Made by a program: the position numbers and the translations under genes. DNA of 64,000 bases, taken from contig NZ_CP089291.1 in the NCBI RefSeq assembly GCF_022818495.1, positions 2,621,501 through 2,685,500 of the forward strand. The letters are read 5' to 3'. Source of the DNA: Fodinisporobacter ferrooxydans (GTDB lineage Bacteria > Bacillota > Bacilli > Tumebacillales > MYW30-H2). Every line of letters begins with the position of its first letter. Within the stretch, counting starts at the first letter, position 1. A model generated the notes under the pieces. That model did no database searches. It was not told the DNA's origin and saw only the letters and a program-made list of their open reading frames with translations. This document shows, in pieces, positions 1 to 64,000 of the stretch.

Positions 1-51
1 TCGATTGAAAGAAATACTTCGATTTCTAAACATAAAGGGTTAAGTGGTTCG

Positions 52-936
52 TTGAAAAAAAGAGGTTATACACTTTCAGAAACCTTAGCCGGATATTTAT
101 ATCTAACACCTGTATTTTTGTGGGTTTTGATTTTTATGCTGTTTCCCATGGGATATGTTATATATTTGAGTTTTTATAAATGGAATTTTGTAAGCTCTGA
201 AAAACATTTTGTTGGTTTGGGCAACTACGTAAGCTTATTGCATGATCCTGAGTTTTTGGGTTCACTAAATCATACATTTGAATTTACTGTAGTTTCGGTT
301 TTAGTAACGATCGTTATGTCATTAATTATTGCTTTATTACTTAACCAGCAGATCAAAGGAATAGGAATATTAAGATCGATTTTTTATTCTCCAGTAGTCG
401 TATCTATGATCGCTGCAGCTATGGTATGGAGTTTTTTATACGACCCTCAATATGGTTCGATCAATAATATACTTCATATCATGGGAATTTCAGGGCCACA
501 TTGGCTTGATGATCCTCATTGGGCGTTAATATCTATAGTAATCATGACTGTTTGGAAAAATATGGGGTATTATGCTGTGATCTATTTAGCGGCATTACAA
601 GGCATCTCTAACTCTTATTATGAAGCGGCTGCTTTGGATGGCGCGAACAGATGGAAAGTGTTCCGATTTATTACATGGCCATTGTTAATGCCGGCTACTT
701 TGTTAATAGCTGTAATGGGAATCATTAATTCGTTTCAGGTTTTTGGGCAAATATATGTGATGACTCAAGGTGGGCCAGTAGGATCTACCAATGTAATTGT
801 TTATTATCTCTATGAAAAGGCTTTTCAGTTTTTCGAAATGGGTTATGCGAGTGCTGTAGGATTCGTTTTATTTATTATTATTTTTGTTATAACTTTGGTT
901 CAATTTAAATATGTAGACCGAAAAATGGACTTTTAA
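52..936 (+). CDS. Sugar ABC transporter permease (MalF/UgpA type)
   Basis: Inner-membrane subunit of a carbohydrate ABC importer (CUT1 family); 294 aa with six or so hydrophobic segments. The cytoplasmic EAA loop that docks to the ATPase is at about residues 191-200 (EAAALDGANR). It starts at TTG, with AAAGGG about 12 bases upstream. It is followed 17 bases later by the partner permease and then a lipoprotein binding protein, so the three form one transcription unit. No ATPase gene is present; CUT1 systems in Firmicutes often borrow a shared MsmK/MsmX-type ATPase, which would have to be encoded elsewhere. The neighbouring epimerase and sulfatase genes suggest a sulfated sugar as cargo (inference). 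The family call is secure, the substrate is not. Confidence 0.9.
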   Translation: MKKRGYTLSETLAGYLYLTPVFLWVLIFMLFPMGYVIYLSFYKWNFVSSEKHFVGLGNYVSLLHDPEFLGSLNHTFEFTVVSVLVTIVMSLIIALLLNQQIKGIGILRSIFYSPVVVSMIAAAMVWSFLYDPQYGSINNILHIMGISGPHWLDDPHWALISIVIMTVWKNMGYYAVIYLAALQGISNSYYEAAALDGANRWKVFRFITWPLLMPATLLIAVMGIINSFQVFGQIYVMTQGGPVGSTNVIVYYLYEKAFQFFEMGYASAVGFVLFIIIFVITLVQFKYVDRKMDF

Positions 937-953
937 TAGGGGGAAACTGTCCA

Positions 954-1778
954 ATGAGAAGAAAAAAGGCAGCAAGTTTAGTAATGATGATATTGGCAAT
1001 TGCAGGTGGGATTCTCACGCTATTTCCCTATTTATGGATGCTTGCCACATCATTAAAAAGCCAAACGGAAGTATATTCTTCAGGACTTTCTTTGATCCCC
1101 CATCATATTGATTGGGGCGGTTTCAAGGAAGCTTTGCAGAATGCGCCAATCGGAAGGTATATGTTCAATTCAATACTTGTAAGCGTGATCTCTACTGCAG
1201 GAGTAACCGTGACATCATTACTGGCTGGATATGCATTATCACGTATGAGGTTTCCTGGCAGGAATTTTATTTTCTTGATCATTTTAGGAACAATGATGAT
1301 TCCGCATCAGGCCACTATGATCCCAAATTATATACTTCTTAATTGGTTTGGTTGGATTAATAGCTATCAAGGATTAATCGTTCCGTTTCTTGTTTATCCG
1401 TTTGGCATTTTTATCATAAGGAATTTTATGTTATCGATTCCGCGCGAGTTAGAAGAAGCAGCAATGCTGGATGGTTGCGGTCGACTGATGACATTGCTGA
1501 AAGTAATTCTCCCTATATCAAAACCTGCAATTGCAACGGTTGTGATTTTTACATTCACTTTTATGTGGAATGATTTCTTTTGGCCATTGGTTATGACAAA
1601 TACTACTGAAATGAGGACAATGCAGGTTGGCCTCGCTACGTTAAAAAGTCAATTTCCGATGGATTGGCCAATGCTGATGTCTGCTACTGTTTTATCATCT
1701 ATTCCCGTATTTTTAATCTACTTTTGTTTCCAGAAATTTTTCGTTAAAGGTATTGCCAGCAGTGGCGTGAAGGGTTAA
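954..1778 (+). CDS. Sugar ABC transporter permease (MalG/UgpE type)
   Basis: Second membrane subunit of the CUT1 importer, 274 aa, with an N-terminal membrane segment and the EAA loop near residues 167-178 (EEAAMLDGCGRL). The start ATG follows AGGGGGAAA at good spacing. It is co-directional with the preceding permease and the following solute-binding lipoprotein, the normal order for this transporter class. It would form the heterodimeric channel with the upstream gene product. Confidence 0.9.
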   Translation: MRRKKAASLVMMILAIAGGILTLFPYLWMLATSLKSQTEVYSSGLSLIPHHIDWGGFKEALQNAPIGRYMFNSILVSVISTAGVTVTSLLAGYALSRMRFPGRNFIFLIILGTMMIPHQATMIPNYILLNWFGWINSYQGLIVPFLVYPFGIFIIRNFMLSIPRELEEAAMLDGCGRLMTLLKVILPISKPAIATVVIFTFTFMWNDFFWPLVMTNTTEMRTMQVGLATLKSQFPMDWPMLMSATVLSSIPVFLIYFCFQKFFVKGIASSGVKG

Positions 1779-1815
1779 TAATCCGAAATTTATTAAAATG
1801 ACAGGGGGAAAAGGA

Positions 1816-3084
1816 ATGAATATTAAGAAAACGTTAGTGATAGGAAGCATACTTTCGCTTGGATTAGGGGTTGTTGGATGCGGGGACAAAGCTACTTCAA
1901 CAAATACAAATCATTCGCAAACAGTGGAATTTTGGTACGCATTGCCAGGGGCAAGCGGTCAGGTTGTTCAGAAGTTAGTACAACAATTTAATGAAACGCA
2001 TAAAGATATACGTGTGAATGCTACGTTTATACCTACTAACGAAAGATTGCAAAAATTAACCGCTGCACTGGGTACGGGCGATCCGCCAGACCTTTACACC
2101 GCAGGGCCTCCAGAAATTGGACAGCTTCAGGGCTCGAACCAGATAGTATCAATTAGTGATCTAACCAGTGGGAAATTGAGTATGGATACATTCTTCCCTG
2201 CACTGCGTTCCGTAGCTGGAATAAATAAGAAATTATGGGCTATGCCTGTGAGTGCTGGTGTCATAGCACTTTATTATAATAAAGATTTATTTCAAAAAGC
2301 AGGAATTTCTACTCCCCCCAAAACATGGAATGAAATGATTCAAGATACGATTAAACTTACCAATCATTCAAAAGGTCAGTATGGAATTGTTTTACCTACT
2401 TCCCCAGATATTTACACAACAAGTGTCTGGCAATGTTTCCTGTGGGAGAATGGTGGTCATCTCTTAACACCGGATCGAAAAAAGGCCGTTTTTAACTCGA
2501 AAGAAGGAGTTGAAGCTTTGCAATTATGGGTAGATCTCGTTCATAAATACAAGGTTGCTCCACTTAAGAATCTTAATGAAATTATCAATATGCAAACGTT
2601 TGGAACTGGCCAAGTAGGAATGGTTCCTGCTATGCCATTATTTGTTGAAACAGCAAGTAAATTTCCTTTCCAAACGGGAACTGCTATTATGCCAAGTGAA
2701 AAAATAAAGAGCACTACGTTAGGTGGATGGTACCTTATAATTCCAAATAAAAGCAAACATCAACAAGCTGCCAAAACGTTTCTCGAATGGTTACATCAGC
2801 CACAAAACGGTGCAAAATGGAATATTGGAACGGGTAGTATTCCGACAGATCCTAATATTTATAAGTCGGGAGTTTATCAGGATTATGTGAAGAAAACTCC
2901 ATTGGTTAAACCGTTTGTTGATGAAATGGATTATGCTAAAGCTCCACCAGCTATAAAACAGTATGCACAGATCTCCAAATTAATCGCCATAGCCATTAAT
3001 AACGCTTTGTATCAGAAAGAGACTCCAAAACAAGCGCTTGATGAAGCGGCACAAAAGGCAAATCGTTTGCTGGAGGGAAAATAA
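1816..3084 (+). CDS. Sugar ABC transporter substrate-binding lipoprotein
   Basis: Extracytoplasmic binding protein (family 1), 422 aa from the ATG at 1816, which has AGGGGGAAAAGG just upstream; an earlier in-frame ATG at 1798 lacks such a site. The signal peptide ends in a lipobox (VVGC, Cys about residue 22), so the protein should be lipid-anchored on the outer face of the membrane. The body has the usual features of sugar-binding proteins, such as FWYALPG near the mature N terminus. It delivers substrate to the two permeases encoded upstream. Cargo is unknown; a sulfated mono- or oligosaccharide is plausible from context. Confidence 0.9.
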   Translation: MNIKKTLVIGSILSLGLGVVGCGDKATSTNTNHSQTVEFWYALPGASGQVVQKLVQQFNETHKDIRVNATFIPTNERLQKLTAALGTGDPPDLYTAGPPEIGQLQGSNQIVSISDLTSGKLSMDTFFPALRSVAGINKKLWAMPVSAGVIALYYNKDLFQKAGISTPPKTWNEMIQDTIKLTNHSKGQYGIVLPTSPDIYTTSVWQCFLWENGGHLLTPDRKKAVFNSKEGVEALQLWVDLVHKYKVAPLKNLNEIINMQTFGTGQVGMVPAMPLFVETASKFPFQTGTAIMPSEKIKSTTLGGWYLIIPNKSKHQQAAKTFLEWLHQPQNGAKWNIGTGSIPTDPNIYKSGVYQDYVKKTPLVKPFVDEMDYAKAPPAIKQYAQISKLIAIAINNALYQKETPKQALDEAAQKANRLLEGK

Positions 3085-3129
3085 GTAATTTATGAATGTG
3101 ATCTTTAGGCTTTTGGGGGGAAGAGAAAA

Positions 3130-4008
3130 GTGATTAAATTAATGATGCCTGATAATCCCCATACTTATATTTGTATTCTGCCAAATCGTGGAGCTATTAT
3201 AATTGATTATACATTTCAAGGTAGAGCTATTCTCTATCTAGATCGTTCGACAATAGAATCGGGAACTTCTTCCATCATTCGGGGAGGAGTTCCAATCTTG
3301 TTTCCAGTTTGTGGACCGGTTGAGGCGAATGGTTATCAAATAAGAGATCAATGGTATTTAATGCCCAAACATGGATTTGCCAGGGATTTTCCTTGGGAGA
3401 TAACAAGTTTAAATGAAACAAAGGAGTTTACAAGTATTACACTCCAATTGACCAGCAACATGTTAACACAAAAATATTATCCCTATGACTTTGAAATGAA
3501 TACTACATACCATCTGACTGGAACTGAATTATTAATTCAAACTGAGCTGGCGAATAGATCTAACTATGATATGCCTTTTCAGTTGGGATTCCATCCTTAT
3601 TTCTTATTAAAGGATAAGAATTCTATAAAATTAAAGTTATTTGCCAAGGAGTGTATAGACACGTTGAAGGGGATTCGGTTGCAGCTTTCTTCAGATGGTT
3701 GGTTTCATCCCGATTTAAATCAAGAGCAAATCAACCTATGTTTTCGTGGTTTCAATCAAAATCATATTGAAATCCAGCTAGATGATCACAAGGTGGAGAT
3801 AGTTTTTACTGCAAATGTTACGGATATTGTTTTATGGGCGATTAGCGGTCAAGATTTCATCTGTATCGAGCCATGGATTGGATCTCATGGGGACTTTGCC
3901 AAGAATCTGGCTTTTCGGTTAAGCCCAGGTGAAAATTTTTCCGCTACATTTACGATTAGACCATCACAGATACAGGAGGTGAATTCAGATGAATCAAACG
4001 AGGCCTAA
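3130..4008 (+). CDS. Aldose 1-epimerase-like protein
   Basis: A 292-aa protein of the galactose-mutarotase-like fold, expected to interconvert alpha and beta anomers of a free or modified sugar in the cytosol. Visible family features are the central GFHPYF stretch (about residue 155), the early RGGVPILFPVCGP segment and a late CIEPW that contains the acidic residue typical of the active site. It starts at GTG after GGGGGGAAGAG. Its 3' end overlaps the following sulfatase by 20 bases, so the two are translationally linked. It probably handles the sugar brought in by the preceding ABC importer. The exact sugar cannot be read from the sequence. Confidence 0.8.
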   Translation: MIKLMMPDNPHTYICILPNRGAIIIDYTFQGRAILYLDRSTIESGTSSIIRGGVPILFPVCGPVEANGYQIRDQWYLMPKHGFARDFPWEITSLNETKEFTSITLQLTSNMLTQKYYPYDFEMNTTYHLTGTELLIQTELANRSNYDMPFQLGFHPYFLLKDKNSIKLKLFAKECIDTLKGIRLQLSSDGWFHPDLNQEQINLCFRGFNQNHIEIQLDDHKVEIVFTANVTDIVLWAISGQDFICIEPWIGSHGDFAKNLAFRLSPGENFSATFTIRPSQIQEVNSDESNEA

Positions 4009-5521
4009 TATTCTTTTGATTACCACTGACCAGCAACATCATAATACGATTCATGCTTTAGGAAATGAAGCGATTCAGACACCGAATCTAGACCGTCTGG
4101 CGAAAGAAGGGGTCGCCTTTCGTCGTGCTTACACGGCAAATCCGGTATGTTCGCCAAGCAGGTCATCCATACTTACCGGGGAGTATCCTTCACGTCATGG
4201 ATGTTGGAATATTGGAGTAGCTTTAGACAAAAATCGTCCAACTTTAAGTCAAACTTTATCAAATAAAGGGTACTCGACTGCCTTATTCGGAAAGGCCCAT
4301 TTTCAACCCGTTTTAAAAAGAGGGAGTTTTGAAGCACCGCCACATATCCATGATCGGGAGTTTTGGAAAAGTTGGAAAGGACCCTATTATGGATTTGAAC
4401 AGGTGAAAATGGTTCATGGGCATTCCGACGAAGATTCCTCTCATGGTATGCATTACGGTGCCTGGCTGGCTGATCAAGGGATTGATCCTGCTAAATATTT
4501 TGGGCCTGGTGGCGGATACCGTGAGGGATCCTGGGATTTACCTGAGGACCTACACTATACAAGATGGTCAGCGGATCAGACAATAGAATTTATGAGATCT
4601 CACGTAAATCATACAGATCATTATGAAAATGAACCATTTTTTGCATGGTGTAGTTTTCAGGATCCTCATAATGCCTTTCTGGCCCCTGAACCGTGGGCAT
4701 CCATGTATGATCCGGAAAAGCTTCCTTCCTTTTTGGAAAGAGAGGGGGAGATGCTGGATAAAACTCGATTACATCAATGTCTGATTGACAATCGCTTACA
4801 TGAATTAGATGTTGAAATGACAACAGATCCAGGCCATGCAACCAGAGGCATTCAATGTTTAGGAATTACAACAAATAAAATCGGATTCGAACGTGCCAGA
4901 CGATGGTTGGCAACATACTACGGAATGATAAGTCTAATCGACTTTCACATTGGCAGAGTATTAAAAACATTAGATAATCTTGGATTAGCTGATAATACGA
5001 TTGTAATTTTTACATCTGACCATGGTGATTATGCAGGAAATCACGGGATTTGGTTAAAAGGGCCTTTACACTACGAAGATGTGATACGAATTCCTTTCTT
5101 AGTTCGATGGCCGGATAAAATTCCCTCTAACATGCAAACAGATTGTCTGATGAGTTTGGTGGACCTTGTCCCAACTTTATTAGAAGCCTGTGGTTTGCCT
5201 GATTCGTCAACAACGCAAGGAGTCAGTCAATTGCAAACATGGTTCAATCCGAAAACGTCTTCACGTGATTGGTGTTTGGTGGAGAATCGCGCAGAACCTA
5301 CATTCTATGTAAAAACCATGGTGACTGATCGATATAAGTTAAACTATTTTCTCGATAGAAATGAAGGTGAGTTGTATGATTTATACAATGATCCAAATGA
5401 ATTTATAAATCTATATAATAAAACTGAATACACAGATATACGGATTAGCTTATTAATGAAATTAATTGATGTTTATGGTCAACTGGAAAATCAGTACCCA
5501 TCAAGACAGAGTTTTGCCTGA
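3989..5521 (+). CDS. Sulfatase 1 (Cys-type, formylglycine-dependent)
   Basis: A 510-aa type I sulfatase that would hydrolyse a sulfate ester to alcohol plus sulfate. The formylglycine motif CSPSR starts at Cys54. The N-terminal metal-binding stretch (NILLITTDQQ) and the later metal motif TSDHGD (about residue 342) are both present. There is no signal peptide, so it should act in the cytosol, where the radical-SAM maturase encoded at 18874 could convert Cys54. The start ATG follows AGGAGGTG. It is coupled to the epimerase gene, which suggests a sulfated sugar substrate. The exact substrate is not recognisable. Confidence 0.92.
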   Translation: MNQTRPNILLITTDQQHHNTIHALGNEAIQTPNLDRLAKEGVAFRRAYTANPVCSPSRSSILTGEYPSRHGCWNIGVALDKNRPTLSQTLSNKGYSTALFGKAHFQPVLKRGSFEAPPHIHDREFWKSWKGPYYGFEQVKMVHGHSDEDSSHGMHYGAWLADQGIDPAKYFGPGGGYREGSWDLPEDLHYTRWSADQTIEFMRSHVNHTDHYENEPFFAWCSFQDPHNAFLAPEPWASMYDPEKLPSFLEREGEMLDKTRLHQCLIDNRLHELDVEMTTDPGHATRGIQCLGITTNKIGFERARRWLATYYGMISLIDFHIGRVLKTLDNLGLADNTIVIFTSDHGDYAGNHGIWLKGPLHYEDVIRIPFLVRWPDKIPSNMQTDCLMSLVDLVPTLLEACGLPDSSTTQGVSQLQTWFNPKTSSRDWCLVENRAEPTFYVKTMVTDRYKLNYFLDRNEGELYDLYNDPNEFINLYNKTEYTDIRISLLMKLIDVYGQLENQYPSRQSFA

Positions 5522-5569
5522 TTAGTAACTGTTTTATCGATCAATTTTTAATTTTAAAAGAGGAACAAT

Positions 5570-5698
5570 ATGAAAGAAGAAGCGAGGCCCAATATACTGA
5601 TCTTTATGACAGACCGACAACAGGCACAGGTTATGGTGTATTTTAACACGACTCATCAACGATGTATTTATGGTTACTGTAGAAAAATTTTGCTCTGA
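5570..5698 (+). pseudogene. Fossil of a sulfatase N terminus
   Basis: A 42-codon reading frame that begins MKEEARPNILIFMTDRQQAQ, the unmistakable start of a sulfatase with its metal-binding Asp. It then runs into unrelated sequence and stops at TGA. It has its own AGAGGA site upstream. The formylglycine motif and the rest of the enzyme are missing. It lies between two intact sulfatase genes, so it is probably what remains of an eighth sulfatase after a deletion. Confidence 0.75.
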
Positions 5699-5712
5699 TA
5701 GAGAGGTGTAAA

Positions 5713-7038
5713 ATGGAACAGAAAAATGTGTTATGGATTATGACGGATCAGCAGCGGGTAAACGCTATGGGATGTGCAGATTCTAGTTATATAACGCCGA
5801 ACATTGATGAATTGGCCAATAAGGGTATACGTTTTACTGGCACTGTCACTACTTCCGCCCAATGTACCCCTGCACGCGCTTCTTGGGAAACCGGAAAATA
5901 TCCACATCAAGTTGGTGTAAATCAAATCGGGCATGCTATAAATCCCAATTACCCGCTTGTTGCCAAGGAATTTAAAAAATCAGGATATCAAACAGTTCAC
6001 TTTGGAAAATGGCATTTATTCACAGATCGTAAACAATGCGGGTATGAAATTCTAGATTATAGGGTAGATGGTGTGCTTCATGGGCCTGCCAATATGAAGA
6101 ATCCTGATTCTTGGAGTGCTAAAGATGCTTTATCGACCGCAATGGCTATCAACTATATTCAAGATTCCAAAAAGGATCCGTTTTTTATGGTATTGTCTTG
6201 GTACTGCCCGCATCCCGGAACGTCAAGATTTGAGTTAATTGAGGAATTCGCTCATCTATATCCTTTAAATCAAATTCCAATTCCATCAAGTTTTTATGAC
6301 GATGATTTGACTGGTAAACCAAAGTTTCAAAGGTTAAGAGCGGATAGTGAAGAATCCATGCTAACAGAAGAACAGATTCGGATAGATGGGCAGAAATACC
6401 GTACGATGATCAGTTATCTTGATTGGAATGTGGGTAGAATTATGAAAGTCTTAGAAGATAAAGGGATTCTCGAGAACACAATTATAATTTTTACTTCCGA
6501 TCATGGTGATATGCAGGGAGCACATCGTTTAGCGCTGAAAGGCGTACTGCCCTATCGGGAACTTTTCAATGTTCCACTTATAATTTATGAACCGGGAAGA
6601 CAAATAACCAGAAAAATAATTGACGATCTCGTTTCAAGTGCTGCTGTCCCTGGAACTATATTGGATTTGGCAGGTTTACCCGTTCCGGATAGTTTCGAAG
6701 GAGGGTCATTGCTGGAACACTTAGAATTTAATAAGACTCCAGAGGAGCAATATGTTTTTTTTGAGCATTATAAGGCTTACTGGGGGTTCCATCCTTTTTA
6801 CGGAATACAAACAGATAAATGGAAATATGTATTTTATTATCAAGAGAATATGGAGGAAATGTATGATTTGGTGAATGATCCGAATGAGATAAGAAATATT
6901 GCTGAATTTAAGGAAGTTCAAAGTACTAAGCTGAGTTTAAAAAAAATTGCAGATAGTTGGTGGGAAAAAACTGGTGCTCTGAATATAGAACCGATAATAG
7001 CAAATAACGTTAAAGGTGTTTGGAATTCACTTATATAA
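5713..7038 (+). CDS. Sulfatase 2 (Cys-type)
   Basis: A 441-aa cytosolic type I sulfatase. The formylglycine motif CTPAR starts at Cys51; the second position uses T and the fourth A, both allowed in the consensus. Metal ligands are in the N-terminal MTDQQ segment and in TSDHGD near residue 261; the lysine/histidine motif appears as GKWHL. The ATG follows GAGAGGTG. It has no leader peptide. It is read in the same direction as the preceding genes but is separated by the sulfatase fossil. The substrate is unknown. Confidence 0.92.
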   Translation: MEQKNVLWIMTDQQRVNAMGCADSSYITPNIDELANKGIRFTGTVTTSAQCTPARASWETGKYPHQVGVNQIGHAINPNYPLVAKEFKKSGYQTVHFGKWHLFTDRKQCGYEILDYRVDGVLHGPANMKNPDSWSAKDALSTAMAINYIQDSKKDPFFMVLSWYCPHPGTSRFELIEEFAHLYPLNQIPIPSSFYDDDLTGKPKFQRLRADSEESMLTEEQIRIDGQKYRTMISYLDWNVGRIMKVLEDKGILENTIIIFTSDHGDMQGAHRLALKGVLPYRELFNVPLIIYEPGRQITRKIIDDLVSSAAVPGTILDLAGLPVPDSFEGGSLLEHLEFNKTPEEQYVFFEHYKAYWGFHPFYGIQTDKWKYVFYYQENMEEMYDLVNDPNEIRNIAEFKEVQSTKLSLKKIADSWWEKTGALNIEPIIANNVKGVWNSLI

Positions 7039-7073
7039 AAATGTTTTAAGTAATCGGAAAAATATATATCTTT

Positions 7074-7116
7074 TTGATGTATCGTGATATTATTTAATAT
7101 AATGAATTAATTAAAT
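7074..7116 (+). promoter_or_regulatory. Promoter and palindrome upstream of the first ROK gene
   Basis: TTGATG at 7074 and TATAAT at 7098 are 18 bases apart. Overlapping the -10 is an inverted repeat with 7-bp perfect arms, ATTTAAT (7092-7098) and ATTAAAT (7110-7116). The repeat spans 25 bp, the same span as the palindrome at the second ROK gene. Autoregulation by the ROK protein encoded immediately downstream is likely but inferred. Confidence 0.45.
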
Positions 7117-7146
7117 GCCAATTTGTTTAAAAAGGGGTGTTTCTAA

Positions 7147-8343
7147 ATAATCGGGCAGAATATAAATCGCACAAAAAGTTTTAATCGTTTTTTGATTATG
7201 GATAGAATGTATCAACTGGCACCATTATCTCGAAAAGAATTATCGAAAATAACAAAACTTACACCCGCAGCAATCACAAACATCACATCAGAACTTATTG
7301 ACGAGGGATATTTATGTGAGACGGGTATGACGTCAAACGGTAAGACACCAGGCAGACGGGAAATGTTGTTAGATATTGATCCAAACAAAAAAAAGATTAT
7401 TTCATTCCATATTGGAAGAAAAAAAATGAGTTGCGGATTAAGTAATGCAAAAGGGATCATTTCAAAGAAAACAGAATTTCAAATCGAAAGTCTTACTATG
7501 CAGGAAACAATTGGGTTAATGATAAGCTACGTCAATCACGTCAAATCTGATCGTTCAATCGTAGGTATCGGAATCGGGATAAATGGGTTTGTTGATTTCC
7601 AAACCGGAAGAATCAAGAGGCGAGTGAATCAATCCTGGGATGGGGCGTATATAGGTAAAATAATTGAACAAAAAACCTCTATACCAACAATTATTGATAA
7701 CAACGTCCGGACAATGGTTCTTGCAGAAAAGTTTTTCGGTTATGCTAAAAACTTGAAAAATGTACTGTTTTTATATGTAGATCAAGGAGTAGGTGCAGGA
7801 TTGGTTATCGAGGGGACTCCGTATAGCATCGGCGATATGGAAATTGGCCACATATCCATTAATCTACACGGGGAAAAGTGTTGGTGTGGAAATCAGGGAT
7901 GTGTAGAGCTTTATACAAACGAGGATTATATTTTATCTGAGTCTCAAAGATTGGTACCAGAAGTTTTTCAAGATGGTAGTGTAACAATAAATAAACTAGC
8001 AAAATATAAATCAATTCCCGAGTTGGAACCATTATTTAAATCTGTAGGTACTGCTTTGGGTGTTGCGATAATTAATGTGCTGAAAATTTTATCAATTGAG
8101 CAAGTGATTGGTTGCGGAAATATATTGGAAAACAAGTTGGTTTGGGAATTATTGCAAGAGACGATTCGCGAACGATACACATTCGCAAATGAGGAGCCTA
8201 AAATCAGTAAATCTTTTTTTGAAGATGATATAGGGGTAAAAGGTGCAGCAAGTTTAGGAATCTATCATTTTATAATCAAACAAGAAAATAATAGTATAGA
8301 ACCGGGGAGGTTACGTAATGAAAGTCATTTACTTGGATATTGA
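7147..8343 (+). CDS. ROK-family transcriptional regulator 1
   Basis: A sugar-responsive regulator with an N-terminal winged helix (SRKELSKITKLTPAAITNIT) and a ROK sugar-kinase-like domain. The zinc motif CWCGNQGCVE is intact. The start is odd. The first standard start codons are TTG 7192 and ATG 7198, which lack a ribosome site, yet typical ROK N-terminal sequence (GQNINRTKSFNRFLIMD) is readable upstream as far as 7147, directly after a TAA. The strong site AAAGGGGTG at 7131-7139 points to initiation at the ATA (7147) or ATC (7150) codon. The 3' end overlaps sulfatase 3 by 26 bases. It probably regulates that operon. If only TTG 7192 is used the protein is 383 aa. Confidence 0.85.
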   Translation: MIGQNINRTKSFNRFLIMDRMYQLAPLSRKELSKITKLTPAAITNITSELIDEGYLCETGMTSNGKTPGRREMLLDIDPNKKKIISFHIGRKKMSCGLSNAKGIISKKTEFQIESLTMQETIGLMISYVNHVKSDRSIVGIGIGINGFVDFQTGRIKRRVNQSWDGAYIGKIIEQKTSIPTIIDNNVRTMVLAEKFFGYAKNLKNVLFLYVDQGVGAGLVIEGTPYSIGDMEIGHISINLHGEKCWCGNQGCVELYTNEDYILSESQRLVPEVFQDGSVTINKLAKYKSIPELEPLFKSVGTALGVAIINVLKILSIEQVIGCGNILENKLVWELLQETIRERYTFANEEPKISKSFFEDDIGVKGAASLGIYHFIIKQENNSIEPGRLRNESHLLGY

Positions 8344-9700
8344 TAGTTTACGGCCAGACCACTTAGGGGTATACGGATATCCGCGCCCAACTTCACCGAA
8401 TATAGATAAATTGGCTAGAGAGGGGATTTTCTTTACACATTGTTTTGCTTCAGATAGTCCTTGTATGCCTTCACGCGCAGCAACAATTAGTGGAACTTTG
8501 GGCATTAAAAATGGCATTGTTACACATGGGGATCGAGGCTTGGTTTTAAACCCGAATACGCCGACATTACCCCAATTATTGCGTGAAAATAATATTAAAA
8601 CAGCAGCTATTTCCACTTTTGGCCGTCACCCATCGCCGTGGTTTTATGTAGGATGGGAAACTTTCCTAGATCCTACAGGTTGGGATTTCCAGACTACACC
8701 CGGATGGAAAATTCATGAGTATGCATCACAATGGATTGAAGAAAATGTTGATGATGATTTTGTTCTATGGGTTCAATTTTGGGATCCTCACGCAGTATAT
8801 GATGCACCACAGGGTTGTGTAGAAGCAGTTCGTAACGAAAAATTTCCCGCGTATCCAACTCGCGATCAGATTGAGACTTTCCAAGGTGATAAATTTTGGC
8901 ATTCGGCTCCTATGATGGGTATTTATAATTATGAAGATTATCAGAAGGTTGTTAATGAATATGATGGAGAAATTCGTTACGTTGACTATCATATCGGTAA
9001 ATTAATTGAGAAATTAGAGTCACTTCATATATTAGATGATACTTTAATCATAGTATCCGCGGATCATGGGGAAGAACTTGGAGAACATGGGGTTTTTATT
9101 GAGCATTGGAGTACTTTTAATGGAACAAACCGTGTCCCCTTGATTATGCGTTATCCAAAAAAGATACCTGCCGGGATGGTATCCCATGAACTAATCTATC
9201 AAATGGATCTCAGTTCTACAATTCTGCAATATTTTAATATTGAGACTCCTTCGGAATGGGATAGCAAATCTTTATGGACACACATAAATACTACCTCTCT
9301 TGGTGAAAAGTCAGGGCGTCTGTATTTGGTTATCGGTCATGGATTATACACGGCACAGCGTGCAGTTGTTACACACGAGTGGAAATTGATTCGAACGTAT
9401 CATAGCGGGCAATGGATTTTACCGGAAATACAGTTGTACAATCTTTTGGAAGATCCTTTCGAACAGAAGGATGTCAGTCAAGATCATCCTGATGTAGTAA
9501 GAATGTTAATTGGATATTTGAATGAATGGGAATATCTGAATCAAAGTGCTTCGGGAACGGATCCAATGAAGCGAAATGCCGAACAAGGCCCACCAGGTAT
9601 CGAACTTTATGGAAAACAAAGTATGGAAAATTTCTTAAGGAACTCTCAGCCAATGATAACTGTACGAACGGACCGGAAACCGGAAGTTGAGTTATACTGA
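8318..9700 (+). CDS. Sulfatase 3 (Cys-type)
   Basis: A 460-aa type I sulfatase beginning MKVIYLDIDSLRPDHLGVYG, a variant of the N-terminal metal site with D-x-D. The formylglycine motif CMPSR starts at Cys49. The late metal motif is SADHGEELGEHG rather than TSDHGD, which places it in a different subgroup from its neighbours. There is no signal peptide. The start has GGGGAGG upstream and overlaps the ROK regulator gene, so the two are co-expressed. It is followed by an SsuCBA-type importer, suggesting that this enzyme may act on what that importer brings in. The substrate is unknown. Confidence 0.92.
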   Translation: MKVIYLDIDSLRPDHLGVYGYPRPTSPNIDKLAREGIFFTHCFASDSPCMPSRAATISGTLGIKNGIVTHGDRGLVLNPNTPTLPQLLRENNIKTAAISTFGRHPSPWFYVGWETFLDPTGWDFQTTPGWKIHEYASQWIEENVDDDFVLWVQFWDPHAVYDAPQGCVEAVRNEKFPAYPTRDQIETFQGDKFWHSAPMMGIYNYEDYQKVVNEYDGEIRYVDYHIGKLIEKLESLHILDDTLIIVSADHGEELGEHGVFIEHWSTFNGTNRVPLIMRYPKKIPAGMVSHELIYQMDLSSTILQYFNIETPSEWDSKSLWTHINTTSLGEKSGRLYLVIGHGLYTAQRAVVTHEWKLIRTYHSGQWILPEIQLYNLLEDPFEQKDVSQDHPDVVRMLIGYLNEWEYLNQSASGTDPMKRNAEQGPPGIELYGKQSMENFLRNSQPMITVRTDRKPEVELY

Positions 9701-9776
9701 CTCCAATCTTCGTATCAAGGAAAAGAATGCAGTTAATTAAGCTCTGAAAGAAAGCGCTGCCAAAAAGGGATCATGC

Positions 9777-9800
9777 GCCATGGTTATGATGCACCATGGC
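9777..9800. repeat. Inverted repeat before the SsuC-like gene
   Basis: GCCATGGT (9777-9784) and ACCATGGC (9793-9800) form perfect 8-bp arms around an 8-base spacer in the 148-bp gap between sulfatase 3 and the permease gene. It has no following T-run, so an operator or an mRNA processing hairpin is more likely than a terminator. Its function is not known. Confidence 0.4.
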
Positions 9801-9848
9801 CTATCTTCCCACAACTCCAACTGAGAACAATTCAAGGAGTGAAGCAAT

Positions 9849-10592
9849 TTGAGGAAATTATATGCAGTTTTATCAATTTGTGGTGGTATAGTATTGTGGT
9901 GGATTTTATCAATCATACCACAATTTATGAAAATTTTACCAGGTCCTCCTGCAGTAATCACAGCGTTCATTAAAGGGATACAAGGAACCTTATTTACGGA
10001 TATTGGCGTAAGTCTCATGAGAGTTGCAATTGGTTTTGTTTTGGCGTTCATTATTGCAGTCCCGGTGGGTTTCTTGATGGGGTGGTATCGGTGGGCGCAA
10101 GGCATATTTGAACCGTGGATTCAGTTTTTTAGAACAATCCCTCCGATCGCCTTGATACCCATGGTGGTTATTGTACTTGGCATTGGTGAATCTGCAAAAA
10201 TTTTTGTCATTTGGGCTGCCGCATTTTTAACTATTGTAATCAGTGTCTATCAGGGAGTTAAGAATGTTGATATCACGCTTTTGAAAGCGGCTAAAGTACT
10301 GGGAGCGAATGATTGGGATTTATTTTTTGATGTAGTAATCCCGGCGTCCTTTCCTTATATCCTTGTTGGTGTACGAATTGGGCTCGCAAGTGCATGGAGT
10401 ACCCTCGTAGCAGCGGAACTTATTGCCAGTCAACATGGACTTGGCAGCATGATTGAACAGGCGGGTCTATATTATCAAGTTTCTATTATTATTTTGGGTA
10501 TTTTATTGATTGGCGTAATAGGCTTTCTTATGGATAGGGGTGTACTTTGGATGGAAAGGAGGTTGACTGGATGGCAAGAGAAAGTATCGTAA
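9849..10592 (+). CDS. ABC transporter permease, SsuC/TauC type
   Basis: A 247-aa membrane subunit of the nitrate/sulfonate/taurine importer family with about six membrane segments and the conserved coupling loop around residues 150-170 (LLKAAKVLGANDWDLFFDVV). It starts at TTG with AAGGAG nine bases upstream. It overlaps the next gene (ATPase) and belongs to a permease-ATPase-binding protein operon. In related systems (Ssu, Tau, Ats) the cargo is an organosulfur compound; next to sulfatases an aryl or alkyl sulfate ester is a sensible guess. Confidence 0.85.
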   Translation: MRKLYAVLSICGGIVLWWILSIIPQFMKILPGPPAVITAFIKGIQGTLFTDIGVSLMRVAIGFVLAFIIAVPVGFLMGWYRWAQGIFEPWIQFFRTIPPIALIPMVVIVLGIGESAKIFVIWAAAFLTIVISVYQGVKNVDITLLKAAKVLGANDWDLFFDVVIPASFPYILVGVRIGLASAWSTLVAAELIASQHGLGSMIEQAGLYYQVSIIILGILLIGVIGFLMDRGVLWMERRLTGWQEKVS

Positions 10593-11383
10593 AATTGTTG
10601 GAAGGAAGGCAAAGCGTGACTCAAAAACTGCTAATTGAAGTGTCTAATATAAGTAAAACATTTCAGACGAAATCGGGTCCGAACTGTGTCCTGGACAAGG
10701 TAAATTTGAATATTTACGAAGGTGATTTTATATGTGTTGTTGGACCTTCCGGATGTGGAAAGACCACACTTTTAAACATTTTGGGAGGATTAACTCAGAC
10801 GGATGAAGGCATTGCAACACATAGAGGGGTACCAATTGCAGGCCCTAGCCCTGATCGAGGTGTCATTTTTCAGCAGTATGCGTTGTTCCCTTGGAAAACT
10901 GTGATTGAGAATGTCGCTTTTGGTTTAAAGCTAAAAAAAATACGGAAGAAAGAACGACATGAGCGTGCGCTTCACTATCTTGATTTAGTAGGCCTTACCA
11001 AATTCAAAAATGCTTATCCTAAGGAACTTTCCGGTGGTATGAAGCAGCGCGTAGCAATCGCTCGGGCATATGCAACAGACCCCGAGATTTTATTGATGGA
11101 TGAGCCATTCGGGGCACTTGATGCACAAACAAGAGGACAGTTACAAGAGGAGTTGCTGAAAACCTGGGAAAAAGAGAAAAAGACTATATTTTTCATTACA
11201 CATGACGTTGAAGAGGCAGTAATATTAGCAAACAGAGTTATTATGATGAAAGCAAATCCTGGTGGGATAAAGCATGAATTGAAAATCGACTTGCCTTACC
11301 CAAGAAGTCAGGAAACAAAGTTGCTAGACAATTTTACTAAACTAAAGAATGAGGTTTGGCTTCAAGTCTACCATCATGCATGA
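10571..11383 (+). CDS. ABC transporter ATPase, SsuB/TauB type
   Basis: A 270-aa nucleotide-binding subunit. Walker A (GPSGCGKTT), the signature LSGGMKQR and Walker B (EILLMDEPF) are intact, and the Q-loop reads QQYALFPW as in nitrate/sulfonate/taurine importers. I chose ATG 10571 because AAGGAGG lies nine bases upstream; an in-frame ATG at 10547 has no site. It overlaps the permease gene by 22 bases. It powers the importer formed with the flanking gene products. Confidence 0.9.
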   Translation: MARESIVKLLEGRQSVTQKLLIEVSNISKTFQTKSGPNCVLDKVNLNIYEGDFICVVGPSGCGKTTLLNILGGLTQTDEGIATHRGVPIAGPSPDRGVIFQQYALFPWKTVIENVAFGLKLKKIRKKERHERALHYLDLVGLTKFKNAYPKELSGGMKQRVAIARAYATDPEILLMDEPFGALDAQTRGQLQEELLKTWEKEKKTIFFITHDVEEAVILANRVIMMKANPGGIKHELKIDLPYPRSQETKLLDNFTKLKNEVWLQVYHHA

Positions 11384-11405
11384 GATAATTAAGGGGGTAT
11401 TTACA

Positions 11406-12437
11406 TTGAAAAAAATAGTTTCGTTGTCAGTTTTATCATCATTAGTAATTTTTTCTTTATCCGGGTGCGGGAGCTCTTCAACTGGGTCTGCAAATGTAGC
11501 AAACAATTCTAACAGTTCATCCTCCGGGTCTAATAAATTGCCGGTTGTACGTGTAGCATATATGCCGGACATTCACGGTGCGGCACCTATCATTATCGGT
11601 CAAAAAGAAGGGTTTTTTAAAAAAGAAGGTCTAGATGTAAAACCAGTTAAGTTTACCAGTGGTCCTCCAGAGGTTGATGCAATGGCAGCTGGCCAAATTG
11701 ATATGGCCTATCTTGGACCAGGTGCCATTTTCCTGGCAGCGAAAGGAAAAACGAATATTATAGCTGTGGATAGTTTGAACGTTGGGGATATGATACTCGC
11801 AAACCCAAAATCAGGTATTAAAACATTGGCAGATTTGAAAGGGCATACAATTGGTGTGCCAAAGGGAACATCGGGTGAAATGATTTTAGATTTGGCTCTC
11901 AAAAAAGCTGGATTAACGAATTCTGATGTTAAAGTAGTAAATATGGATGTATCCAGCGCAGTAAGTGGATTTGTCGCCGGTCATGTTGATGCGGTTGCCA
12001 TCTGGAATCCATATACCTCACAAATTGAAAAACAGGTTCCAGGTACAATAAAACTGGCAGATGATAAAGATTTTATGCCAGAATATACATTTCCACAGAT
12101 TTGGACAGCAAATCCTGAATTTGAAAAGAACCACAAAGATGTAGTTCAGAAATTTGTGAATGCACTTGCACAAGCAAGCGATTGGCGTATGCAGCATATT
12201 CAACAAGCCGTCAAGATGACTGCTGACTTTGTGAATGCACCGGCTGATGCGTTGCAATCACAGTCGGATACTACCCAATGGCTAAGTTCTGCAGATATTA
12301 AGAAAGACTTTGCTGACGGTTCAGTCGGTAAGTGGTGTGAAAACCTTGAAAAATTATTTATACAAACCGGTAAGCTTGATAGTGTTGTACCATCTAAGAA
12401 CTTTGTACACAGTGAATTTTATCAAAATCTTCATTGA
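11406..12437 (+). CDS. ABC transporter substrate-binding lipoprotein, SsuA/NMT1 type
   Basis: A 343-aa extracytoplasmic binding protein with a lipoprotein signal ending in LSGC, then a Ser/Asn-rich linker. The body is typical of the sulfonate/nitrate/thiamine-precursor binding family (VRVAYMPDIHGAAPIIIGQK; later MAAGQIDMAYLGPGA). The start is TTG 11406 with AAGGGGG upstream; longer in-frame starts are not supported. It is the last gene of the SsuCBA-like operon. Cargo is probably an organic sulfate or sulfonate (inference). Confidence 0.88.
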   Translation: MKKIVSLSVLSSLVIFSLSGCGSSSTGSANVANNSNSSSSGSNKLPVVRVAYMPDIHGAAPIIIGQKEGFFKKEGLDVKPVKFTSGPPEVDAMAAGQIDMAYLGPGAIFLAAKGKTNIIAVDSLNVGDMILANPKSGIKTLADLKGHTIGVPKGTSGEMILDLALKKAGLTNSDVKVVNMDVSSAVSGFVAGHVDAVAIWNPYTSQIEKQVPGTIKLADDKDFMPEYTFPQIWTANPEFEKNHKDVVQKFVNALAQASDWRMQHIQQAVKMTADFVNAPADALQSQSDTTQWLSSADIKKDFADGSVGKWCENLEKLFIQTGKLDSVVPSKNFVHSEFYQNLH

Positions 12438-12449
12438 AAAAAATTTCCG

Positions 12450-12478
12450 GAAGCACGAGAATGGCTGACTCGTGCTTC
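12450..12478 (+). terminator. Hairpin after the SsuCBA-like operon
   Basis: GAAGCACGAG (12450-12459) pairs perfectly with CTCGTGCTTC (12469-12478). Only a weak T-rich stretch follows, so this is a likely but not textbook terminator. It lies 13 bases after the binding-protein stop codon. Confidence 0.6.
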
Positions 12479-12627
12479 TCAATTCTAATCATATAAAAGT
12501 TATGTTTCAAAAATCGATTTTCATCATTAGATCTTTTGGGGATCTTTTACTGAATCATGGACCAATTTCTTGACAGAGTGTATTTGGGTAGGAGTTAAAG
12601 CAATCAGATTATTTTTTTAGTATTATA

Positions 12628-12661
12628 TTGACAATATGGTTAGTTAGTTATAATAATAAAC
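12628..12661 (+). promoter_or_regulatory. Promoter with ROK operator, MFS/sulfatase operon
   Basis: TTGACA at 12628 is followed by AT-rich sequence with TATAAT (12649) or AATAAT (12652). The element AGTTAGTTATAATAATAAAC (12642-12661) covers the -10. It matches 18 of 20 bases of the core of the perfect palindrome next to the second ROK gene (18509-18528) and 19 of 20 bases of the element at 18755-18774. A shared operator for that ROK repressor is the simplest reading. The rest of the 12438-12932 gap shows only A+T-rich leader sequence, without another recognisable element. Confidence 0.7.
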
Positions 12662-12932
12662 ATAACAAGGATACATGATTGGATATTTCTTGCGATTTTT
12701 TGATGGTTAGTTTTTTCTGATATTTCTATCTGATATTTACTAAAAGGAGAGGTGAGGGGGCATATCATTGTTCTATATACAGTTATAAAGAGAGAAATGA
12801 AAAAGTGCATATTTTGTGAAAGCGTTTACTGCAACTCAAAATTCATTGGAGTATTTTGTGTTTTTAAAAATTAATTGAATTTTAAAAAATAATAACAGAT
12901 ATATTGTAAAGCAAAGAAGGGGTGACATCTGT

Positions 12933-14225
12933 ATGCAGGAGAAAATTACGAGAAGTATAGCTTTTACCACTTTTGTTGCGGCAATGGGAGCCTTTTTAGA
13001 TGGATATGATTTATCACTTTTAGGTGGTGTGTTTTTGTTTATTAAGCCACTATGGCATTTAACGCCGGGACAAATAGGTTTAATTGGATCCGTAGGCTTC
13101 TTGGGGATGGCACTTGGTGGAATTATTTTTGGTAGAGTGACAGACAAACTTGGCCGGAGGGAATCATTTATAATTGATTTAATTATTTTAACAATCGGTG
13201 GAGTTTTATGTGCAGTATCACCAAATTTATCTATACTTGTAATTGGAAGATTCCTTGTAGGATTTGGAATTGGTGCAGATATCCCAATTAGTACATCCCT
13301 CATTGCAGAAATAAGCCCAACTGATAAAAGGGGATTCCTTACAGGAATGATGCAACCGTTCTGGTTTATCGGTGCAGCTTCATCTGGAGTAATTTCTGCA
13401 CTTTTTGTCACATATGGAAATGACCAAGCGTGGCGCTGGATTTTCGGAACTGGTGTTATCATAGCGATAGTTGTCATCCTCTTGCGAATGCGAATACCAG
13501 AAAGCCCTCGTTGGTTGGCAGCAAAACAATCAAAAGAAACGATACGTGTTTCACAGGTGAAAACATTGTTTGTTAAACCTTACTTGTTGCCTTTAATTGT
13601 CGTAAGTTTATTTTGGTTTCTAGTTGTGGCTCGTGGTGCATCGTTCAATACTTATATGCCAATTTTACTGAAAATGTTTGGCTTCCATTCAAAAGCAGCT
13701 GCACTTTGGATGAATTCCTTATTATGGGGCATTTATGCATTAACAACAATTGGATTTACATTTTTTATAGATAAATTCAAACGTCGCACATTGGTTATAT
13801 ATGGGTGGTTATTCGATACGATTTTAACTGGATCCCTCGCCTTTGTTCACAGCTCACAAGCGGCGTTGTTTGTAATACTTATGCTTTGTTCTACTATTTT
13901 TAATCAGCTTGTCACGATTGTTTTGTATCCTTGGTCAGTGGAATTCTTTCCGACAATGCTTCGGGCAACTGCTCAGGGAATTTCAACGGGTGCACGTAAC
14001 GTCGGTGGTGTTGCAACTTCTTTAGTTTTTCCAATCATAATGTCTTCATTCGGATGGGAAGGGGCTGTACTAAGTGTAGTAACCGTAATGGCGGTAGGGC
14101 TAGCTCTTGGGATTGTTCTTCGCCCGGTTGAGACTACAAAACGCTCCTTAGAAGAAATTTCAGATGAGCATTTAACATTAGGAGAGGTAACATCGGAAAA
14201 TTCCAAAACACAATTCCATGTTTGA
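12933..14225 (+). CDS. MFS transporter (sugar porter-like)
   Basis: A 430-aa permease with about 12 membrane segments. Major facilitator hallmarks are present: GRVTDKLGRRESF in the loop after helix 2 (about residues 68-80) and an acidic-arginine motif FIDKFKRRTL in the second half. The start ATG follows AAGGGGTGA. It is first in an operon with sulfatases 4 and 5, behind a promoter that carries the putative ROK operator. It may import a sulfated metabolite or export a desulfated product. The substrate cannot be assigned. Confidence 0.85.
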   Translation: MQEKITRSIAFTTFVAAMGAFLDGYDLSLLGGVFLFIKPLWHLTPGQIGLIGSVGFLGMALGGIIFGRVTDKLGRRESFIIDLIILTIGGVLCAVSPNLSILVIGRFLVGFGIGADIPISTSLIAEISPTDKRGFLTGMMQPFWFIGAASSGVISALFVTYGNDQAWRWIFGTGVIIAIVVILLRMRIPESPRWLAAKQSKETIRVSQVKTLFVKPYLLPLIVVSLFWFLVVARGASFNTYMPILLKMFGFHSKAAALWMNSLLWGIYALTTIGFTFFIDKFKRRTLVIYGWLFDTILTGSLAFVHSSQAALFVILMLCSTIFNQLVTIVLYPWSVEFFPTMLRATAQGISTGARNVGGVATSLVFPIIMSSFGWEGAVLSVVTVMAVGLALGIVLRPVETTKRSLEEISDEHLTLGEVTSENSKTQFHV

Positions 14226-14350
14226 GTGAATGGCCTTGTAGAAACAAGTTTTCTGTTGTCATTGAAACCTAGTGAATTAACAAATATTCTAATACAATAG
14301 ATTTTTCCTTAGAATAGTAGAAGAGGTCATTAAGAAAAGAGGAATTTAAA

Positions 14351-15709
14351 TTGTCAGAGGCAAGAAAACCGAATGTTCTATGGGTATTAGTGGATCAAAT
14401 GAGAGCACAGGCAATGGGACATCGCGGGGATCCGAATGTTATTACTCCGAATATTGATAGATTGGCTGTGGAAGGAGTCACTTTCTCAAACGCAATCTCT
14501 GGAACACCTCTATGTTCTCCTTTTCGCGGATCACTCATTACGGGGCGTTATCCACATCGTTCTTCTGTAGCTGCTTTAAATGATCCTTTGGATATGAAAA
14601 TGCCAACTATTGCACATACTTTTAGGGAAAACGGGTATCGTACCTGCTGGATTGGAAAATGGCATTTGGATGGTAATCGTCCGGAATTAGATTTATCTTT
14701 TCCGGAAAATAAAAAAGAAAAACGGATAATTCCCGTGGAAAGAAGGGGGGGATTCGAAGATTGGTGGGGATATGAAAACAATAATCAACCATTTCATTGT
14801 TTTGTTCATTCAGATCAAAGGTCGTTTCGATTACCTGGATATGAAACAGATTCACTTACAGATTTATTAATCGGTTGGTTGAAAAATAGATCGAACGAGG
14901 ATCAACCGTTTTTCGCCACTTTATCTGTACAACCTCCACATGATCCTTACGTTGCACCGCCTGAATCTATGGAAAAATATATTCCCGGAAAAATCGAATT
15001 GCGACCAAATGTCCCAAAAGTTGATGTAATCCAAGAACGTGCTAAACGAGAATTAGCAGGGTATTATGCAGCAATAGATCGAATTGATTGGAATTTAGGA
15101 CGCATAAGGAACACACTATTTGAACTGGGATTGGATCAAAACACATACATTATATTTTTTAGTGATCATGGGGATATGCATGGTTCACATGGACAATTTC
15201 GAAAACAGGCCCCTTGGGAAGAATCCATTAGAATTCCCTTTATTGTTGGCGGCCCTACACGAAAAAGTTACAAGACAAAAAACTTGAACTTTCCAATCAA
15301 TCATGTAGATATAGCTCCCACAACCTTAGGCATATGCGGCATACCCACTCCGAATGGAATGGAAGGAGCTGATTATTCATCGTATATATTGGAAGATCAT
15401 GAGCCTGAAAACGTTCCAAATAGTGCCTATATAAGTTTACCTGTACCTACAGCATATCAAAAAGGTTTAATTCCTGAAGAAGGTGTAGATCGTCCGTTTA
15501 GAGGAATTGTAACAAAAGATGGTTGGAAATATATCGTTTTAGAAGGTCAACCATGGTTGTTATTTAATCTGCATGATGATCCTTATGAGCAAGTAAATAT
15601 AGCGCATATTGCTATGTTTAAGCAGAAAAGAAAAGAATTGCAAGAACAATTGGAATGTTGGATACGTCAAACCGATGATACATTTTTACTCCCTGATAGT
15701 AATGTTTGA
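14351..15709 (+). CDS. Sulfatase 4 (Cys-type)
   Basis: A 452-aa cytosolic type I sulfatase. The formylglycine motif reads CSPFR (Cys55), with the less common Phe at position four. The metal sites NVLWVLVDQM and FSDHGDMHGSHG are both present, and GKWHL provides the Lys/His pair. It starts at TTG after an AGAGG-type site. It sits between the MFS transporter and sulfatase 5, all read in the same direction. The substrate is unknown. Confidence 0.92.
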   Translation: MSEARKPNVLWVLVDQMRAQAMGHRGDPNVITPNIDRLAVEGVTFSNAISGTPLCSPFRGSLITGRYPHRSSVAALNDPLDMKMPTIAHTFRENGYRTCWIGKWHLDGNRPELDLSFPENKKEKRIIPVERRGGFEDWWGYENNNQPFHCFVHSDQRSFRLPGYETDSLTDLLIGWLKNRSNEDQPFFATLSVQPPHDPYVAPPESMEKYIPGKIELRPNVPKVDVIQERAKRELAGYYAAIDRIDWNLGRIRNTLFELGLDQNTYIIFFSDHGDMHGSHGQFRKQAPWEESIRIPFIVGGPTRKSYKTKNLNFPINHVDIAPTTLGICGIPTPNGMEGADYSSYILEDHEPENVPNSAYISLPVPTAYQKGLIPEEGVDRPFRGIVTKDGWKYIVLEGQPWLLFNLHDDPYEQVNIAHIAMFKQKRKELQEQLECWIRQTDDTFLLPDSNV

Positions 15710-15768
15710 AGGACAATCATAAACATTGGTTTTTAAATATTTTAAAAATGTTAAATAGGGGTGTGACT

Positions 15769-17139
15769 ATGAATGTTTTATTTATTATGACGGATGAACA
15801 TCGTAAAGATGCAATGGGGTGTGCCAATCATTCTATTGTAAAAACGCCAAACTTAGATAAGCTGGCTGAAAATGGAGTTCGATTTACAAATGCTTATTGT
15901 AATAGCCCTCTTTGTGTGCCCAGTCGAGCTAGTTTTGCTACAGGAAGATATGTACATGAAATAAAATGTTGGGACAATGCAAAACCTTATTCAGGAAACC
16001 CAGAAAGTTGGGGGCATTTTTTATCTGAGAATGGAGTTAGCGTAACAACAGTAGGAAAGTTACATTTCCTTGATGGAGGAGGGGATGGCTTTTATGATCA
16101 AAGGTTTCCGGAACATTTGAAACTGCCTGGAGATATTGAGGGGCTTTATAGAGATCCAATACGAAAGAGGAAGGATGGAAGAAATAGAATTATAGAAGCG
16201 TGTGAAGGCGATTTTTGGGTGGATCGTACGGAACAGGAAACAGAAGAAGCAATTCGATTTTTAAAATTTGAAGCAGCTAAAAAAGATAAGCCATGGGTTT
16301 TGTGGGTTAGCTATTTGCCACCGCATTTTCCTTTAATCGTTCCTGAAAAGTATTATAAAATGTACCCGGAACAGAAAGTAGATCTTCCATTTGATAATCC
16401 AAGTCTGGATAACCATCCGATTCTTGATGAGCTTAGGTTACACTTTGATGGACAAAACATTGATGAAGCGACATTACGTAAGACAAGATCCGCATATTAC
16501 GGTCTCTGTTCTTTTATCGACGATCATGTCGGAAGGGTTCTTCAGGTTTTAAAAGATAGTGGATTAGAAGAAGATACGCTTGTCATTTATACCAGTGATC
16601 ATGGGGAATCTTTAGGAGATCATGATCTTTGGTGGAAATGTTCCATGTATGAGGAAAGTGTCGGAATACCTTTAATTATATCCGGTCCCGGGATTCCAAA
16701 AGGAAGTACGATCTCATCACCAGTTTCATTAATTGACATAACCAGTACGATTGCTGAATCTGTAGGGATTCAACCGCATCCCGAATGGAAAGGCAAATCT
16801 CTATTGCAATTACTTAACGGGAATGCTATTGAATCACAAAATGAAATTGTATTTAGTGAATATCATGCACATGGAACCAGTCATGGAATTTTTATGATTC
16901 GAAAAGGAAAGTACAAATATATATACTTTCCACATAATCGTTCGCAACTTTTCGATTTGGAATCGGATCCTAAAGAAATGGTGAATTTAGCTGAAAATCC
17001 TGCATTTGAAGAAATAAAGGCACAGTTGTATTACGAATTGAGAAAAATTGTTGATCCTGAACGTATTGATGCACAAGCGCTCGCAGATCAAAAACAAAGA
17101 CTGAAAGAATATCAACAACATCAAGAATTGCATCAATAA
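15769..17139 (+). CDS. Sulfatase 5 (Cys-type)
   Basis: A 456-aa type I sulfatase starting MNVLFIMTDEHRKDAMGC, with the formylglycine motif CVPSR at Cys49, GKLHF, and the late metal motif TSDHGESLGDH. ATG 15769 is preferred over an in-frame upstream start because GGGGTGTG is directly before it. The general look (MTDEHRKDAMG, LPPHFPL) resembles choline-sulfatase and arylsulfatase relatives, but I cannot fix the substrate. It is the last gene of the MFS-sulfatase operon, followed by a terminator shared with the convergent ROK gene. Confidence 0.92.
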   Translation: MNVLFIMTDEHRKDAMGCANHSIVKTPNLDKLAENGVRFTNAYCNSPLCVPSRASFATGRYVHEIKCWDNAKPYSGNPESWGHFLSENGVSVTTVGKLHFLDGGGDGFYDQRFPEHLKLPGDIEGLYRDPIRKRKDGRNRIIEACEGDFWVDRTEQETEEAIRFLKFEAAKKDKPWVLWVSYLPPHFPLIVPEKYYKMYPEQKVDLPFDNPSLDNHPILDELRLHFDGQNIDEATLRKTRSAYYGLCSFIDDHVGRVLQVLKDSGLEEDTLVIYTSDHGESLGDHDLWWKCSMYEESVGIPLIISGPGIPKGSTISSPVSLIDITSTIAESVGIQPHPEWKGKSLLQLLNGNAIESQNEIVFSEYHAHGTSHGIFMIRKGKYKYIYFPHNRSQLFDLESDPKEMVNLAENPAFEEIKAQLYYELRKIVDPERIDAQALADQKQRLKEYQQHQELHQ

Positions 17140-17161
17140 CATCATTATTTGATAACGTTTT

Positions 17162-17199
17162 AAGGGCAACCCAAATATAGTAACTTATGGATTGCCCTT
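17162..17199. terminator. Bidirectional terminator between convergent genes
   Basis: AAGGGCAA (17162-17169) and TTGCCCTT (17192-17199) are perfect arms around a 22-base loop. It lies between the stop of sulfatase 5 and the stop of the convergent ROK gene. Confidence 0.6.
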
Positions 17200-17234
17200 C
17201 GTAATGCAGTTAAGATCGAATTCAATACTAAATA

Positions 17235-18467
17235 TCAAAGTTGTGCAAAAGTTCCTGGCTTCCAAATCTTTTGATGATATTCTTTTGAAAATAAATGTTT
17301 GATAACCATAGCCGAAGATCCTTTTATCTCAACTTTTTCTGTGAATTTGGAAAAAGATATGTTGACATTCCTCGTAACAGGTAAGGCTCTTTTTTTTGCA
17401 ACCTCTTCAATTTTATTTTTTAATCTTTCGCCTGCTAGTGTAATATCGCCCTGAATAATTAGTTTTTCCGGATTAAACACATTTAAGATATTTGCGATCC
17501 CAACTCCCAACCAGTAACCAGTGTAGTTTAGTAAAACATCTGATACGAATGGATCACCATCATGAAATTGTTGTATAATCTCTATAAGATTATTTTCTTG
17601 ATATTTTGAATTTTTTTTACATAGTTCTTTCAAAAAGGCTGAAACAGAAGCAAGAGCTTCCCAGCAACCATAATTTCCACAACTGCAGAGAGGACCATTA
17701 TCGACAAGCGTAGTATGAGCGAATGTAACAGCTCCATTCTGAGATCCCCGATAGATTTCATCCTGAATTACAACTCCTGTGCCAATTCCATGAGACATAG
17801 TTACGCAAATTAAAGAATGGCAATTTGTGTTATTGCCAATAAGAGTTTCACCATACGTAATTGCTCGGGCATCATTCTCAATAAAAACAGGAACTTGTAG
17901 CCGATTAGTTAGATACTTTCCTATATCAACATCACTCCAGTCTGGGAGTGCGGCTGAGTATTTTAATGTCCCTTGTTGGGGATTTACTAGCCCCTTAATG
18001 GCAATTCCACATGCAAGGATAGGAGGGAGGTTATTATTATGTCTTTGATTTATCAGATCCTGTATATCATGGATTAAATCATCAAGTGTCCTCTTATAAT
18101 CTTTGTAAATGGCAGTTGATTTTTTTGCGTATGAAATTATATTAGTTGCTAAGTCGGTTAAAGCAATTTCATACCATCGTTCGTTAAAATAAACAGCGAT
18201 GATTGTGCCGGCTTTGAAATTAAAATTTAATAAAATTGGTTTTTTTCCGCCGGATATTGTAGATGGACCATGTCCTTTTTCCAAGACTAACCCCTCTGAA
18301 ATAAGCTCTTCAACAATTGATGATACAGCCGGTTTACTCATGCCTAAAACCTTAGAAATCTCTACACGCGAACAAATTCCTTGTCGTATAAGCTCTAAAA
18401 TTTTGATTCTATTGGATTCTTTCAGATCATTGATTCGTAACGATTTTTTTAATGTATTCAATTTCAA
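17235..18467 (-). CDS. ROK-family transcriptional regulator 2 (probable sulfatase repressor)
   Basis: About 410 aa, with an N-terminal winged helix (SRVEISKVLGMSKPAVSSIV) and a ROK domain with the zinc motif CSCGNYGCWE and the ATP-fold stretch VTMSHGIGTGVVI. TTG 18467 is my preferred start because GGGAAG is eight bases upstream; GTG 18476 and ATG 18506 are in frame but badly spaced or without a site. A perfect 25-bp palindrome lies directly upstream. Its core recurs at the two promoters that flank this gene and face the sulfatase operons, so this protein probably represses both operons and itself until a sugar ligand binds. The ligand is unknown. Confidence 0.9.
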   Translation of the reverse strand: MKLNTLKKSLRINDLKESNRIKILELIRQGICSRVEISKVLGMSKPAVSSIVEELISEGLVLEKGHGPSTISGGKKPILLNFNFKAGTIIAVYFNERWYEIALTDLATNIISYAKKSTAIYKDYKRTLDDLIHDIQDLINQRHNNNLPPILACGIAIKGLVNPQQGTLKYSAALPDWSDVDIGKYLTNRLQVPVFIENDARAITYGETLIGNNTNCHSLICVTMSHGIGTGVVIQDEIYRGSQNGAVTFAHTTLVDNGPLCSCGNYGCWEALASVSAFLKELCKKNSKYQENNLIEIIQQFHDGDPFVSDVLLNYTGYWLGVGIANILNVFNPEKLIIQGDITLAGERLKNKIEEVAKKRALPVTRNVNISFSKFTEKVEIKGSSAMVIKHLFSKEYHQKIWKPGTFAQL

Positions 18468-18506
18468 TCGGTTCACTTCCCAAATGTGTAATGCTACTAT
18501 TAACAT

Positions 18507-18531
18507 AAAGTTAATTATAATAATTAACTTT
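18507..18531. promoter_or_regulatory. Perfect palindromic ROK operator
   Basis: Two 12-bp arms, AAAGTTAATTAT and ATAATTAACTTT, flank a single A. It lies just upstream of the second ROK gene. The core AGTTAATTATAATAATTAAC (18509-18528) is shared, with two or three changes, by the elements at 12642 and 18755. Confidence 0.75.
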
Positions 18532-18741
18532 GCTGAAATGCAAATATTTTATTTTTTGCTATCGATTTATCCCAGAAATCTCTTTTATAGCGAACCTTTT
18601 TGGTAATACTTGTACAGACATAAGTTTGATATTGGTATCTATTGTAAAGCAAAAAATAAAATTCGTACAGTTTCTCAAACAATTTCGACCGAAGTGGCTT
18701 GTCATCAAGCCAATTTATATAAACAGTCATAAAAATCGATA

Positions 18742-18774
18742 TTGACAATATGTTAGTTAGTAATAATAATAAAC
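18742..18774 (+). promoter_or_regulatory. Promoter with ROK operator, maturase/sulfatase operon
   Basis: TTGACA at 18742 and AATAAT at 18765 are 17 bases apart. AGTTAGTAATAATAATAAAC (18755-18774) overlaps the -10 and matches 17 of 20 bases of the ROK palindrome core. Sequence identity with the 12628 promoter continues on both sides (TTGACAATATG, and AAGGATA downstream). It drives the radical-SAM maturase gene at 18874. The rest of the 18532-18864 gap holds no gene I can support. Confidence 0.7.
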
Positions 18775-18873
18775 AATAAGGATAAGATTACGGAAAGCAT
18801 TTGAAAAATTTCCTATCAAAACTTTTGAATGGATTTTCTTGAGTTGTAGTCCATTTATGAAAGGATGATTACT

Positions 18874-20145
18874 ATGAGCCAGTCGTGTTTATCATCAAGT
18901 AATAAAGGCTCAATTGGCGTTATGTGGAAAACGGTTTCAGAGGATTGCAACTTAGCTTGTGACTATTGCTATTACAGTCGGGTTGGCGGCAAAATCGGTC
19001 CCAAGGTAAAACGAATTGATTCACGGATTCTAGAAAAATTTATTAAAGAATATATGTCTTATTCAAGAGGGGCTGTATCTTTTGCGTGGCAAGGAGGAGA
19101 ACCTTTACTGGCGGGGCTTGATTTTTTCGAAGAAGTTGTTCATTTACAGGCCAAATATGCACAACCACATACAATTATCAGTAATGCTATCCAAACAAAT
19201 GCAACATTGATGAACGAGGATTGGGCCCGCTTTTTGAGAAAATACAATTTTCTTGTTGGTGTAAGTTTGGATGGCCCAAAGGAAGTACATGATGCCAGAC
19301 GGGTGACGCGTTCCGGGGCAGGTAGTTTCGATCGGGTTATGCAGGGCGTTAGACATTTACGGGATGCAAAGGTTGATTTTAATATACTTACTGTTATTCA
19401 TGAAAACAATATTCGTCATGCTAAGGAATTAATGGAATTCTACGTAAAAGAAGATTTTGACTATGTGCAGTTTATTCCTTGTATGGATTTTCGTGCACAA
19501 GAGACAAATAAATCCCCCAATTATTTAATATCTCCCGAAGATTATGGACAATTTTTGTGTGATACATTTGATATCTGGTACAATGATGGGAATCCCACAA
19601 TGTCCGTTCGTTTTTTTGACAACATGTTATCCGTTTATCTTCATCAAGAGGCCGAATTATGCATACACAGGAAAACATGTCCTCAAACGCTCATTTTGGA
19701 ACAAAACGGAGATGCTTACCCTTGTGATTTTTTTATTAGTGATGATTACAAACTTGGAAATGTTGGTACTGATAGCCTAAAGGATATCTTATCAAATCTT
19801 ATTTATGAGAGTTTTCATAGTAAAAAACCAAATTTGCCTGATAAATGTAAGAGTTGTGATTTTTTACATTTATGTCATGGAGGATGCCCAAGAAACCGTA
19901 GCTGGAATATCGTGGATGATACAGTAGAGGCAGATTATTTTTGCGATAGTTATTATAGAATTTACTCATATGCACATGAACGCATGCTTAAGTTAGCTGA
20001 AAAAATCAAGGCAAATCGATTGCAGGATTATTTGCAGCGTGGTGGTAAGCTTCCCGGTCGAAATGATCCTTGTATTTGTGGAAGTGGCAAGAAATTTAAG
20101 AAATGTTGTGAATCCTATCGATACAAATCGTCCGTTGCACTGTAA
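18874..20145 (+). CDS. Anaerobic sulfatase-maturating radical SAM enzyme with SEC-C tail
   Basis: A 423-aa enzyme that would oxidise the active-site Cys of the nearby sulfatases to formylglycine without oxygen. The radical-SAM cluster motif is C25-x3-C29-x2-C32 (CNLACDYC). A C-terminal SPASM region with many Cys for two auxiliary clusters follows (CPQTLILEQNGDAYPCDFF; CKSCDFLHLCHGGC). The tail ends in GRNDPCICGSGKKFKKCC, a SEC-C zinc motif. ATG 18874 is preferred, with AAGGATG upstream. It leads an operon with sulfatases 6 and 7 behind a ROK operator. All seven sulfatases are Cys-type, consistent with this maturase. Confidence in function is high. Confidence 0.93.
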   Translation: MSQSCLSSSNKGSIGVMWKTVSEDCNLACDYCYYSRVGGKIGPKVKRIDSRILEKFIKEYMSYSRGAVSFAWQGGEPLLAGLDFFEEVVHLQAKYAQPHTIISNAIQTNATLMNEDWARFLRKYNFLVGVSLDGPKEVHDARRVTRSGAGSFDRVMQGVRHLRDAKVDFNILTVIHENNIRHAKELMEFYVKEDFDYVQFIPCMDFRAQETNKSPNYLISPEDYGQFLCDTFDIWYNDGNPTMSVRFFDNMLSVYLHQEAELCIHRKTCPQTLILEQNGDAYPCDFFISDDYKLGNVGTDSLKDILSNLIYESFHSKKPNLPDKCKSCDFLHLCHGGCPRNRSWNIVDDTVEADYFCDSYYRIYSYAHERMLKLAEKIKANRLQDYLQRGGKLPGRNDPCICGSGKKFKKCCESYRYKSSVAL

Positions 20146-20268
20146 GTTTTGTTTTTGTTAATTACATACTATAGATTATTTAAAGGGATGATATTTATTC
20201 TTTAAATGGTTTTTTATTTGTAAAATTATTTTATTTGTTAGAAAGTGAGTATAAGGGGGGATCAAAAT

Positions 20269-21735
20269 ATGAATGTTGTCCTACTATTAGTTGATACACT
20301 TCGATATGATTTTATGGGTTTTAACGGAAATAAAAATATTCAAACACCCAACATGGATCGTCTTGCGAAAAAATCAATAGTTTTCGACAATGCTTTTTTA
20401 GGATCTTATCCATGCATGCCTGCAAGAAGAGATATTTTGACGGGAAGGTATGAGTTCCCATGGAGAGGGTGGGGACCGTTAGAGCATGATGATAATGATC
20501 TTACCAATGTAATTACTTTGAAAAATAAACATACATCCATGTTAATAACGGATCATTTTCATTTATGGGAGAAAGGATCTGGAAACTATCACTTTAACTT
20601 TAGCGGTTACGAATTTATCAGGGGACAAGAATATGACAAGTGGAAAATTGAAATAGGAGAAGTTGACTATCCTGCAGCTCCTGAAAAACTCGCGGGACAC
20701 TGTAGAAACCCAAAAGAATATTTTGAACGAAATCGTCGGAATGGAGCATTCAGAAAGAATGAAGCAGATTATTTTCCAGCACAAGTTATGATGAATGCCG
20801 CTAACTGGCTAGAGAATAATAGAAAAAGAGAAAACTTCTTTTTAATGATTGACTGTTTTGATCCGCATGAACCATTTGATCCACCAAAACACTATATTGA
20901 CCTATATGACTCCGATTATAAAGGGGAAGAAGTGATTTGGCCAACATATGGTTGGAACACGCTATCAGAAGAAGAGACATGTCACGTTCGATCCTTATAT
21001 GCGGCGGAGTTGTCGATGACAGATAGATGGATCGGCTATTTGTTAGATAAAATGGAGCAATTGGGATTGATGGAAAATACTATGATTATATTTACAACTG
21101 ATCATGGACATATGTTTGGTGAGCATAATCTTATGGGTAAACCCTGGAGTGCTATCAGTGATTCCAATATGTACCAGGAAGTTGCCCACATTCCTATGGT
21201 CATTTACCATCCCGAAATTCGGAAGCCTGGCAAGCGAGTGTCACAATTGGTTCAACCTGTAGATATTTATCCAACAGTCCTGGATGCGTTTGGCATCGAA
21301 CATCCGGATGGTTTACACGGAAAAAGTCTGATTCAAATACTGTTAGATGATTCACAAGATTCTCAGGAAACCAGGAAATATGCATGTTTTGGTAGATATG
21401 GGGAAGCGATTAATATCACAGATGGTGAGTGGACATTATTTTTATGGCCATCAACCGAGAGTAATTCACCCTTGTATTGGTATTCCCAGTTGCCTCCCCA
21501 ATATGGACCTGAGAAAGCAATCGGCGGATACGAAAATGGCCGGTATCCTGTACATGTAGAAAGGGGAACACAAAATTCCGCATTATACAATATAAAAGAG
21601 GATTATAGGCAAACAGAAAATTTGATCGACAAAAGACCGGATGTTGCGGAAAGATTAAAGAAAAGAATAGTCGAATTTCTGGAAGAAATTGATGCACCTG
21701 AAGAACAGCTCATTCGACTGGGCCTTGCTAAATAA
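20269..21735 (+). CDS. Sulfatase 6 (Cys-type)
   Basis: A 488-aa type I sulfatase beginning MNVVLLLVDTLRYDFMGFNG. The formylglycine motif is CMPAR (Cys49) followed by RDILTG. Metal motif TTDHGHMFGEHN is present. Its VDTLRYD start and long C-terminal region set it apart from sulfatases 1, 2 and 7. ATG 20269 has AAGGGGGGAT upstream. It is second in the maturase operon, about 120 bases after the maturase stop. No export signal is seen. Confidence 0.92.
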   Translation: MNVVLLLVDTLRYDFMGFNGNKNIQTPNMDRLAKKSIVFDNAFLGSYPCMPARRDILTGRYEFPWRGWGPLEHDDNDLTNVITLKNKHTSMLITDHFHLWEKGSGNYHFNFSGYEFIRGQEYDKWKIEIGEVDYPAAPEKLAGHCRNPKEYFERNRRNGAFRKNEADYFPAQVMMNAANWLENNRKRENFFLMIDCFDPHEPFDPPKHYIDLYDSDYKGEEVIWPTYGWNTLSEEETCHVRSLYAAELSMTDRWIGYLLDKMEQLGLMENTMIIFTTDHGHMFGEHNLMGKPWSAISDSNMYQEVAHIPMVIYHPEIRKPGKRVSQLVQPVDIYPTVLDAFGIEHPDGLHGKSLIQILLDDSQDSQETRKYACFGRYGEAINITDGEWTLFLWPSTESNSPLYWYSQLPPQYGPEKAIGGYENGRYPVHVERGTQNSALYNIKEDYRQTENLIDKRPDVAERLKKRIVEFLEEIDAPEEQLIRLGLAK

Positions 21736-21824
21736 ATTTCCTTCAATTATTAACTCTCGCTCCAGCAGTACTGGGAAGGTTTTCAAACGAAGAAGTGATG
21801 TTATAAAATTTAAGGATGATTTAT

Positions 21825-23195
21825 ATGATCAAGCAACCAAACGTTATATTTATTATGACAGACCAACAAAGGTACGATACACTATCTGTAAATGGGAATA
21901 AAATTATTAAAACGCCCAATATAAATGAATTAGCAAAACAGTCGGCAATATTTGATCAAATGTTCGTAACAAGTCCGATTTGTGTACCTTCAAGAGCTTC
22001 TTTTATGACAGGTCGCTACCCAAATACGCACCGCTGCCGTGATCTTAATTATCCTCTTGCTGACGATGAAGTGAATCTAGCATCCATTTTTAAAAAAAGA
22101 GGATATCATCTTAGCTTGATTGGGAAAAATCATGTTTTTTCAAAAAATCAGCTAAATATGTTTGATTATTTATATTTACAATCCCATCAAAAATCGAAAA
22201 ATGTTACCAGAGAAGAACTTGCATATGATTCGGGAATTGACCCATGTCTACTCGATCAATATCCGACCGTTACAATTGCCGACCATGCCATATCATATTT
22301 GGAGAAACGAATTGACTCTCCGTTTTTTATGTGGGTTTCATTTCCCGATCCACATAGTCCGTATCAAGTTCCCGAACCCTATGCATCTTTATATGATCCG
22401 GAACGAATTCCTGAACCTAAAATAAAACCTGGCGAATTAATGACAAAACCAGAAGGGTTAAGAGAACTACAAAAGATTCAAAAAATGGATCATGTTTCGA
22501 TGAAGTCGATAAAAAAAATGATTTCCATTTATTATGGAATGATCACATTAATTGATGAAAGTATTGGTAGGATTTTGTCAAAGATTAAAGAATTAGAACT
22601 AGAGAAAGATACAATAATTATTTTTACGTCTGATCATGGTGATTATATGGGGGATCATGGTCTAGCCAGGAAAAGTTGGAATTTTTATGATTGTCTATTG
22701 AGAGTTCCATTTATGATTTCATGGCCTGGAGTTATTCCGATTCGCAGACATACAGACTGTTTAGTGGAAAATGTTGACCTGGCACCTACATTATTAGAGC
22801 TTTGTAATATCGATAAACAAACTGGAGTACAAGGGACCTCCTTGGCGCCTGTACTAAAAGGTGAGCAACAATTTTTAAAAGAATCGATTTATGCAACCAT
22901 TGGAACTCCTGCCAAAACAAAAGACTCAGTGAAAGCGGACACATCCGGAGGAGGCCAACCATTTTGGAATGTATCTGCCTTACAGGGAATGATGTTGCGA
23001 ACAAAAGAATGGAAACTATGCATCTACGCAAATTGTGAGGGGGAACTTTACAACCTTTCTGATGATCCAGAAGAACTCAATAACTTATACGGAAAGACCG
23101 ATACAAGAATAATTGAGTCACAATTAAAAACTCAATTACTTTTAACTAGACTAAGAGTAGATGATCCTTTACCTCCCTCAAGTTCCGGATTTTAA
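21825..23195 (+). CDS. Sulfatase 7 (Cys-type)
   Basis: A 456-aa type I sulfatase: NVIFIMTDQQRYDTL at the N terminus, formylglycine motif CVPSR at Cys53, late metal motif TSDHGDYMGDHG. ATG 21825 is favoured over ATG 21816, because AAGGATG is then correctly spaced. It closes the maturase operon and is followed by a strong terminator. It most resembles sulfatase 1 in overall pattern (ICVPSRASFMTGRYP). Substrate unknown. Confidence 0.92.
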   Translation: MIKQPNVIFIMTDQQRYDTLSVNGNKIIKTPNINELAKQSAIFDQMFVTSPICVPSRASFMTGRYPNTHRCRDLNYPLADDEVNLASIFKKRGYHLSLIGKNHVFSKNQLNMFDYLYLQSHQKSKNVTREELAYDSGIDPCLLDQYPTVTIADHAISYLEKRIDSPFFMWVSFPDPHSPYQVPEPYASLYDPERIPEPKIKPGELMTKPEGLRELQKIQKMDHVSMKSIKKMISIYYGMITLIDESIGRILSKIKELELEKDTIIIFTSDHGDYMGDHGLARKSWNFYDCLLRVPFMISWPGVIPIRRHTDCLVENVDLAPTLLELCNIDKQTGVQGTSLAPVLKGEQQFLKESIYATIGTPAKTKDSVKADTSGGGQPFWNVSALQGMMLRTKEWKLCIYANCEGELYNLSDDPEELNNLYGKTDTRIIESQLKTQLLLTRLRVDDPLPPSSSGF

Positions 23196-23202
23196 TCCGA
23201 AA

Positions 23203-23241
23203 AAATCTCCAATCATCAAAAGATTGGGGATTTAATTTTTT
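23203..23241 (+). terminator. Terminator of the maturase/sulfatase operon
   Basis: AAATCTCCAATC pairs with GATTGGGGATTT (one G-T pair) around a short loop, followed by a T-rich tail. It lies directly after the stop of sulfatase 7 and marks the right edge of the sulfatase locus. Confidence 0.75.
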
Positions 23242-23304
23242 CGTGAAGCGAAAAGCAATAAGCTTGAATCAAAGTGAGCATGGGCATGATTTAAAACAAT
23301 ATTA

Positions 23305-23427
23305 TTAAGTCATATACGTAAGGTCTTTCGGATCCAGCTCCAGCGTTGCAATGCGGTCCTCGATTCCTTGGTTGTATATCAATAAAATTTGGTTAAGATC
23401 GGCAAGCACAGCTTGGCGAATTCTCAT
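23305..23427 (-). pseudogene. Truncated GNAT acetyltransferase (ArsN1/PAT-like)
   Basis: Only 40 codons remain, beginning MRIRQAVLADLNQILLIYNQ and ending at a TAA. The sequence through GIEDRIATLELDP is the typical N terminus of phosphinothricin-type N-acetyltransferases. A full protein would be about 165 aa, so most of the acetyl-CoA-binding part is gone. It overlaps the arsI-like fragment by about 35 bases on the same strand. Acetyltransferases of this type that sit in arsenic operons (ArsN1) detoxify arsinothricin, so this is probably a decayed arsenic gene. Confidence 0.65.
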
Positions 23428-23765
23428 GACGTTCTTCTCCCAATGTTTCGAGTTTGATAGTTTGCGGAGTCGGTACGCAGCAGACAGAAGAATTCGCTTT
23501 TGGCACCGGAGCCGATTCGAATTCCGCATCAGCCTTCGTGTAAAAGACTTCCCAAGGGTTACCTTCTGGATCGGATACCCAGATTTTATCTTGCACTGCA
23601 TAACAACATGTGGTGTTCATCTCATCAAACGAAACAAGCCCTGCCTCTTGTAGACGGGTTTTTGCTGCTAAAACTTCCTGTGTATCTTTTACTTGAAACC
23701 CGAAATGATTGATAACGCCTTTATTCGTATATGGTCGCACATTTAAAGAGAAATGGAGTCCTGGA
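23393..23765 (-). pseudogene. Truncated ArsI/CadI-like glyoxalase-fold protein
   Basis: The remaining reading frame covers GLHFSLNVRPYTNKGVINHF through DPEGNPWEVFYTK to a Cys-rich tail (SSVCCVPTP... SCACRS). This matches the C-terminal two thirds of ArsI/CadI proteins, Fe(II) dioxygenases that cleave C-As bonds in organoarsenicals. About 45 N-terminal residues, including the first metal ligand region, are missing; upstream sequence belongs to a tetR fragment on the other strand. It is almost certainly non-functional. Confidence 0.7.
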
Positions 23766-24001
23766 AAATGGTGGTTGTCCGATTGCAAACACTCTGGTTG
23801 AATCTGATGATACCCATCCTGCTTTGTATCAGCTTGCATTAGACGTCATCAATCGTCTTGAAAATAACCTGATTTCAATCATTGAAGAAGGCAAGTCATG
23901 CGGGGAAATTATCAATACGGTTCAATCACAAAAGACTGCACAAACGATGATAACTCTTTTTGAGGGCGGAATAATTTTGTCAAAGTCAACTAGTAAACCT
24001 A

Positions 24002-25367
24002 GTGCGTAATGGCGTAAGTAACGCGTTATAATAATTACATTTTTAGAAGCTTACCAGCATAAGTCCAACGAAAGGGTTTGGCCAAATGTTCGTTATAGTA
24101 ATCAATAAATGCGGCAATACGCTGCTCTAAATCTTCGACTGACACAAAGCTGGCGCGTTTATTCAGAAGACGGCGTGAGAGTATGCTAAACCAACATTCA
24201 ATTTGGTTGAGCCAAGAAGAATGTTTAGGCGTGTAGATCACGCGAATACGATGGCTAGGATCGGTAAGAAACGCGGCGCGGGATTCCATCGTTTTCAGAA
24301 CGCCGGACTTGCCCTTTTCACCAAGTGCTTCTTCCGGTATGCCGCACTCCGCAGCTACGAAACGAACCAGAGACTCGGACTTATGCGTGTTCAATTGATC
24401 CATCACGAGCAGGTAAGGTGCTGTTGGATCATGGCGGACCACTTGGCGGATATGCTCCACAAAGTCGGCTTCATTACGTGTCGCCTGAATCATCGGAGCG
24501 ATCAACTGGCCCGTGACGACATCGCGTGAAGCGGTAAGACTGGTCGTGCCATGCCGGATGTATTCCTGCTCGACGCGCTCCACTTGCCCCGGTTTCATCG
24601 GTTTCGTGGCCTGTGCGCGTTCTAACGCCTGAATACCCGTTTTTTCATCCGTGCATAAAACGTGTACTCCTTGTTCAGCGAGTTCCGATGCCTCATGATA
24701 AGCGTCACACACCTGTTTCACTTGTTGATGGTACAACTCGGGATCATCGATCTTCGGATTGAGCCATCCTTTCACTTGATGGGGTTTCAAGTCCGCTTCG
24801 TTTTAAAAAACGCCCGACCTGACGCGTCGAAATCGAGGAAACGATGCCACGTTTTACCGCTTCGCGGGCAAGCAATCCGGGTGTCCAATGACTAAACGGC
24901 AGTTCCAAGCTTTCGGGTGTCTGGCAGGCTAAGGTCAGGATATGGGCGACTTCCTCGGCTGTAAACGCAGACGGTCTTCCCGATCGTTGTTCGTCGGTTA
25001 AGGCCGCTTCAATTTTCGCTTTCAGCACATGAGGGCGATGGGTTTCGACTTGTTCCAGTTCCACCGCAAAAGTTGACCAGCGCTTCCTCCACCGCTTTAC
25101 GGTATCGACACTGAGGCTGAGACGTCGAGCCAGTTCGCAATTGTTGACCTCTTGTGCCGAAAGTAAAATGATCTTGGCTCGCTCGATGAAATGCAGCGGT
25201 GTGTGGGTTCCTTTGGCCATCTTCTCCAGCACTTTTCGTTGCCGTTCGCTCAGTACGATTTTAATTGCGGTTTGTTTATGCAAAATATATCCGTCCCATT
25301 CTATGAATCTTTTGCTTCACAGTATATCATAGATTCATAGTCATTGGATAATTCAGCCATTTTACAC
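24002..25367 (-). mobile_element. IS630-family insertion sequence
   Basis: A 1366-bp element flanked by TA at 24000-24001 and 25368-25369, the duplicated target expected for this family. The ends are inverted: GTGCGTAATGGC at the left, and the complement of the right end reads GTGTAAAATGGC (9 of 12 identical). It contains one transposase gene split by a frameshift. It sits inside a tetR fragment whose frame is restored by clean excision. Confidence 0.85.
24035..25283 (-). pseudogene. IS630 transposase, two frames (frameshifted)
   Basis: The first frame (25283 to about 24744) holds the helix-turn-helix part (CELARRLSLSVDTVKRWRKR). The second (about 24790 to 24035) holds the DDE domain: CTDEKTGIQAL, LLVMDQLNTHKS and LNQIECWFSILSRR supply the three acidic residues. 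The join FLKRSGL / KPHQVKGWLN is continuous in related proteins but here needs a +1 shift at CTTGAAAC, one base more than expected. It is either a mutation or a +1 programmed shift. I lean to mutation, since no obvious +1 slippery signal is present. Confidence 0.8.
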
Positions 25368-25439
25368 TAGTTACTTATTTAATGCCTTAGAAAAAGTTGA
25401 AGAAATGATCTATTCGCTGAAAAAGTAATTTTTTTTGAG

Positions 25440-25913
25440 CTAAAAGAAGCTGTTCATTAACATTGCTCCAGAGTGAATGATCCCTGCCTGATTCAGTCGG
25501 TAAAAGAGGTGAAGTGAGTATGGGAAATTAACGCTAACTGCTGTCGCTACACTATGCGTGTAGTTTCTCAAATAGAAACTTTGTCCAATATGTGAGAAAA
25601 CATGAGCAAATAGAATAAGGTAAAATTCGAGAAAAAACAAGTATTGATGTCGTACTGCTGCCAACCAAGTAAAAGGAATAAATACGATAAATTCTAAAGC
25701 AACAGCTAAGGCGAACTGAGAGGATTTCATTCCTCGAAACGATTCAACATTTCTCCGTAATATTCTTGGAACAGAAGAGTATAGAGAATCGAAATGTTGA
25801 TCGATCCATGATTCAACCCAGATGATTTCTTCAAAGTCATGCACCATGAAAACAGCAAGAAACAGCCATATTAGAGATTGTAAGCTAATCGATGTATCCA
25901 GCCAATAAATCAT
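25440..25913 (-). CDS. HXXEE domain membrane protein
   Basis: A 157-aa protein with several hydrophobic segments and the motif HDFEE (about residue 25) that names the HXXEE family; function is unknown. ATG 25913 follows GGAAGTG; a longer in-frame start at 25940 is possible but reaches the junction with a fabF fragment. It lies among broken genes but its own frame is intact. The C-terminal end (IHSGAMLMNSFF) might be altered relative to homologues. Confidence 0.6.
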   Translation of the reverse strand: MIYWLDTSISLQSLIWLFLAVFMVHDFEEIIWVESWIDQHFDSLYSSVPRILRRNVESFRGMKSSQFALAVALEFIVFIPFTWLAAVRHQYLFFLEFYLILFAHVFSHIGQSFYLRNYTHSVATAVSVNFPYSLHLFYRLNQAGIIHSGAMLMNSFF

Positions 25914-25941
25914 TTGAACACTTCCATTCAAAAGAATCATA

Positions 25942-26241
25942 CAGGATGTAGACTATATCAATGCTCATGCAACGAGTACATACATTGGAGATGTATCTGA
26001 AACTCGAGCTATTAAGCGAGTGTTTGGTTCTCACGCTTACATACTTGCGGTTAGTGCCAACAAAGCAATAATTGGTCATACCTTGGGTGCTGCGGGCGGA
26101 GTTGAAGCGGTTGCCCTTACTAAAACGCTCCAGGAAAGCCTAATTCCACCAACGATTAACTTAGACACCCCAGATTCCGAATGTGATCTGGATTACGCAC
26201 CTCACAAAGCTAGGTATGCGGAGCTGAATATTGAGTTGTGA
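25942..26241 (+). pseudogene. C-terminal fragment of a beta-ketoacyl-ACP synthase II
   Basis: About 98 codons starting DVDYINAHATSTYIGDV and ending YAELNIEL. The catalytic His of INAHATS and the GHTLGAAGGVEA stretch (second His, NTP-like loop) match FabF. Some 310 N-terminal residues, including the catalytic Cys, are missing. The fragment begins just where the HXXEE gene ends on the other strand, so a deletion or rearrangement joined them. Confidence 0.75.
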
Positions 26242-26367
26242 AAGGTGGTCCTATGATCCTGACAACTCTTCTAGCTGATTAATTAACTCATTTTTGTGCT
26301 GTTCACGTATTAAGGCCGAGAATTTCGTCACTAGCAGAAAAACCGCAAAGTAATTTTTTGGATAAAA

Positions 26368-26385
26368 ATATACCGTTCGGTATAT
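26368..26385. promoter_or_regulatory. TetR-type operator palindrome
   Basis: ATATACCG-TT-CGGTATAT is a perfect 8-bp inverted repeat around two bases, very like operators of TetR/AcrR regulators. It is 31 bases before the tautomerase-like gene. No intact tetR gene is in the window; the only candidate is the broken one at 23766-25428. Confidence 0.55.
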
Positions 26386-26416
26386 AACAGAATTAATCAA
26401 ATAAGGGAGAAAAAAT

Positions 26417-26845
26417 ATGCCATATGCGGAAATATCAATGATCAAGAATTTCATTACAGTTGAGGAAAAGTCCGCTTTGTCTAAGAAATTGACAAAGATC
26501 CTAATTGAATCAGAAGGTTTGAAAGATAATCCTATTTCACGTTCAATAGCGTTGCTGGATATTAAAGAATTAGACAGTTTATATGTTGGCGGTGAAAAAT
26601 GTAATCAGGATAAAGTTATCGTAAAAATTTACGGGTTTGCCGATGCTTTTGATGAAAACATAAAAAAGAAAATATATTTGGAAATTACCGATGCGTTCAT
26701 TGCTGTGAGTGATAAAACCCGATTACAGAATGGAAGAAATATATGGTGCATCATAATTCCTCTAGGTGAATTTAATTTTGGTGTTGGCGGAGTACCTGTA
26801 ACATTAGAGTTGACAAGGCAACTTGTATCAACATACACGGAATAA
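26417..26845 (+). CDS. Tautomerase-superfamily protein
   Basis: A 142-aa protein starting MPYAEISM, so Pro2 would become the N-terminal catalytic proline after Met removal, as in 4-oxalocrotonate tautomerase relatives. The repeat-like pattern (first half ending at LDSLYVGGEK, second half beginning KVIVKIYGFADAF) suits a fused two-domain member. The ATG follows AAGGGAG. The TetR-type palindrome upstream suggests regulated expression. The substrate is unknown; assignment rests mainly on the N terminus and length. Confidence 0.55.
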   Translation: MPYAEISMIKNFITVEEKSALSKKLTKILIESEGLKDNPISRSIALLDIKELDSLYVGGEKCNQDKVIVKIYGFADAFDENIKKKIYLEITDAFIAVSDKTRLQNGRNIWCIIIPLGEFNFGVGGVPVTLELTRQLVSTYTE

Positions 26846-26916
26846 AAATTTAAATTAAGTTTTTATAATTAGCAATACGTATAGATGCTCTTCGTGGACT
26901 GAAAGGAATGATTGTT

Positions 26917-27411
26917 GTGACGCTATCGATATCAAAGTTGTATCAATACCATATTTGGGCAAATTCCAGGTTGATTTTGCACTTAGCGACCTTACCTGAA
27001 ACGGCTCTGTATACAGAGGTGAGTAATGTTTTCCCAAATATCTTGCAAACACTGGGACACATATACTCCGTCGATCAAACTTGGTTAGCACGAATCCATG
27101 GTCAACATATCGAAAGAATCGTGCCGATCGTGCATGATTCATTAGAGCAAGTACAGAACTGCTTTTCGTGTCTTGGTGATGAAATTATGAGCGTTCTACA
27201 AACTTACGGAGATCATGATGGAAAGGTAATCCACTACCAAAATACCAAGGGAGACGTTTTTACCAATACTCTTTCTGAAATTATACAACATATAGTAAAT
27301 CATGGTACCTATCATAGGGGGAATGTTACCTCAATGCTTCATCAGTTAGGGTTCACTGGCGTTCCTACTGATTACATCGTTTATTTAAGAGCAGGGCGCA
27401 CAATTGTCTAA
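26917..27411 (+). CDS. DinB-family protein
   Basis: A 164-aa four-helix-bundle protein of the DinB/YfiT superfamily, which binds a divalent metal and often serves in thiol-dependent or detoxification reactions. The expected three histidines are visible: LGHIYSVDQTW (first), then IQHIVNHGTYHRGNV (others). GTG 26917 is preferred, with AAAGGA at correct spacing; ATG 26908 would overlap that site. The gene stands alone. Function is not predictable beyond the family. Confidence 0.75.
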   Translation: MTLSISKLYQYHIWANSRLILHLATLPETALYTEVSNVFPNILQTLGHIYSVDQTWLARIHGQHIERIVPIVHDSLEQVQNCFSCLGDEIMSVLQTYGDHDGKVIHYQNTKGDVFTNTLSEIIQHIVNHGTYHRGNVTSMLHQLGFTGVPTDYIVYLRAGRTIV

Positions 27412-27461
27412 TTAATCAGTGAATTAGATTGTTAAACAAAAACAATGGAGGGAAATTAAAC

Positions 27462-27771
27462 ATAAAGATTCAATTAATCAGACATGCTACAGTGCTAATT
27501 CAATACAACGGGAAGCAAATTTTAGTGGATCCGATGTTGAGCAATTCAGGGGCAATGGATACTGTGCCTAATGCAGCCAATACTCTTCGAAATCCACTGG
27601 TAGATCTCAGTTGACTTGAGTGAGATTGTCCAAGTTGATGCCGTTATCATCACGCACTTACATCGTGATCACTTTGATGCAGCAGCCATCCAACATCTCT
27701 CGAAGGACATAAAAGTCTTTTGTCAGCAACAGGATTTAGAAACGTTAATCGAACTTGGTTTTATGGTGTAA
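27462..27771 (+). pseudogene. Broken metallo-beta-lactamase-fold hydrolase
   Basis: The frame KIQLIRHATVLIQYNGKQIL starts with ATA where an ATG is expected, eight or so bases after GGAGGG. It then stops at TGA (27612). The remainder, with the metal motif THLHRDHFD, continues in another frame to a TAA at 27769-27771. The C-terminal half is missing. Lost start codon, frameshift and truncation together make it a clear pseudogene of an UlaG-like hydrolase. Confidence 0.75.
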
Positions 27772-28025
27772 TGAAAAGTAATCAAGTGTGTGATCATTTT
27801 GTGATCAAAACGAATCGAATTTTCATTTTGGCTTCCTGTTTGTATTTATCTCAAATTCACATGCGTTTTTTACACAACGTACTGATATCAAGCGAATTAT
27901 ATAACCGAAAATTTCCTTTTGAAGAAATAGCACAATACAACTCAGATTTTACTAATGCTGATACCTTAACGCAAAAAATCTGATTTTGTTGTATTGTTTC
28001 TTGATGTTTTGTTTACAGATTATGA

Positions 28026-28050
28026 TATAATAAAAGTGGGAAAATCCCAT
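28026..28050 (+). promoter_or_regulatory. Promoter and small hairpin of the toxin-antitoxin pair
   Basis: TATAAT at 28026-28031 is a good -10; TTGATG at 28001 is a possible -35 with a long 19-base spacer. TGGGA-AAA-TCCCA (28038-28050) is an inverted repeat just after it, before GAGGTGAT and the ATG. Such repeats in this position are often bound by the antitoxin. That role is inferred. The stretch 27772-28000 shows no gene I can support. Confidence 0.5.
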
Positions 28051-28065
28051 ATTGAGGTGATCAAG

Positions 28066-28347
28066 ATGAGTCAAGCAGAGAATCGTTTAAATAAACCAGT
28101 AGCTGTTCGAATGGATGATAAGGGACGGTTAGTATTGCCTTTGAGCATTAGAAAAGCGCTTAAAGCAGAGCCGGGTGATACCTTTTTTGTGCAGACGGAT
28201 GGTGATGGTGTTCGTATTGTAAAAGGTCCGAATCCGTTTGATGTTCTTGCTGAGAAAGCAATAAAGGAACATGAAGCGGGTCAGACCAAGGATATGCGAG
28301 AACTTGCTGCTGAGTGGGGCATAGATTTGGAGTCAAAGGATGAGTAG
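28066..28347 (+). CDS. AbrB/SpoVT-type antitoxin
   Basis: A 93-aa protein whose N-terminal half is a swapped-hairpin AbrB domain (VAVRMDDKGRLVLPLSIRKA; AEPGDTFFVQTDGDGVRIV). The C-terminal half is charged and would wrap around a toxin. ATG 28066 follows GAGGTGAT. Its last 8 bases overlap the next gene, a RelE/ParE-type toxin, the standard arrangement of a type II module. It should bind its own promoter region and neutralise the toxin. Confidence 0.82.
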   Translation: MSQAENRLNKPVAVRMDDKGRLVLPLSIRKALKAEPGDTFFVQTDGDGVRIVKGPNPFDVLAEKAIKEHEAGQTKDMRELAAEWGIDLESKDE

Positions 28348-28645
28348 GATTCAATTTACAGCGCGAGCGGAAAAGGATATTGCTCGGTTAAGAGAGAATC
28401 GTGGTAAGGCATTAAAAGCAATTTTAGCATTGGAGACTGATCCGTACATAGGGCATACGTTGTCTGGTTCTTTACGAGGGGTACGATCTCTTGAATTTTC
28501 GTTACCTGGTGGAGCGTATCGTGCAGCCTATGTGGTATTGGAGAATCAGGAGGTTTGTTTGATTTTTATTGTTGGTCCTCATGAGAATTTTTACGATGAG
28601 GCGGAGCGGCGCTATCGAGCGTTACAAAAATCGGACAAACTTTAA
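28340..28645 (+). CDS. RelE/ParE-superfamily toxin
   Basis: A 101-aa protein of the RelE/ParE fold: SRIQFTARAEKDIARL at the start, a central LRGVRSLEFSLPGGAYRAAY strand pair and a late FIVGPHENFYDEAERR helix. Family members cleave mRNA on the ribosome or poison gyrase; which applies here is not clear from sequence. It overlaps the antitoxin gene by 8 bases. It appears intact. Confidence 0.8.
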   Translation: MSRIQFTARAEKDIARLRENRGKALKAILALETDPYIGHTLSGSLRGVRSLEFSLPGGAYRAAYVVLENQEVCLIFIVGPHENFYDEAERRYRALQKSDKL

Positions 28646-28949
28646 TCAAATGGATGACAGATTTATAAAAGTGGTGGTTTTTTGTGTTATCTATGGCTTC
28701 TAAAACGTCAGTATGTAGATTATGAGTTAAACAAACTATTAGTAAAAATTAAATCCTTTTATTGGAATCCTAAAAAACGATGCAAAGACAGCCAATAAAG
28801 GTTGGACTGTCTAAGCACTTAACTTCATTATTTAAACTATAAATGAGTAAATTCGCTTCCATTTTTCTTACAATTAAATAAAAATAGAGACATTTGCTTC
28901 CTGCTATGGTATAGATAAGTCACCACAACTCACACACCAGGAGGAAACA

Positions 28950-29096
28950 GTGTCTCATACAGCTATCCTACCAGAGCACGAAGCAATAATCAATTTCTTA
29001 AAAAGCCGTAGGCTATCCTTATATGTTTCAAAGCCTGCCTTGCGGCATATTCAAGAATTTTTTATTGCCGTTTTGCAACATTTAAAACTTGCCTAG
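28950..29096 (+). pseudogene. 5' remnant of an IS transposase (IS701/IS4-like)
   Basis: GTG 28950, with AGGAGG upstream, begins a 48-codon frame (HEAIINFLKSRRLSLYVSKP, then ALRHIQEFFIAVL) that stops at TAG. This looks like the N terminus of an IS701-type DDE transposase. The catalytic part is gone. No matching terminal repeats were found. Confidence 0.5.
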
Positions 29097-29271
29097 AGCA
29101 GTCTATATTTTTTTATTGTATAAATTTGTAAATATTTTTACTAATTTATAGTAAGTTAATTATATTCAATTTGTTTATAAAATATATTGATATAATATAA
29201 ACGTTTGCAAAATAATTTTAAAAACTTTATAAATGTATAATCTAGTAATTTTTAATAGTTTAACTACAGGC

Positions 29272-29298
29272 TGGGGTACCGCCACTGGAGGTACCCCA
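29272..29298. terminator. Strong inverted repeat downstream of the catabolic operon
   Basis: TGGGGTACC (29272-29280) and GGTACCCCA (29290-29298) are perfect 9-bp arms. It lies about 150 bases beyond the stop codon of the alcohol dehydrogenase gene. It lacks a proper T-run on the minus strand, so its role as the operon terminator is uncertain. Confidence 0.4.
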
Positions 29299-29445
29299 AG
29301 TTGGTTTTATATTCCAAATATAGTGAATTTAAATACGAGATATGTAAATTAGAGCCTAAACCAACCCGTTTTTCACAGGTTCTCTAGGTGGGCTTTTGAA
29401 TTTCACATTCAGTCTGACAGACGTTACATTGTGGACGTCTGGTGA

Positions 29446-30561
29446 TTATTCTGGAAACTCAACAATAATGCGGCCTACGTTGACGGACGAGTGGTCGTGG
29501 AACGCCTCAAAGGCACTATTGATGTCGTCCAGAGAGACGCGAGACAATACCAGTTCATCCAACTGGAATTTCCCGTCTAAATACAGCTCAGCAATCAACG
29601 GGAAATCGCGGAACGGATGGACATCACCGTAAAAGCTTCCTTTTAATACTTTTCCGAGTCGGTGGAAACCGCCGGCGGGCAAAGCGAGTTCTCGTTGTGG
29701 GTTGAATGCGCCAATCACGATGGTCGTGCCACCCCGTCTCGTTCCTTGCCAAGCGGAGGAAGCGGCTTGAGTATTCCCTGTGCAGTCAATTGCAAAGTGA
29801 ACACCGACGCCGTCCGTCAGTTCTCGCAGCGCCTCAACCGTGTTTCCTTCGCCTACATTAACCGTGTGCGTAGCGCCAAACTTTTTAGCAATCTCAAGGT
29901 TTTGCTCTTTTAAGTCACAAGCAATGATTTTGCTCGCACCGGCGATTCTTGCACCTTGAATGGCGTTCACACCCACGCCTCCGATACCAAACACAGCAAC
30001 CGTGGACATGGGCGTAACTCTGGCAGCGCGGACTGCAGCGCCGAACCCGGTTGCGACACCGCATCCAATTAGAGAAGCTTGTGCAGCTGGCATGTTCTGC
30101 GGAATCTTAACGCAGCTCATTTCTGGGACGACAGTGTACTCCGCAAAGGTGGAGAGAAGAGAGTTGTGATAGACAATGTTGCCATCTTTGCTCAGACGGG
30201 AAGTCCCATCCAAGAGGGTTCCAGCAAACATTGGTCCGAACGCCGACTCACAAAGGTTCACTTGTCCAGCCTGACAGAACTCACAGGTCCCGCAGAACGG
30301 CACCCAACTCAGGGCGACTTTGTCCCCAGGCTTGACCGTCTTTACGGCAGAACCGACCTCAACTACGATGCCGGCTCCTTCGTGTCCAAGAATAGTAGGA
30401 ATCGGAGTTGTTTCATCGTTAATCGCGTTCAAGTCACTGTGGCAAACACCTGTAGCTAGTATTTTGACGAGAACTTCGTTTGCCTTGGGTTCTGCCAAAT
30501 CCACTTCCATGATTTCTAGGCTTCCCCAAACCTGGGTCATGACTGCAGCTTTCATTTTCAT
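29446..30561 (-). CDS. Zinc-dependent alcohol dehydrogenase
   Basis: A 371-aa medium-chain dehydrogenase that oxidises an alcohol to an aldehyde with NAD(P)+. Catalytic zinc ligands are in GVCHSDL (Cys, about residue 39) and GHEGAG (His and Glu, about 64-65); the structural-zinc Cys cluster is CGTCEFCQAGQVNLC. The Rossmann motif is GIGGVGVNAIQ. It is closest in pattern to class III/NDMA-type enzymes. It is the last gene of the nine-gene operon, 5 bases after the lyase gene. I infer that it oxidises the alcohol released by ether cleavage, feeding the aldehyde dehydrogenase encoded two genes upstream. Confidence 0.9.
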   Translation of the reverse strand: MKMKAAVMTQVWGSLEIMEVDLAEPKANEVLVKILATGVCHSDLNAINDETTPIPTILGHEGAGIVVEVGSAVKTVKPGDKVALSWVPFCGTCEFCQAGQVNLCESAFGPMFAGTLLDGTSRLSKDGNIVYHNSLLSTFAEYTVVPEMSCVKIPQNMPAAQASLIGCGVATGFGAAVRAARVTPMSTVAVFGIGGVGVNAIQGARIAGASKIIACDLKEQNLEIAKKFGATHTVNVGEGNTVEALRELTDGVGVHFAIDCTGNTQAASSAWQGTRRGGTTIVIGAFNPQRELALPAGGFHRLGKVLKGSFYGDVHPFRDFPLIAELYLDGKFQLDELVLSRVSLDDINSAFEAFHDHSSVNVGRIIVEFPE

Positions 30562-30566
30562 GTGTG

Positions 30567-31883
30567 TTACCCCTCGCTCGCGGTTGTAGTGTTAGATGTT
30601 ATTTGTTGTAACGTTTGTAGTGCAGGAAATGACTCCACCAAGGCCTGTTTAAGTGAAATCCCCTTCTCAGATGCTTGTTGGATGACGTTCGAAACTGCAT
30701 CATATCCATGTTCGTTTGCCATGCGCGTTACCATGGGTACCAAACTGTTGGCGTGGGCTTCGCATTGTTCTCGATTTACCGAGAGACCCTTGAGCGCGAA
30801 CTCTGTGAACAGCCCGAGGGCCTTTTCAACCATCCTGATTTCATCCATCACCAGTACGCCGGCAAACTCTTCGAATACGTTTAAGTCTGTGTCACCGTGG
30901 AGTTGTGCAGCCTCAATCGTTCGGGTCAGTCCCGTCACGAGAAAACCGCATTGCATCATCATTTCCGGCAATACCGGGTTGACCTTGCCCGGGAAGAAGG
31001 AAGACCCCGACTGTGTTTTCGGCAACCTCAATTCCCCGATGCCTGCCTCAGGTCCCGAGGACAGGAAGCGCAGATCCTGGCTGATTTTCACGAATACCTG
31101 AGCCAAGTTCGACAGGGATTGTGACAGCGCAACGAGCTCATCCACGTTTTGCGCTGCGTCGAAAAAATTTCGAGGTGAGACGAACATTTCTCCGCAGATG
31201 CTCCGAAGTTCAGCCAATACCAAGTTTCGATATCCAGGTGCGGCGCCTTCTCCGCTACCAATGACCGTTCCGCCGAGATTAACGGTGAACATCGACTTTT
31301 GGTGGTCAGCGATGGCTTGTGCACGTCTCTCAACGACATCGACGTACCCAGAAAAGCGATGACCTAAATCCATGGCCATGGCATCCATCATGCAAGTTCT
31401 GGCGATGGTTTGAATACCTGAAAACTCAACTTGTTTGGTTCGCAAAACAGAACTGCAATCATGAAGTTTCACAAGCAACTCATCCAGCAGTTCACAAATT
31501 GTAATTCGAATCGCTGTGTGGCAAACGTCAGCAGTAGATTGCGACCGGTTGATGTGTCCAATCGCATCCACCGCACTTCTTTTGGAAGCCAAGGTGTGAA
31601 TGACTTCATTGATATTCATGTTGATCCCGATGCCACCGCCGCCATGATAGACGTCCACCGGGTATTGCGCCTTGTCGAAGGACGCGATTGCCTGCTCGCA
31701 AGCTGTGACGATGTTGTCAGTAAATTGCGATGGCAACACTCCGGCTTTTACGTTTGCTCGTGCTGCCGCCATCTTGACCCGAAGCATGTTCCGAACATAT
31801 TCCGGATAGTCGCCAAGAGTTTTTCCAGAGAACGACATCGTCTCGACGCACTTTTTGGTTTGTTCCCCGTATAGAACTTCCAT
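30567..31883 (-). CDS. Aspartase/fumarase-superfamily lyase with altered amine pocket
   Basis: A 438-aa lyase of the aspartase/fumarase superfamily, which eliminates a group from a succinate-type substrate to give fumarate. The signature loop GSSFFPGKVNPVLPE (Ser294, Lys300, Asn302) has the aspartase-type ending KVNPVxPE. The carboxylate-binding residues QST (115-117) and Thr163 are kept. The three aspartase residues that hold the amino group are changed. The Thr of GTS is Ile85 (GGGIGINMN), the Asn of QSTND is Ala118 (QSTADV), and the His of GRTH is Cys164 (ARTCMMD). So the leaving group is probably not a free amine; a bulky or quaternary amine such as trimethylamine would fit. It lies between the ALDH and ADH genes. 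Confidence 0.88.
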   Translation of the reverse strand: MEVLYGEQTKKCVETMSFSGKTLGDYPEYVRNMLRVKMAAARANVKAGVLPSQFTDNIVTACEQAIASFDKAQYPVDVYHGGGGIGINMNINEVIHTLASKRSAVDAIGHINRSQSTADVCHTAIRITICELLDELLVKLHDCSSVLRTKQVEFSGIQTIARTCMMDAMAMDLGHRFSGYVDVVERRAQAIADHQKSMFTVNLGGTVIGSGEGAAPGYRNLVLAELRSICGEMFVSPRNFFDAAQNVDELVALSQSLSNLAQVFVKISQDLRFLSSGPEAGIGELRLPKTQSGSSFFPGKVNPVLPEMMMQCGFLVTGLTRTIEAAQLHGDTDLNVFEEFAGVLVMDEIRMVEKALGLFTEFALKGLSVNREQCEAHANSLVPMVTRMANEHGYDAVSNVIQQASEKGISLKQALVESFPALQTLQQITSNTTTASEG

Positions 31884-31916
31884 GTTGTCCCCTCAGTTTA
31901 CATGCGAAATAATCTG

Positions 31917-33407
31917 TTACAATGCAACCCAGATGGATTTTACCTTGGTATAGGACTCGAGCGAGTGAATCGCGTACTCTTTGCCCCAACCACTTTGTTT
32001 AAAACCACCAAATGGCGCTGCAAAATCATAGCAGCCGTATTTATTGATAAAGACCATACCAGCTTCAAGACGGGAAGCAACGCGATGAGCACGACTGATG
32101 TCCTTCGTCCAAAGACCTGCAGCCAACCCGTAGGTCGTGTCGTTCGCCATGCGAACCACTTCGTCTTCATCGGTAAATGGGATAATCGGCAATACAGGTC
32201 CAAAAATTTCGTCTTGAGCAATCCTCATCTTGTTATCGACATCAGCGAAAATCGTCGGACGGACGAAATATCCGTCCGCATTACTTCCGGTCGTATCACG
32301 ATGTCCGCCCGCTACAAGGAGAGCACCATCTTCTACGCCGTATTCGATGTAGCGGAGGATTTTCTTCATGTGGGCCTTGGAAGATTGGGCGCCTTGGTGA
32401 ACATTCGGATCGAACGGATTGCCAAGCACATAGGAGTTTGCCAGATCTGCGATTCGAGACACAAACGTATCGTAGTGTTTCTTGTGTACAAACAGACGGG
32501 TTGGTGCGGAACACTTCTCACCTTTATGCGTGAACAGGCCATAGAAAGAGCGTTCAATAGCAAAATCGATGTCCGGAACGTCCTCGAAGACGATGTTGGG
32601 GCTCTTTCCGCCGAGCTCTAGGGAGATGGTTTTTAAGTTCGAATCAGCTGATCCGTGCAGTAACTTTTTACCGACTGCAGTGCTGCCTGTGAAGGCGATT
32701 TTGTCGACCTTCATGTGGTTTGAAATGATCGATCCAACCTCACCGCTGCCAAGGACGAGATTGATCACGCCTTTGGGAAGTCCCACTTCTTCATGAAGGA
32801 TTTCAAACAGGCGAATCGCGGAGAGCGATGTCACTTCAGACGGTTTCAACACAACTGTGTTGCCCATCGCGAGTGCTGGCGCGAGTTTCCAGGATGCCAT
32901 CAGAATCGGGTAGTTCCACGGAACAATCAGTCCGCAAATGCCGACAGGTTCGCGCGCCGTATAGTTCAGAAATTCGCTATCGACCGGAGAGGTTTCACCG
33001 TAAAACTTGTCAGTCCAGCCAGCGTAGTAGTCGAAGATGTCCGCTGTTTCAATGAGGTCGTCGTACCACGATTCGCTGTACAACTTGCCGTTATCCAACG
33101 TCTCCAGCGTTGACAGCTCGCATTGGTGGCGACGGATCGCGTCCGCGATTTGGTGCAAGACTTTTGCGCGTTCCTTCCTTGACATCTTACGCCATGGTCC
33201 GTTGTGGAACGCTTCGTGTGCTGCATCCACTGCAGCGTCCACATCCGCTTTGGTTGCACGATAAAAGGAACCCAAAACCTGACCGTTCGAAGGATTGATG
33301 GTTTCCATGGTTTCATTGTCTTCGCTGGTGCGAAACTCACCTTTGATATACATGCGGCGGGGTTTCGCCAACCACTCTTGAGCCCATTCCAATTTTGCTG
33401 CTTCCAT
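31917..33407 (-). CDS. Aldehyde dehydrogenase (BetB-like)
   Basis: A 496-aa NAD(P)+-dependent aldehyde dehydrogenase. Key motifs: VPWNYPILMASWK (oxyanion Asn), LELGGKSPN (general base Glu), GEKCSAPTR (catalytic Cys) and EIFGPVLPI. ATG 33407 is chosen for the GGGGAGGAG eight bases upstream; a longer in-frame start reaches into a decayed gene. The general pattern resembles betaine-aldehyde dehydrogenases, though that family is hard to split by eye. It is 33 bases before the lyase gene. I infer it makes the dicarboxylic substrate of that lyase. Confidence 0.9.
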   Translation of the reverse strand: MEAAKLEWAQEWLAKPRRMYIKGEFRTSEDNETMETINPSNGQVLGSFYRATKADVDAAVDAAHEAFHNGPWRKMSRKERAKVLHQIADAIRRHQCELSTLETLDNGKLYSESWYDDLIETADIFDYYAGWTDKFYGETSPVDSEFLNYTAREPVGICGLIVPWNYPILMASWKLAPALAMGNTVVLKPSEVTSLSAIRLFEILHEEVGLPKGVINLVLGSGEVGSIISNHMKVDKIAFTGSTAVGKKLLHGSADSNLKTISLELGGKSPNIVFEDVPDIDFAIERSFYGLFTHKGEKCSAPTRLFVHKKHYDTFVSRIADLANSYVLGNPFDPNVHQGAQSSKAHMKKILRYIEYGVEDGALLVAGGHRDTTGSNADGYFVRPTIFADVDNKMRIAQDEIFGPVLPIIPFTDEDEVVRMANDTTYGLAAGLWTKDISRAHRVASRLEAGMVFINKYGCYDFAAPFGGFKQSGWGKEYAIHSLESYTKVKSIWVAL

Positions 33408-33438
33408 CTGATTTTCTCCTCCCCTTATCTGTTGGGTG

Positions 33439-33779
33439 TTACTTGGTCGACGGAGCGCCGCCGACAGCCTTCCGCACGGCTTCGACGATATGAACGCCAA
33501 ATCAAGTGCGAACAACGGCCGTAATGAAAATCAATATTATCCAATACTTGCGAGTGTTGTTCAATGAGAAACGGACTGTTTCCAATGAATAAGTGTTCGT
33601 GTCCTTCCAAAGCCAAACATCAGATCGCTGGAACCAACACCCATGATTCCTTCGTCCGTGTGAACGTAGACCAAGGTAGAGGCGAATTTAGTTCGTGGAT
33701 TCGGATCCCAAGCGGCCTTGAAAGGCGGATTCAAGGGCAACAAATATTGTTTGATCTCAATCGAAGTGATTTTCAACAC
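33439..33779 (-). pseudogene. Decayed enolase-superfamily (mandelate racemase type) gene
   Basis: It begins LKITSIEIKQYLLPLNPPFK with AGGGAGG directly upstream, the N-terminal capping domain of mandelate-racemase/muconate-lactonizing enzymes. One extra base near 33608 shifts the frame; the next frame reads EGHEHLFIGNSPFLIEQHSQ and then VLDNIDFHYGR. After another shift (LFALDLAF) the sequence jumps to a short C-terminal end, VEAVRKAVGGAPSTK. About 240 codons with all catalytic residues are deleted. Its position between the UPF0316 and ALDH genes suggests it was once a pathway enzyme. A betaine epimerase (HpbD) belongs to this superfamily. Confidence 0.7.
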
Positions 33780-33787
33780 TGTCCTCC

Positions 33788-34327
33788 CTAGCGCTCTAGC
33801 TTCCATTTATTCATCTTGAAGAGTCTCCGCGAGTGAACGAAACCACCAGCTAGAGAATGCAACTCGGTCCGCGTGACAAACGCGTTCGGGTCGACTCTGT
33901 GGATTTCTTCCATGACTTCTCGGATGGTCTTGCGTCGAATGACGACGAGCAGTACCTCGCGAGTGCCGTCTCTCCCTAAGCCTTCCCAAGATGTAACGGC
34001 CACGCCGAGACTCCGCAGTGTTCCCGCCATATTCAAGTTGGTGGTAATGATATGCAGCGCCATATTACCGACCGCAATTCGATCTTCCACCCAACTTCCA
34101 ACAAGCGTTCCAACTGCGTACCCAGCTGCATAAGCAAGAATCCGCCAAGGATCAGACAAGTGTGTGACAACCAGAGTTAACGCCGAGACATATAACATCT
34201 GTTCGAACAATGCCGTGAACGACGCTATCACCCTTTGTCCCTTCACTAAGATGATCCACCGGGTTGTCATAATGGTCACGTAAATGACCTCAAGCACAAA
34301 AATCAGGAGAGGAAATAGCAACAACAT
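33788..34327 (-). CDS. UPF0316/DUF2179 membrane protein
   Basis: A 179-aa protein with three N-terminal membrane segments (LLLFPLLIFVLEVIYVTIMT; VSALTLVVTHL; ILAYAAGYAVGTLVG) followed by a DUF2179-like cytoplasmic domain (REVLLVVIRRKTIREVMEEI). ATG 34327 has GAGGGGG just before it. The family is widespread in Firmicutes without a firm function; some DUF2179 proteins bind c-di-AMP-like ligands, but I cannot show that here. It is inside the operon, 147 bases after the binding-protein gene and 9 bases before the decayed enolase gene. Confidence 0.75.
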   Translation of the reverse strand: MLLLFPLLIFVLEVIYVTIMTTRWIILVKGQRVIASFTALFEQMLYVSALTLVVTHLSDPWRILAYAAGYAVGTLVGSWVEDRIAVGNMALHIITTNLNMAGTLRSLGVAVTSWEGLGRDGTREVLLVVIRRKTIREVMEEIHRVDPNAFVTRTELHSLAGGFVHSRRLFKMNKWKLER

Positions 34328-34474
34328 GTCCCCCTCTTCCGGATTGGTAGTCAACAGCGCTGATGAACCTTTGCTGAATCTGAACCAGACAACGTCTTGG
34401 CGAGGTCGCGATGCATGCAGGTTTCTACATCGCGACCTCTGTACCAGCAAAAAATCACAAATGACGACTACTCC

Positions 34475-35398
34475 TTATTTCAACAAGCCAGCTTGTTGCA
34501 AGAATTTCTTAGCTACTGTGTCGGCCGATTCATGCTTCACGTCGACGTCGTAGTTCATTTGTTGCATTTGTTTGTTCGTGATTTTACCGGCCAATTGATT
34601 CAAGATGTCTGGAATCTGTGGGTATGCTTTGATGATATCTTCACGAACAATCGGTGCTGCATAGTACGGAGGATAGAAGTTCTTGTCATCCTTTAACACA
34701 ACCATGTTGTACTTAATCAACTGGCCGTCGGTCGAGAATACGTCAATCGCTTGAACGTCACCCTTCTTGACAGCTTCGTATTTCAAGCCAACGTTGATTT
34801 CCTTGGTTGATACAAATTTCAAGCCATAGGCCTTCGTCAAACCTGCATAGCCGTCAGGACGGCTGAAGAATTCCGGTTCAGCTCCAAAGGTTACTTGATT
34901 TTCGACTTTGGCCAAGTCGGAAATGGTTTTCAAGTTGTACTTTTCTGCAAATGCTTTCGGCACAGCAATTGCGTAAGTGTCATTAAAGCCAAGCGGTTTC
35001 ATCCAGTCAATCTTGAATTTTTGCGGATATTGTTGCGATACGTAGTTGTAGGTGTAGTTCGCATCATGGCTGACGGGCTGTTTCAAGATGTCAATCAAAC
35101 CTGTGCCGGTGTACTCGGTGTACATGCTGAGTTGCCCGGATTGCAGTGCATTCCAAGGAACCATGGTGCCGCCGAGGTTCTGTTTGTTCTGGATGGCTGC
35201 ATTTGGCAGACCCTGCTTGAGCAAGTCGTACATCATATCACCAACCAATATGTTTTCAGTAAAGCTCTTCGAACCGACGATTATCGTCGGTTTGGATTGG
35301 CTGGTTCCGCCGCTGTTACTGATGCTTTGCGTACCGCAACCAGCAACTGCGGTTGCGCCTAAACCTACTAACAATACGGATAAAACTGCCTTCTTCAT
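34475..35398 (-). CDS. Osmoprotectant-type ABC binding lipoprotein (OpuCC/OsmF family)
   Basis: A 307-aa extracytoplasmic binding protein of the glycine betaine/choline/carnitine family (OpuAC domain). The signal ends with lipobox VAGC. Body motifs: VGSKSFTENILVGDM, YTEYTGTGLIDIL and a Tyr-rich late part (FYPPYYAAPIVRED). Family members hold quaternary ammonium groups in an aromatic cage, so cargo with an N-trimethyl group is likely. ATG follows AAGGGGGAAAT. It is the fourth gene of the transporter set, 16 bases after the second permease. Embedded in a catabolic operon, it probably feeds metabolism rather than osmoprotection. Confidence 0.9.
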   Translation of the reverse strand: MKKAVLSVLLVGLGATAVAGCGTQSISNSGGTSQSKPTIIVGSKSFTENILVGDMMYDLLKQGLPNAAIQNKQNLGGTMVPWNALQSGQLSMYTEYTGTGLIDILKQPVSHDANYTYNYVSQQYPQKFKIDWMKPLGFNDTYAIAVPKAFAEKYNLKTISDLAKVENQVTFGAEPEFFSRPDGYAGLTKAYGLKFVSTKEINVGLKYEAVKKGDVQAIDVFSTDGQLIKYNMVVLKDDKNFYPPYYAAPIVREDIIKAYPQIPDILNQLAGKITNKQMQQMNYDVDVKHESADTVAKKFLQQAGLLK

Positions 35399-35414
35399 TT
35401 GATTTCCCCCTTAT

Positions 35415-36029
35415 TTATTTACCGTATTTTTGGCTCATGCGTTTTTCCAGATACACCATAACCAGCTCTACTACGATGGCGAGCAAAGCTGCCGGAATCG
35501 CCCCCTCCAGCAACAATTGATTGTCTAAAATTTGCAGTCCTCTAAAAATCAAGACCCCAAGACCCCCAGCTCCGACGAAGACCCCAATGGTGGCAATGCC
35601 AATGGAAGTCACGAGTGAGACCCGAAACCCCGCCAGAATGACAGGAATCGACATCGGCAACTCCACTCGCCAGAAAATTTGACTCGGTTTCATCCCCATC
35701 CCTTTGGCGATATCCAGGTAGACTGAGTCAACCGATGTGAGACCCTCGTAGGTGTTTTGCAGGACCGGCATAATGCCGTACAGTCCTAACGCGACCACAA
35801 GAGTCGTGTTTCCAAGCCCAAACACAAGCAAGAGAATTGCCAAGAGCGCAATACTTGGAAACGTTTGTATCACTTCAGCGATACCCATAAAGAAGGTTGC
35901 GAGTTTCGGACGCTTGCGACAAACAATGGCCAACAGGAGACCAATGACGCCACCGGCGACCGTCCCCAACACGGAGAGATAGAAATGTGTCCAGGTTTGA
36001 GAAGCGATATCTCCAGAACCAAAGTTCAT
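35415..36029 (-). CDS. Osmoprotectant ABC transporter permease (second)
   Basis: A 204-aa membrane subunit of the OpuC/ProW family. It has the characteristic stretch IQTFPSIALLAILLLVFGLG and the coupling loop LDIAKGMGMKPSQIFWRVEL (about residue 105-125). It overlaps the preceding permease gene by 4 bases (ATGA). It forms the channel with that protein and the CBS-containing ATPase. Confidence 0.9.
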   Translation of the reverse strand: MNFGSGDIASQTWTHFYLSVLGTVAGGVIGLLLAIVCRKRPKLATFFMGIAEVIQTFPSIALLAILLLVFGLGNTTLVVALGLYGIMPVLQNTYEGLTSVDSVYLDIAKGMGMKPSQIFWRVELPMSIPVILAGFRVSLVTSIGIATIGVFVGAGGLGVLIFRGLQILDNQLLLEGAIPAALLAIVVELVMVYLEKRMSQKYGK

Positions 36030-36673
36030 TTTTTCGCCCCCCGTAGTCCGGCAGGTGTCACCAAGCGTCGAATGAATGTGAAGATGAGTCCGGCTACAAA
36101 GGCCATCAACGCGGTTGGGACTGAGCCCGACAGAATTAAATCATTGTTGTAGTTGTCAATTCCAGCAAAAATCAGGTTTCCAAATCCGCCAGCCCCAATC
36201 AAGGCTGCTACAGTGGCCCAACTCACAAGATAAATGGTAGATAAACGGAGCCCTGCCACAATGAGTGGGGCGGACAACGGAAGTTCAACCTTGATGAGTC
36301 GTTGCCAAGATGTCATTCCCATTCCTTTGGCTACATCGATGAGTTCCGGATCGACCGATTTCACACCCGTGTAGGTGTTGCGTACAATCGGCAACAATGA
36401 ATAAAGGAACAAAACGATGAGAGCCGGCGTGATCCCAATGCCAAGAATCGGTAACAACAGCGCAAAAAATGCTAGACTAGGTATGGTCTGAATGATGGAC
36501 AAAACACTGATGACTGGCCCCGAAAGTTTACGGCTTCTCGTCAAATAGATGCCGAGGGGAATGGACAACACTGCACCTACCACAAGCGAAAAGCCCACTA
36601 GAAACAAATGCTGCCAAAACGCCTGTGTAATTTGGCCACCATAGGTACTCCAGATGTAGCTGAGGTAACTCAT
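36026..36673 (-). CDS. Osmoprotectant ABC transporter permease (first)
   Basis: A 215-aa OpuC/ProW-type permease. Key stretches: LSIIQTIPSLAFFALLLPIL and the coupling loop IDVAKGMGMTSWQRLIKVEL. It overlaps the ATPase gene by 4 bases and the next permease gene by 4 bases, so the transporter genes are tightly translationally coupled. Confidence 0.9.
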   Translation of the reverse strand: MSYLSYIWSTYGGQITQAFWQHLFLVGFSLVVGAVLSIPLGIYLTRSRKLSGPVISVLSIIQTIPSLAFFALLLPILGIGITPALIVLFLYSLLPIVRNTYTGVKSVDPELIDVAKGMGMTSWQRLIKVELPLSAPLIVAGLRLSTIYLVSWATVAALIGAGGFGNLIFAGIDNYNNDLILSGSVPTALMAFVAGLIFTFIRRLVTPAGLRGAKK

Positions 36674-37755
36674 GCAACCCCGCCCCCAAACAACTCTTGT
36701 GCCACCTTCAAAACAGAGGTTTTGGTGATAACCCCGACAAGGCGGTTTGATTCATCCAGAACCGGTATCTCGTTCACTTCCATCAAAATCGGAACCACTT
36801 CTTTGGCTGGCACAGAATAACCAAAGGCGGCTGACTTCGTAACTTCCAATGCGCCTCCATCGGAAACGCTTTCTTTACGAACACTTCCGAGATACGTCAT
36901 TGAAGAATCCACTAGATAGAATTGGTCTACATAAGGCGCCATGTACAAGTGCCCTTGGGCCGTTTCCTTATAGAGTTTCAATTCGCGCTCAGCTACATCT
37001 ACTGCTGTCTTCCTGGTTTGGCCAAAACCTATTCGACGCCCCACAAACGAGGAGACGAATTCGTTTTGCGGTCTGTGCACGATATCTTCAGGCGTACCCA
37101 CTTGGACAATCCTTCCGGTTTCAAAGACGGTGATTCTATCTCCCAAGCGCAACGCTTCATCCATGTCGTGCGTGACGAATATAATCGTCTTTTGCAATCG
37201 TTCCTGCAACCGCTTCAACTCGGTTTGGAGGGTCTCGCGGCTAATCGGGTCGAGTGCGCCAAAAGGTTCGTCCATCAAGATAATCGGGGGGTCAGCTGCC
37301 AGCGACCGCAAGACGCCAATACGTTGTTGCTGACCACCAGACAGTTGCCGCGGATAGCGATGTGCGAAGTCTTCGTATTTCATATCTACGAGGTTCAACA
37401 GTTCCCGGATACGCGCTTCGCGCTTGTCTTTCGGCCATCCAAGCAGGCTCGGGACGAGATCAATGTTGTCGCGAATGGTCATGTGCGGGAACAGACCGGT
37501 TTGTTGGACCGTGTAGCCAATGCTCCTACGCAACTCGTGCTCGTTGTAGCTTTTAATTTCACGGCCGTCAATTTCAATCTTTCCGTAGGTCGGTTCTTCC
37601 AGTCGGTTCACCATGCGAAGCGTGGTGGTCTTTCCGCAACCGGACGGACCAATGAACACCATCAGTTCGCCTGTCTTGACTTCCAGATTCAAATCGCTAA
37701 TTGCAGCCTTGTTTCCCTGGTAAACTTTTGTAACGTGTTCGAATGTTACCGTCAT
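36670..37755 (-). CDS. Osmoprotectant ABC transporter ATPase with CBS region
   Basis: A 361-aa ATPase of the OpuCA/ProV family. Walker A GPSGCGKTT, signature LSGGQQQR, Walker B IILMDEPFGALD. The C-terminal part (about 240-361) has a CBS-like end (PILMEVNEIPVLDESNRLVG), which in family members senses ionic strength or nucleotides. The ATG follows AGGGGAG. It is third in the operon after SDR and kinase, so transporter and catabolic enzymes are made together. Confidence 0.92.
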   Translation of the reverse strand: MTVTFEHVTKVYQGNKAAISDLNLEVKTGELMVFIGPSGCGKTTTLRMVNRLEEPTYGKIEIDGREIKSYNEHELRRSIGYTVQQTGLFPHMTIRDNIDLVPSLLGWPKDKREARIRELLNLVDMKYEDFAHRYPRQLSGGQQQRIGVLRSLAADPPIILMDEPFGALDPISRETLQTELKRLQERLQKTIIFVTHDMDEALRLGDRITVFETGRIVQVGTPEDIVHRPQNEFVSSFVGRRIGFGQTRKTAVDVAERELKLYKETAQGHLYMAPYVDQFYLVDSSMTYLGSVRKESVSDGGALEVTKSAAFGYSVPAKEVVPILMEVNEIPVLDESNRLVGVITKTSVLKVAQELFGGGVA

Positions 37756-37813
37756 CTAAGCTCCCCTTCTTTATCGCTTCTACATACTTGAAGCCAGTTT
37801 TGCGGTCCACCAT

Positions 37814-39253
37814 TCAATCGCCAAAGATGGAGTACGCTCTTTTATAGATTTCATCGCTGCTGTAGTGAGGAATGGTTCGATAGACTTCTTCATTAAACTT
37901 TTGATAAAAAGCGTAGTTCTCAGCAATCGGCTGAACGGTGTCTTGGCGCTTGACCATGTATTGAACAGCTTCATCTACGCTGTCGTAGATGCCAAGTGCG
38001 GTCGCAACTAGAATTGCAGAGCCTAATCCAGCAGCGTCGCTGAAGACGTTTCTCGACACAGGCTTTCCAAACACGTCCGCGAAGATTTGGACCATCAAGT
38101 CACTTTTTGATCCGCCGCCAGACAACACCAGACTCTCCAGCTCAATGCCGAGTTCCTGGCACATTTCGTCGGTTCGGTTCTTCATGGTCAGTGCAATCGC
38201 CTCCAATATTGAGCGGTACATGTGCGCTCGAGTGTGTGAGGCATTGAACCCGAGTATAGAACCGCGTTTGTATGGTGCATCGGACGGCGCTAGCCAATCG
38301 AGAACAGTCATCAAGCCGTTGCATCCAGGCGGCACTTGGCTCGCTTCGCGGTTTAGCAATTCCTCCGCAGAAATGCCCAACTCCCGAGCTTCACTGGCAA
38401 CACCGCCGCCTAGCAATTTGGTCAGCCAACTGACTGTCCACATCCCGCGGCGAATGCCAAAGCTTTCGTACAAATAGCGGTTCGGAACGGAGGAGAAATT
38501 CGTCCACAGGTGACTCGTCTCTTTCAAGTTCTTCGGGCCGTGAATCATCGCTGCGATGTACGTCCCCAGTGAAACAAGCGCAGTATGACCTTCCAAGGAG
38601 CCCGATCCCAACGCTTCTACCGCTTTATCGTTGGCGGTCGCGATGACCGGAAGCCCTGTCGGTATGCCCGTCTCCCATGACGCCTCAGCGGTCACCTTGC
38701 CCAGAACTGTGCCAGGCATTTGCAGTTGGAACAGCATTTCTTTCGGGATTTGGAAGTGCTTGATGACCTCCGGGTCGTCACTCCAGTCCCACGTATCCGT
38801 GTCAATCGGCCACTGACCTTGGTAATTGGCAGCCGTGTCAACAAACCGATCAGTGAAACGGTGTGTAATGTATCCCGAAGAAGTCGTCACATAGCGAACG
38901 GAATCGTCCTCATGTTCATATGGACTTGATACACGCACATCCATCCAACTCAATACCGGATATGCAAGCCTGCCGTCTTCTCGAAGAAGCGCCCGGCAAA
39001 AGCGAATGGTGCATAAGCCAACGCCAATGATGTCATTAGGATTTCCCGTGAAATTCTCCATGGCTTTGCGACACGCGATGACGATTGACTCCCACAGGTC
39101 GTCATCCGGATGTTCAACGTGCCCTGGTTTCGGCAGGTTCATCGGACGCAAAGCCTGTTTGCCTTCTGAAACGACTCGACCTTCTGTGTCAAAAATGGTA
39201 ACCTTCGAGCTTTGTGACCCATTATCTACACCGATAATGTATTTCGTACCCAT
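37814..39253 (-). CDS. FGGY-family carbohydrate kinase
   Basis: A 479-aa sugar/polyol kinase. N-terminal phosphate-binding motif GVDNGSQSSKVTIFD, a catalytic-Asp region in VLSWMDVR, and the C-terminal LVLSGGGSKSDLMVQIFADV. FGGY kinases phosphorylate glycerol, xylulose, ribulose and similar polyols. The ATG follows GAGGTGCTGAC. Beside the GlpP-type leader, an SDR and an alkylglycerone-phosphate-synthase-like enzyme, a glycerol-derived substrate is likely. The same four families (kinase YgcE, SDR YgcW, FAD enzyme YgcU, GlpP-like YgcP) occur together in the uncharacterised ygc locus of E. coli. Confidence 0.9.
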   Translation of the reverse strand: MGTKYIIGVDNGSQSSKVTIFDTEGRVVSEGKQALRPMNLPKPGHVEHPDDDLWESIVIACRKAMENFTGNPNDIIGVGLCTIRFCRALLREDGRLAYPVLSWMDVRVSSPYEHEDDSVRYVTTSSGYITHRFTDRFVDTAANYQGQWPIDTDTWDWSDDPEVIKHFQIPKEMLFQLQMPGTVLGKVTAEASWETGIPTGLPVIATANDKAVEALGSGSLEGHTALVSLGTYIAAMIHGPKNLKETSHLWTNFSSVPNRYLYESFGIRRGMWTVSWLTKLLGGGVASEARELGISAEELLNREASQVPPGCNGLMTVLDWLAPSDAPYKRGSILGFNASHTRAHMYRSILEAIALTMKNRTDEMCQELGIELESLVLSGGGSKSDLMVQIFADVFGKPVSRNVFSDAAGLGSAILVATALGIYDSVDEAVQYMVKRQDTVQPIAENYAFYQKFNEEVYRTIPHYSSDEIYKRAYSIFGD

Positions 39254-39298
39254 GTCAGCACCTCTTCATTGAAACTGCGACGCAAGGACTCCTTGGTC

Positions 39299-40075
39299 TT
39301 AACGAACCAGGTACCCGCCGTCAACAACAAGGAGATGCCCGTTCACATAGTCGGATGCCTTGCTCGCCAAAAACACCGTAGCTCCCATTAAGTCTAACGT
39401 ATCGCCCCAACGATTGGCCGGGATGTGATCGAGAATACGTTGATTCGTTTCCGGGTTGCTTCTCGTTACTTTCGTGATTTCGGTTGCATAGTAGCCAGGT
39501 GCAATGCCATTGACTTGAATGTTGTATTGCCCTAGTTCATCCGCGTACGCCTTCGTAAACCCTGCTAACGCATGCTTTGTAGCTGCGTAAGCGGGCGACA
39601 TTTGGCCGCCAAGGAACGAAAAGAGCGAACAGACATTGATGATTTTCCCGCTGCGTTGCGGCACCATGCGCTTTGCAGCTTCGCGGGACAAGTCAAAAGC
39701 AGCAGTCAAGTTTACATCTATCATCGGGTCCCAATGGTGTCTTTCAAACTCGAGAACCGATGCCAACTTGCAGATGCCTGCGCTGTTAACTAAGATGTCG
39801 ACACTCCCGTATGCGTTTACACAACCATCGATAATCGTCTTGGCAGCTCCATCAGCCGTGATGTCAATCTTCAAAAACTCCATCTTGACACCTTCAGCTT
39901 CAATAAGCGCCCGGGTTTCGCCGCCATCATCCATCACACTCGGAATAAAGAGGTTCGCTCCGGCTTTCGCCAAGGCTGAAGCGAATGCCTGACCGAGTCC
40001 TGTGTTGCCGCCGGTGACAATTGCGTTCTTGCCTTTCAGTGAAAAGAAGTCCATTGAAAAATCTGAGATAGTCAT
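39299..40075 (-). CDS. Short-chain dehydrogenase (YgcW/KduD-like)
   Basis: A 258-aa SDR that oxidises or reduces a secondary alcohol with NAD(P). The cofactor motif is TGGNTGLGQAFASALAKAG, the active-site Ser is in NVCSLFSFLGG and Tyr-x3-Lys is YAATKHALAG. The ATG follows AAGGAG and GGTG. It is the first gene of the operon, 45 bases before the kinase gene and directly behind the antiterminator-type leader. I infer oxidation of the C2 hydroxyl of a glycerol derivative to a dihydroxyacetone derivative; deoxygluconate-type dehydrogenation is the main alternative. Confidence 0.9.
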   Translation of the reverse strand: MTISDFSMDFFSLKGKNAIVTGGNTGLGQAFASALAKAGANLFIPSVMDDGGETRALIEAEGVKMEFLKIDITADGAAKTIIDGCVNAYGSVDILVNSAGICKLASVLEFERHHWDPMIDVNLTAAFDLSREAAKRMVPQRSGKIINVCSLFSFLGGQMSPAYAATKHALAGFTKAYADELGQYNIQVNGIAPGYYATEITKVTRSNPETNQRILDHIPANRWGDTLDLMGATVFLASKASDYVNGHLLVVDGGYLVR

Positions 40076-40126
40076 TTCACCTTGCTCCTTTTTATAAAAA
40101 CTACTTTAAAATAGCGTGTGGAAAAA

Positions 40127-40164
40127 CAAAAAAGCGAACACCCAAGAGAGGGTTCGCTTTTCTC
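40127..40164 (-). terminator. Leader terminator of the SDR operon (antitermination target)
   Basis: On the minus strand AAGCGAAC pairs with GTTCGCTT, with an inner CCC/GGG, then a run of T. It lies between the promoter and the SDR gene, so the operon would be switched off unless antitermination occurs. The 5' side is part of the element GCTAGAG...GAGAAAAGCGAACCC (40176 to 40150) that recurs in the divergent leader. Confidence 0.8.
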
Positions 40165-40190
40165 ATCAGCTCTAGCAACCACTTTCCTCG

Positions 40191-40219
40191 ATATTACATC
40201 CATATAGAAACTGTGTCAA
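40191..40219 (-). promoter_or_regulatory. Promoter of the SDR-to-ADH operon
   Basis: On the minus strand TTGACA (40219-40214) and TAATAT (40196-40191) are 17 bases apart, a good sigma-A promoter. Transcription would start near 40184 and read straight into the leader terminator. Confidence 0.7.
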
Positions 40220-40234
40220 TGCCATTATACGAAA

Positions 40235-40250
40235 TTTTTAGCGCTTACAT
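40235..40250. promoter_or_regulatory. Candidate CcpA (cre) site between the divergent promoters
   Basis: On the minus strand ATGTAAGCGCTAAAAA resembles the catabolite-responsive element consensus (TGWAANCGNTNWCA, with one or two departures at the end). It lies just upstream of both -35 boxes. Carbon-source repression of the locus would make sense. The assignment is by eye only. Confidence 0.45.
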
Positions 40251-40257
40251 TTTTCTG

Positions 40258-40287
40258 TTGACATCATAGGGGGGATGGTACTATGAT
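40258..40287 (+). promoter_or_regulatory. Promoter of the FAD-oxidase gene
   Basis: TTGACA (40258-40263) and TATGAT (40282-40287) with an 18-base spacer. It is divergent from the SDR operon promoter. Transcripts would pass through the terminator at 40316. Confidence 0.6.
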
Positions 40288-40315
40288 GTGAATCAGGCGC
40301 TAGAGGTCTGAGAAA

Positions 40316-40345
40316 AGCGAACCCTGATTGGGGTTTGCTTTTTTT
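40316..40345 (+). terminator. Leader terminator of the FAD-oxidase gene (antitermination target)
   Basis: AGCGAACCC (40316-40324) pairs over 9 bp with GGGTTTGCT (40331-40339), followed by seven T. It lies 45 bases before the gene. The sequence from GCTAGAG (40299) through GAGAAAAGCGAACCC is nearly identical to the divergent leader, as expected if one RNA-binding antiterminator (the GlpP-like protein at 41958) controls both. Confidence 0.8.
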
Positions 40346-40389
40346 GCGTTTCTGGGCAAATTTCAGAACACAGAAAAGGAGTTCTTAAG

Positions 40390-41838
40390 ATGTCATTGAC
40401 CCGAGAGCAGGTTGTTCAAGGCGTAAAAGGAATCGTTAGCGAGGAACGTGTCATCACTGACAAACATATATTGAAAGAAAGTAGTGTCGACCGCTTCCGA
40501 AAGTACGAATTCATCTCCGGTGTGTATACGCAGCACATTCCGGCAGCGATTGTCAAACCAGAAAACACCGAACAAGTCGCTGAAGTTCTTAAGTATTGCA
40601 ACGAAAACGGCATCAACGTCATTCCGCGTACCGGTTTCTCTGCACTGGAGCAAATGTTGGAATCCGTCAAAGAAAACCACATCGTGCTCGATGGTTCAGG
40701 CATGAATAAAATCATTAAGATTGACGAATGCAACATGCAAGTGACTTGCCAATGCGGCGTGAACCTGCAAGAGCTCGATGAAATTCTGCAGGCCAAAGGA
40801 TATACGACGGCTCACTCACCTCAATCAAAACCGCTTGCACAAATGGGCGGATTGGTCGCAACCCGAAGCATTGGTCAATTCTCCACCCTGTACGGCGGCA
40901 TTGAAGACATGGTAGTTGGACTCGAAGCCGTGTTCCCGAACGGCGAGATCACCCGAATCAAAAACGTGCCACGGCGCGCAGCAGGCCCAGACATTCGCCA
41001 CGTCATCATTGGCAACGAGGGCGCGCTATGTTACATCACCGAAGTAACTGTGAAAATCTTCAAATACATGCCGGAAAACAACTTGTTCTACGGCTACACG
41101 CTAGACAGCATGAAAACTGGTTTCGAGATTCTGCGCCAAGTGATGGTAGAGGGTTACAAGCCGTCCGTCGCCCGTCTCTACGATGCGGCCGATGCTCAAG
41201 GCCACTTCTCGCATTTTGCAAACGATGAATGCGTGCTCGTGTTTATGGCAGAAGGACCGAAAGGCATTGCAGAGGCTACCGGTGCAGGCATCGAAGCCGT
41301 CGTCAAACAGTACCCAGAGTGTCAAAAAGTCGACAGCCAATTGATTGAAGATTGGTTCGCTCGCTTGAACTGGGGTCTAGAGCAAGTGGAACAAGAACGC
41401 ATTGAAATTAGTGAAACGAAGAACATGGGCTTTACCACCGAAGTAGCTGGATGTTGGGATTGCATTCACGAAATCTACACTCGCTCGATTGAACGGGTAA
41501 AGAACGAGATTCCAGACATCACCTGGATGGGTGGCCACTCGTCTCACAGCTATCTAAACGGCACCAACATGTACTTTGTCTACTACTACGATGTCAACTG
41601 TGCACCGGAAGAAGAGATTCACAAGTATCACAATCCAATTAACAAAATCATCGTCGAAGAAGCCCTCAAGGCTGGTGGTACCATGGTTCATCACCACGGT
41701 GTCGGGAAAGCGAGAGCACCTTGGATTAAAGAAGAATACGGTTCTTCGTTCTATATCTTAAAGACGTTGAAAAACGCGTTCGATCCGAACAACATCATGA
41801 ACGCTGGCAACATCATCCCGGTTGACTTTTTGAAATAA
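40390..41838 (+). CDS. FAD-linked oxidase, alkylglycerone-phosphate-synthase-like (YgcU-like)
   Basis: A 482-aa flavoprotein of the vanillyl-alcohol-oxidase/PCMH fold. FAD-binding part: PAAIVKPENTEQVAEVLKYC and VTCQCGVNLQELDEIL; then LAQMGGLVATRSIGQFSTLY. The C terminus has HHHGVGKARAPW (His434-436). The HHHGVGK motif is a hallmark of alkylglycerone phosphate synthase, where the His triplet is needed for making the ether bond of alkyl-DHAP. Here, next to a kinase, an SDR and a GlpP-like regulator, the enzyme may run the chemistry backwards and split an O-alkyl ether of DHAP. An ordinary hydroxy-acid dehydrogenase remains possible. It is transcribed alone, divergent from the operon. Confidence 0.88.
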   Translation: MSLTREQVVQGVKGIVSEERVITDKHILKESSVDRFRKYEFISGVYTQHIPAAIVKPENTEQVAEVLKYCNENGINVIPRTGFSALEQMLESVKENHIVLDGSGMNKIIKIDECNMQVTCQCGVNLQELDEILQAKGYTTAHSPQSKPLAQMGGLVATRSIGQFSTLYGGIEDMVVGLEAVFPNGEITRIKNVPRRAAGPDIRHVIIGNEGALCYITEVTVKIFKYMPENNLFYGYTLDSMKTGFEILRQVMVEGYKPSVARLYDAADAQGHFSHFANDECVLVFMAEGPKGIAEATGAGIEAVVKQYPECQKVDSQLIEDWFARLNWGLEQVEQERIEISETKNMGFTTEVAGCWDCIHEIYTRSIERVKNEIPDITWMGGHSSHSYLNGTNMYFVYYYDVNCAPEEEIHKYHNPINKIIVEEALKAGGTMVHHHGVGKARAPWIKEEYGSSFYILKTLKNAFDPNNIMNAGNIIPVDFLK

Positions 41839-41876
41839 TTGCCCCGTAACCTCTTCAAAATAGATGGACAAAACAA

Positions 41877-41930
41877 AGAAGGCAATCCTGGCAGCACCGT
41901 TCCTCTGTAAACCGCCGGGATTACCTTCTT
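41877..41930. terminator. Bidirectional terminator between FAD-oxidase and glpP-like genes
   Basis: AAGAAGGCAATCCTGGC and the downstream complement GGGATTACCTTCTT form a long imperfect stem with a loop of about 25 bases. It lies between two convergent stop codons. Confidence 0.6.
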
Positions 41931-41957
41931 GTTGGTCCACACCCAAATCGACATTTC

Positions 41958-42527
41958 TTAAACGTTGTCCCAAATGTCTGTGGAAGTAGAGCAAATCGAT
42001 ACAGCTCCTGCTTTCAGCGCAGCGACTACGTCGTCCTTTTCACACACTAACCCACCGGCAATGATAGGAACATTGACGATATCTCGTACCCAGCTAATCA
42101 CCTTGGGCATACAACCCGGCAGAATTTCAATGCAGTCTGGAATGGACGTCTCAATTTGCTTCGGAAGGCTATGGAACGAGAATGAGTCCACCAGAAAGAA
42201 CCGGTGAATCGTAAAGAATCCTTGTGCTTTCGCTGCTTTGATAATCGGCCCTTTGGTACTTATGATACCGTCCGCCTTGGTCACTTGTTTAATGAAATCC
42301 ACGACGATTTCCTTGCTGCTTGTGCCCTTCACTAAATCTACATCTACAAAAGCGTACTTTCCTGCACTTTTGACTCTGTCAACTATCGTCCCAATGTTGC
42401 AAATGTCCCCGTATAGGACAAAGACAATATCACAACTGGATTGAAGCACATTTTCAAGTCCCGTATCATCTTTGATTCCTGCAACAATGGGATTGTCTTT
42501 AAACAAACTACGGAAGTCTTCTTTCAT
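41958..42527 (-). CDS. GlpP-family antiterminator (YgcP-like)
   Basis: A 189-aa TIM-barrel-like protein of the glycerol uptake operon antiterminator family. Visible features: FKDNPIVAGIKDDTGL at the start, VDVDLVKGTSSKEIVVDFIK in the middle and EILPGCMPKVISWVRDIVNV then PIIAGGLVCEKDDVVAALKA, a phosphate-binding type strand-loop. In B. subtilis GlpP with glycerol-3-phosphate binds glp leader RNA and prevents termination. Here two twin leaders nearby carry the likely target. The ATG follows AGGAGGTAC. It is convergent to the FAD-oxidase gene and is transcribed separately, presumably constitutively. Confidence 0.88.
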   Translation of the reverse strand: MKEDFRSLFKDNPIVAGIKDDTGLENVLQSSCDIVFVLYGDICNIGTIVDRVKSAGKYAFVDVDLVKGTSSKEIVVDFIKQVTKADGIISTKGPIIKAAKAQGFFTIHRFFLVDSFSFHSLPKQIETSIPDCIEILPGCMPKVISWVRDIVNVPIIAGGLVCEKDDVVAALKAGAVSICSTSTDIWDNV

Positions 42528-42712
42528 ATGTACCTCCTAAAAAAGATGGCTTCAAGAAGCTGTTTCTCGAAGTTAGCTTTACTTTATAGCGTGCCTATTC
42601 CGTTTGTCAAGGAGAGACCCCATAGGCAAATAATAGTGCGAATCCTGGGTGACGTGGGAGGATGTACCGAGACGATTGGTATCAAGACAGGATAGAGCCA
42701 AACAAAACAATG

Positions 42713-42743
42713 CCACCTAACGTTATTTGCTAGGTGGTTTTTT
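42713..42743 (+). terminator. Terminator hairpin in the gap
   Basis: CCACCTA and TAGGTGG are perfect 7-bp arms followed by six T. No plus-strand gene precedes it closely, so it is an orphan. Confidence 0.6.
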
Positions 42744-43020
42744 GTGTAATCATGATCTCTTAAAAGAAATGATGAATAATAATACCAACGATCACGCTTG
42801 CAAGAAGATTGACCAAAAGCTCCGTACATTTGGTTTTCCTCCTTTTAAGTCGGATGGGTTATTATATTAAGAAGGACAAAAACTCGAATCGGCGTATATC
42901 CATAAAGATAAAAAATCCGCATGCATACAATTATCAACTATGTACATTGGCTTGGGTATTTCACTGACTATTCTGCGTATTCTAAAGGAATTCCTACCGT
43001 GCATAAGTAACTCCTTTAAC

Positions 43021-43056
43021 AGAAAGCCAACCTAATCACTAGGCTGGCTTTCTTTT
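43021..43056. terminator. Terminator hairpin before the IS4-like element
   Basis: AGAAAGCCAACCTA pairs with TAGGCTGGCTTTCT with one mismatch, followed by five T on the plus strand and preceded by A-rich sequence. It lies 26 bases outside the left inverted repeat of the element. Confidence 0.6.
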
Positions 43057-43122
43057 TCAATCAAATAACTCAAATATTAAGCCCCAGGCTATGCCTTATG
43101 CTTGACCCACAAAGCATACAAA

Positions 43123-44198
43123 TTATGGAGACAGATAGTTGTAATGTTTAAGAACAATATTGAGCTCGGTCAATCCTTTCCAAATTACTTTAACACCGGG
43201 CTCACCGTCTCCTTTACGGCCTAAAAATCCCCCAAGTTTGGCCAGATACGATACGGCCTCCTTGATCGTTGGAGCGATGGGAGGAATCGTGGAAGTCCGA
43301 TTGGCAATGCAATATAATACCTTCCATTCCTGTTCCTCTAAGAACTCTGTACAGGGGGTCTCCGGATTTTGTCTTGCTTTATAGGTCATACTCAAGATAC
43401 GAATGGAAATAATCGAATACATGAGGATTAATTTTTGGATACGTTCGGCTTTTTTATTTTGTAATTCTTCGATTTCACAGCCATTTTTTAAAATGTAATG
43501 AAATCGTTCAATTTTCCATCTGTGCATATACCAGGTCACCCGTTCCATGGCTTCATCCACGTTGGTAATGTCCATGCTTGTGGCTAAGTACCATTCGATG
43601 GGTTCCATGCCTTGGGGAGGATCGATTTCTTGGACAAGCAGGATCCACAAGGTCACGCTTGCGTTTTTGCGAAATTCTTTGGGTGTATTGGCAGGTGCGT
43701 GTACATTCGCTTTGCAATATTTGATTGCAAGTGTGGCCGTCCTTTGAGGTACATTTCGGCGGGTATCCCTAGGAATGTCAACGACGATTTCACCCGCTGG
43801 CGGCTCATTTCTCACTTTGTCAAACAGTTTGCAAGCTTCGGTTGTGTTTCGATTCTGCACCACTCTTACGAGAAAGTCTTGATGGCTCATGGTGGCATGG
43901 TCAAAAAACTCATACACATCCGCTTCGCGGTCGCCAACGTGCACCAATCGGATTCCTTTCGGAATGCCAAGCTGACTTTTGTCCATACTTTCCAACCATT
44001 TATAGCTTTCTTTGTCCTCAATCGGTTTCTGACGTTTTTCTTTGCGCTAGCCGCCGCGATAGACTCGTTGATTTTATTGGACAAGGTACCCATGGTTCGG
44101 ATGAACCGTTTGATGGTTCTGCCACAGTTAATTCCCAAGTTTTTAAACTCTTCATAGGCCCAGTGTTTTACGTCCATGCGTTCTGTAGTTGATGACAT
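43123..44198 (-). pseudogene. Degenerate IS4-family transposase
   Basis: The N-terminal piece (MSSTTERMDVKHWAYEEFKN ... SNKINESIAAASA) looks like an IS4/IS50-type start. The frame then shifts and about 100 residues that should carry the first catalytic Asp are gone. The second piece runs from KSQLGIPKGIRLVHVGDREAD to the end and keeps the second Asp (HVGDREAD) and the YREK-like region WYMHRWKIERFHYILKNGC with the Glu. It cannot be active. Confidence 0.8.
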
Positions 44199-44260
44199 AG
44201 TTATCTTCACCTGCCATGGGCATAGTTTTGATGTAACGATTCACGTCAGCCTTTGGCTCG

Positions 44261-45124
44261 TCACGTTTCATGAGTCAGCACCTCACGCACGTCAGGAATA
44301 AGCGGATAAAGATAGATGTCTTTGACAGGGACTTGCAATGTACGGTCGGTATCGTTGCGGCTTCGGCCTTGGGTCTGACCGACACGTATCCAGTTAGCGG
44401 CTAGGTAACAAGTGCCGCAGAAACGGTTCTGTTCGACGAACGTTTCGAGTAAATAGATGGGATGTCCGTATTTTTGCATCCAGTCGTCGCTTATACGTCT
44501 GGCTAATCTTCCGAGCAAGTGGCTGGCCAAATGAGGAACCTTGACCCAAGGTAAGATCAGAAATCTCATATTATTGGTAATGAGGTGCAGGCCCGCTTGC
44601 CGGGTTAAAGGATCCCAACCGATCCATTCATCGCGAGAAGCGACTTTCCAAGCAGCAGAGCCAAAAAGGAAACAGGCCAGTGGACGCTTCTGCCAGTCGT
44701 ATACCATATATTTCATATTCTCGCCTACCATACCGTTAAAACCGAGGTAATGATACTCCGCCAGCAGATGTTTGAATAATTTTGATGATGCGGCATCCCG
44801 AACCACGTTGATTTGAAGAGGCGTAAGTTCACGAAGAGAGCAGACGATGTCGGTTGAAGAATGGGCAACGGGTGTGCGATCTATCACCGAATTTCCAACG
44901 CCAACGGTGCGTGCAGCGGGTAAACGAAAGTATCCGAGTCGTTCTAATTTGAGAAGCATCGTGCGACAAGCCATGTCTTTGAGTTGACCTTTCGCGTTAA
45001 CCCAATTCCATGCACTACAAATTTCCCGTGAAAGACGGGTGCGATGCCAGTCCGGGTGATCCGACATGAGTGTGCAAATCCACTGAATATCTTCTTGGGA
45101 GAGGTTTCGTCCTTGTATCTTCAT
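44261..45124 (-). CDS. DUF4338 (DruA-like) protein
   Basis: A 287-aa protein of the DUF4338 family, the family of DruA from the Druantia anti-phage system. Recognisable stretches: HPDWHRTRLSREICSAWNWV near the start, LLAEYHYLGFNGMVGENMKY in the middle, then LACFLFGSAAWKVASRDEWI and FVEQNRFCGTCYLAANWIRV. It is shorter than Druantia DruA and no other druantia gene (druE helicase and others) is near. It lies inside the inverted repeats of an IS4-like element, so it is probably mobile cargo or a transposition helper. The frame is intact while the transposase is broken. Confidence 0.75.
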   Translation of the reverse strand: MKIQGRNLSQEDIQWICTLMSDHPDWHRTRLSREICSAWNWVNAKGQLKDMACRTMLLKLERLGYFRLPAARTVGVGNSVIDRTPVAHSSTDIVCSLRELTPLQINVVRDAASSKLFKHLLAEYHYLGFNGMVGENMKYMVYDWQKRPLACFLFGSAAWKVASRDEWIGWDPLTRQAGLHLITNNMRFLILPWVKVPHLASHLLGRLARRISDDWMQKYGHPIYLLETFVEQNRFCGTCYLAANWIRVGQTQGRSRNDTDRTLQVPVKDIYLYPLIPDVREVLTHET

Positions 45125-45137
45125 GAGTCAAGTGTAC

Positions 45138-45169
45138 AAAAAAATCTCCGCTGAGTTCAGCAGAGATTT
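45138..45169. repeat. Hairpin upstream of the DUF4338 gene
   Basis: AAAATCTCCGCTGA and TCAGCAGAGATTTT pair with one mismatch around GT. It lies between the DUF4338 start codon and the right inverted repeat of the element. It may block transcription from outside, as is common at IS ends. Confidence 0.5.
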
Positions 45170-45299
45170 TAAGGCGTCTATGAGGAGGAACTGAATCATG
45201 GATCCCTATTAATTGGAAACGTAGTGGGTTAAGCATAGGGCTATGCCTGGGAGAACTGAACAGGAAGTGCCGTGAGACGTGATATGAAAAAGTCCCCAT

Positions 45300-45895
45300 T
45301 TGCTATACTGGGAATTGGTTTCGCCAGCCAAATTCTCAAGCAAAGGGGGACGGTACCCATGGGTGGTAGTAGTCTAGCCCACACCCGGTGGGATTGTAGT
45401 TATCATATCATATTCATCCCGAAATTTCGCCGAAAAGTCTTCTTCAAAGAGATTCGAAAGGAAGTCGGAGAAATTCTGCGGACACTCTGCGAATATAAGA
45501 ATGTTGAGTTGGTTAAGGGCAGCATCAGTGTGGATCATGTACACATGTATGTGAAGATTCCGCCAAAACTGAGTGTATCGGAATTCATGGGATATTTGAA
45601 AGGGAAAAGTGCCCTCATGGTATTTGATTGCTTCCCGCAAATGAAACAAGGGGGCGGCAGACATTTGTGGGCACGAGGATATTATGTAAGTACGGTCGGA
45701 ATCCATAAAGATGTGATTCGAGAGTACATTCAGAAGCAAGAAGAAGCGGATATCATCGAAGACAAGGCATCTAAATAAACCCCTTTAGGGGTAGCCGGTA
45801 AAAATGGCTGGCGAAACCGCGCCTTTAGGCGCAGCCAGTACCATGCCCCTTATAGGGGCAAAATCAAGCCACCCGTTGAACGGGTGGTACTGTGA
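45300..45895 (+). mobile_element. IS200/IS605-family element
   Basis: It has one Y1 transposase gene. GGTTTCGCCAGCC (45317-45329) near the left end and its exact complement GGCTGGCGAAACC (45806-45818) near the right are subterminal. Four hairpins follow the gene: 45780-45791, 45819-45832, 45845-45859 and 45869-45887 (CCACCCGTTGAACGGGTGG). The last is the usual right-end hairpin of this family. The element truncates an integrase gene at about 45893. Exact ends are estimates. Confidence 0.75.
45359..45778 (+). CDS. tnpA: IS200/IS605 transposase TnpA (Y1 HUH)
   Basis: A 139-aa single-strand transposase. The HUH motif is in SVDHVHMYVKIPP (His-x-His) and the catalytic Tyr in VIREYIQKQ near the C terminus. 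It starts WDCSYHIIFIPKFRRKVF, typical of the family. ATG 45359 has AAAGGGGGA upstream. The frame is complete, so the element may still move. Confidence 0.9.
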   Translation: MGGSSLAHTRWDCSYHIIFIPKFRRKVFFKEIRKEVGEILRTLCEYKNVELVKGSISVDHVHMYVKIPPKLSVSEFMGYLKGKSALMVFDCFPQMKQGGGRHLWARGYYVSTVGIHKDVIREYIQKQEEADIIEDKASK

Positions 45896-46280
45896 CTTCC
45901 TTTTTGACTTTCATCGGAGCCAAATCTGCAACGGGATTTGATTCAATGTAACCTTTACGATAGAGGAAGTTACACCATGCACGAATAGCGGAAAAACGAT
46001 TCTTGCACGTTACAGGTTTACAGCCACGTTCGTGAATCAGATAATCCATGTAATCTTCAATATCTGTAGAAATCCATTTGTTTGGTTCAAGGGGCATTTG
46101 TTTCTCTTGTAGAAACCGTCGAAAGTAATCGCCTAGAACTTCCTCTTACCATTCAATCGTTCTGTCAGTTAGTCCCATTCGTTTCCTGTCGGCAATAAAA
46201 ACTTGTAATGCTTTATCAAAATCACTTCCGACGGCATCTTTTCGTTCTTTATTACGTTCTTCAAATGGCATTTTTGGCAT
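45893..46280 (-). pseudogene. Tyrosine recombinase/integrase N terminus, broken
   Basis: From ATG 46280 (AAGGAGG upstream) the frame reads MPKMPFEERNKERKDAVGSD and continues to DRTIEW, then a TAA at 46148-46146. After it the same frame goes on EEVLGDYFRRFLQEKQ to the SAM-like DNA-binding domain (CKNRFSAIRAWCNFLYRKGY) and NPVADLAPMK. It is then cut by the IS200/IS605 right end. The catalytic domain is missing. It begins 163 bases from the 3' end of tRNA-Sec, the usual place for an integrase that used that tRNA gene as attachment site. Confidence 0.75.
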
Positions 46281-46442
46281 AAAAAAAAGCCTCCTTTTCA
46301 ACATTTAGAACGACCCAGACTGTGGGCTTAGTCGAAAAGCGAGACTGTGTGCTTAAAATGTACGCACACGGTTTAACCAGCGTTCACACGACGTTTCACA
46401 CATCGTATTCACACCCGATAAACCGCGTCAAATCAACATTTT

Positions 46443-46539
46443 TGGCGGGAACGTGTGGGAATCGAACCCACCCATCGGACACCATCCGACGCACTCGGTT
46501 TTGAAGACCGCGAGGCGCACCAGCTACCCATCCGCTCCC
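46443..46539 (-). tRNA. selC: Selenocysteine tRNA (anticodon UCA)
   Basis: A 97-nt gene read on the minus strand, starting GGGAGCGGATGG and ending CGTTCCCGCCA, with encoded CCA. The anticodon loop is CTTCAAA with TCA, between CGGT and ACCG. A long variable arm (TCGGA / TCCGA) and the T arm GTGGG-TTCGATT-CCCAC are present. Length, long extra arm and UCA anticodon together identify tRNA-Sec. One acceptor pair at position 8 is a mismatch by my folding. selA starts 16 kb away at 62821. Confidence 0.93.
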
Positions 46540-46875
46540 ATTTGTTAAATGTAACGAAAAGTAATTGAAACATCGCTATCTAAAATAACATGTTTAAAGA
46601 AAAAATTCAACTTAAGGCTGTGAAGATGTTTCGTTGTGCTGTGAAGAGAGAACTGTGAAATGTAAATTTGTTGTTTGTTTTCCTTCCATCTTCTTAACAA
46701 CATTTGTCTACTGCGTATTTCACAGTTCAGTGAATTTGTGTGTGCTCTTATTCTCTAGATTCTTTTATTTTTGTTTATTTGTAAGTCTTCTTTGCTTGTA
46801 TAGGTGGTTTTGCTGACTACTTTTACCGTTTCGGCTTGATTGCGGCACTCCAATACTTTCGTTACACCAATGCCT
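46540..46875. other. Gap with no recognised gene
   Basis: 336 bases that should contain the tRNA-Sec promoter on the minus strand. I see no convincing coding frame or repeat; it is A+T-rich. Confidence 0.5.
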
Positions 46876-47316
46876 TCATGAAGACGTTACGGTTGGCTCT
46901 ACTTGTACATCCACATTGCCGCGGATCGCGGCAGATATCATGCAATTTCGTTCTGCAAGTATTGCGATTGTTTGCGCCTGTTGGATCATTTCCGGATCGT
47001 TTTCTTTGATTATGATTATGGGGCGATGAATGATGCGGTCATAACGCAATACGGGATCTTCTACCAAAATGCCTTGGGATTGAATGGTTAATTCCTCTAC
47101 GTCGATGTTTCGCTTCTGTAACATAAGTCCAAGTGTAATCAGGTAACAAGTAGCAGAAGCGCCTAAAAGCATTTCTTCGGAACTGGTTCCGATTCCCAAT
47201 CCGTTCATATTGAGAGGGGCTGACACAGTTGTTTCGAGGCCGTTTGTAACAATGGTTCCTTGACCGTTCCGACCACCTTGCCATTTGCCTGTAAGCGTAA
47301 ATTGATGTTGTTTCAT
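46876..47316 (-). CDS. OsmC-family protein
   Basis: A 146-aa OsmC/Ohr-fold protein, a thiol-dependent peroxidase family. The two redox Cys are in GASATCYLITLG (about residue 57) and AERNCMISAAI (about 125). The first part (FTLTGKWQGGRNGQGTI) and the IGTSSEEMLLGASA helix fit the family. ATG follows AGGGGTGCG. It stands alone. It likely reduces organic or fatty-acid hydroperoxides, though some members have other roles. Confidence 0.88.
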   Translation of the reverse strand: MKQHQFTLTGKWQGGRNGQGTIVTNGLETTVSAPLNMNGLGIGTSSEEMLLGASATCYLITLGLMLQKRNIDVEELTIQSQGILVEDPVLRYDRIIHRPIIIIKENDPEMIQQAQTIAILAERNCMISAAIRGNVDVQVEPTVTSS

Positions 47317-47892
47317 TTGTTCGCACCCCTAAATCTTTTTCTTATGTTTATAGTACCACAAAACATCTTTCATGAAAGGGTTTTCTTCTTGTGGTGAAGT
47401 TGAGATTGGAAGGAAAGTGCGTTACATTACGAAAAGAGCATATGACGGTTTTAAAGGGTATAAAGAAAGAATGCAGATACTATTTGCAAATGGAAACGTA
47501 TGTGGAAATGCATGGATTAAGGAGATGTAGAAGGGAAATGTTCCCGGAAAGGCAGTGGTTCAAGAAACAAGCATATAAAAAAAGCGTATCAAGTATATGC
47601 AAACAATATTAGAGGATGTTCAAAAAGTAGTCAAAACTCCACGGCGGATTGCTTTGCCGAATCCCAAAACGTCTTACTCATGTACCAAATACGTACACTC
47701 CGTCGCCTTTTCGTGCTTCGACTTCGCACTCCTTGTGTCTTGCTTAACTACTTTTTGAACACGCATTATTAGGCTTATGGCAATATGGGGTTTATAGAAA
47801 TTTGAGGCTTATGGCGATATGAGCATACGGAAATATAAAAAATATGTTGAGTAATAAAATATTCAGAACTGTATAAAGAAAGGTTTACGAGC
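47317..47892. other. Gap containing a MITE-like repeat
   Basis: The stretch before 47607 has a short open frame without a ribosome site; I do not regard it as a gene. The rest is the first copy of the 166-bp repeat and a short A+T-rich leader with repeated TTATGGC-type sequence before the pseudouridine synthase gene. Confidence 0.5.
47607..47772. repeat. 166-bp MITE-like repeat, copy 1
   Basis: Begins and ends with TATTAG. Inside, GTTCAAAAAGTAGT near the left and ACTACTTTTTGAAC near the right are inverted repeats. Copy 2 at 55988 has the same length with about nine differences. It has no coding capacity. It is probably a non-autonomous element moved by a transposase encoded elsewhere. Confidence 0.8.
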
Positions 47893-48828
47893 ATGAAAAT
47901 ACATCGGGATGGGGATTGGCTGCATTCGAGAATTGATAAAAGATGGCAGGGGAAGCCGCTTGCTTCCTGTCTGGCAGAGGGATTTCGCCTGCAGGAAAGT
48001 CGCTTCCGGCAATTGTTTCAGGAGCAAAAGGTATGGATTGGCGATTCTGCGATTGCCTGGCAAGACCGGGATATGGTTTTGCAGCCGGGCATGCGTATAC
48101 GATTGCCAATCGTGCCGGAGAATGGATATGGCATCGAACCGGACTACCATCCGGATGTGGAATTGGTCTTTGAAGATGAGCATTGTCTGGTTGTAAATAA
48201 GCCGGCAGACATGTTGGTGCATCCGGATCGACCGGGCCGGCGGGGAACTTTGGATGCAGTGGTGGCGTTTCATTACTTGCAGCAAGGGGTCATGATCAAA
48301 CCTCGCCATGTGCACCGTCTCGATAAAGATACATCAGGACTTGTATTGTATGCAAAACATGCGGAATCCCATCGCTTGCTTGATCAACAACTGGCAAACA
48401 AACATATATTGCGTCGTTATTGGGCCATTATACAAGGTCGATTGCCGAAAACCAAAGGAACGATTTCTCTACCCATTGGCCGTGATCGCTACTATCGACA
48501 AAAGCGTGTGATCAGCAAGTCAGGGCTTCCTGCAATCACGCGCTACCAGGTCATCAAAACGCAAGATGCGCCTGGGATCGGTTCATGTAAAATCATCGAA
48601 TTGCAGCTGGAGACTGGACGGACCCATCAAATTCGCGTGCATCTGAGCCATCTGGGCGCTCCGATTGCGGGGGATTCCTTGTATGGTGGAGCAGCGGTGC
48701 CGCTGCTCCCGGCTGGAAGGCAAGCGTTGCATGCATATGCGCTGCAATTCGATCATCCCTATACGAGAGAACCCATTTTCTGTGAAATCGAATGGCCGGA
48801 AGACATCAAGCAAGCGTTTCAATTGTAA
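47893..48828 (+). CDS. RluA-family pseudouridine synthase (RluD-like)
   Basis: A 311-aa enzyme that converts uridine to pseudouridine in RNA, most likely 23S rRNA. An S4-like RNA-binding part covers about residues 12-75 (DKRWQGKPLASCL). The catalytic Asp is in PRHVHRLDKDTSGLVLYAK (about 140). Later GRTHQIRVHLSHLGAPIAGD is typical. ATG follows AAAGG. It is a single gene ended by a strong terminator. Confidence 0.93.
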   Translation: MKIHRDGDWLHSRIDKRWQGKPLASCLAEGFRLQESRFRQLFQEQKVWIGDSAIAWQDRDMVLQPGMRIRLPIVPENGYGIEPDYHPDVELVFEDEHCLVVNKPADMLVHPDRPGRRGTLDAVVAFHYLQQGVMIKPRHVHRLDKDTSGLVLYAKHAESHRLLDQQLANKHILRRYWAIIQGRLPKTKGTISLPIGRDRYYRQKRVISKSGLPAITRYQVIKTQDAPGIGSCKIIELQLETGRTHQIRVHLSHLGAPIAGDSLYGGAAVPLLPAGRQALHAYALQFDHPYTREPIFCEIEWPEDIKQAFQL

Positions 48829-48871
48829 AGGAATAGAGGAGACAAGTTGTCATGATGCAAAGAATCCAACT

Positions 48872-48916
48872 AGGGATGGACTCATGGAATTTTCCATTGA
48901 CCCATCCCTGGTTTTT
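48872..48916 (+). terminator. Terminator after the pseudouridine synthase gene
   Basis: AGGGATGG (48872-48879) pairs with CCATCCCT (48902-48909), with an inner ATGGAA/TTCCAT stem, then five T. Confidence 0.75.
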
Positions 48917-48977
48917 AAATACGAAAAGGTATGCGACAAAAATTTTGCAAAAATCTTGCCAAAAACTGCAACAAAAC

Positions 48978-50189
48978 CTATACGCTTGCCAACTGTTCCA
49001 CAAAATCCCCTTGCTTCACTTTTTCCAAAAATCTCTGCATGCGCTCCAATGCTTGTGTAATCTGGTCGAGGGATGTGGCATAGGAGCAGCGTACAAATCC
49101 ATCGCCGCCTTTGCCAAACACGTTGCCAGGCACGACCGCGACTTTTGCTTCCATTAAAAGCAGCTCAGCGAATTGTTCGGAAGACAATCCGGTGTTCTGA
49201 ATGCTCGGGAACGCATAAAATGCGCCTTTTGGCTCATGGCAGGAGAGGCCGATCTCCCGGAATCCGTTGACGATCAAGCGCCGACGCTGATCGTATCGTT
49301 TGACCATCTCATCTTTGTGCTGCTTCCCGTTGCGCAACGCTTCGAGTGCAGCCATCTGTCCCATAATGGGCGCGCAAAGAATCGTATATTGATGGATTTT
49401 TACCATCATCGATAAAATTTCTCTGGGCGCCGCTGCATAGCCGATGCGCCAACCGGTCATGGCGAATGCTTTGGACATGCCGTTGACAACGACAGTTCTC
49501 TCCAGCATGCCCGGCAAGGAAGCGATGCTGACATGGGAGCCGTCATATGTCAATTCCGAGTAGATTTCATCGCTAATAACAAATAAATCATGCCTGATTG
49601 CCACATCGGCAATCCCTTGCAGGTCTTCCCGGCTCATCGTGGCTCCCGTGGGGTTATTCGGGAAGCAGAGCAACAAGACTTTGGAACGGGGGGTGATCGC
49701 TCGTTCCAATGCAGCCGGCGTCAATTTAAAATCATCTTCCGCATATGTTTGAATTCCGACAGATATGCCGCCAGCCAAAGTGGCACAAGGTTGATACGAC
49801 ACATACGCCGGCTCCGGAAACAATACTTCGTCTCCCGGGCAAAGAATGGTTCGCAGCGCCAAATCAATCGCTTCGCTGGCACCGACCGTGACCAAGATCT
49901 CATCTTTGGGATCATATGTGATTTGACAGGTTTCTGCCAGATAATTTGCGATTTCTTCCCGCAATTGCGGCAATCCATAATTGGATGTATATGTGGTAAA
50001 CCCCTTCTCCAGTGAGTAAAAGCAAGCTTCCCGCACATGCCAGGGCGTGACAAAGTCCGGTTCTCCAACACCCAGAGAAATCACGTCTTCCATCTGATTG
50101 GCAAGATCAAAAAACTTGCGAATGCCTGAAGGAGGCAAAGAGCGGACGACGGGCGACAAGCGGTCATAAAGGTTGGAACGTCCATTCAT
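48978..50189 (-). CDS. PLP-dependent aminotransferase, class I/II
   Basis: A 403-aa fold-type I aminotransferase. PLP Lys is in VNGMSKAFAMTGWRIGYAA; other cofactor contacts are FPNNPTGATMS and ISDEIYSEL. The N terminus ISLGVGEPDF is the usual substrate-specificity segment. It overlaps the Lrp-type regulator gene by 3 bases. Such pairs in Bacillales (as with patA/alaR-like regulators) usually deal with an amino acid sensed by the regulator. The substrate is not clear. Confidence 0.9.
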   Translation of the reverse strand: MNGRSNLYDRLSPVVRSLPPSGIRKFFDLANQMEDVISLGVGEPDFVTPWHVREACFYSLEKGFTTYTSNYGLPQLREEIANYLAETCQITYDPKDEILVTVGASEAIDLALRTILCPGDEVLFPEPAYVSYQPCATLAGGISVGIQTYAEDDFKLTPAALERAITPRSKVLLLCFPNNPTGATMSREDLQGIADVAIRHDLFVISDEIYSELTYDGSHVSIASLPGMLERTVVVNGMSKAFAMTGWRIGYAAAPREILSMMVKIHQYTILCAPIMGQMAALEALRNGKQHKDEMVKRYDQRRRLIVNGFREIGLSCHEPKGAFYAFPSIQNTGLSSEQFAELLLMEAKVAVVPGNVFGKGGDGFVRCSYATSLDQITQALERMQRFLEKVKQGDFVEQLASV

Positions 50190-50680
50190 GGTGTGATCAC
50201 CAGCCGTTGGTCTTCTTCCCGGTCCTCGAATATCACGCCATCTTCTTTGTATTGTTTCAAAATAAAGTGAGTGGTCGTGGATTGCACATGTTCAATCGTC
50301 GATAATTTTTCGGATACGAAAAGTCCGATATCTTTGACGCTGTATCCTTCGACGACAAGACTAAAATCATACGCTCCTGACATCAGTGTCAAGGATTTCA
50401 CTTCGGGAAAACGATAGATGCGCTCAGCCAGTGCATCATATCCCACTTCCCGCTGGGGTGTCACTTTGACATCGATCATGGCTGTTACACGCTGATGATC
50501 CACCTTATCCCAGTTGATAATCGTGGAGTAGCGCAAAATCACGTGTTCCCGTTCCAGTTGCGCAATCGCTTTTTCCACCGTTTCCTTGGAAACGTTTAAC
50601 ATATCTGCAATCGTATCTGGCTGCAGTTTGCTGTTTTCGTGCAGCAATTGCAAAATGTCATGCCTTAATTGTGTTGACAT
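50186..50680 (-). CDS. Lrp/AsnC-family regulator
   Basis: A 164-aa regulator with an N-terminal helix-turn-helix (KLQPDTIADMLNVSKETVEK) and a RAM ligand domain (VTAMIDVKVTPQREVGYDA; SLTLMSGAYDFSLVVEG). ATG 50680 is preferred, with GGAGAGG upstream; ATG 50695 is in frame but unsupported. It is first in a two-gene unit with the aminotransferase, which it probably controls in response to an amino acid. Confidence 0.9.
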   Translation of the reverse strand: MSTQLRHDILQLLHENSKLQPDTIADMLNVSKETVEKAIAQLEREHVILRYSTIINWDKVDHQRVTAMIDVKVTPQREVGYDALAERIYRFPEVKSLTLMSGAYDFSLVVEGYSVKDIGLFVSEKLSTIEHVQSTTTHFILKQYKEDGVIFEDREEDQRLVITP

Positions 50681-50899
50681 CAGTTTCCTCTCCAATGTTA
50701 AATAGTTGCATTCATGACAGGGAATGCTTTTTGTCTGTGTTAGAATATTCTTTCATTATACTCGAATTCACGGATTTTGTTTTATAAAAATATCTTGTAT
50801 TTGTTTCATAAAAATGCCTTGCAAACGATACAATCGAAAAAACGCGCACCATGCGCCGCCCGACTGCCGCCCGACAATCAATTCCAGGGGGGCGGGGGA

Positions 50900-51658
50900 T
50901 CACTTCAGAAACACACACACCGTTTCCAGCAGCTCTTTTTCCCATTCATACTTGTTGAATGTATGATCCGCATCTTCGATCCATTTTACCGTCAATCGGG
51001 ATCCATAGGAACGTTCCCGGTAGATGTCGGCAATTTGATAAGGAACAGAGGCATCTTTCATGCCGTGAATCAGCAATACCTGTCCTTGAAAATGCGCCGC
51101 CCGCTCAAATACCGCAATCGTCTTTAAGTCTTCGGGAAACGCGCGGCCGACGAGATTGCCGCCAATGTCGATGACTTTCAAATCCGGATTAGCCAGATAC
51201 GCATGCGCCATGTCCTGAATGATCTCATACATGTTTCCGGCGGGCGCCAACAAAACAAGCTTGTCGATTTCCGCAGGATGATCTCCTGCCAGAACACTTG
51301 CGACAAGACCGCCAAGGCTTAATCCAAGGAGACTGATCCGATGCGGGTCAATGCGGGGATCTTGCCGCACAAACTGCAAAATGGCCTTTGCTTCCTCAAG
51401 CTCTTTGCTGACGGTCATGTCTTCAAAATCTCCGTCACTTTCGCCGCTGCCGAGAAAGTCAAAGCGGAAGCAGGCGATCCTCAAGTTCTCCAGTGAGCGG
51501 GAAAGCTTCAGGAACATCCGGTGTTCCTGCAATTTGTTTGCTGTGAATCCATGAAACAAGATGACTGCAGGCAGTTTTTCCTCGTCCCGGAGTTTTGGAA
51601 TGTGCTCCATTCCCCGCAATGTCATTCCGTTATGTAACAACTCGATGGCTTTTTGCAC
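50900..51658 (-). CDS. Alpha/beta-hydrolase (esterase, S33/cinnamoyl-esterase-like)
   Basis: A 252-aa cytosolic hydrolase. Oxyanion region: VILFHGFTANK; nucleophile elbow GLSLGG (Ser about residue 112); Asp in LIHGMKDASVPY and His in EDADHTFNK complete the triad. GTG 51658 is chosen because GGAGG lies eight bases upstream. The order and FRFDFLGSGESDGDFEDMT stretch resemble feruloyl/cinnamoyl esterases. It is a single gene. The natural ester is unknown. Confidence 0.88.
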   Translation of the reverse strand: MQKAIELLHNGMTLRGMEHIPKLRDEEKLPAVILFHGFTANKLQEHRMFLKLSRSLENLRIACFRFDFLGSGESDGDFEDMTVSKELEEAKAILQFVRQDPRIDPHRISLLGLSLGGLVASVLAGDHPAEIDKLVLLAPAGNMYEIIQDMAHAYLANPDLKVIDIGGNLVGRAFPEDLKTIAVFERAAHFQGQVLLIHGMKDASVPYQIADIYRERSYGSRLTVKWIEDADHTFNKYEWEKELLETVCVFLK

Positions 51659-51855
51659 ATGTATTACCTCCAATCCTTGATCATTGGCTCACTTGCCTCT
51701 TCTTATCATACTACAAAATTGATTGGGGAAAGCTAGTTGGAGTGTGATTTAAATTGATAAAATTGGATGCCAAGTTAACATGAATGCTTGAGAAAAAAAT
51801 TTTCACTGTTATAATTAAAATAGAAAATTTTTTCAAAATGGATGGTGAGATTTGG

Positions 51856-52752
51856 ATGAAAGTTGGACTTTTGGGTCTTGGTAAAATGGGATTGCAGCTA
51901 GCGCGGAATATGATCGATAAAGGGCATCAAGTGGAAGCTTTCGACGTAAATGAAGCTGCTGTTGCATCGTTGCAGGAAGCAGGCGGAAGCGGACATTCTA
52001 CAGCGATTGCGGTAATAGAGGCATTGGAAAAGCCGCGCATCATTTGGCTGATGGTGCCGGCGGGAACACTCATTGACCGAATTGTGTCAGAGATTGAGCC
52101 TTATTTGTCGGAAGGGGATATCGTTATCGATGGCGGGAATTCCCACTATAAGGATTCGGTTCGCAGATATGAGCACTTGGCTAGGAAAGGCGTTCACTTC
52201 CTGGATATTGGTACGAGCGGTGGAACGGAAGGTGCGCGCCATGGCGCCTGTCTCATGATCGGTGGCGACAAACAGGCATTTACGTTTGTGGAGCCGGTAA
52301 TTCGTGATATTGCGATTGCGGATGGCTATATGTATACAGGCCTGGCCGGATCCGGCCATTTCTTGAAAATGGTGCACAATGGCATTGAGTATGGAATGAT
52401 GCAGGCCATTGCAGAAGGTTTTGAAATCCTTGAAAAAAGCCAATATACATATGAGTATGAAAAAGTGGCGAAAGTATGGAATCACGGCTCAGTCATTCGT
52501 AGTTGGTTGATGGAATTGATGGAAAACGCCTTCCAAGAGGATCCGAAGCTTGACAGCATCAAGGGTGTGATGCATTCATCCGGCGAAGGAAAATGGACGA
52601 TTGAGACAGCTCTTGATCTGCAAGTGCCCGCGCCAGTCATCGCCATGTCGTTATTGATGCGGTATCGTTCCCTCGAAGAAGACACGTTCCACGGAAAAGT
52701 GGTGGCAGCCCTTCGCAATCAGTTTGGCGGACATGCAGTGGAAAAGGCGTAA
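51856..52752 (+). CDS. gnd: 6-phosphogluconate dehydrogenase, decarboxylating (short YqeC type)
   Basis: A 298-aa enzyme that oxidises and decarboxylates 6-phosphogluconate to ribulose-5-phosphate. The NAD(P) motif is GLLGLGKMGLQLARNM; then VIDGGNSHYKDS, the Gly-rich DIGTSGGTEGARHGACLMIG and GHFLKMVHNGIEYGMMQ with the catalytic Lys. It is the short form found in many Firmicutes, with NAD preference likely. ATG 51856 has GGTGAG upstream. It precedes an RpiR-type regulator gene. Confidence 0.9.
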   Translation: MKVGLLGLGKMGLQLARNMIDKGHQVEAFDVNEAAVASLQEAGGSGHSTAIAVIEALEKPRIIWLMVPAGTLIDRIVSEIEPYLSEGDIVIDGGNSHYKDSVRRYEHLARKGVHFLDIGTSGGTEGARHGACLMIGGDKQAFTFVEPVIRDIAIADGYMYTGLAGSGHFLKMVHNGIEYGMMQAIAEGFEILEKSQYTYEYEKVAKVWNHGSVIRSWLMELMENAFQEDPKLDSIKGVMHSSGEGKWTIETALDLQVPAPVIAMSLLMRYRSLEEDTFHGKVVAALRNQFGGHAVEKA

Positions 52753-53110
52753 TTCTGAATGTCAACTGAGGTGAACATGTATAACGTGTATAACGTGTAT
52801 AACGTGTATAACGTGTATAACGTGTATAACGTGTATAACGTGTATAAGGATTTTGGAGGGGAGGGCTTGGGAACGATTGCCGAGCCTTTTTCGCCTTTGC
52901 TGCGAATCCGCATCCATAGATGCAATTACGGGAATGCTGCCGAGTCCTATCTCATCTGTACCGATCTGTTCCTGGACAACTCAACTTCTGATTGAATTGC
53001 TTGGAATGGATCAATGAAAGCGCCTGCTTTGATTTTGTGTTATAGTTTTTCGTGTATACAAATCGAGTATGCAAAGTGGAAGATACGTAGCTTTAGGGAG
53101 TTGCGGCAGG
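52753..53110. other. Gap with 9-bp tandem repeat, gnd to rpiR
   Basis: It contains the GTATAACGT tandem repeat at 52779, then a G-rich stretch and the promoter region of the RpiR-type gene. No credible gene. Confidence 0.5.
52779..52847. repeat. Tandem repeat of GTATAACGT, 7.7 copies
   Basis: Seven perfect 9-bp units (52779-52841) plus six bases of an eighth. The units are identical, so copy number probably changes by slippage. It lies 27 bases after the gnd stop. Read in one frame it would give repeated Asn-Val-Tyr, but that frame lacks a family match. Confidence 0.9.
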
Positions 53111-53980
53111 ATGAAAACAAGAGGCGAGGAATTTGCACAGCAGGGATGTTTGGCCCGAATTCGCTATTTATATGAACATTTTACAAGTACGGAGTTGAAA
53201 GTAGCCGCGTACATTTTGGAGCAGCCGAAGGATATTATTCATTTGTCGATCACCCAATTGGCAGAATTGACAGAATGTGCAGAAGCAACGATTTTTCGTT
53301 TTTGCAAGCGGCTAGGCTATGAGGGCTATCAAGCGTTAAAAATTTCTTTAGCGGCTGATTTGGTGACGCCATTGGAAGGCATTCATCAAGAAATTGACTC
53401 AAATGACAGTATGGCTGTGATTGCGAAAAAAATTTTTACTGCAAACGCCGAGACATTGCAGGATACATTAGGCGTTTTAGATGAACGTGAGCTGAAAAAG
53501 GCCGTTCTAATGTTGGCGCAGGCAAGTCGAGTGGAATTTTATGGTTGTGGAGGCTCCGGACCCATCGCAGAGGATGCGTATCATAAATTCGTTCGCACCG
53601 GTATCCCCTGTATTGCCCTTACGGATTCCCACTTGCAAATCGTTTCAGCAGGAATCTTGCAGAGCAATTGTGTGGCTGTAGGGATTTCCCATTCCGGCAG
53701 CAATAAGGACATGATTGATGTATTGGAAGCCGCCAAACAATCAGGGGCCGCAACCATTGCAATCACCGATTTTGCAAAATCTCCGTTGACAAAAGTATCG
53801 GATATCGTACTTTACACATCATCAAAGGAATCTATGTTCCGGACAGAGTCAATGTCATCACGGCTGGCGCAAATCAGTATTTTGGATACGCTGTACGTAG
53901 GTGTTTCGCTGACAAAAAAAGAGGAAATGTTTGATAATTTATCAAAAGTGCGGAATTTGATTGCACACAAGCGATACTAG
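53111..53980 (+). CDS. MurR/RpiR-family regulator
   Basis: A 289-aa regulator: N-terminal helix-turn-helix (HLSITQLAELTECAEATIFR) and a C-terminal SIS sugar-phosphate-binding domain (VEFYGCGGSGPIAEDAYHKF; VAVGISHSGSNKDMIDVLEA). ATG 53111 is the likely start. Next to gnd it is probably a regulator of gluconate/pentose-phosphate metabolism responding to a sugar phosphate (inference). Confidence 0.9.
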   Translation: MKTRGEEFAQQGCLARIRYLYEHFTSTELKVAAYILEQPKDIIHLSITQLAELTECAEATIFRFCKRLGYEGYQALKISLAADLVTPLEGIHQEIDSNDSMAVIAKKIFTANAETLQDTLGVLDERELKKAVLMLAQASRVEFYGCGGSGPIAEDAYHKFVRTGIPCIALTDSHLQIVSAGILQSNCVAVGISHSGSNKDMIDVLEAAKQSGAATIAITDFAKSPLTKVSDIVLYTSSKESMFRTESMSSRLAQISILDTLYVGVSLTKKEEMFDNLSKVRNLIAHKRY

Positions 53981-54216
53981 TCGAATCGCCCTGGCAGTGG
54001 GAGGATCTGTCAAGGCGCCGATAGGGTTGACGAATATTTCGCAATACTACTATACTGAATTCACATAATATTTTAAAATTAAGCAGAAGACAGCAAGTAT
54101 GGCATAATAGTAGAAGCGTGTATTGTGTCGCGGTTTTCCTTTTGTACACAGAAAGCAATAGAACAATACATGAAACATAGTCATACAAGGAAATAGATTT
54201 GAGGAGGAGTAAGAAG

Positions 54217-55890
54217 ATGCGCAGCGATATGATCAAAAAAGGAATTGAACGTTCGCCCCATCGCAGTTTGTTGCGGGCTGCCGGGGTGAAGGACGATGAT
54301 TTTAAAAAACCGTTTATCGGGATCTGCAACTCCTATATCGATATTATTCCGGGACATGTTCATTTGCAGGAATTTGGCAGACTTGTAAAAGAAGCAGTGC
54401 GGGAAGCTGGCGGTGTCCCGTTTGAATTTAATACGATCGGTGTCGACGATGGAATCGCCATGGGACATATCGGCATGCGCTATTCATTGCCAAGCCGCGA
54501 ATTGATTGCAGACGCGCTGGAGACGGTGGCGAAAGCGCATTGGTTCGACGCATTGATTTGCATATCGAATTGCGACAAGATCACACCTGGCATGATCATG
54601 GGCGCCGCCCGCGTGAACATCCCGACGATTTTTGTCACAGGCGGTCCGATGGCAGCAGGTAAAACCCGCAGCGGTCAAGCGGTGGATCTGGTTTCCATGT
54701 TTGAAGGCGTCGGCCAGCATCAACAAGGGAATATGACTGAAGAAGAACTGTTGGAATTGGAAACATTTGCGTGCCCAAGCTGCGGTTCTTGTTCGGGAAT
54801 GTTTACGGCCAACTCCATGAACTGCCTGCTGGAAGCAATCGGCCTTGCACTGCCGGGCAACGGCTCCATTCTGGCGATCGATCCCCGCCGCAAGGATCTG
54901 TTGAAGCAGGCAGCGACAACTATCATGGAGTTGATCGACAAAGATTTGAAGCCGCGTGATTTGATCACATTGGCATCGGTCGACAATGCGTTTGTGCTGG
55001 ATATGGCTATGGGCGGATCCTCCAACACGGTGCTGCATACGCTTGCCATTGCGCATGAAGCGGGCATTGAATATCCATTGGAGCGCATTGATGCGATTTC
55101 CCGTCGCGTGCCCCATATTTGTAAAGTAAGCCCGGCGTCCAACTGGCATATGGAAGATGTCGATCGGGCTGGCGGCATCAGCGCAATCTTAAAAGAAGTC
55201 AGCCGCAAAGAAGGCGTTCTTAACTTGGATTGTTTGACAGTAACAGGAAAAACATTGGGTGAAACGATTGCAAATGCAGAAATCAAGGATCCGGAAGTCA
55301 TTCATACGATCGAGAACCCGCACAGCGAAGTCGGCGGATTGTCCATTTTGACAGGAAATCTGGCGCCGGACGGTGCTGTTATCAAAAGCGGCGCTGTCGA
55401 TCCATCCGTATCTCGAATCGAAGGGCCTGCCGTGATTTTCGAATCTCAGGACGATGCGTACCAGGGCATTTTATCTGGCAAGGTTCAAGCGGGCAACGTT
55501 GTTGTGATCCGCTATGAAGGCCCGAAAGGCGGACCGGGAATGCCGGAGATGCTAGGTCCTACATCTGCGATTGTCGGGATGGGTCTTGGAACAAAAGTTG
55601 CTTTGATTACGGACGGACGTTTCTCGGGAGCGACACGCGGCATCAGTGTCGGCCACATTTCCCCGGAAGCTGCGGAAGGCGGTCCGATCGGCTTGCTGCA
55701 AGATGGAGATATTGTCGTCATCGATATTCCCAATCGGGAATTGTCAGTAAAATTGACAGATGAAGAGCTGGAAGAGCGCCGCAAGAACTGGAAACCGATC
55801 GTAAAAGATTTGGAAGGCGAAACAAGCTATTTGCGCCGGTATCAGCATCTTGTAACATCCGCAAATACTGGGGCTGTCTTGAAAGTATAA
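54217..55890 (+). CDS. ilvD: Dihydroxy-acid dehydratase
   Basis: A 557-aa enzyme that removes water from 2,3-dihydroxy acids in valine and isoleucine biosynthesis. The Fe-S Cys are in [17 protein letters not shown] and [19 protein letters not shown]; the signature near the C terminus is [23 protein letters not shown] 54217 follows GAGGAGGAG; longer in-frame starts are not supported. It stands apart from other ilv genes and has a strong terminator. Confidence 0.96.
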
Positions 55891-55934
55891 TGACTGTAAA
55901 AGCATAATGATTGTATGAAAAAGGATTGCAAAAA

Positions 55935-55975
55935 AACCCTGCTATGGCGGCTGACCACATATGGCAGGGTTTTTT
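55935..55975 (+). terminator. Terminator after ilvD
   Basis: AACCCTGC and GCAGGGTT form the base of a stem with a 21-base middle part, followed by T-rich sequence. It is 45 bases after the ilvD stop. Confidence 0.75.
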
Positions 55976-55987
55976 GCGCGAAGGCGC

Positions 55988-56153
55988 TATTAGAGGATGT
56001 TCAAAAAGTAGTCAAAACTCCACGGCGGATTGCTTTGCCGAATCCCAAAAAGGCTTACTCATGTACCAAACGCGTACACTCCGTCGCCTTTTCGTGTTTC
56101 GGCTTCGCACTCCTTGTGTCTTACTTAACCACTTTTTGAACACGCACTATTAG
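55988..56153. repeat. 166-bp MITE-like repeat, copy 2
   Basis: Same length and same TATTAG ends as copy 1 at 47607, with about nine base differences. The inverted repeats are GTTCAAAAAGTAGT and ACCACTTTTTGAAC (one change). It lies just after the ilvD terminator. The rest of the gap to 56240 shows no gene. Confidence 0.8.
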
Positions 56154-56240
56154 GTGAAAATTTGAATGACCGGCTTTCATGTCATGTGTCGAAATGCAGG
56201 TAAACGCTTACTTGTCTATTAAAAATATCTGGGAACCCGA

Positions 56241-56450
56241 CTACTTTGCAGTCTCTTTTTCGGGCAAAACGGAAGGAAGTTTTTCAGATTCTTCTGAAAG
56301 CGATTTCAATAGTTCGATTTCATTATCGGACAGCGCTTTCATAGGCTCGTTATAAAATATATGTGGACAAGTATCCGTCTCGGCATCCGTTTCGTCGTCT
56401 AATAAATGATTGTCTCGCATCGTCTTGATCAGTTTATAAAAGTAACCCAT
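56241..56450 (-). CDS. Small hypothetical protein
   Basis: A 69-aa acidic protein: MGYFYKLIKTMRDNHLLDDE at the start, TCPHIFYNEPMKALSDNEIE in the middle. ATG 56450 follows AAGGTGGTG at good spacing, which is the main reason to believe it. I do not recognise the family. Between it and menG (56451-56763) there is only A+T-rich sequence that should hold the menG promoter. Confidence 0.5.
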   Translation of the reverse strand: MGYFYKLIKTMRDNHLLDDETDAETDTCPHIFYNEPMKALSDNEIELLKSLSEESEKLPSVLPEKETAK

Positions 56451-56763
56451 ATCCAAACACCACCTTATCATATGCTGCAAGTAAATGATTCTGTTACTAT
56501 GATTAAACAATGTTTTTTGATAAAAATCCAGATGAATCTACACGAAGGATGTGAACTATATGTGAATTATTTCTCAAATCTAGCCGACAAATAGGACAAA
56601 AGTACTGAATGTAAGCGCATCATCCCGTCATGGGACCTCATTACTTAAACACATCTTGTTGACGGTCTTAGTATATGACAGTACTATTAATAAAGCAACA
56701 AAAATTTGCGTTTGAAATTTCATTTTCAAGATTCAAGTTCAACAAAAAGTCAGGAGAATCCCA

Positions 56764-57489
56764 ATGGCATTGCCTTCAAAGGATCAAAAGGAACGTTACG
56801 TTCGTGACATGTTTAACGGAATCGCACATCGTTACGATATTATGAATACATTCATGACATTTGGCCGGGATCAGTCATGGCGCAAATATGCAGTACAAAG
56901 AGCAAGGATACAAGCGGGCATGCAAGTGCTTGACGTCTGTTGCGGTACGGCTGCCCTTTCGATCGAGATTGCGCGCAGCGTAGGAATGGAAGGACTCGTA
57001 ACAGGACTTGATTTTTCCGAAAAGATGCTGGAGATCGGAGCGCAGAATGTAAAGCAAGCGCATATGGATGCTCGCATTCAATTGCTTCAGGGGAATGCCA
57101 TGAATCTTCCCTTCGCAGATGCGTCCTTTGATGCCGTAACAGTCGGCTGGGGGTTGCGGAATGTCCCGGATATTGAGCTAGCGCTGTGGGAGATGTATCG
57201 CGTGGTAAAACCGGGCGGCTGGGTCGTCTCCCTGGACATGGCAAAGCCTACTGCACCGGTATTTAAACAAGCGTATTGGCTGTATTTTGATTGGCTGGTG
57301 CCGATGCTTGGCAAAGTGACTGCAGGCAAGAAGAGTGCGTATCAGTACTTGCATGATTCGTCAAAGGCGTTTGATTCCCAACAGCAATTGACAGAGCGCT
57401 TCCGCAAGACAGGCTTCCTGCATGCGGCATATCATAATTTGATGGGCGGCGTTGTTGCCGTTGTGGAAGGGCAAAAACCACAACAGTAG
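56764..57489 (+). CDS. menG: Demethylmenaquinone methyltransferase
   Basis: A 241-aa SAM-dependent methyltransferase, last step of menaquinone synthesis. Family motifs: VRDMFNGIAHRYDIMNTFMT at the start, SAM motif VLDVCCGTAALSIEIA, and VGWGLRNVPDIELALWEMYR. The ATG follows AGGAG. It is a single gene here, in front of queF. Confidence 0.93.
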   Translation: MALPSKDQKERYVRDMFNGIAHRYDIMNTFMTFGRDQSWRKYAVQRARIQAGMQVLDVCCGTAALSIEIARSVGMEGLVTGLDFSEKMLEIGAQNVKQAHMDARIQLLQGNAMNLPFADASFDAVTVGWGLRNVPDIELALWEMYRVVKPGGWVVSLDMAKPTAPVFKQAYWLYFDWLVPMLGKVTAGKKSAYQYLHDSSKAFDSQQQLTERFRKTGFLHAAYHNLMGGVVAVVEGQKPQQ

Positions 57490-57564
57490 CTTGACCGATG
57501 GGGAAAGAACAAGTATTCTGTTTTCGGTAGATTTATTTGATTGAAAAAGGGAAGGAGGGGCAAC

Positions 57565-57939
57565 ATGTCAACACGGCCAGCGAAAGAATTGGATGTGGTA
57601 CCAAATCCGCATCCGAATCGGGATTACGAAGTGGAAATCGAATGCCCGGAATTTACCGCATTATGTCCGAAAACCGGCCAGCCGGATTTTGCCACAATTA
57701 CATTGCGATATATACCTGGACCATATATTGTCGAATTGAAATCATTAAAATTGTATCTCTGGAGTTTTCGGGATGAAGGGCATTTTCATGAAGATGTGAC
57801 AAATCTTATTTTGGATGATTTTGTGAAGTTTGCCAAGCCGCGTTTTTTGGAAGTGATAGGGAAGTTCAACGTGCGCGGCGGTATTTATACAAATGTGAAA
57901 GCAAGCTATCAGGCGCCGGATTATAAAGGGAAACTTTGA
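57565..57939 (+). CDS. queF: NADPH-dependent preQ0 reductase
   Basis: A 124-aa unimodular QueF that reduces 7-cyano-7-deazaguanine to preQ1 in queuosine synthesis. The active-site Cys is in [15 protein letters not shown], the QueF motif in [20 protein letters not shown] with HEDVTN after it. ATG 57565 follows AAGGAGG. queC, queD and queE are not in the window. Confidence 0.93.
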
Positions 57940-57996
57940 ATCCGTTGAAATGCTGCAGGCATAAAAAACGCTGCAAACATAAGAATGTCTGCTGGC

Positions 57997-58043
57997 AAAA
58001 AGAGCTGTTGCGCGGTGCCAAGCCGCATGCAACAGCTCTTTTT
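57997..58043. terminator. Bidirectional terminator between queF and panD
   Basis: AAAAAGAGCTGTTGC and GCAACAGCTCTTTTT are perfect 15-bp arms with a GCGG/CCGC inner part. It serves the convergent queF and panD genes. Confidence 0.85.
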
Positions 58044-58101
58044 GAATGATCGAAAAAAAATTTTGCCACATGTTGTACGATTCCATGTTTTTCTTGATTC
58101 A

Positions 58102-58512
58102 CTAATTTAACTTTTCAGGATGTAAGATGGTTTCCCATTCTTCCAGCGGTTTGTGTTTTGCCACGCTGACAATGCGATTTTTCTCGTTTACAAATACAAC
58201 AGCAGATTCCAGTTCCTGCACTTCTTCTTCATCCAGCCAGGCCATGGACAAAACGATCACTTCATCGCCCGGTTGAAACAGACGCGCCGGAGGTCCATTT
58301 AAACAAATCGTACCGGATCCTTCCGGTGCGGGTATGGCATATGTTTTCCATAAAACAGCGTTTGCTACATTGGTGATTTGCACCATTTCATATGGCACGA
58401 TATTGGCAGCTTTCATGAGCGCCGTATCGATGGTAATACTGCCGACATATTCGAGTTTTGCCTCAGTGACTTTGACGCGATGAAGCTTCCCTTTGCACAT
58501 TTTGCGAAGCAT
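58102..58512 (-). CDS. panD: Aspartate 1-decarboxylase (pyruvoyl enzyme)
   Basis: A 136-aa precursor that self-cleaves between Gly and Ser in YVGSITID (about residues 22-23) to make the pyruvoyl group; it makes beta-alanine for pantothenate. Other family residues: GSGTICLNGPPARL and PGDEVIVLSMAWLDEEE. ATG 58512 is spaced correctly behind AGAAGGTG. The tail is slightly longer than in B. subtilis PanD. Confidence 0.92.
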   Translation of the reverse strand: MLRKMCKGKLHRVKVTEAKLEYVGSITIDTALMKAANIVPYEMVQITNVANAVLWKTYAIPAPEGSGTICLNGPPARLFQPGDEVIVLSMAWLDEEEVQELESAVVFVNEKNRIVSVAKHKPLEEWETILHPEKLN

Positions 58513-58661
58513 ACGTTTCACCTTCTTTTGGACTTCTGCGTATACACGCTACCCTAGTGTATGAAGCATAGAAGCATTTGGAGCCTCGGCAAACATCCCG
58601 CTCAAACGGTTCCACTTCTGCATATAGTGTGTCAGATGCAGAGAAAAGGAGGGCATGACCT

Positions 58662-59756
58662 TTGGAAAAGGTCGTCCGCTTTGCGATTGTTACGACAGTT
58701 ATGCCCAAAAAGCAGGGAGCAAACGGGGTGCGCCGTCCGTCCTACGGCTTCCGGATGATGGTTTCCGAGGCACAGCGCCTCGGAGTGCAGGCATATCTTG
58801 TTCATCCGGATCAGTTTGACTGGAAAGCCAAACGCATGACCGGCTGGACAGGATCGGATATCGGTACAGATAAGGAAAAATGGTTCAAACAAACGGTTCC
58901 GCTTCCAGATGTCGTCTATGATAATGTGTTTGTACATCTTGTAGTGCAAGGAAAAACAGCGAAGGTACGGAAGATGTGCAAGACATTCCATATCCCTCTA
59001 TTTAATCCGATATGCCCTGGTAAGTTTTCTGTCAATCATATCATGATCAACACGGATGCTAAGCAATATATTCCGAAAACGAAAATATTGAGACAAGGAA
59101 ATGACGCCATCGAAATGTTACATCGTTTTAAAACGGTTTATGTCAAGCCTTCTGGCGGCTACGGCGGACAGGGTGTCACGAGAATAGAAAAGCTGTCAAC
59201 AGAAGGATATCGAGTGAAGATGGATCGCAATGGTGGAAAAGTGATCGATTTTCATAAGATGATGTCAGAAAAGGAACTTCTTGCATGGTTAAATAAAAAG
59301 AAATACATTCCTCATGTCGTCCAACAAGGCATCTCCTTGATTCAAGTGGATGGAGGAAATGTCGACTTTCGGGTCGTTGTCCAAAGAGGAAAGCAAGGGA
59401 AATGGGAATTGATCGGCATTGTTCCGAAGATCGCAAAAAAAGGAGGAGTCGTGACAAATTTGGTGGCGGGCGGCAGAAAATCGACTCTTCACTGGCTGAT
59501 CGACTGGAGCAATCGACATGGACAGCCATTATCGGTTCACCTGTTGGAACATGCCGCAGTTGAAATTGCGAATGTTTGGTCGAAACGCTTGCCGACATTG
59601 GGAATCTTGGGGTTTGATATGGGGTTGGACACACATGGCAATGTATGGATGATTGAGATGAATCCAAAGCCGGCCCGTTCCTTGCTGACATCGGAAATGC
59701 GCAAGAAATCATTCCGCGCGGTTGCTGAATTTGCCCAATATCTAGGATCTAAATAG
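58662..59756 (+). CDS. YheC/YheD-family ATP-grasp protein
   Basis: A 364-aa member of the spore-coat-associated YheC/YheD family with an ATP-grasp fold: YVKPSGGYGGQGVTRIEK (nucleotide-binding loop), VDFRVVVQRGKQGKWEL, and GFDMGLDTHGNVWMIEMNPK (metal-binding acidic residues). It starts at TTG with AGGAGGG ten bases upstream. Relatives are linked to the endospore coat, so it supports a spore-forming host. Confidence 0.85.
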   Translation: MEKVVRFAIVTTVMPKKQGANGVRRPSYGFRMMVSEAQRLGVQAYLVHPDQFDWKAKRMTGWTGSDIGTDKEKWFKQTVPLPDVVYDNVFVHLVVQGKTAKVRKMCKTFHIPLFNPICPGKFSVNHIMINTDAKQYIPKTKILRQGNDAIEMLHRFKTVYVKPSGGYGGQGVTRIEKLSTEGYRVKMDRNGGKVIDFHKMMSEKELLAWLNKKKYIPHVVQQGISLIQVDGGNVDFRVVVQRGKQGKWELIGIVPKIAKKGGVVTNLVAGGRKSTLHWLIDWSNRHGQPLSVHLLEHAAVEIANVWSKRLPTLGILGFDMGLDTHGNVWMIEMNPKPARSLLTSEMRKKSFRAVAEFAQYLGSK

Positions 59757-60111
59757 TCTGCAAGTCTGTGGCTGGCAAAGCACGTTCCCTTACCGGTCAT
59801 TGTCCGGACTACGGTTGATTGCTCTCACACAACGCGTATATCACGTGGCAAAGGCCGGTTGCCTGTTTTTGAAGCGTTTGATAAACGTACTGCATTCCTG
59901 TCAGAAAAACGACAAATCCACGGTCAATCCTATGTGGAGAATGTGCCAGGAAAAGATGATTTTGTAAGGTGCATTACAGAGTTTTCGATGGAGATTGGAT
60001 ATACTACATACAGAATCATTGTTGCTCCCGACATTCACGGTTCCCGATTTCTTAACGGGCTTGTGTGTTTGCCGACTGTGGGAGATGATGAAAGGAAAGG
60101 GGTTTGTAAAC
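59757..60111. other. Gap before trxA, no recognised gene
   Basis: A frame of about 95 codons crosses this stretch but has no ribosome site or family features. The trxA promoter should lie here; I could not pick a convincing one. Confidence 0.5.
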
Positions 60112-60429
60112 ATGGCGGTCAAAACGATTACCGATCAAGATTTTGAGCAATCCGTTCAAGGAAATACACCTGTTTTAGTAGATTTTTGGGCAGCTTGGTG
60201 CGGACCTTGCAAAATGTTGTCACCGATTGTTGACGAAGTTTCCGATGAGCTTTCCGGCCAATTGGTCGTGGGCAAGTTAAATGTGGACGAAAATCCGCAA
60301 ACAGCACAGAAATATGGAATCATGTCGATTCCAACATTGTTGGTGTTCAAAAACGGCCAAGTGGTAAAACAATTGGTTGGGTATATGTCCAAAAACGATC
60401 TGAAAGCAAAATTGGCAGACGTTCTGTAA
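60112..60429 (+). CDS. trxA: Thioredoxin
   Basis: A 105-aa thioredoxin with active site WCGPC (about residues 29-33), VDFWAAWCGPCKML around it, and the cis-Pro in MSIPTLLVFKNGQ. ATG 60112 follows AAAGGGG. A general cytosolic disulfide reductase. Confidence 0.95.
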   Translation: MAVKTITDQDFEQSVQGNTPVLVDFWAAWCGPCKMLSPIVDEVSDELSGQLVVGKLNVDENPQTAQKYGIMSIPTLLVFKNGQVVKQLVGYMSKNDLKAKLADVL

Positions 60430-60485
60430 GAACATGCATCTGCAACTGAAATGAACATGCAATTGCAAATGTAATTACATGTTTT

Positions 60486-60537
60486 CGGATATACAAAAGG
60501 CATTCTGCATGTCCTGCAGATGCCTTTTGTATATCCG
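60486..60537. repeat. 52-bp inverted repeat with perfect 18-bp arms
   Basis: CGGATATACAAAAGGCAT (60486-60503) and ATGCCTTTTGTATATCCG (60520-60537) around a 16-base loop. It is 57 bases after trxA. There is no T-run, so it is not a classic terminator. Between it and hemL there is low-complexity sequence with repeated ACACAT/CATACA (about 60590-60660). Confidence 0.85.
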
Positions 60538-60687
60538 GAATTCCTTTGAAAAACGTTTGGAAAACAACTGCGTTTGCAGTTGGGAGTGGCATGTGCATCC
60601 ATACACATTCATATGCCATCGTACACATACATACATACGCATTCATCGTACACATGCACACTCCAGGTTATGGTCCGCGCTTCGGAT

Positions 60688-61983
60688 CTACATGCGCCGC
60701 ATCTGTTTGAACACAAGGCGTACGGCCGCGATCGTGGCATGGATGTCTTCGTCCGTATGTGCGGCTGATACAAACCAAGCCTCGTATTTGGAAGGAGCGA
60801 GGTTGATTCCCTGTTCCAGCATGCCGCGGAAAAATGCAGCGAAACGTTCTCCGTCCGTGTCTTGTGCTTCTTCGTAATTGGTCACCGGATGATCGCAAAA
60901 ATATACGGTGAATGCGCCGCCGATCCGGTTGATTGTAATTCTTTGCCGTTCTTCTTTTGCTGCCGATTCAATGCCGGACACGAGCGTTTGAGCCAAACGG
61001 TCCATGCGTTTGTACACTTCCGGATCTGACAGTTCTTCCAGGCAGGCAATGCCGGCAGCGATGGAAGCGGGGTTGCCTGCCATCGTTCCTGCCTGATATG
61101 CAGGGCCGAGAGGTGCCACTTGCTCCATGATTTCCTTTTTGCCGCCATATGCGCCGATCGGCAGCCCGCCGCCGATAATTTTCCCCAACGCAGTCATGTC
61201 GGGATAGACTCCCAGCCAATCTTGGGCACCGCCGTAATGGAAACGGAATGCCGTAATCACTTCATCATAAATTACAAGACTTCCATACGAATGGGCAATT
61301 TCGTTAATACCTTCCAAAAATCCAGGCTGCGGCATGACCATGCCAAAATTTCCGACGATCGGCTCAACCAAAACAGCAGCCGTTTCCTTTCCCCATACTG
61401 CCATGGCCTCTCGAAACGCTTGCAAATCGTTAAAAGGGACGGTAATGACTTCTTCTGCAATACTCGTGGGAATCCCGGCGCTATCCGGTATGCCAAGGGT
61501 CGACGGACCAGATCCGGCGGCCACCAGCACAAGGTCGGAGTGGCCGTGATAACAACCGGCGAATTTCATGATCTTGGAGCGGTTGGTATAGGCTCTGGCG
61601 ACGCGAATTGTCGTCATGACAGCTTCGGTGCCCGAATTGACAAATCGCACCTTTTCCAAACTGGGAATGGCTTGCTGCAGCCGTTTCGCAAATATAACCT
61701 CAAGGGTTGTCGGTGTTCCGTATAAAACCCCCGTATGTGCTGCTTTTGTGATCGCCTCTGCCACATGCAGATTTGCATGTCCCAGTACAAGCGGTCCATA
61801 AGCAGCCAGATAATCGATATAACGATTTCCGTCCACGTCCCAAAAATGCGCTCCTTGCGCACGCTCCATAAATACAGGAGTACCGCCGCCGACCGCTTTA
61901 TAGGAACGGGATGGGCTATTGACTCCACCTACGATGTACTGCAATGCTTCTTGATAATGAAAATCGGATGTATGACGATTCAT
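60688..61983 (-). CDS. hemL: Glutamate-1-semialdehyde 2,1-aminomutase
   Basis: A 431-aa PLP enzyme that makes 5-aminolevulinate for heme. PLP Lys is in [17 protein letters not shown]; other motifs [30 protein letters not shown] and [11 protein letters not shown]. The ATG follows AAGGAGGG. It is a separate copy outside any visible hem operon; Bacillales often have two (hemL and gsaB). Confidence 0.93.
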
Positions 61984-62187
61984 TTTTGATTCCCTCCTTC
62001 GCTCGTCATCTATACTATCAAACGAATAGGTGGGAAGAAAAGTGAACGCTAACCCTCAAGAATCGAAGCTTTGGTTCGAAATGTATAGATAAGCAGGAAA
62101 TCTGACGAAATGTTTACAATTGAGAGCAAGACATAGGAAGAAACATAATGGTGAAAACCATTGTTGCATCGAGGGGAGAGGTATACA

Positions 62188-62715
62188 ATGAAACATTGGG
62201 TCAAAGTAACAGCAATTGTCGGTCCATTGCTTGTAGCAAGTTCTGTTTACGCGTTTGCAGCAAGCGGATCAAATGGGGTCTCGTTTACACTTCACTCTGT
62301 TTCCAATTCAGGAACCACAAATCAAGCCACAACACAACAAGGGACGACTGCTCCTTCCACTTCATCTGTCACGACGCAGGCGAATGCTTCCACCTCAACA
62401 GGAGGTTCGGCAACGACAGGTTCTGTGAGCAATCCGTTTTTAACAAATACACAGTCACAAACGCAAACACAATCACCAACGCAACAGCAAACACAATCCC
62501 AATCGCAAACTGTGAGCGCCAATCCGGCGGGAGCGAATACGATGGCGCAATCTGCCGCAAACATGGAATCAGATGACGCGAAAACGTATGCTCCAAATAA
62601 AGCTGCCTATATCCATGGGAAAGTATGGAATAAAGGAAAAGGCCATTATAAAGTTGATAAAAAAGAGACGGAGCAGGAACACGACAAAAAAGATTCTGAA
62701 GGCAATGACGATTAA
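62188..62715 (+). CDS. Secreted Ser/Thr/Gln-rich protein of unknown function
   Basis: A 175-aa protein. The N terminus MKHWVKVTAIVGPLLVASSV ends in YAFAAS, a good signal peptide with a likely cut after AFA. The mature part is low-complexity (TTQQGTTAPSTSSVTTQA; QTQTQSPTQQQTQSQSQT) and ends in a Lys/Glu/Asp-rich tail. ATG 62188 follows GAGGGGAGAGG. I do not recognise a family. A wall-associated or spacer-type surface protein is possible. Confidence 0.7.
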   Translation: MKHWVKVTAIVGPLLVASSVYAFAASGSNGVSFTLHSVSNSGTTNQATTQQGTTAPSTSSVTTQANASTSTGGSATTGSVSNPFLTNTQSQTQTQSPTQQQTQSQSQTVSANPAGANTMAQSAANMESDDAKTYAPNKAAYIHGKVWNKGKGHYKVDKKETEQEHDKKDSEGNDD

Positions 62716-62731
62716 ATTCATTCAAAAAAGA

Positions 62732-62767
62732 AAAAGCAATGAGATTGCATGCTTCACTTGCTTTTTT
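62732..62767 (+). terminator. Terminator after the secreted protein gene
   Basis: AAAAGCAA and TTGCTTTT pair around a 20-base middle part, followed by further T. It lies shortly before selA. Confidence 0.5.
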
Positions 62768-62820
62768 AAAGTGAATTCCTTCATAATAAGAATCGTATAG
62801 GATTATGCTGGAGGAATCGG

Positions 62821-64000
62821 ATGGATCAGTCCCAATTGCATGTTAAGTTACGTCATTTACCTGCCGTTCACAAAGTTTTGTCTGCAACTTCCTATCTGGA
62901 AGAACAGTATCCATTTGCGTTGCGATCCGAAGTGGCGGCACAAACGATTGCGGAGATTCGAGAGCAGCTTGTGAACGGATGCATGGATGAAGTTCCAACA
63001 ATCGAACGGTTGATCGATATGGTGCAAACCCGATTGCAAGAGATACAGCAAATGCATTACCGCCCGGTCATCAATGCGACGGGCGTCATTTTGCATACAA
63101 ATCTGGGGCGTGCACCATTGGCACATGACGCTGTCCGGGCGATTGTCGATACGGCCGGCGGTTATAGCAATTTGGAGTATCGCTTGGAAGAGGGCAGACG
63201 CGGCTCGCGGTATGAGCATGTCGAGCAGTTGTTGTGCAAGCTGACAGGAGCGGAGGCGGCGTTTGTCGTGAATAATAACGCTGCTGCAGTATTTTTGGTC
63301 CTGCGGGAAATGGCGACAGATCGGGAAGTCATTATTTCACGGGGGCAAATTGTAGAAATCGGCGGATCCTTTCGCATATCCGAAGTGATGCGGGAAAGCG
63401 GCGGCAAGCTTGTGGAAGTGGGTACAACCAACAAGACGCACCTGTATGATTATGAACGTGCCATCACGCCTGAGACTGCTTTGTTGTTACGAGTACATAC
63501 GAGCAATTTTCGGATCATCGGTTTTACCGAGGAGCCGGAATTGTCAGAATTGGTGAGTCTTTCCAAGGAAAAACACATACCCTTGTATGAAGATTTGGGC
63601 AGCGGCTGTTTGATCGATTTGGCTCCCTTTGGCGTTTCATCAGAACCGACGGTGGCCGAAAGCATTCGGGCAGGTGTGGACATCGTTTCATTTAGCGGCG
63701 ACAAGCTGCTCGGCGGTGCACAAGCGGGAATTGTCGTCGGTAAAGCGGAATACATCAAACGCTTGAAAAGAAATCAATTGACACGCGCCTTGCGTGTGGA
63801 TAAATTGACGCTGGCAGCATTGGAAGCGACGCTAAAGCTGTATTTGACGCCGGAGCAGGCAGTTGACAAGATACCGACACTTTGGCTGATGAAACGTCCG
63901 GTTGCCGATATTCAAGGCATTGCTATGCAGTTGCAAGAACGTTTCCTGGAAAGCGGGATGAATGAACGGTTGGACATTCAGGTTGTGCCGATTCAATCGC
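62821..64000 (+). CDS. selA: L-seryl-tRNA(Sec) selenium transferase (partial)
   Basis: The first 393 codons of SelA; the gene runs off the window. It converts seryl-tRNA(Sec) to selenocysteyl-tRNA(Sec) with selenophosphate. Family stretches: PVINATGVILHTNLGRAPLA, YSNLEYRLEEGRRGSRYEHV, AFVVNNNAAAVFLVLREMA, and the PLP Lys in DIVSFSGDKLLGGAQAGIVV. ATG 62821 follows GGAGG. It fits with the tRNA-Sec gene at 46443. selB is expected just beyond the window. Confidence 0.95.
   Translation, partial: MDQSQLHVKLRHLPAVHKVLSATSYLEEQYPFALRSEVAAQTIAEIREQLVNGCMDEVPTIERLIDMVQTRLQEIQQMHYRPVINATGVILHTNLGRAPLAHDAVRAIVDTAGGYSNLEYRLEEGRRGSRYEHVEQLLCKLTGAEAAFVVNNNAAAVFLVLREMATDREVIISRGQIVEIGGSFRISEVMRESGGKLVEVGTTNKTHLYDYERAITPETALLLRVHTSNFRIIGFTEEPELSELVSLSKEKHIPLYEDLGSGCLIDLAPFGVSSEPTVAESIRAGVDIVSFSGDKLLGGAQAGIVVGKAEYIKRLKRNQLTRALRVDKLTLAALEATLKLYLTPEQAVDKIPTLWLMKRPVADIQGIAMQLQERFLESGMNERLDIQVVPIQS

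Follow-up and report, generated by a model that had tools for sequence, protein, structure and literature searches.

The active-site residues and gene neighborhood of a lyase in the window (the whole stretch of 64,000 nucleotides that was analyzed) suggest that it may split N,N,N-trimethylaspartate rather than aspartate. The gene (30567..31883, minus strand) encodes a 438-amino acid protein of the aspartase/fumarase superfamily, and its prediction as an N,N,N-trimethylaspartate (TMA) lyase is based on profiles, an alignment, a clade of homologues, and an AlphaFold2 model. In the proposed pathway homoserine betaine would be oxidized to trimethylaspartate, which would then give fumarate and trimethylamine. 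We infer every substrate and reaction step of this pathway from residues, a clade, a gene neighborhood, and control loci that were observed directly, and we consider the pathway about evenly balanced between right and wrong.

The lyase belongs to the aspartase/fumarase superfamily by its fold and by homology over its full length. Its open reading frame begins with ATG, contains no internal stop codons, and is full length. It scores 197.9 bits with the Lyase_1 profile PF00206 (cut-off 27), AspB (PDB 1j3u) matches it in phmmer with an E value of 6e-66, and structural alignments show 31-33% identity to AspB and AspA. Enzymes of the superfamily are homotetramers with a composite active site. Structure prediction, which the initial annotation had proposed, gave an AlphaFold2 monomer model built from ten sequences (pLDDT 83.8, pTM 0.84, with the SS-loop poorly resolved). 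The model has the aspartase fold, and its best structural matches are aspartases with Z scores of 43-44; fumarases reach 42.5. AspB with bound L-Asp (3r6v) aligns at Z 43.4 over 422 residues with an rmsd of 3.0, and the Foldseek value for this pair is 3.8e-25. The lyase falls under the cut-offs of the more specific models, with 302.7 bits in aspA TIGR00839 (far under its cut-off of 681.2), 362.4 bits in the aspartase model NF008909 (cut-off 510), and 277 bits in fumC_II (cut-off 664.75), where Cys164 takes the place of His188. The window genome has four further Lyase_1 genes, and two of them have standard motifs. L018 is an aspartase (736.5 bits in aspA against the cut-off of 681.2, with the NF008909 cut-off also passed), and L001 is a fumarase (778.6 bits in fumC_II against 664.75). 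The window lyase is thus not the sole enzyme of its type in the cell, which has an aspartase and a fumarase alongside it.

Compared with the AspB pocket, the lyase retains all but one of the four residues for the second carboxylate and lacks both reported amine contacts. Equivalent residues were mapped position by position from the phmmer alignment of the lyase and AspB of Bacillus sp. YM55-1. The lyase shares with AspB and AspA the fold, the catalytic serine loop, and most of both carboxylate-binding motifs. It differs from AspB in having Ile85 for Thr101 (codon 31629..31631), Ala118 for Asn142 (31530..31532), and Cys164 for His188 (31392..31394; all on the minus strand). The initial annotation had assigned these positions by eye to the Thr of GTS, the Asn of QSTND, and the His of GRTH, and its numbering is exact. 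Gly86 replaces Ser102, and in the loop Phe296 and Phe297 replace Ile320 and Met321, so that SSIMPGKVN of AspB reads SSFFPGKVN (Ser294 to Asn302; 30978..31004, minus strand) in the residue mapping and in a 52-row alignment. Residues that are kept include Ser140/Thr141 (116/117), Thr187 (163), Ser318/Ser319 (294/295), Lys324 (300), and Asn326 (302). The sequence GSSFFPGKVN at 293-302 agrees with GSSxxPxKxN, which is described as the SS-loop consensus of the superfamily (PMC13411527). The catalytic Ser294 and the carboxylate residues Lys300, Asn302, and Thr163 are among those retained, as the initial annotation had said of the first three.

The role of these residues in AspB suggests what kind of substrate the lyase has. 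In AspB the amine is contacted by His188 and Asn142, the alpha-carboxylate pocket consists of Thr187, Met321, Lys324, and Asn326, and the beta-carboxylate alone is expected to be mechanistically essential, as stated in one engineering study (PMC11744663). In the acrylate-accepting AspB variants of the same study all four pocket residues were swapped for less polar ones (PMC11744663). The lyase keeps three of them (T163, K300, and N302, with Phe297 at the Met321 position), so its substrate is probably still a succinate. The description of all three lost residues as amino-group ligands is borne out for Asn142 and His188. We take Thr101 to be a binder of the beta-carboxylate and perhaps of the amine too, and if it does bind the beta-carboxylate, its loss needs explaining under the trimethylaspartate reading.

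The same changes are found throughout a clade of 22 homologues, which form one side of a branch with support of 100/100. The homologues come from genome contigs (nine loci, two of them distant), plasmids, and whole genomes, and they were aligned with 30 other rows; L046 and L055_10763 among the 52 rows are one gene. Examination of the three positions in close homologues, as had been suggested, supports the pattern. Position 85 is Ile in 21 of the 22 (L027 keeps Thr) and Thr in 28 of the 30 others. Asn is present at position 118 in all 30 others and in none of the clade, which has Ala in 6, Ser in 15, and Thr in 1. Position 164 is Cys in every clade member, while the others have His (21 of 30), Cys (7), or Gln (2). 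Both amine-contact residues are thus absent from all 22 rows, and Thr187, Lys324, and Asn326 have their equivalents in all 22. Positions 296-297 are FF in 22/22 compared with IM in 30/30. The clade also has Thr at position 159 (22/22; Lys in 30/30 others) and Glu at position 279 (20/22; Arg in 25/30 others), and these charge changes, judged from the alignment, would suit a cationic substrate. Position 80 is the polar His in 20 of the 22 and Gln in 25 of the 30 others, and His80 may lie near the pocket.

The clade is rare. The closest relative of the window lyase is that of G386 (68%). In the class and phylum samples, each of 398 genomes, up to four candidates were scored per genome, so the counts are lower bounds. 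The class sample has the lyase in at least 7 genomes at E 1e-85 or better, and the phylum sample in at least 1, the window's own. One further class-sample genome has a match at 8e-83, a 36% relative outside the clade. In one family the lyase was found in 8 of 245 genomes. Within single genera it was found in 2 of 26 genomes for that of G293, in 1 of 15 for that of G386, and in none of the three searched for that of G248. Eight of the 22 clade loci are from one family, and these eight are therefore not independent. Some copies are damaged. L030 has the loop FFVAKSN, probably a deletion scar, and an open reading frame on a Peribacillus plasmid (L035:8944-11514) joins a truncated clade lyase with a truncated BCCT carrier, which probably arose by internal deletion of an operon running from lyase to BCCT. 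Seven relatives at 32-38% identity, two of which are the same gene, have Cys164 but keep Asn118. In two loci a second lyase of this kind, 32-36% identical, lies near the first (L053:4871-6295 and L054:6941-8329).

The neighbors of the lyase point to the oxidation and import of a quaternary amine. In the window the lyase lies between a Zn-dependent alcohol dehydrogenase (29446..30561), which profiles place near class III and NDMA-dependent alcohol dehydrogenases but under the cut-offs of those models, and an aldehyde dehydrogenase (31917..33404) that resembles betaine aldehyde dehydrogenase (TIGR01804, 547.9 bits, under the cut-off of 668.6). These are followed by a DUF5698/DUF2179 protein identified by profiles (33788..34327; 15 of 22 loci) and an OpuC-type quaternary-ammonium ABC transporter, all on the minus strand. 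The transporter consists of a substrate-binding protein with the OpuAC domain PF04069 (34475..35398), permease 2 (35415..36029; BPD_transp_1), permease 1 (36026..36673; assigned by position and by homologues in lyase loci), and a betaine/proline/choline ATPase (36670..37755) that exceeds the cut-off of the proV family (TIGR01186, 359.5 bits against 326.6). An aldehyde dehydrogenase accompanies the lyase in 21 of 22 loci and a Zn alcohol dehydrogenase in 19, with one at 46% in G350 besides. A quaternary-ammonium transporter is present in 17 loci, as the OpuC ATPase in 15 and a BCCT carrier in 2. Nine loci have a second aldehyde dehydrogenase similar to succinate semialdehyde dehydrogenase (SSADH; 634.8 bits, under the cut-off of 646), nine have an Fe-dependent alcohol dehydrogenase (229 bits in the GbsB choline dehydrogenase model and 211 bits in that for 4-hydroxybutyrate dehydrogenase, both under cut-off), nine have malic enzyme (six confirmed by Pfam), and five have IclR-type regulators. 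Neither the OpuC ATPase nor BCCT is within reach in G386, the Priestia plasmid, G382, G122, and a delta MAG, the last two being near contig ends. G386 has an NCS1 carrier instead, and on the Priestia plasmid and in G382 a YgcS-like MFS carrier is encoded divergently from the lyase.

An enolase-superfamily gene of the mandelate racemase (MR) type is present in 12 of the 22 loci, for example at L025:11312-12448, L026:4141-5292, and L051:12272-13402. All 12 proteins have KIR in place of the catalytic KxK motif. Most of the best 60 of 167 listed solved relatives are either unassigned proteins of the mandelate-racemase type or sugar-acid dehydratases. A first reading of this protein as a betaine racemase was dropped in view of these relatives and the altered motif; the protein may racemize or dehydrate the betaine.

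Genes around aspartase-type genes are different. None of the genes that neighbor the lyase was found, at the same thresholds, in 20-kb stretches around 17 aspartase-type control genes. OpuC or BCCT is present in 17 of 22 clade loci and 0 of 17 control loci (p 5e-7), in a comparison where the 17 control stretches come from 11 genomes, all of the order to which the window belongs, the clade loci are from a wider range, and lyase loci supplied the neighborhood reference proteins. Control genes were picked by their GRTH motif, and the four checked (L018, L007, L008, and L019) pass the NF008909 cut-off. For the count of 22 loci, duplicate fetches of one genome were merged (L025/L050/L064 and L026/L052). 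Four loci were drawn from two stretches each, by which G813 and G851 gain sequence beyond the 20 kb of the controls, while for G350 and G293 the stretches overlap. The neighborhoods of the homologues, which the initial annotation had proposed to check, together with the conserved carboxylate pocket give genomic support to its suggestion of a succinate with a non-standard, perhaps fully methylated, amine.

Homoserine betaine fits the gene set as a whole. The two neighboring dehydrogenases, the SSADH-like and Fe-dependent enzymes, and malic enzyme fit a flow from a C4 alcohol to a C4 dicarboxylate and on to fumarate and malate. Import of a quaternary amine, oxidation of a primary alcohol, a lyase with a dicarboxylate site and an apolar pocket, and malic enzyme are all matched by homoserine betaine (2-trimethylammonio-4-hydroxybutyrate), a natural compound. 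The OpuC-type system would import it, and the alcohol dehydrogenase and then the aldehyde dehydrogenase would oxidize it at C4, through the semialdehyde to N,N,N-trimethylaspartate (2-trimethylammonio-succinate), the predicted substrate of the lyase. In the lyase the amine pocket would have become apolar in order to hold the trimethylammonium group; Ser294 would take the proton from C-beta, an aci-carboxylate would form, and neutral trimethylamine would depart to leave fumarate. The G386 operon contains a gene similar to AhlS-type homoserine lactonases (424.8 bits, under the cut-off of 475), which independently hints at homoserine. As an osmolyte, homoserine betaine is documented (PMC13403184, PMC5864184). 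Against the trimethylaspartate reading, OpuC and BCCT systems are broad and point to a quaternary amine but not to which one, five of the 22 loci have neither of them within reach, L027 has Thr at position 85, His80 is polar, and the enolase-superfamily gene does not fit clearly into the pathway.

Other substrates were considered for the lyase. It may split a secondary or tertiary N-alkyl aspartate (N-methyl, N,N-dimethyl, or with a bulkier amine) and not a quaternary one, which is unlikely but deserves to be taken seriously. EDDS and iminodisuccinate lyases act on N-alkyl aspartates with bulkier amines, a smaller alkyl amine would also fit the apolar pocket, and the relatives with Cys164 and Asn118 may be such enzymes; one of them is L036, whose annotation places it between FAD-dependent and D-amino-acid oxidases. 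However, the OpuC and BCCT transporters point to a permanently charged quaternary compound, and the clade, unlike those relatives, also lacks the equivalent of Asn142. An improbable alternative is that a compound of the homocholine type is oxidized to beta-alanine betaine, from which the lyase would release trimethylamine and acrylate. The alcohol dehydrogenase, the betaine-aldehyde-dehydrogenase-like enzyme, and the quaternary-amine transporter would suit such an amino-alcohol too, but malic enzyme and the SSADH-like enzyme point to C4, and throughout the clade the alpha-carboxylate pocket keeps its Thr, Lys, and Asn, which are replaced in the acrylate-using variants of AspB (PMC11744663) and whose presence disfavors acrylate as product.

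Little weight can be given to another leaving group on succinate, such as a sulfonium or other onium. The quaternary-amine transporters would be the same, and OpuC-type systems carry sulfonium analogues too, but nothing in the loci points to sulfur and we know of no natural alcohol precursor of such a compound. The catabolism of N-acyl-homoserine by lactonase, alcohol dehydrogenase, and aldehyde dehydrogenase, with elimination of the amide from N-acyl-aspartate, is very improbable; the lactonase-like gene of G386 agrees with it but occurs in just one of the 22 loci, an amide leaves poorly, and the OpuC and BCCT transporters would be left unexplained. An ordinary L-aspartase with a drifted pocket, which would account for the fold and catalytic loop, is rejected, since the amine ligands are lost across the whole clade, the genome keeps L018 as an aspartase over the curated cut-off, and the neighborhood is unlike that of the 17 controls.

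If the lyase does act on trimethylaspartate, the homoserine betaine in the window and five other loci was probably first freed from a glycerol ether, deacylated DGTS. Homoserine betaine is the head group of DGTS, a betaine lipid. Upstream of the transporter genes are an FGGY kinase (37814..39253, minus strand) that is predicted to phosphorylate the glyceryl moiety and an SDR dehydrogenase (39299..40075, minus strand) that is predicted to oxidize glycerol C2. A divergent intergenic region (40076..40389), whose best promoter-like match at 40258-40287 (plus strand) is a consensus match only, separates the SDR gene from that of an FAD protein (40390..41838, plus strand) predicted to cleave the glyceryl ether. 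A glycerol-3-phosphate responsive antiterminator follows at 41958..42527 on the minus strand. The flavoprotein has FAD_binding_4 and FAD-oxidase_C domains, and its nearest solved relatives are alkyl-DHAP synthases (1.2e-43; glycolate oxidase 3.4e-32), with which it has the stretch HHHGVGK in common. Alkyl-DHAP synthase, a eukaryotic ether-lipid enzyme, makes a glycerol ether, whereas the window flavoprotein is proposed to break one. In the full betaine-lipid route, a possible but tentative prediction, glyceryl-homoserine betaine would be imported, phosphorylated by the kinase, and oxidized by the SDR, and the flavoprotein would run the chemistry of alkyl-DHAP synthase backwards, giving DHAP or a relative and freeing homoserine betaine for conversion to fumarate and trimethylamine. 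An ether bond links homoserine betaine with glycerol in DGTS; according to a 2023 review, the enzymes breaking it had not yet been identified (PMC9892843).

The ether module is found both with and without the lyase. The SDR, kinase, and flavoprotein genes are present together in 6 of 22 lyase loci (the window, G350, the Priestia plasmid, G813, G851, and a Clostridia MAG). In the Clostridia MAG the genes for SDR, flavoprotein, kinase, lyase, aldehyde dehydrogenase, and alcohol dehydrogenase are consecutive, and in L029 the module directly abuts the lyase. The flavoprotein was found in 4 of 15 lyase genomes searched, each time within about 12 kb of the lyase, and was absent from the other 11. 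Co-occurrence of the two in 398 genomes gives a Fisher p of 0.0026 when the window genome is counted and is weak when it is left out (p 0.059), and the test assumes that both searches drew the same genomes and uses counts that are lower bounds, with up to four candidates scored per genome. Three genomes of the class have the module but no lyase match at E 1e-80. An OpuC transporter adjoins it in one of these (G272), a BCCT carrier is nearby in another (G201), and the third has an MFS-like carrier, judged by place and sequence. The module also occurs with an OpuC system on an Enterococcus plasmid. The module records of E. coli, Ilyobacter, and Streptomyces have no OpuC- or BCCT-type transporter nearby. 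In E. coli, Enterococcus, and Ilyobacter the flavoprotein gene has ETF genes next to it, which suggests that there the protein acts as a dehydrogenase and does not cleave ethers in a redox-neutral way.

The genes ygcW-ygcU-ygcE-ygcP of E. coli resemble the window module. Identity is 77% for the SDR (YgcW), 66% for the flavoprotein (YgcU), 51% for the kinase (YgcE), and 54% for the antiterminator (YgcP). In contrast to the window, MFS transporters and ETF-like genes adjoin the E. coli set, and neither OpuC nor the trio with the lyase is present in the 24 kb examined. In the E. coli region L082 (7858-17312), ygcS is homologous to an MFS carrier gene that two loci have next to the lyase, and yqcE, ygcQ, ygcR, and ygcO are among the ygc genes. 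Of 5426 E. coli genomes, 5049 have DNA similar to ygcU, and in 1216 the similarity covers at least 80% of the query. Judged by title and the start of the abstract, none of the literature matches listed was a paper on the function of ygcW, ygcU, ygcE, or ygcP. If the ether-cleavage reading is true, it gives a clue to these orphan genes and a hypothesis that can be tested.

A trimethylaspartate lyase would have counterparts among known enzymes. Members of the aspartase/fumarase superfamily are described that release water, ammonia, nitrite, or larger groups (PMC13411527). The nitrosuccinate lyase CreD carries out beta-elimination of a group other than ammonia from a succinate to give fumarate (PMC13411527), as is proposed for the window lyase, but the latter scores only 33.6 bits in the nitrosuccinate lyase model (cut-off 650). 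Ergothionase (ergothioneine trimethylamine-lyase) would share with it the 1,2-elimination of trimethylamine from an alpha-betaine. Ergothionase, however, is reported to resemble the histidine, phenylalanine, and tyrosine ammonia-lyases and not aspartase (PMC13405746), and it was not among the 55 solved-structure matches of the lyase at E 0.001, so this identity was rejected. One abstract gives choline, carnitine, betaine, and ergothioneine as sources of trimethylamine. If the prediction is true, the pathway is a new source beside these, and trimethylamine is added to the leaving groups of the superfamily. The locus names candidates for cleavage of the DGTS ether bond and for the later C-N cleavage, and would, if the betaine-lipid route is true, be the first enzyme set for breaking that bond. 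Among the literature matches listed, from a search with subscription journals mostly outside it, there was no paper on a pathway for the breakdown of homoserine betaine, trimethylaspartate, or DGTS.

Two other groups of genes lie next to the locus or near it in the window. At 18865-23195 a radical-SAM protein with a SEC-C-like tail, which by eye resembles sulfatase maturases, is encoded with two sulfatase-like genes. At 24035-25283 an IS630-like transposase, also recognized by eye, is split into two overlapping open reading frames.
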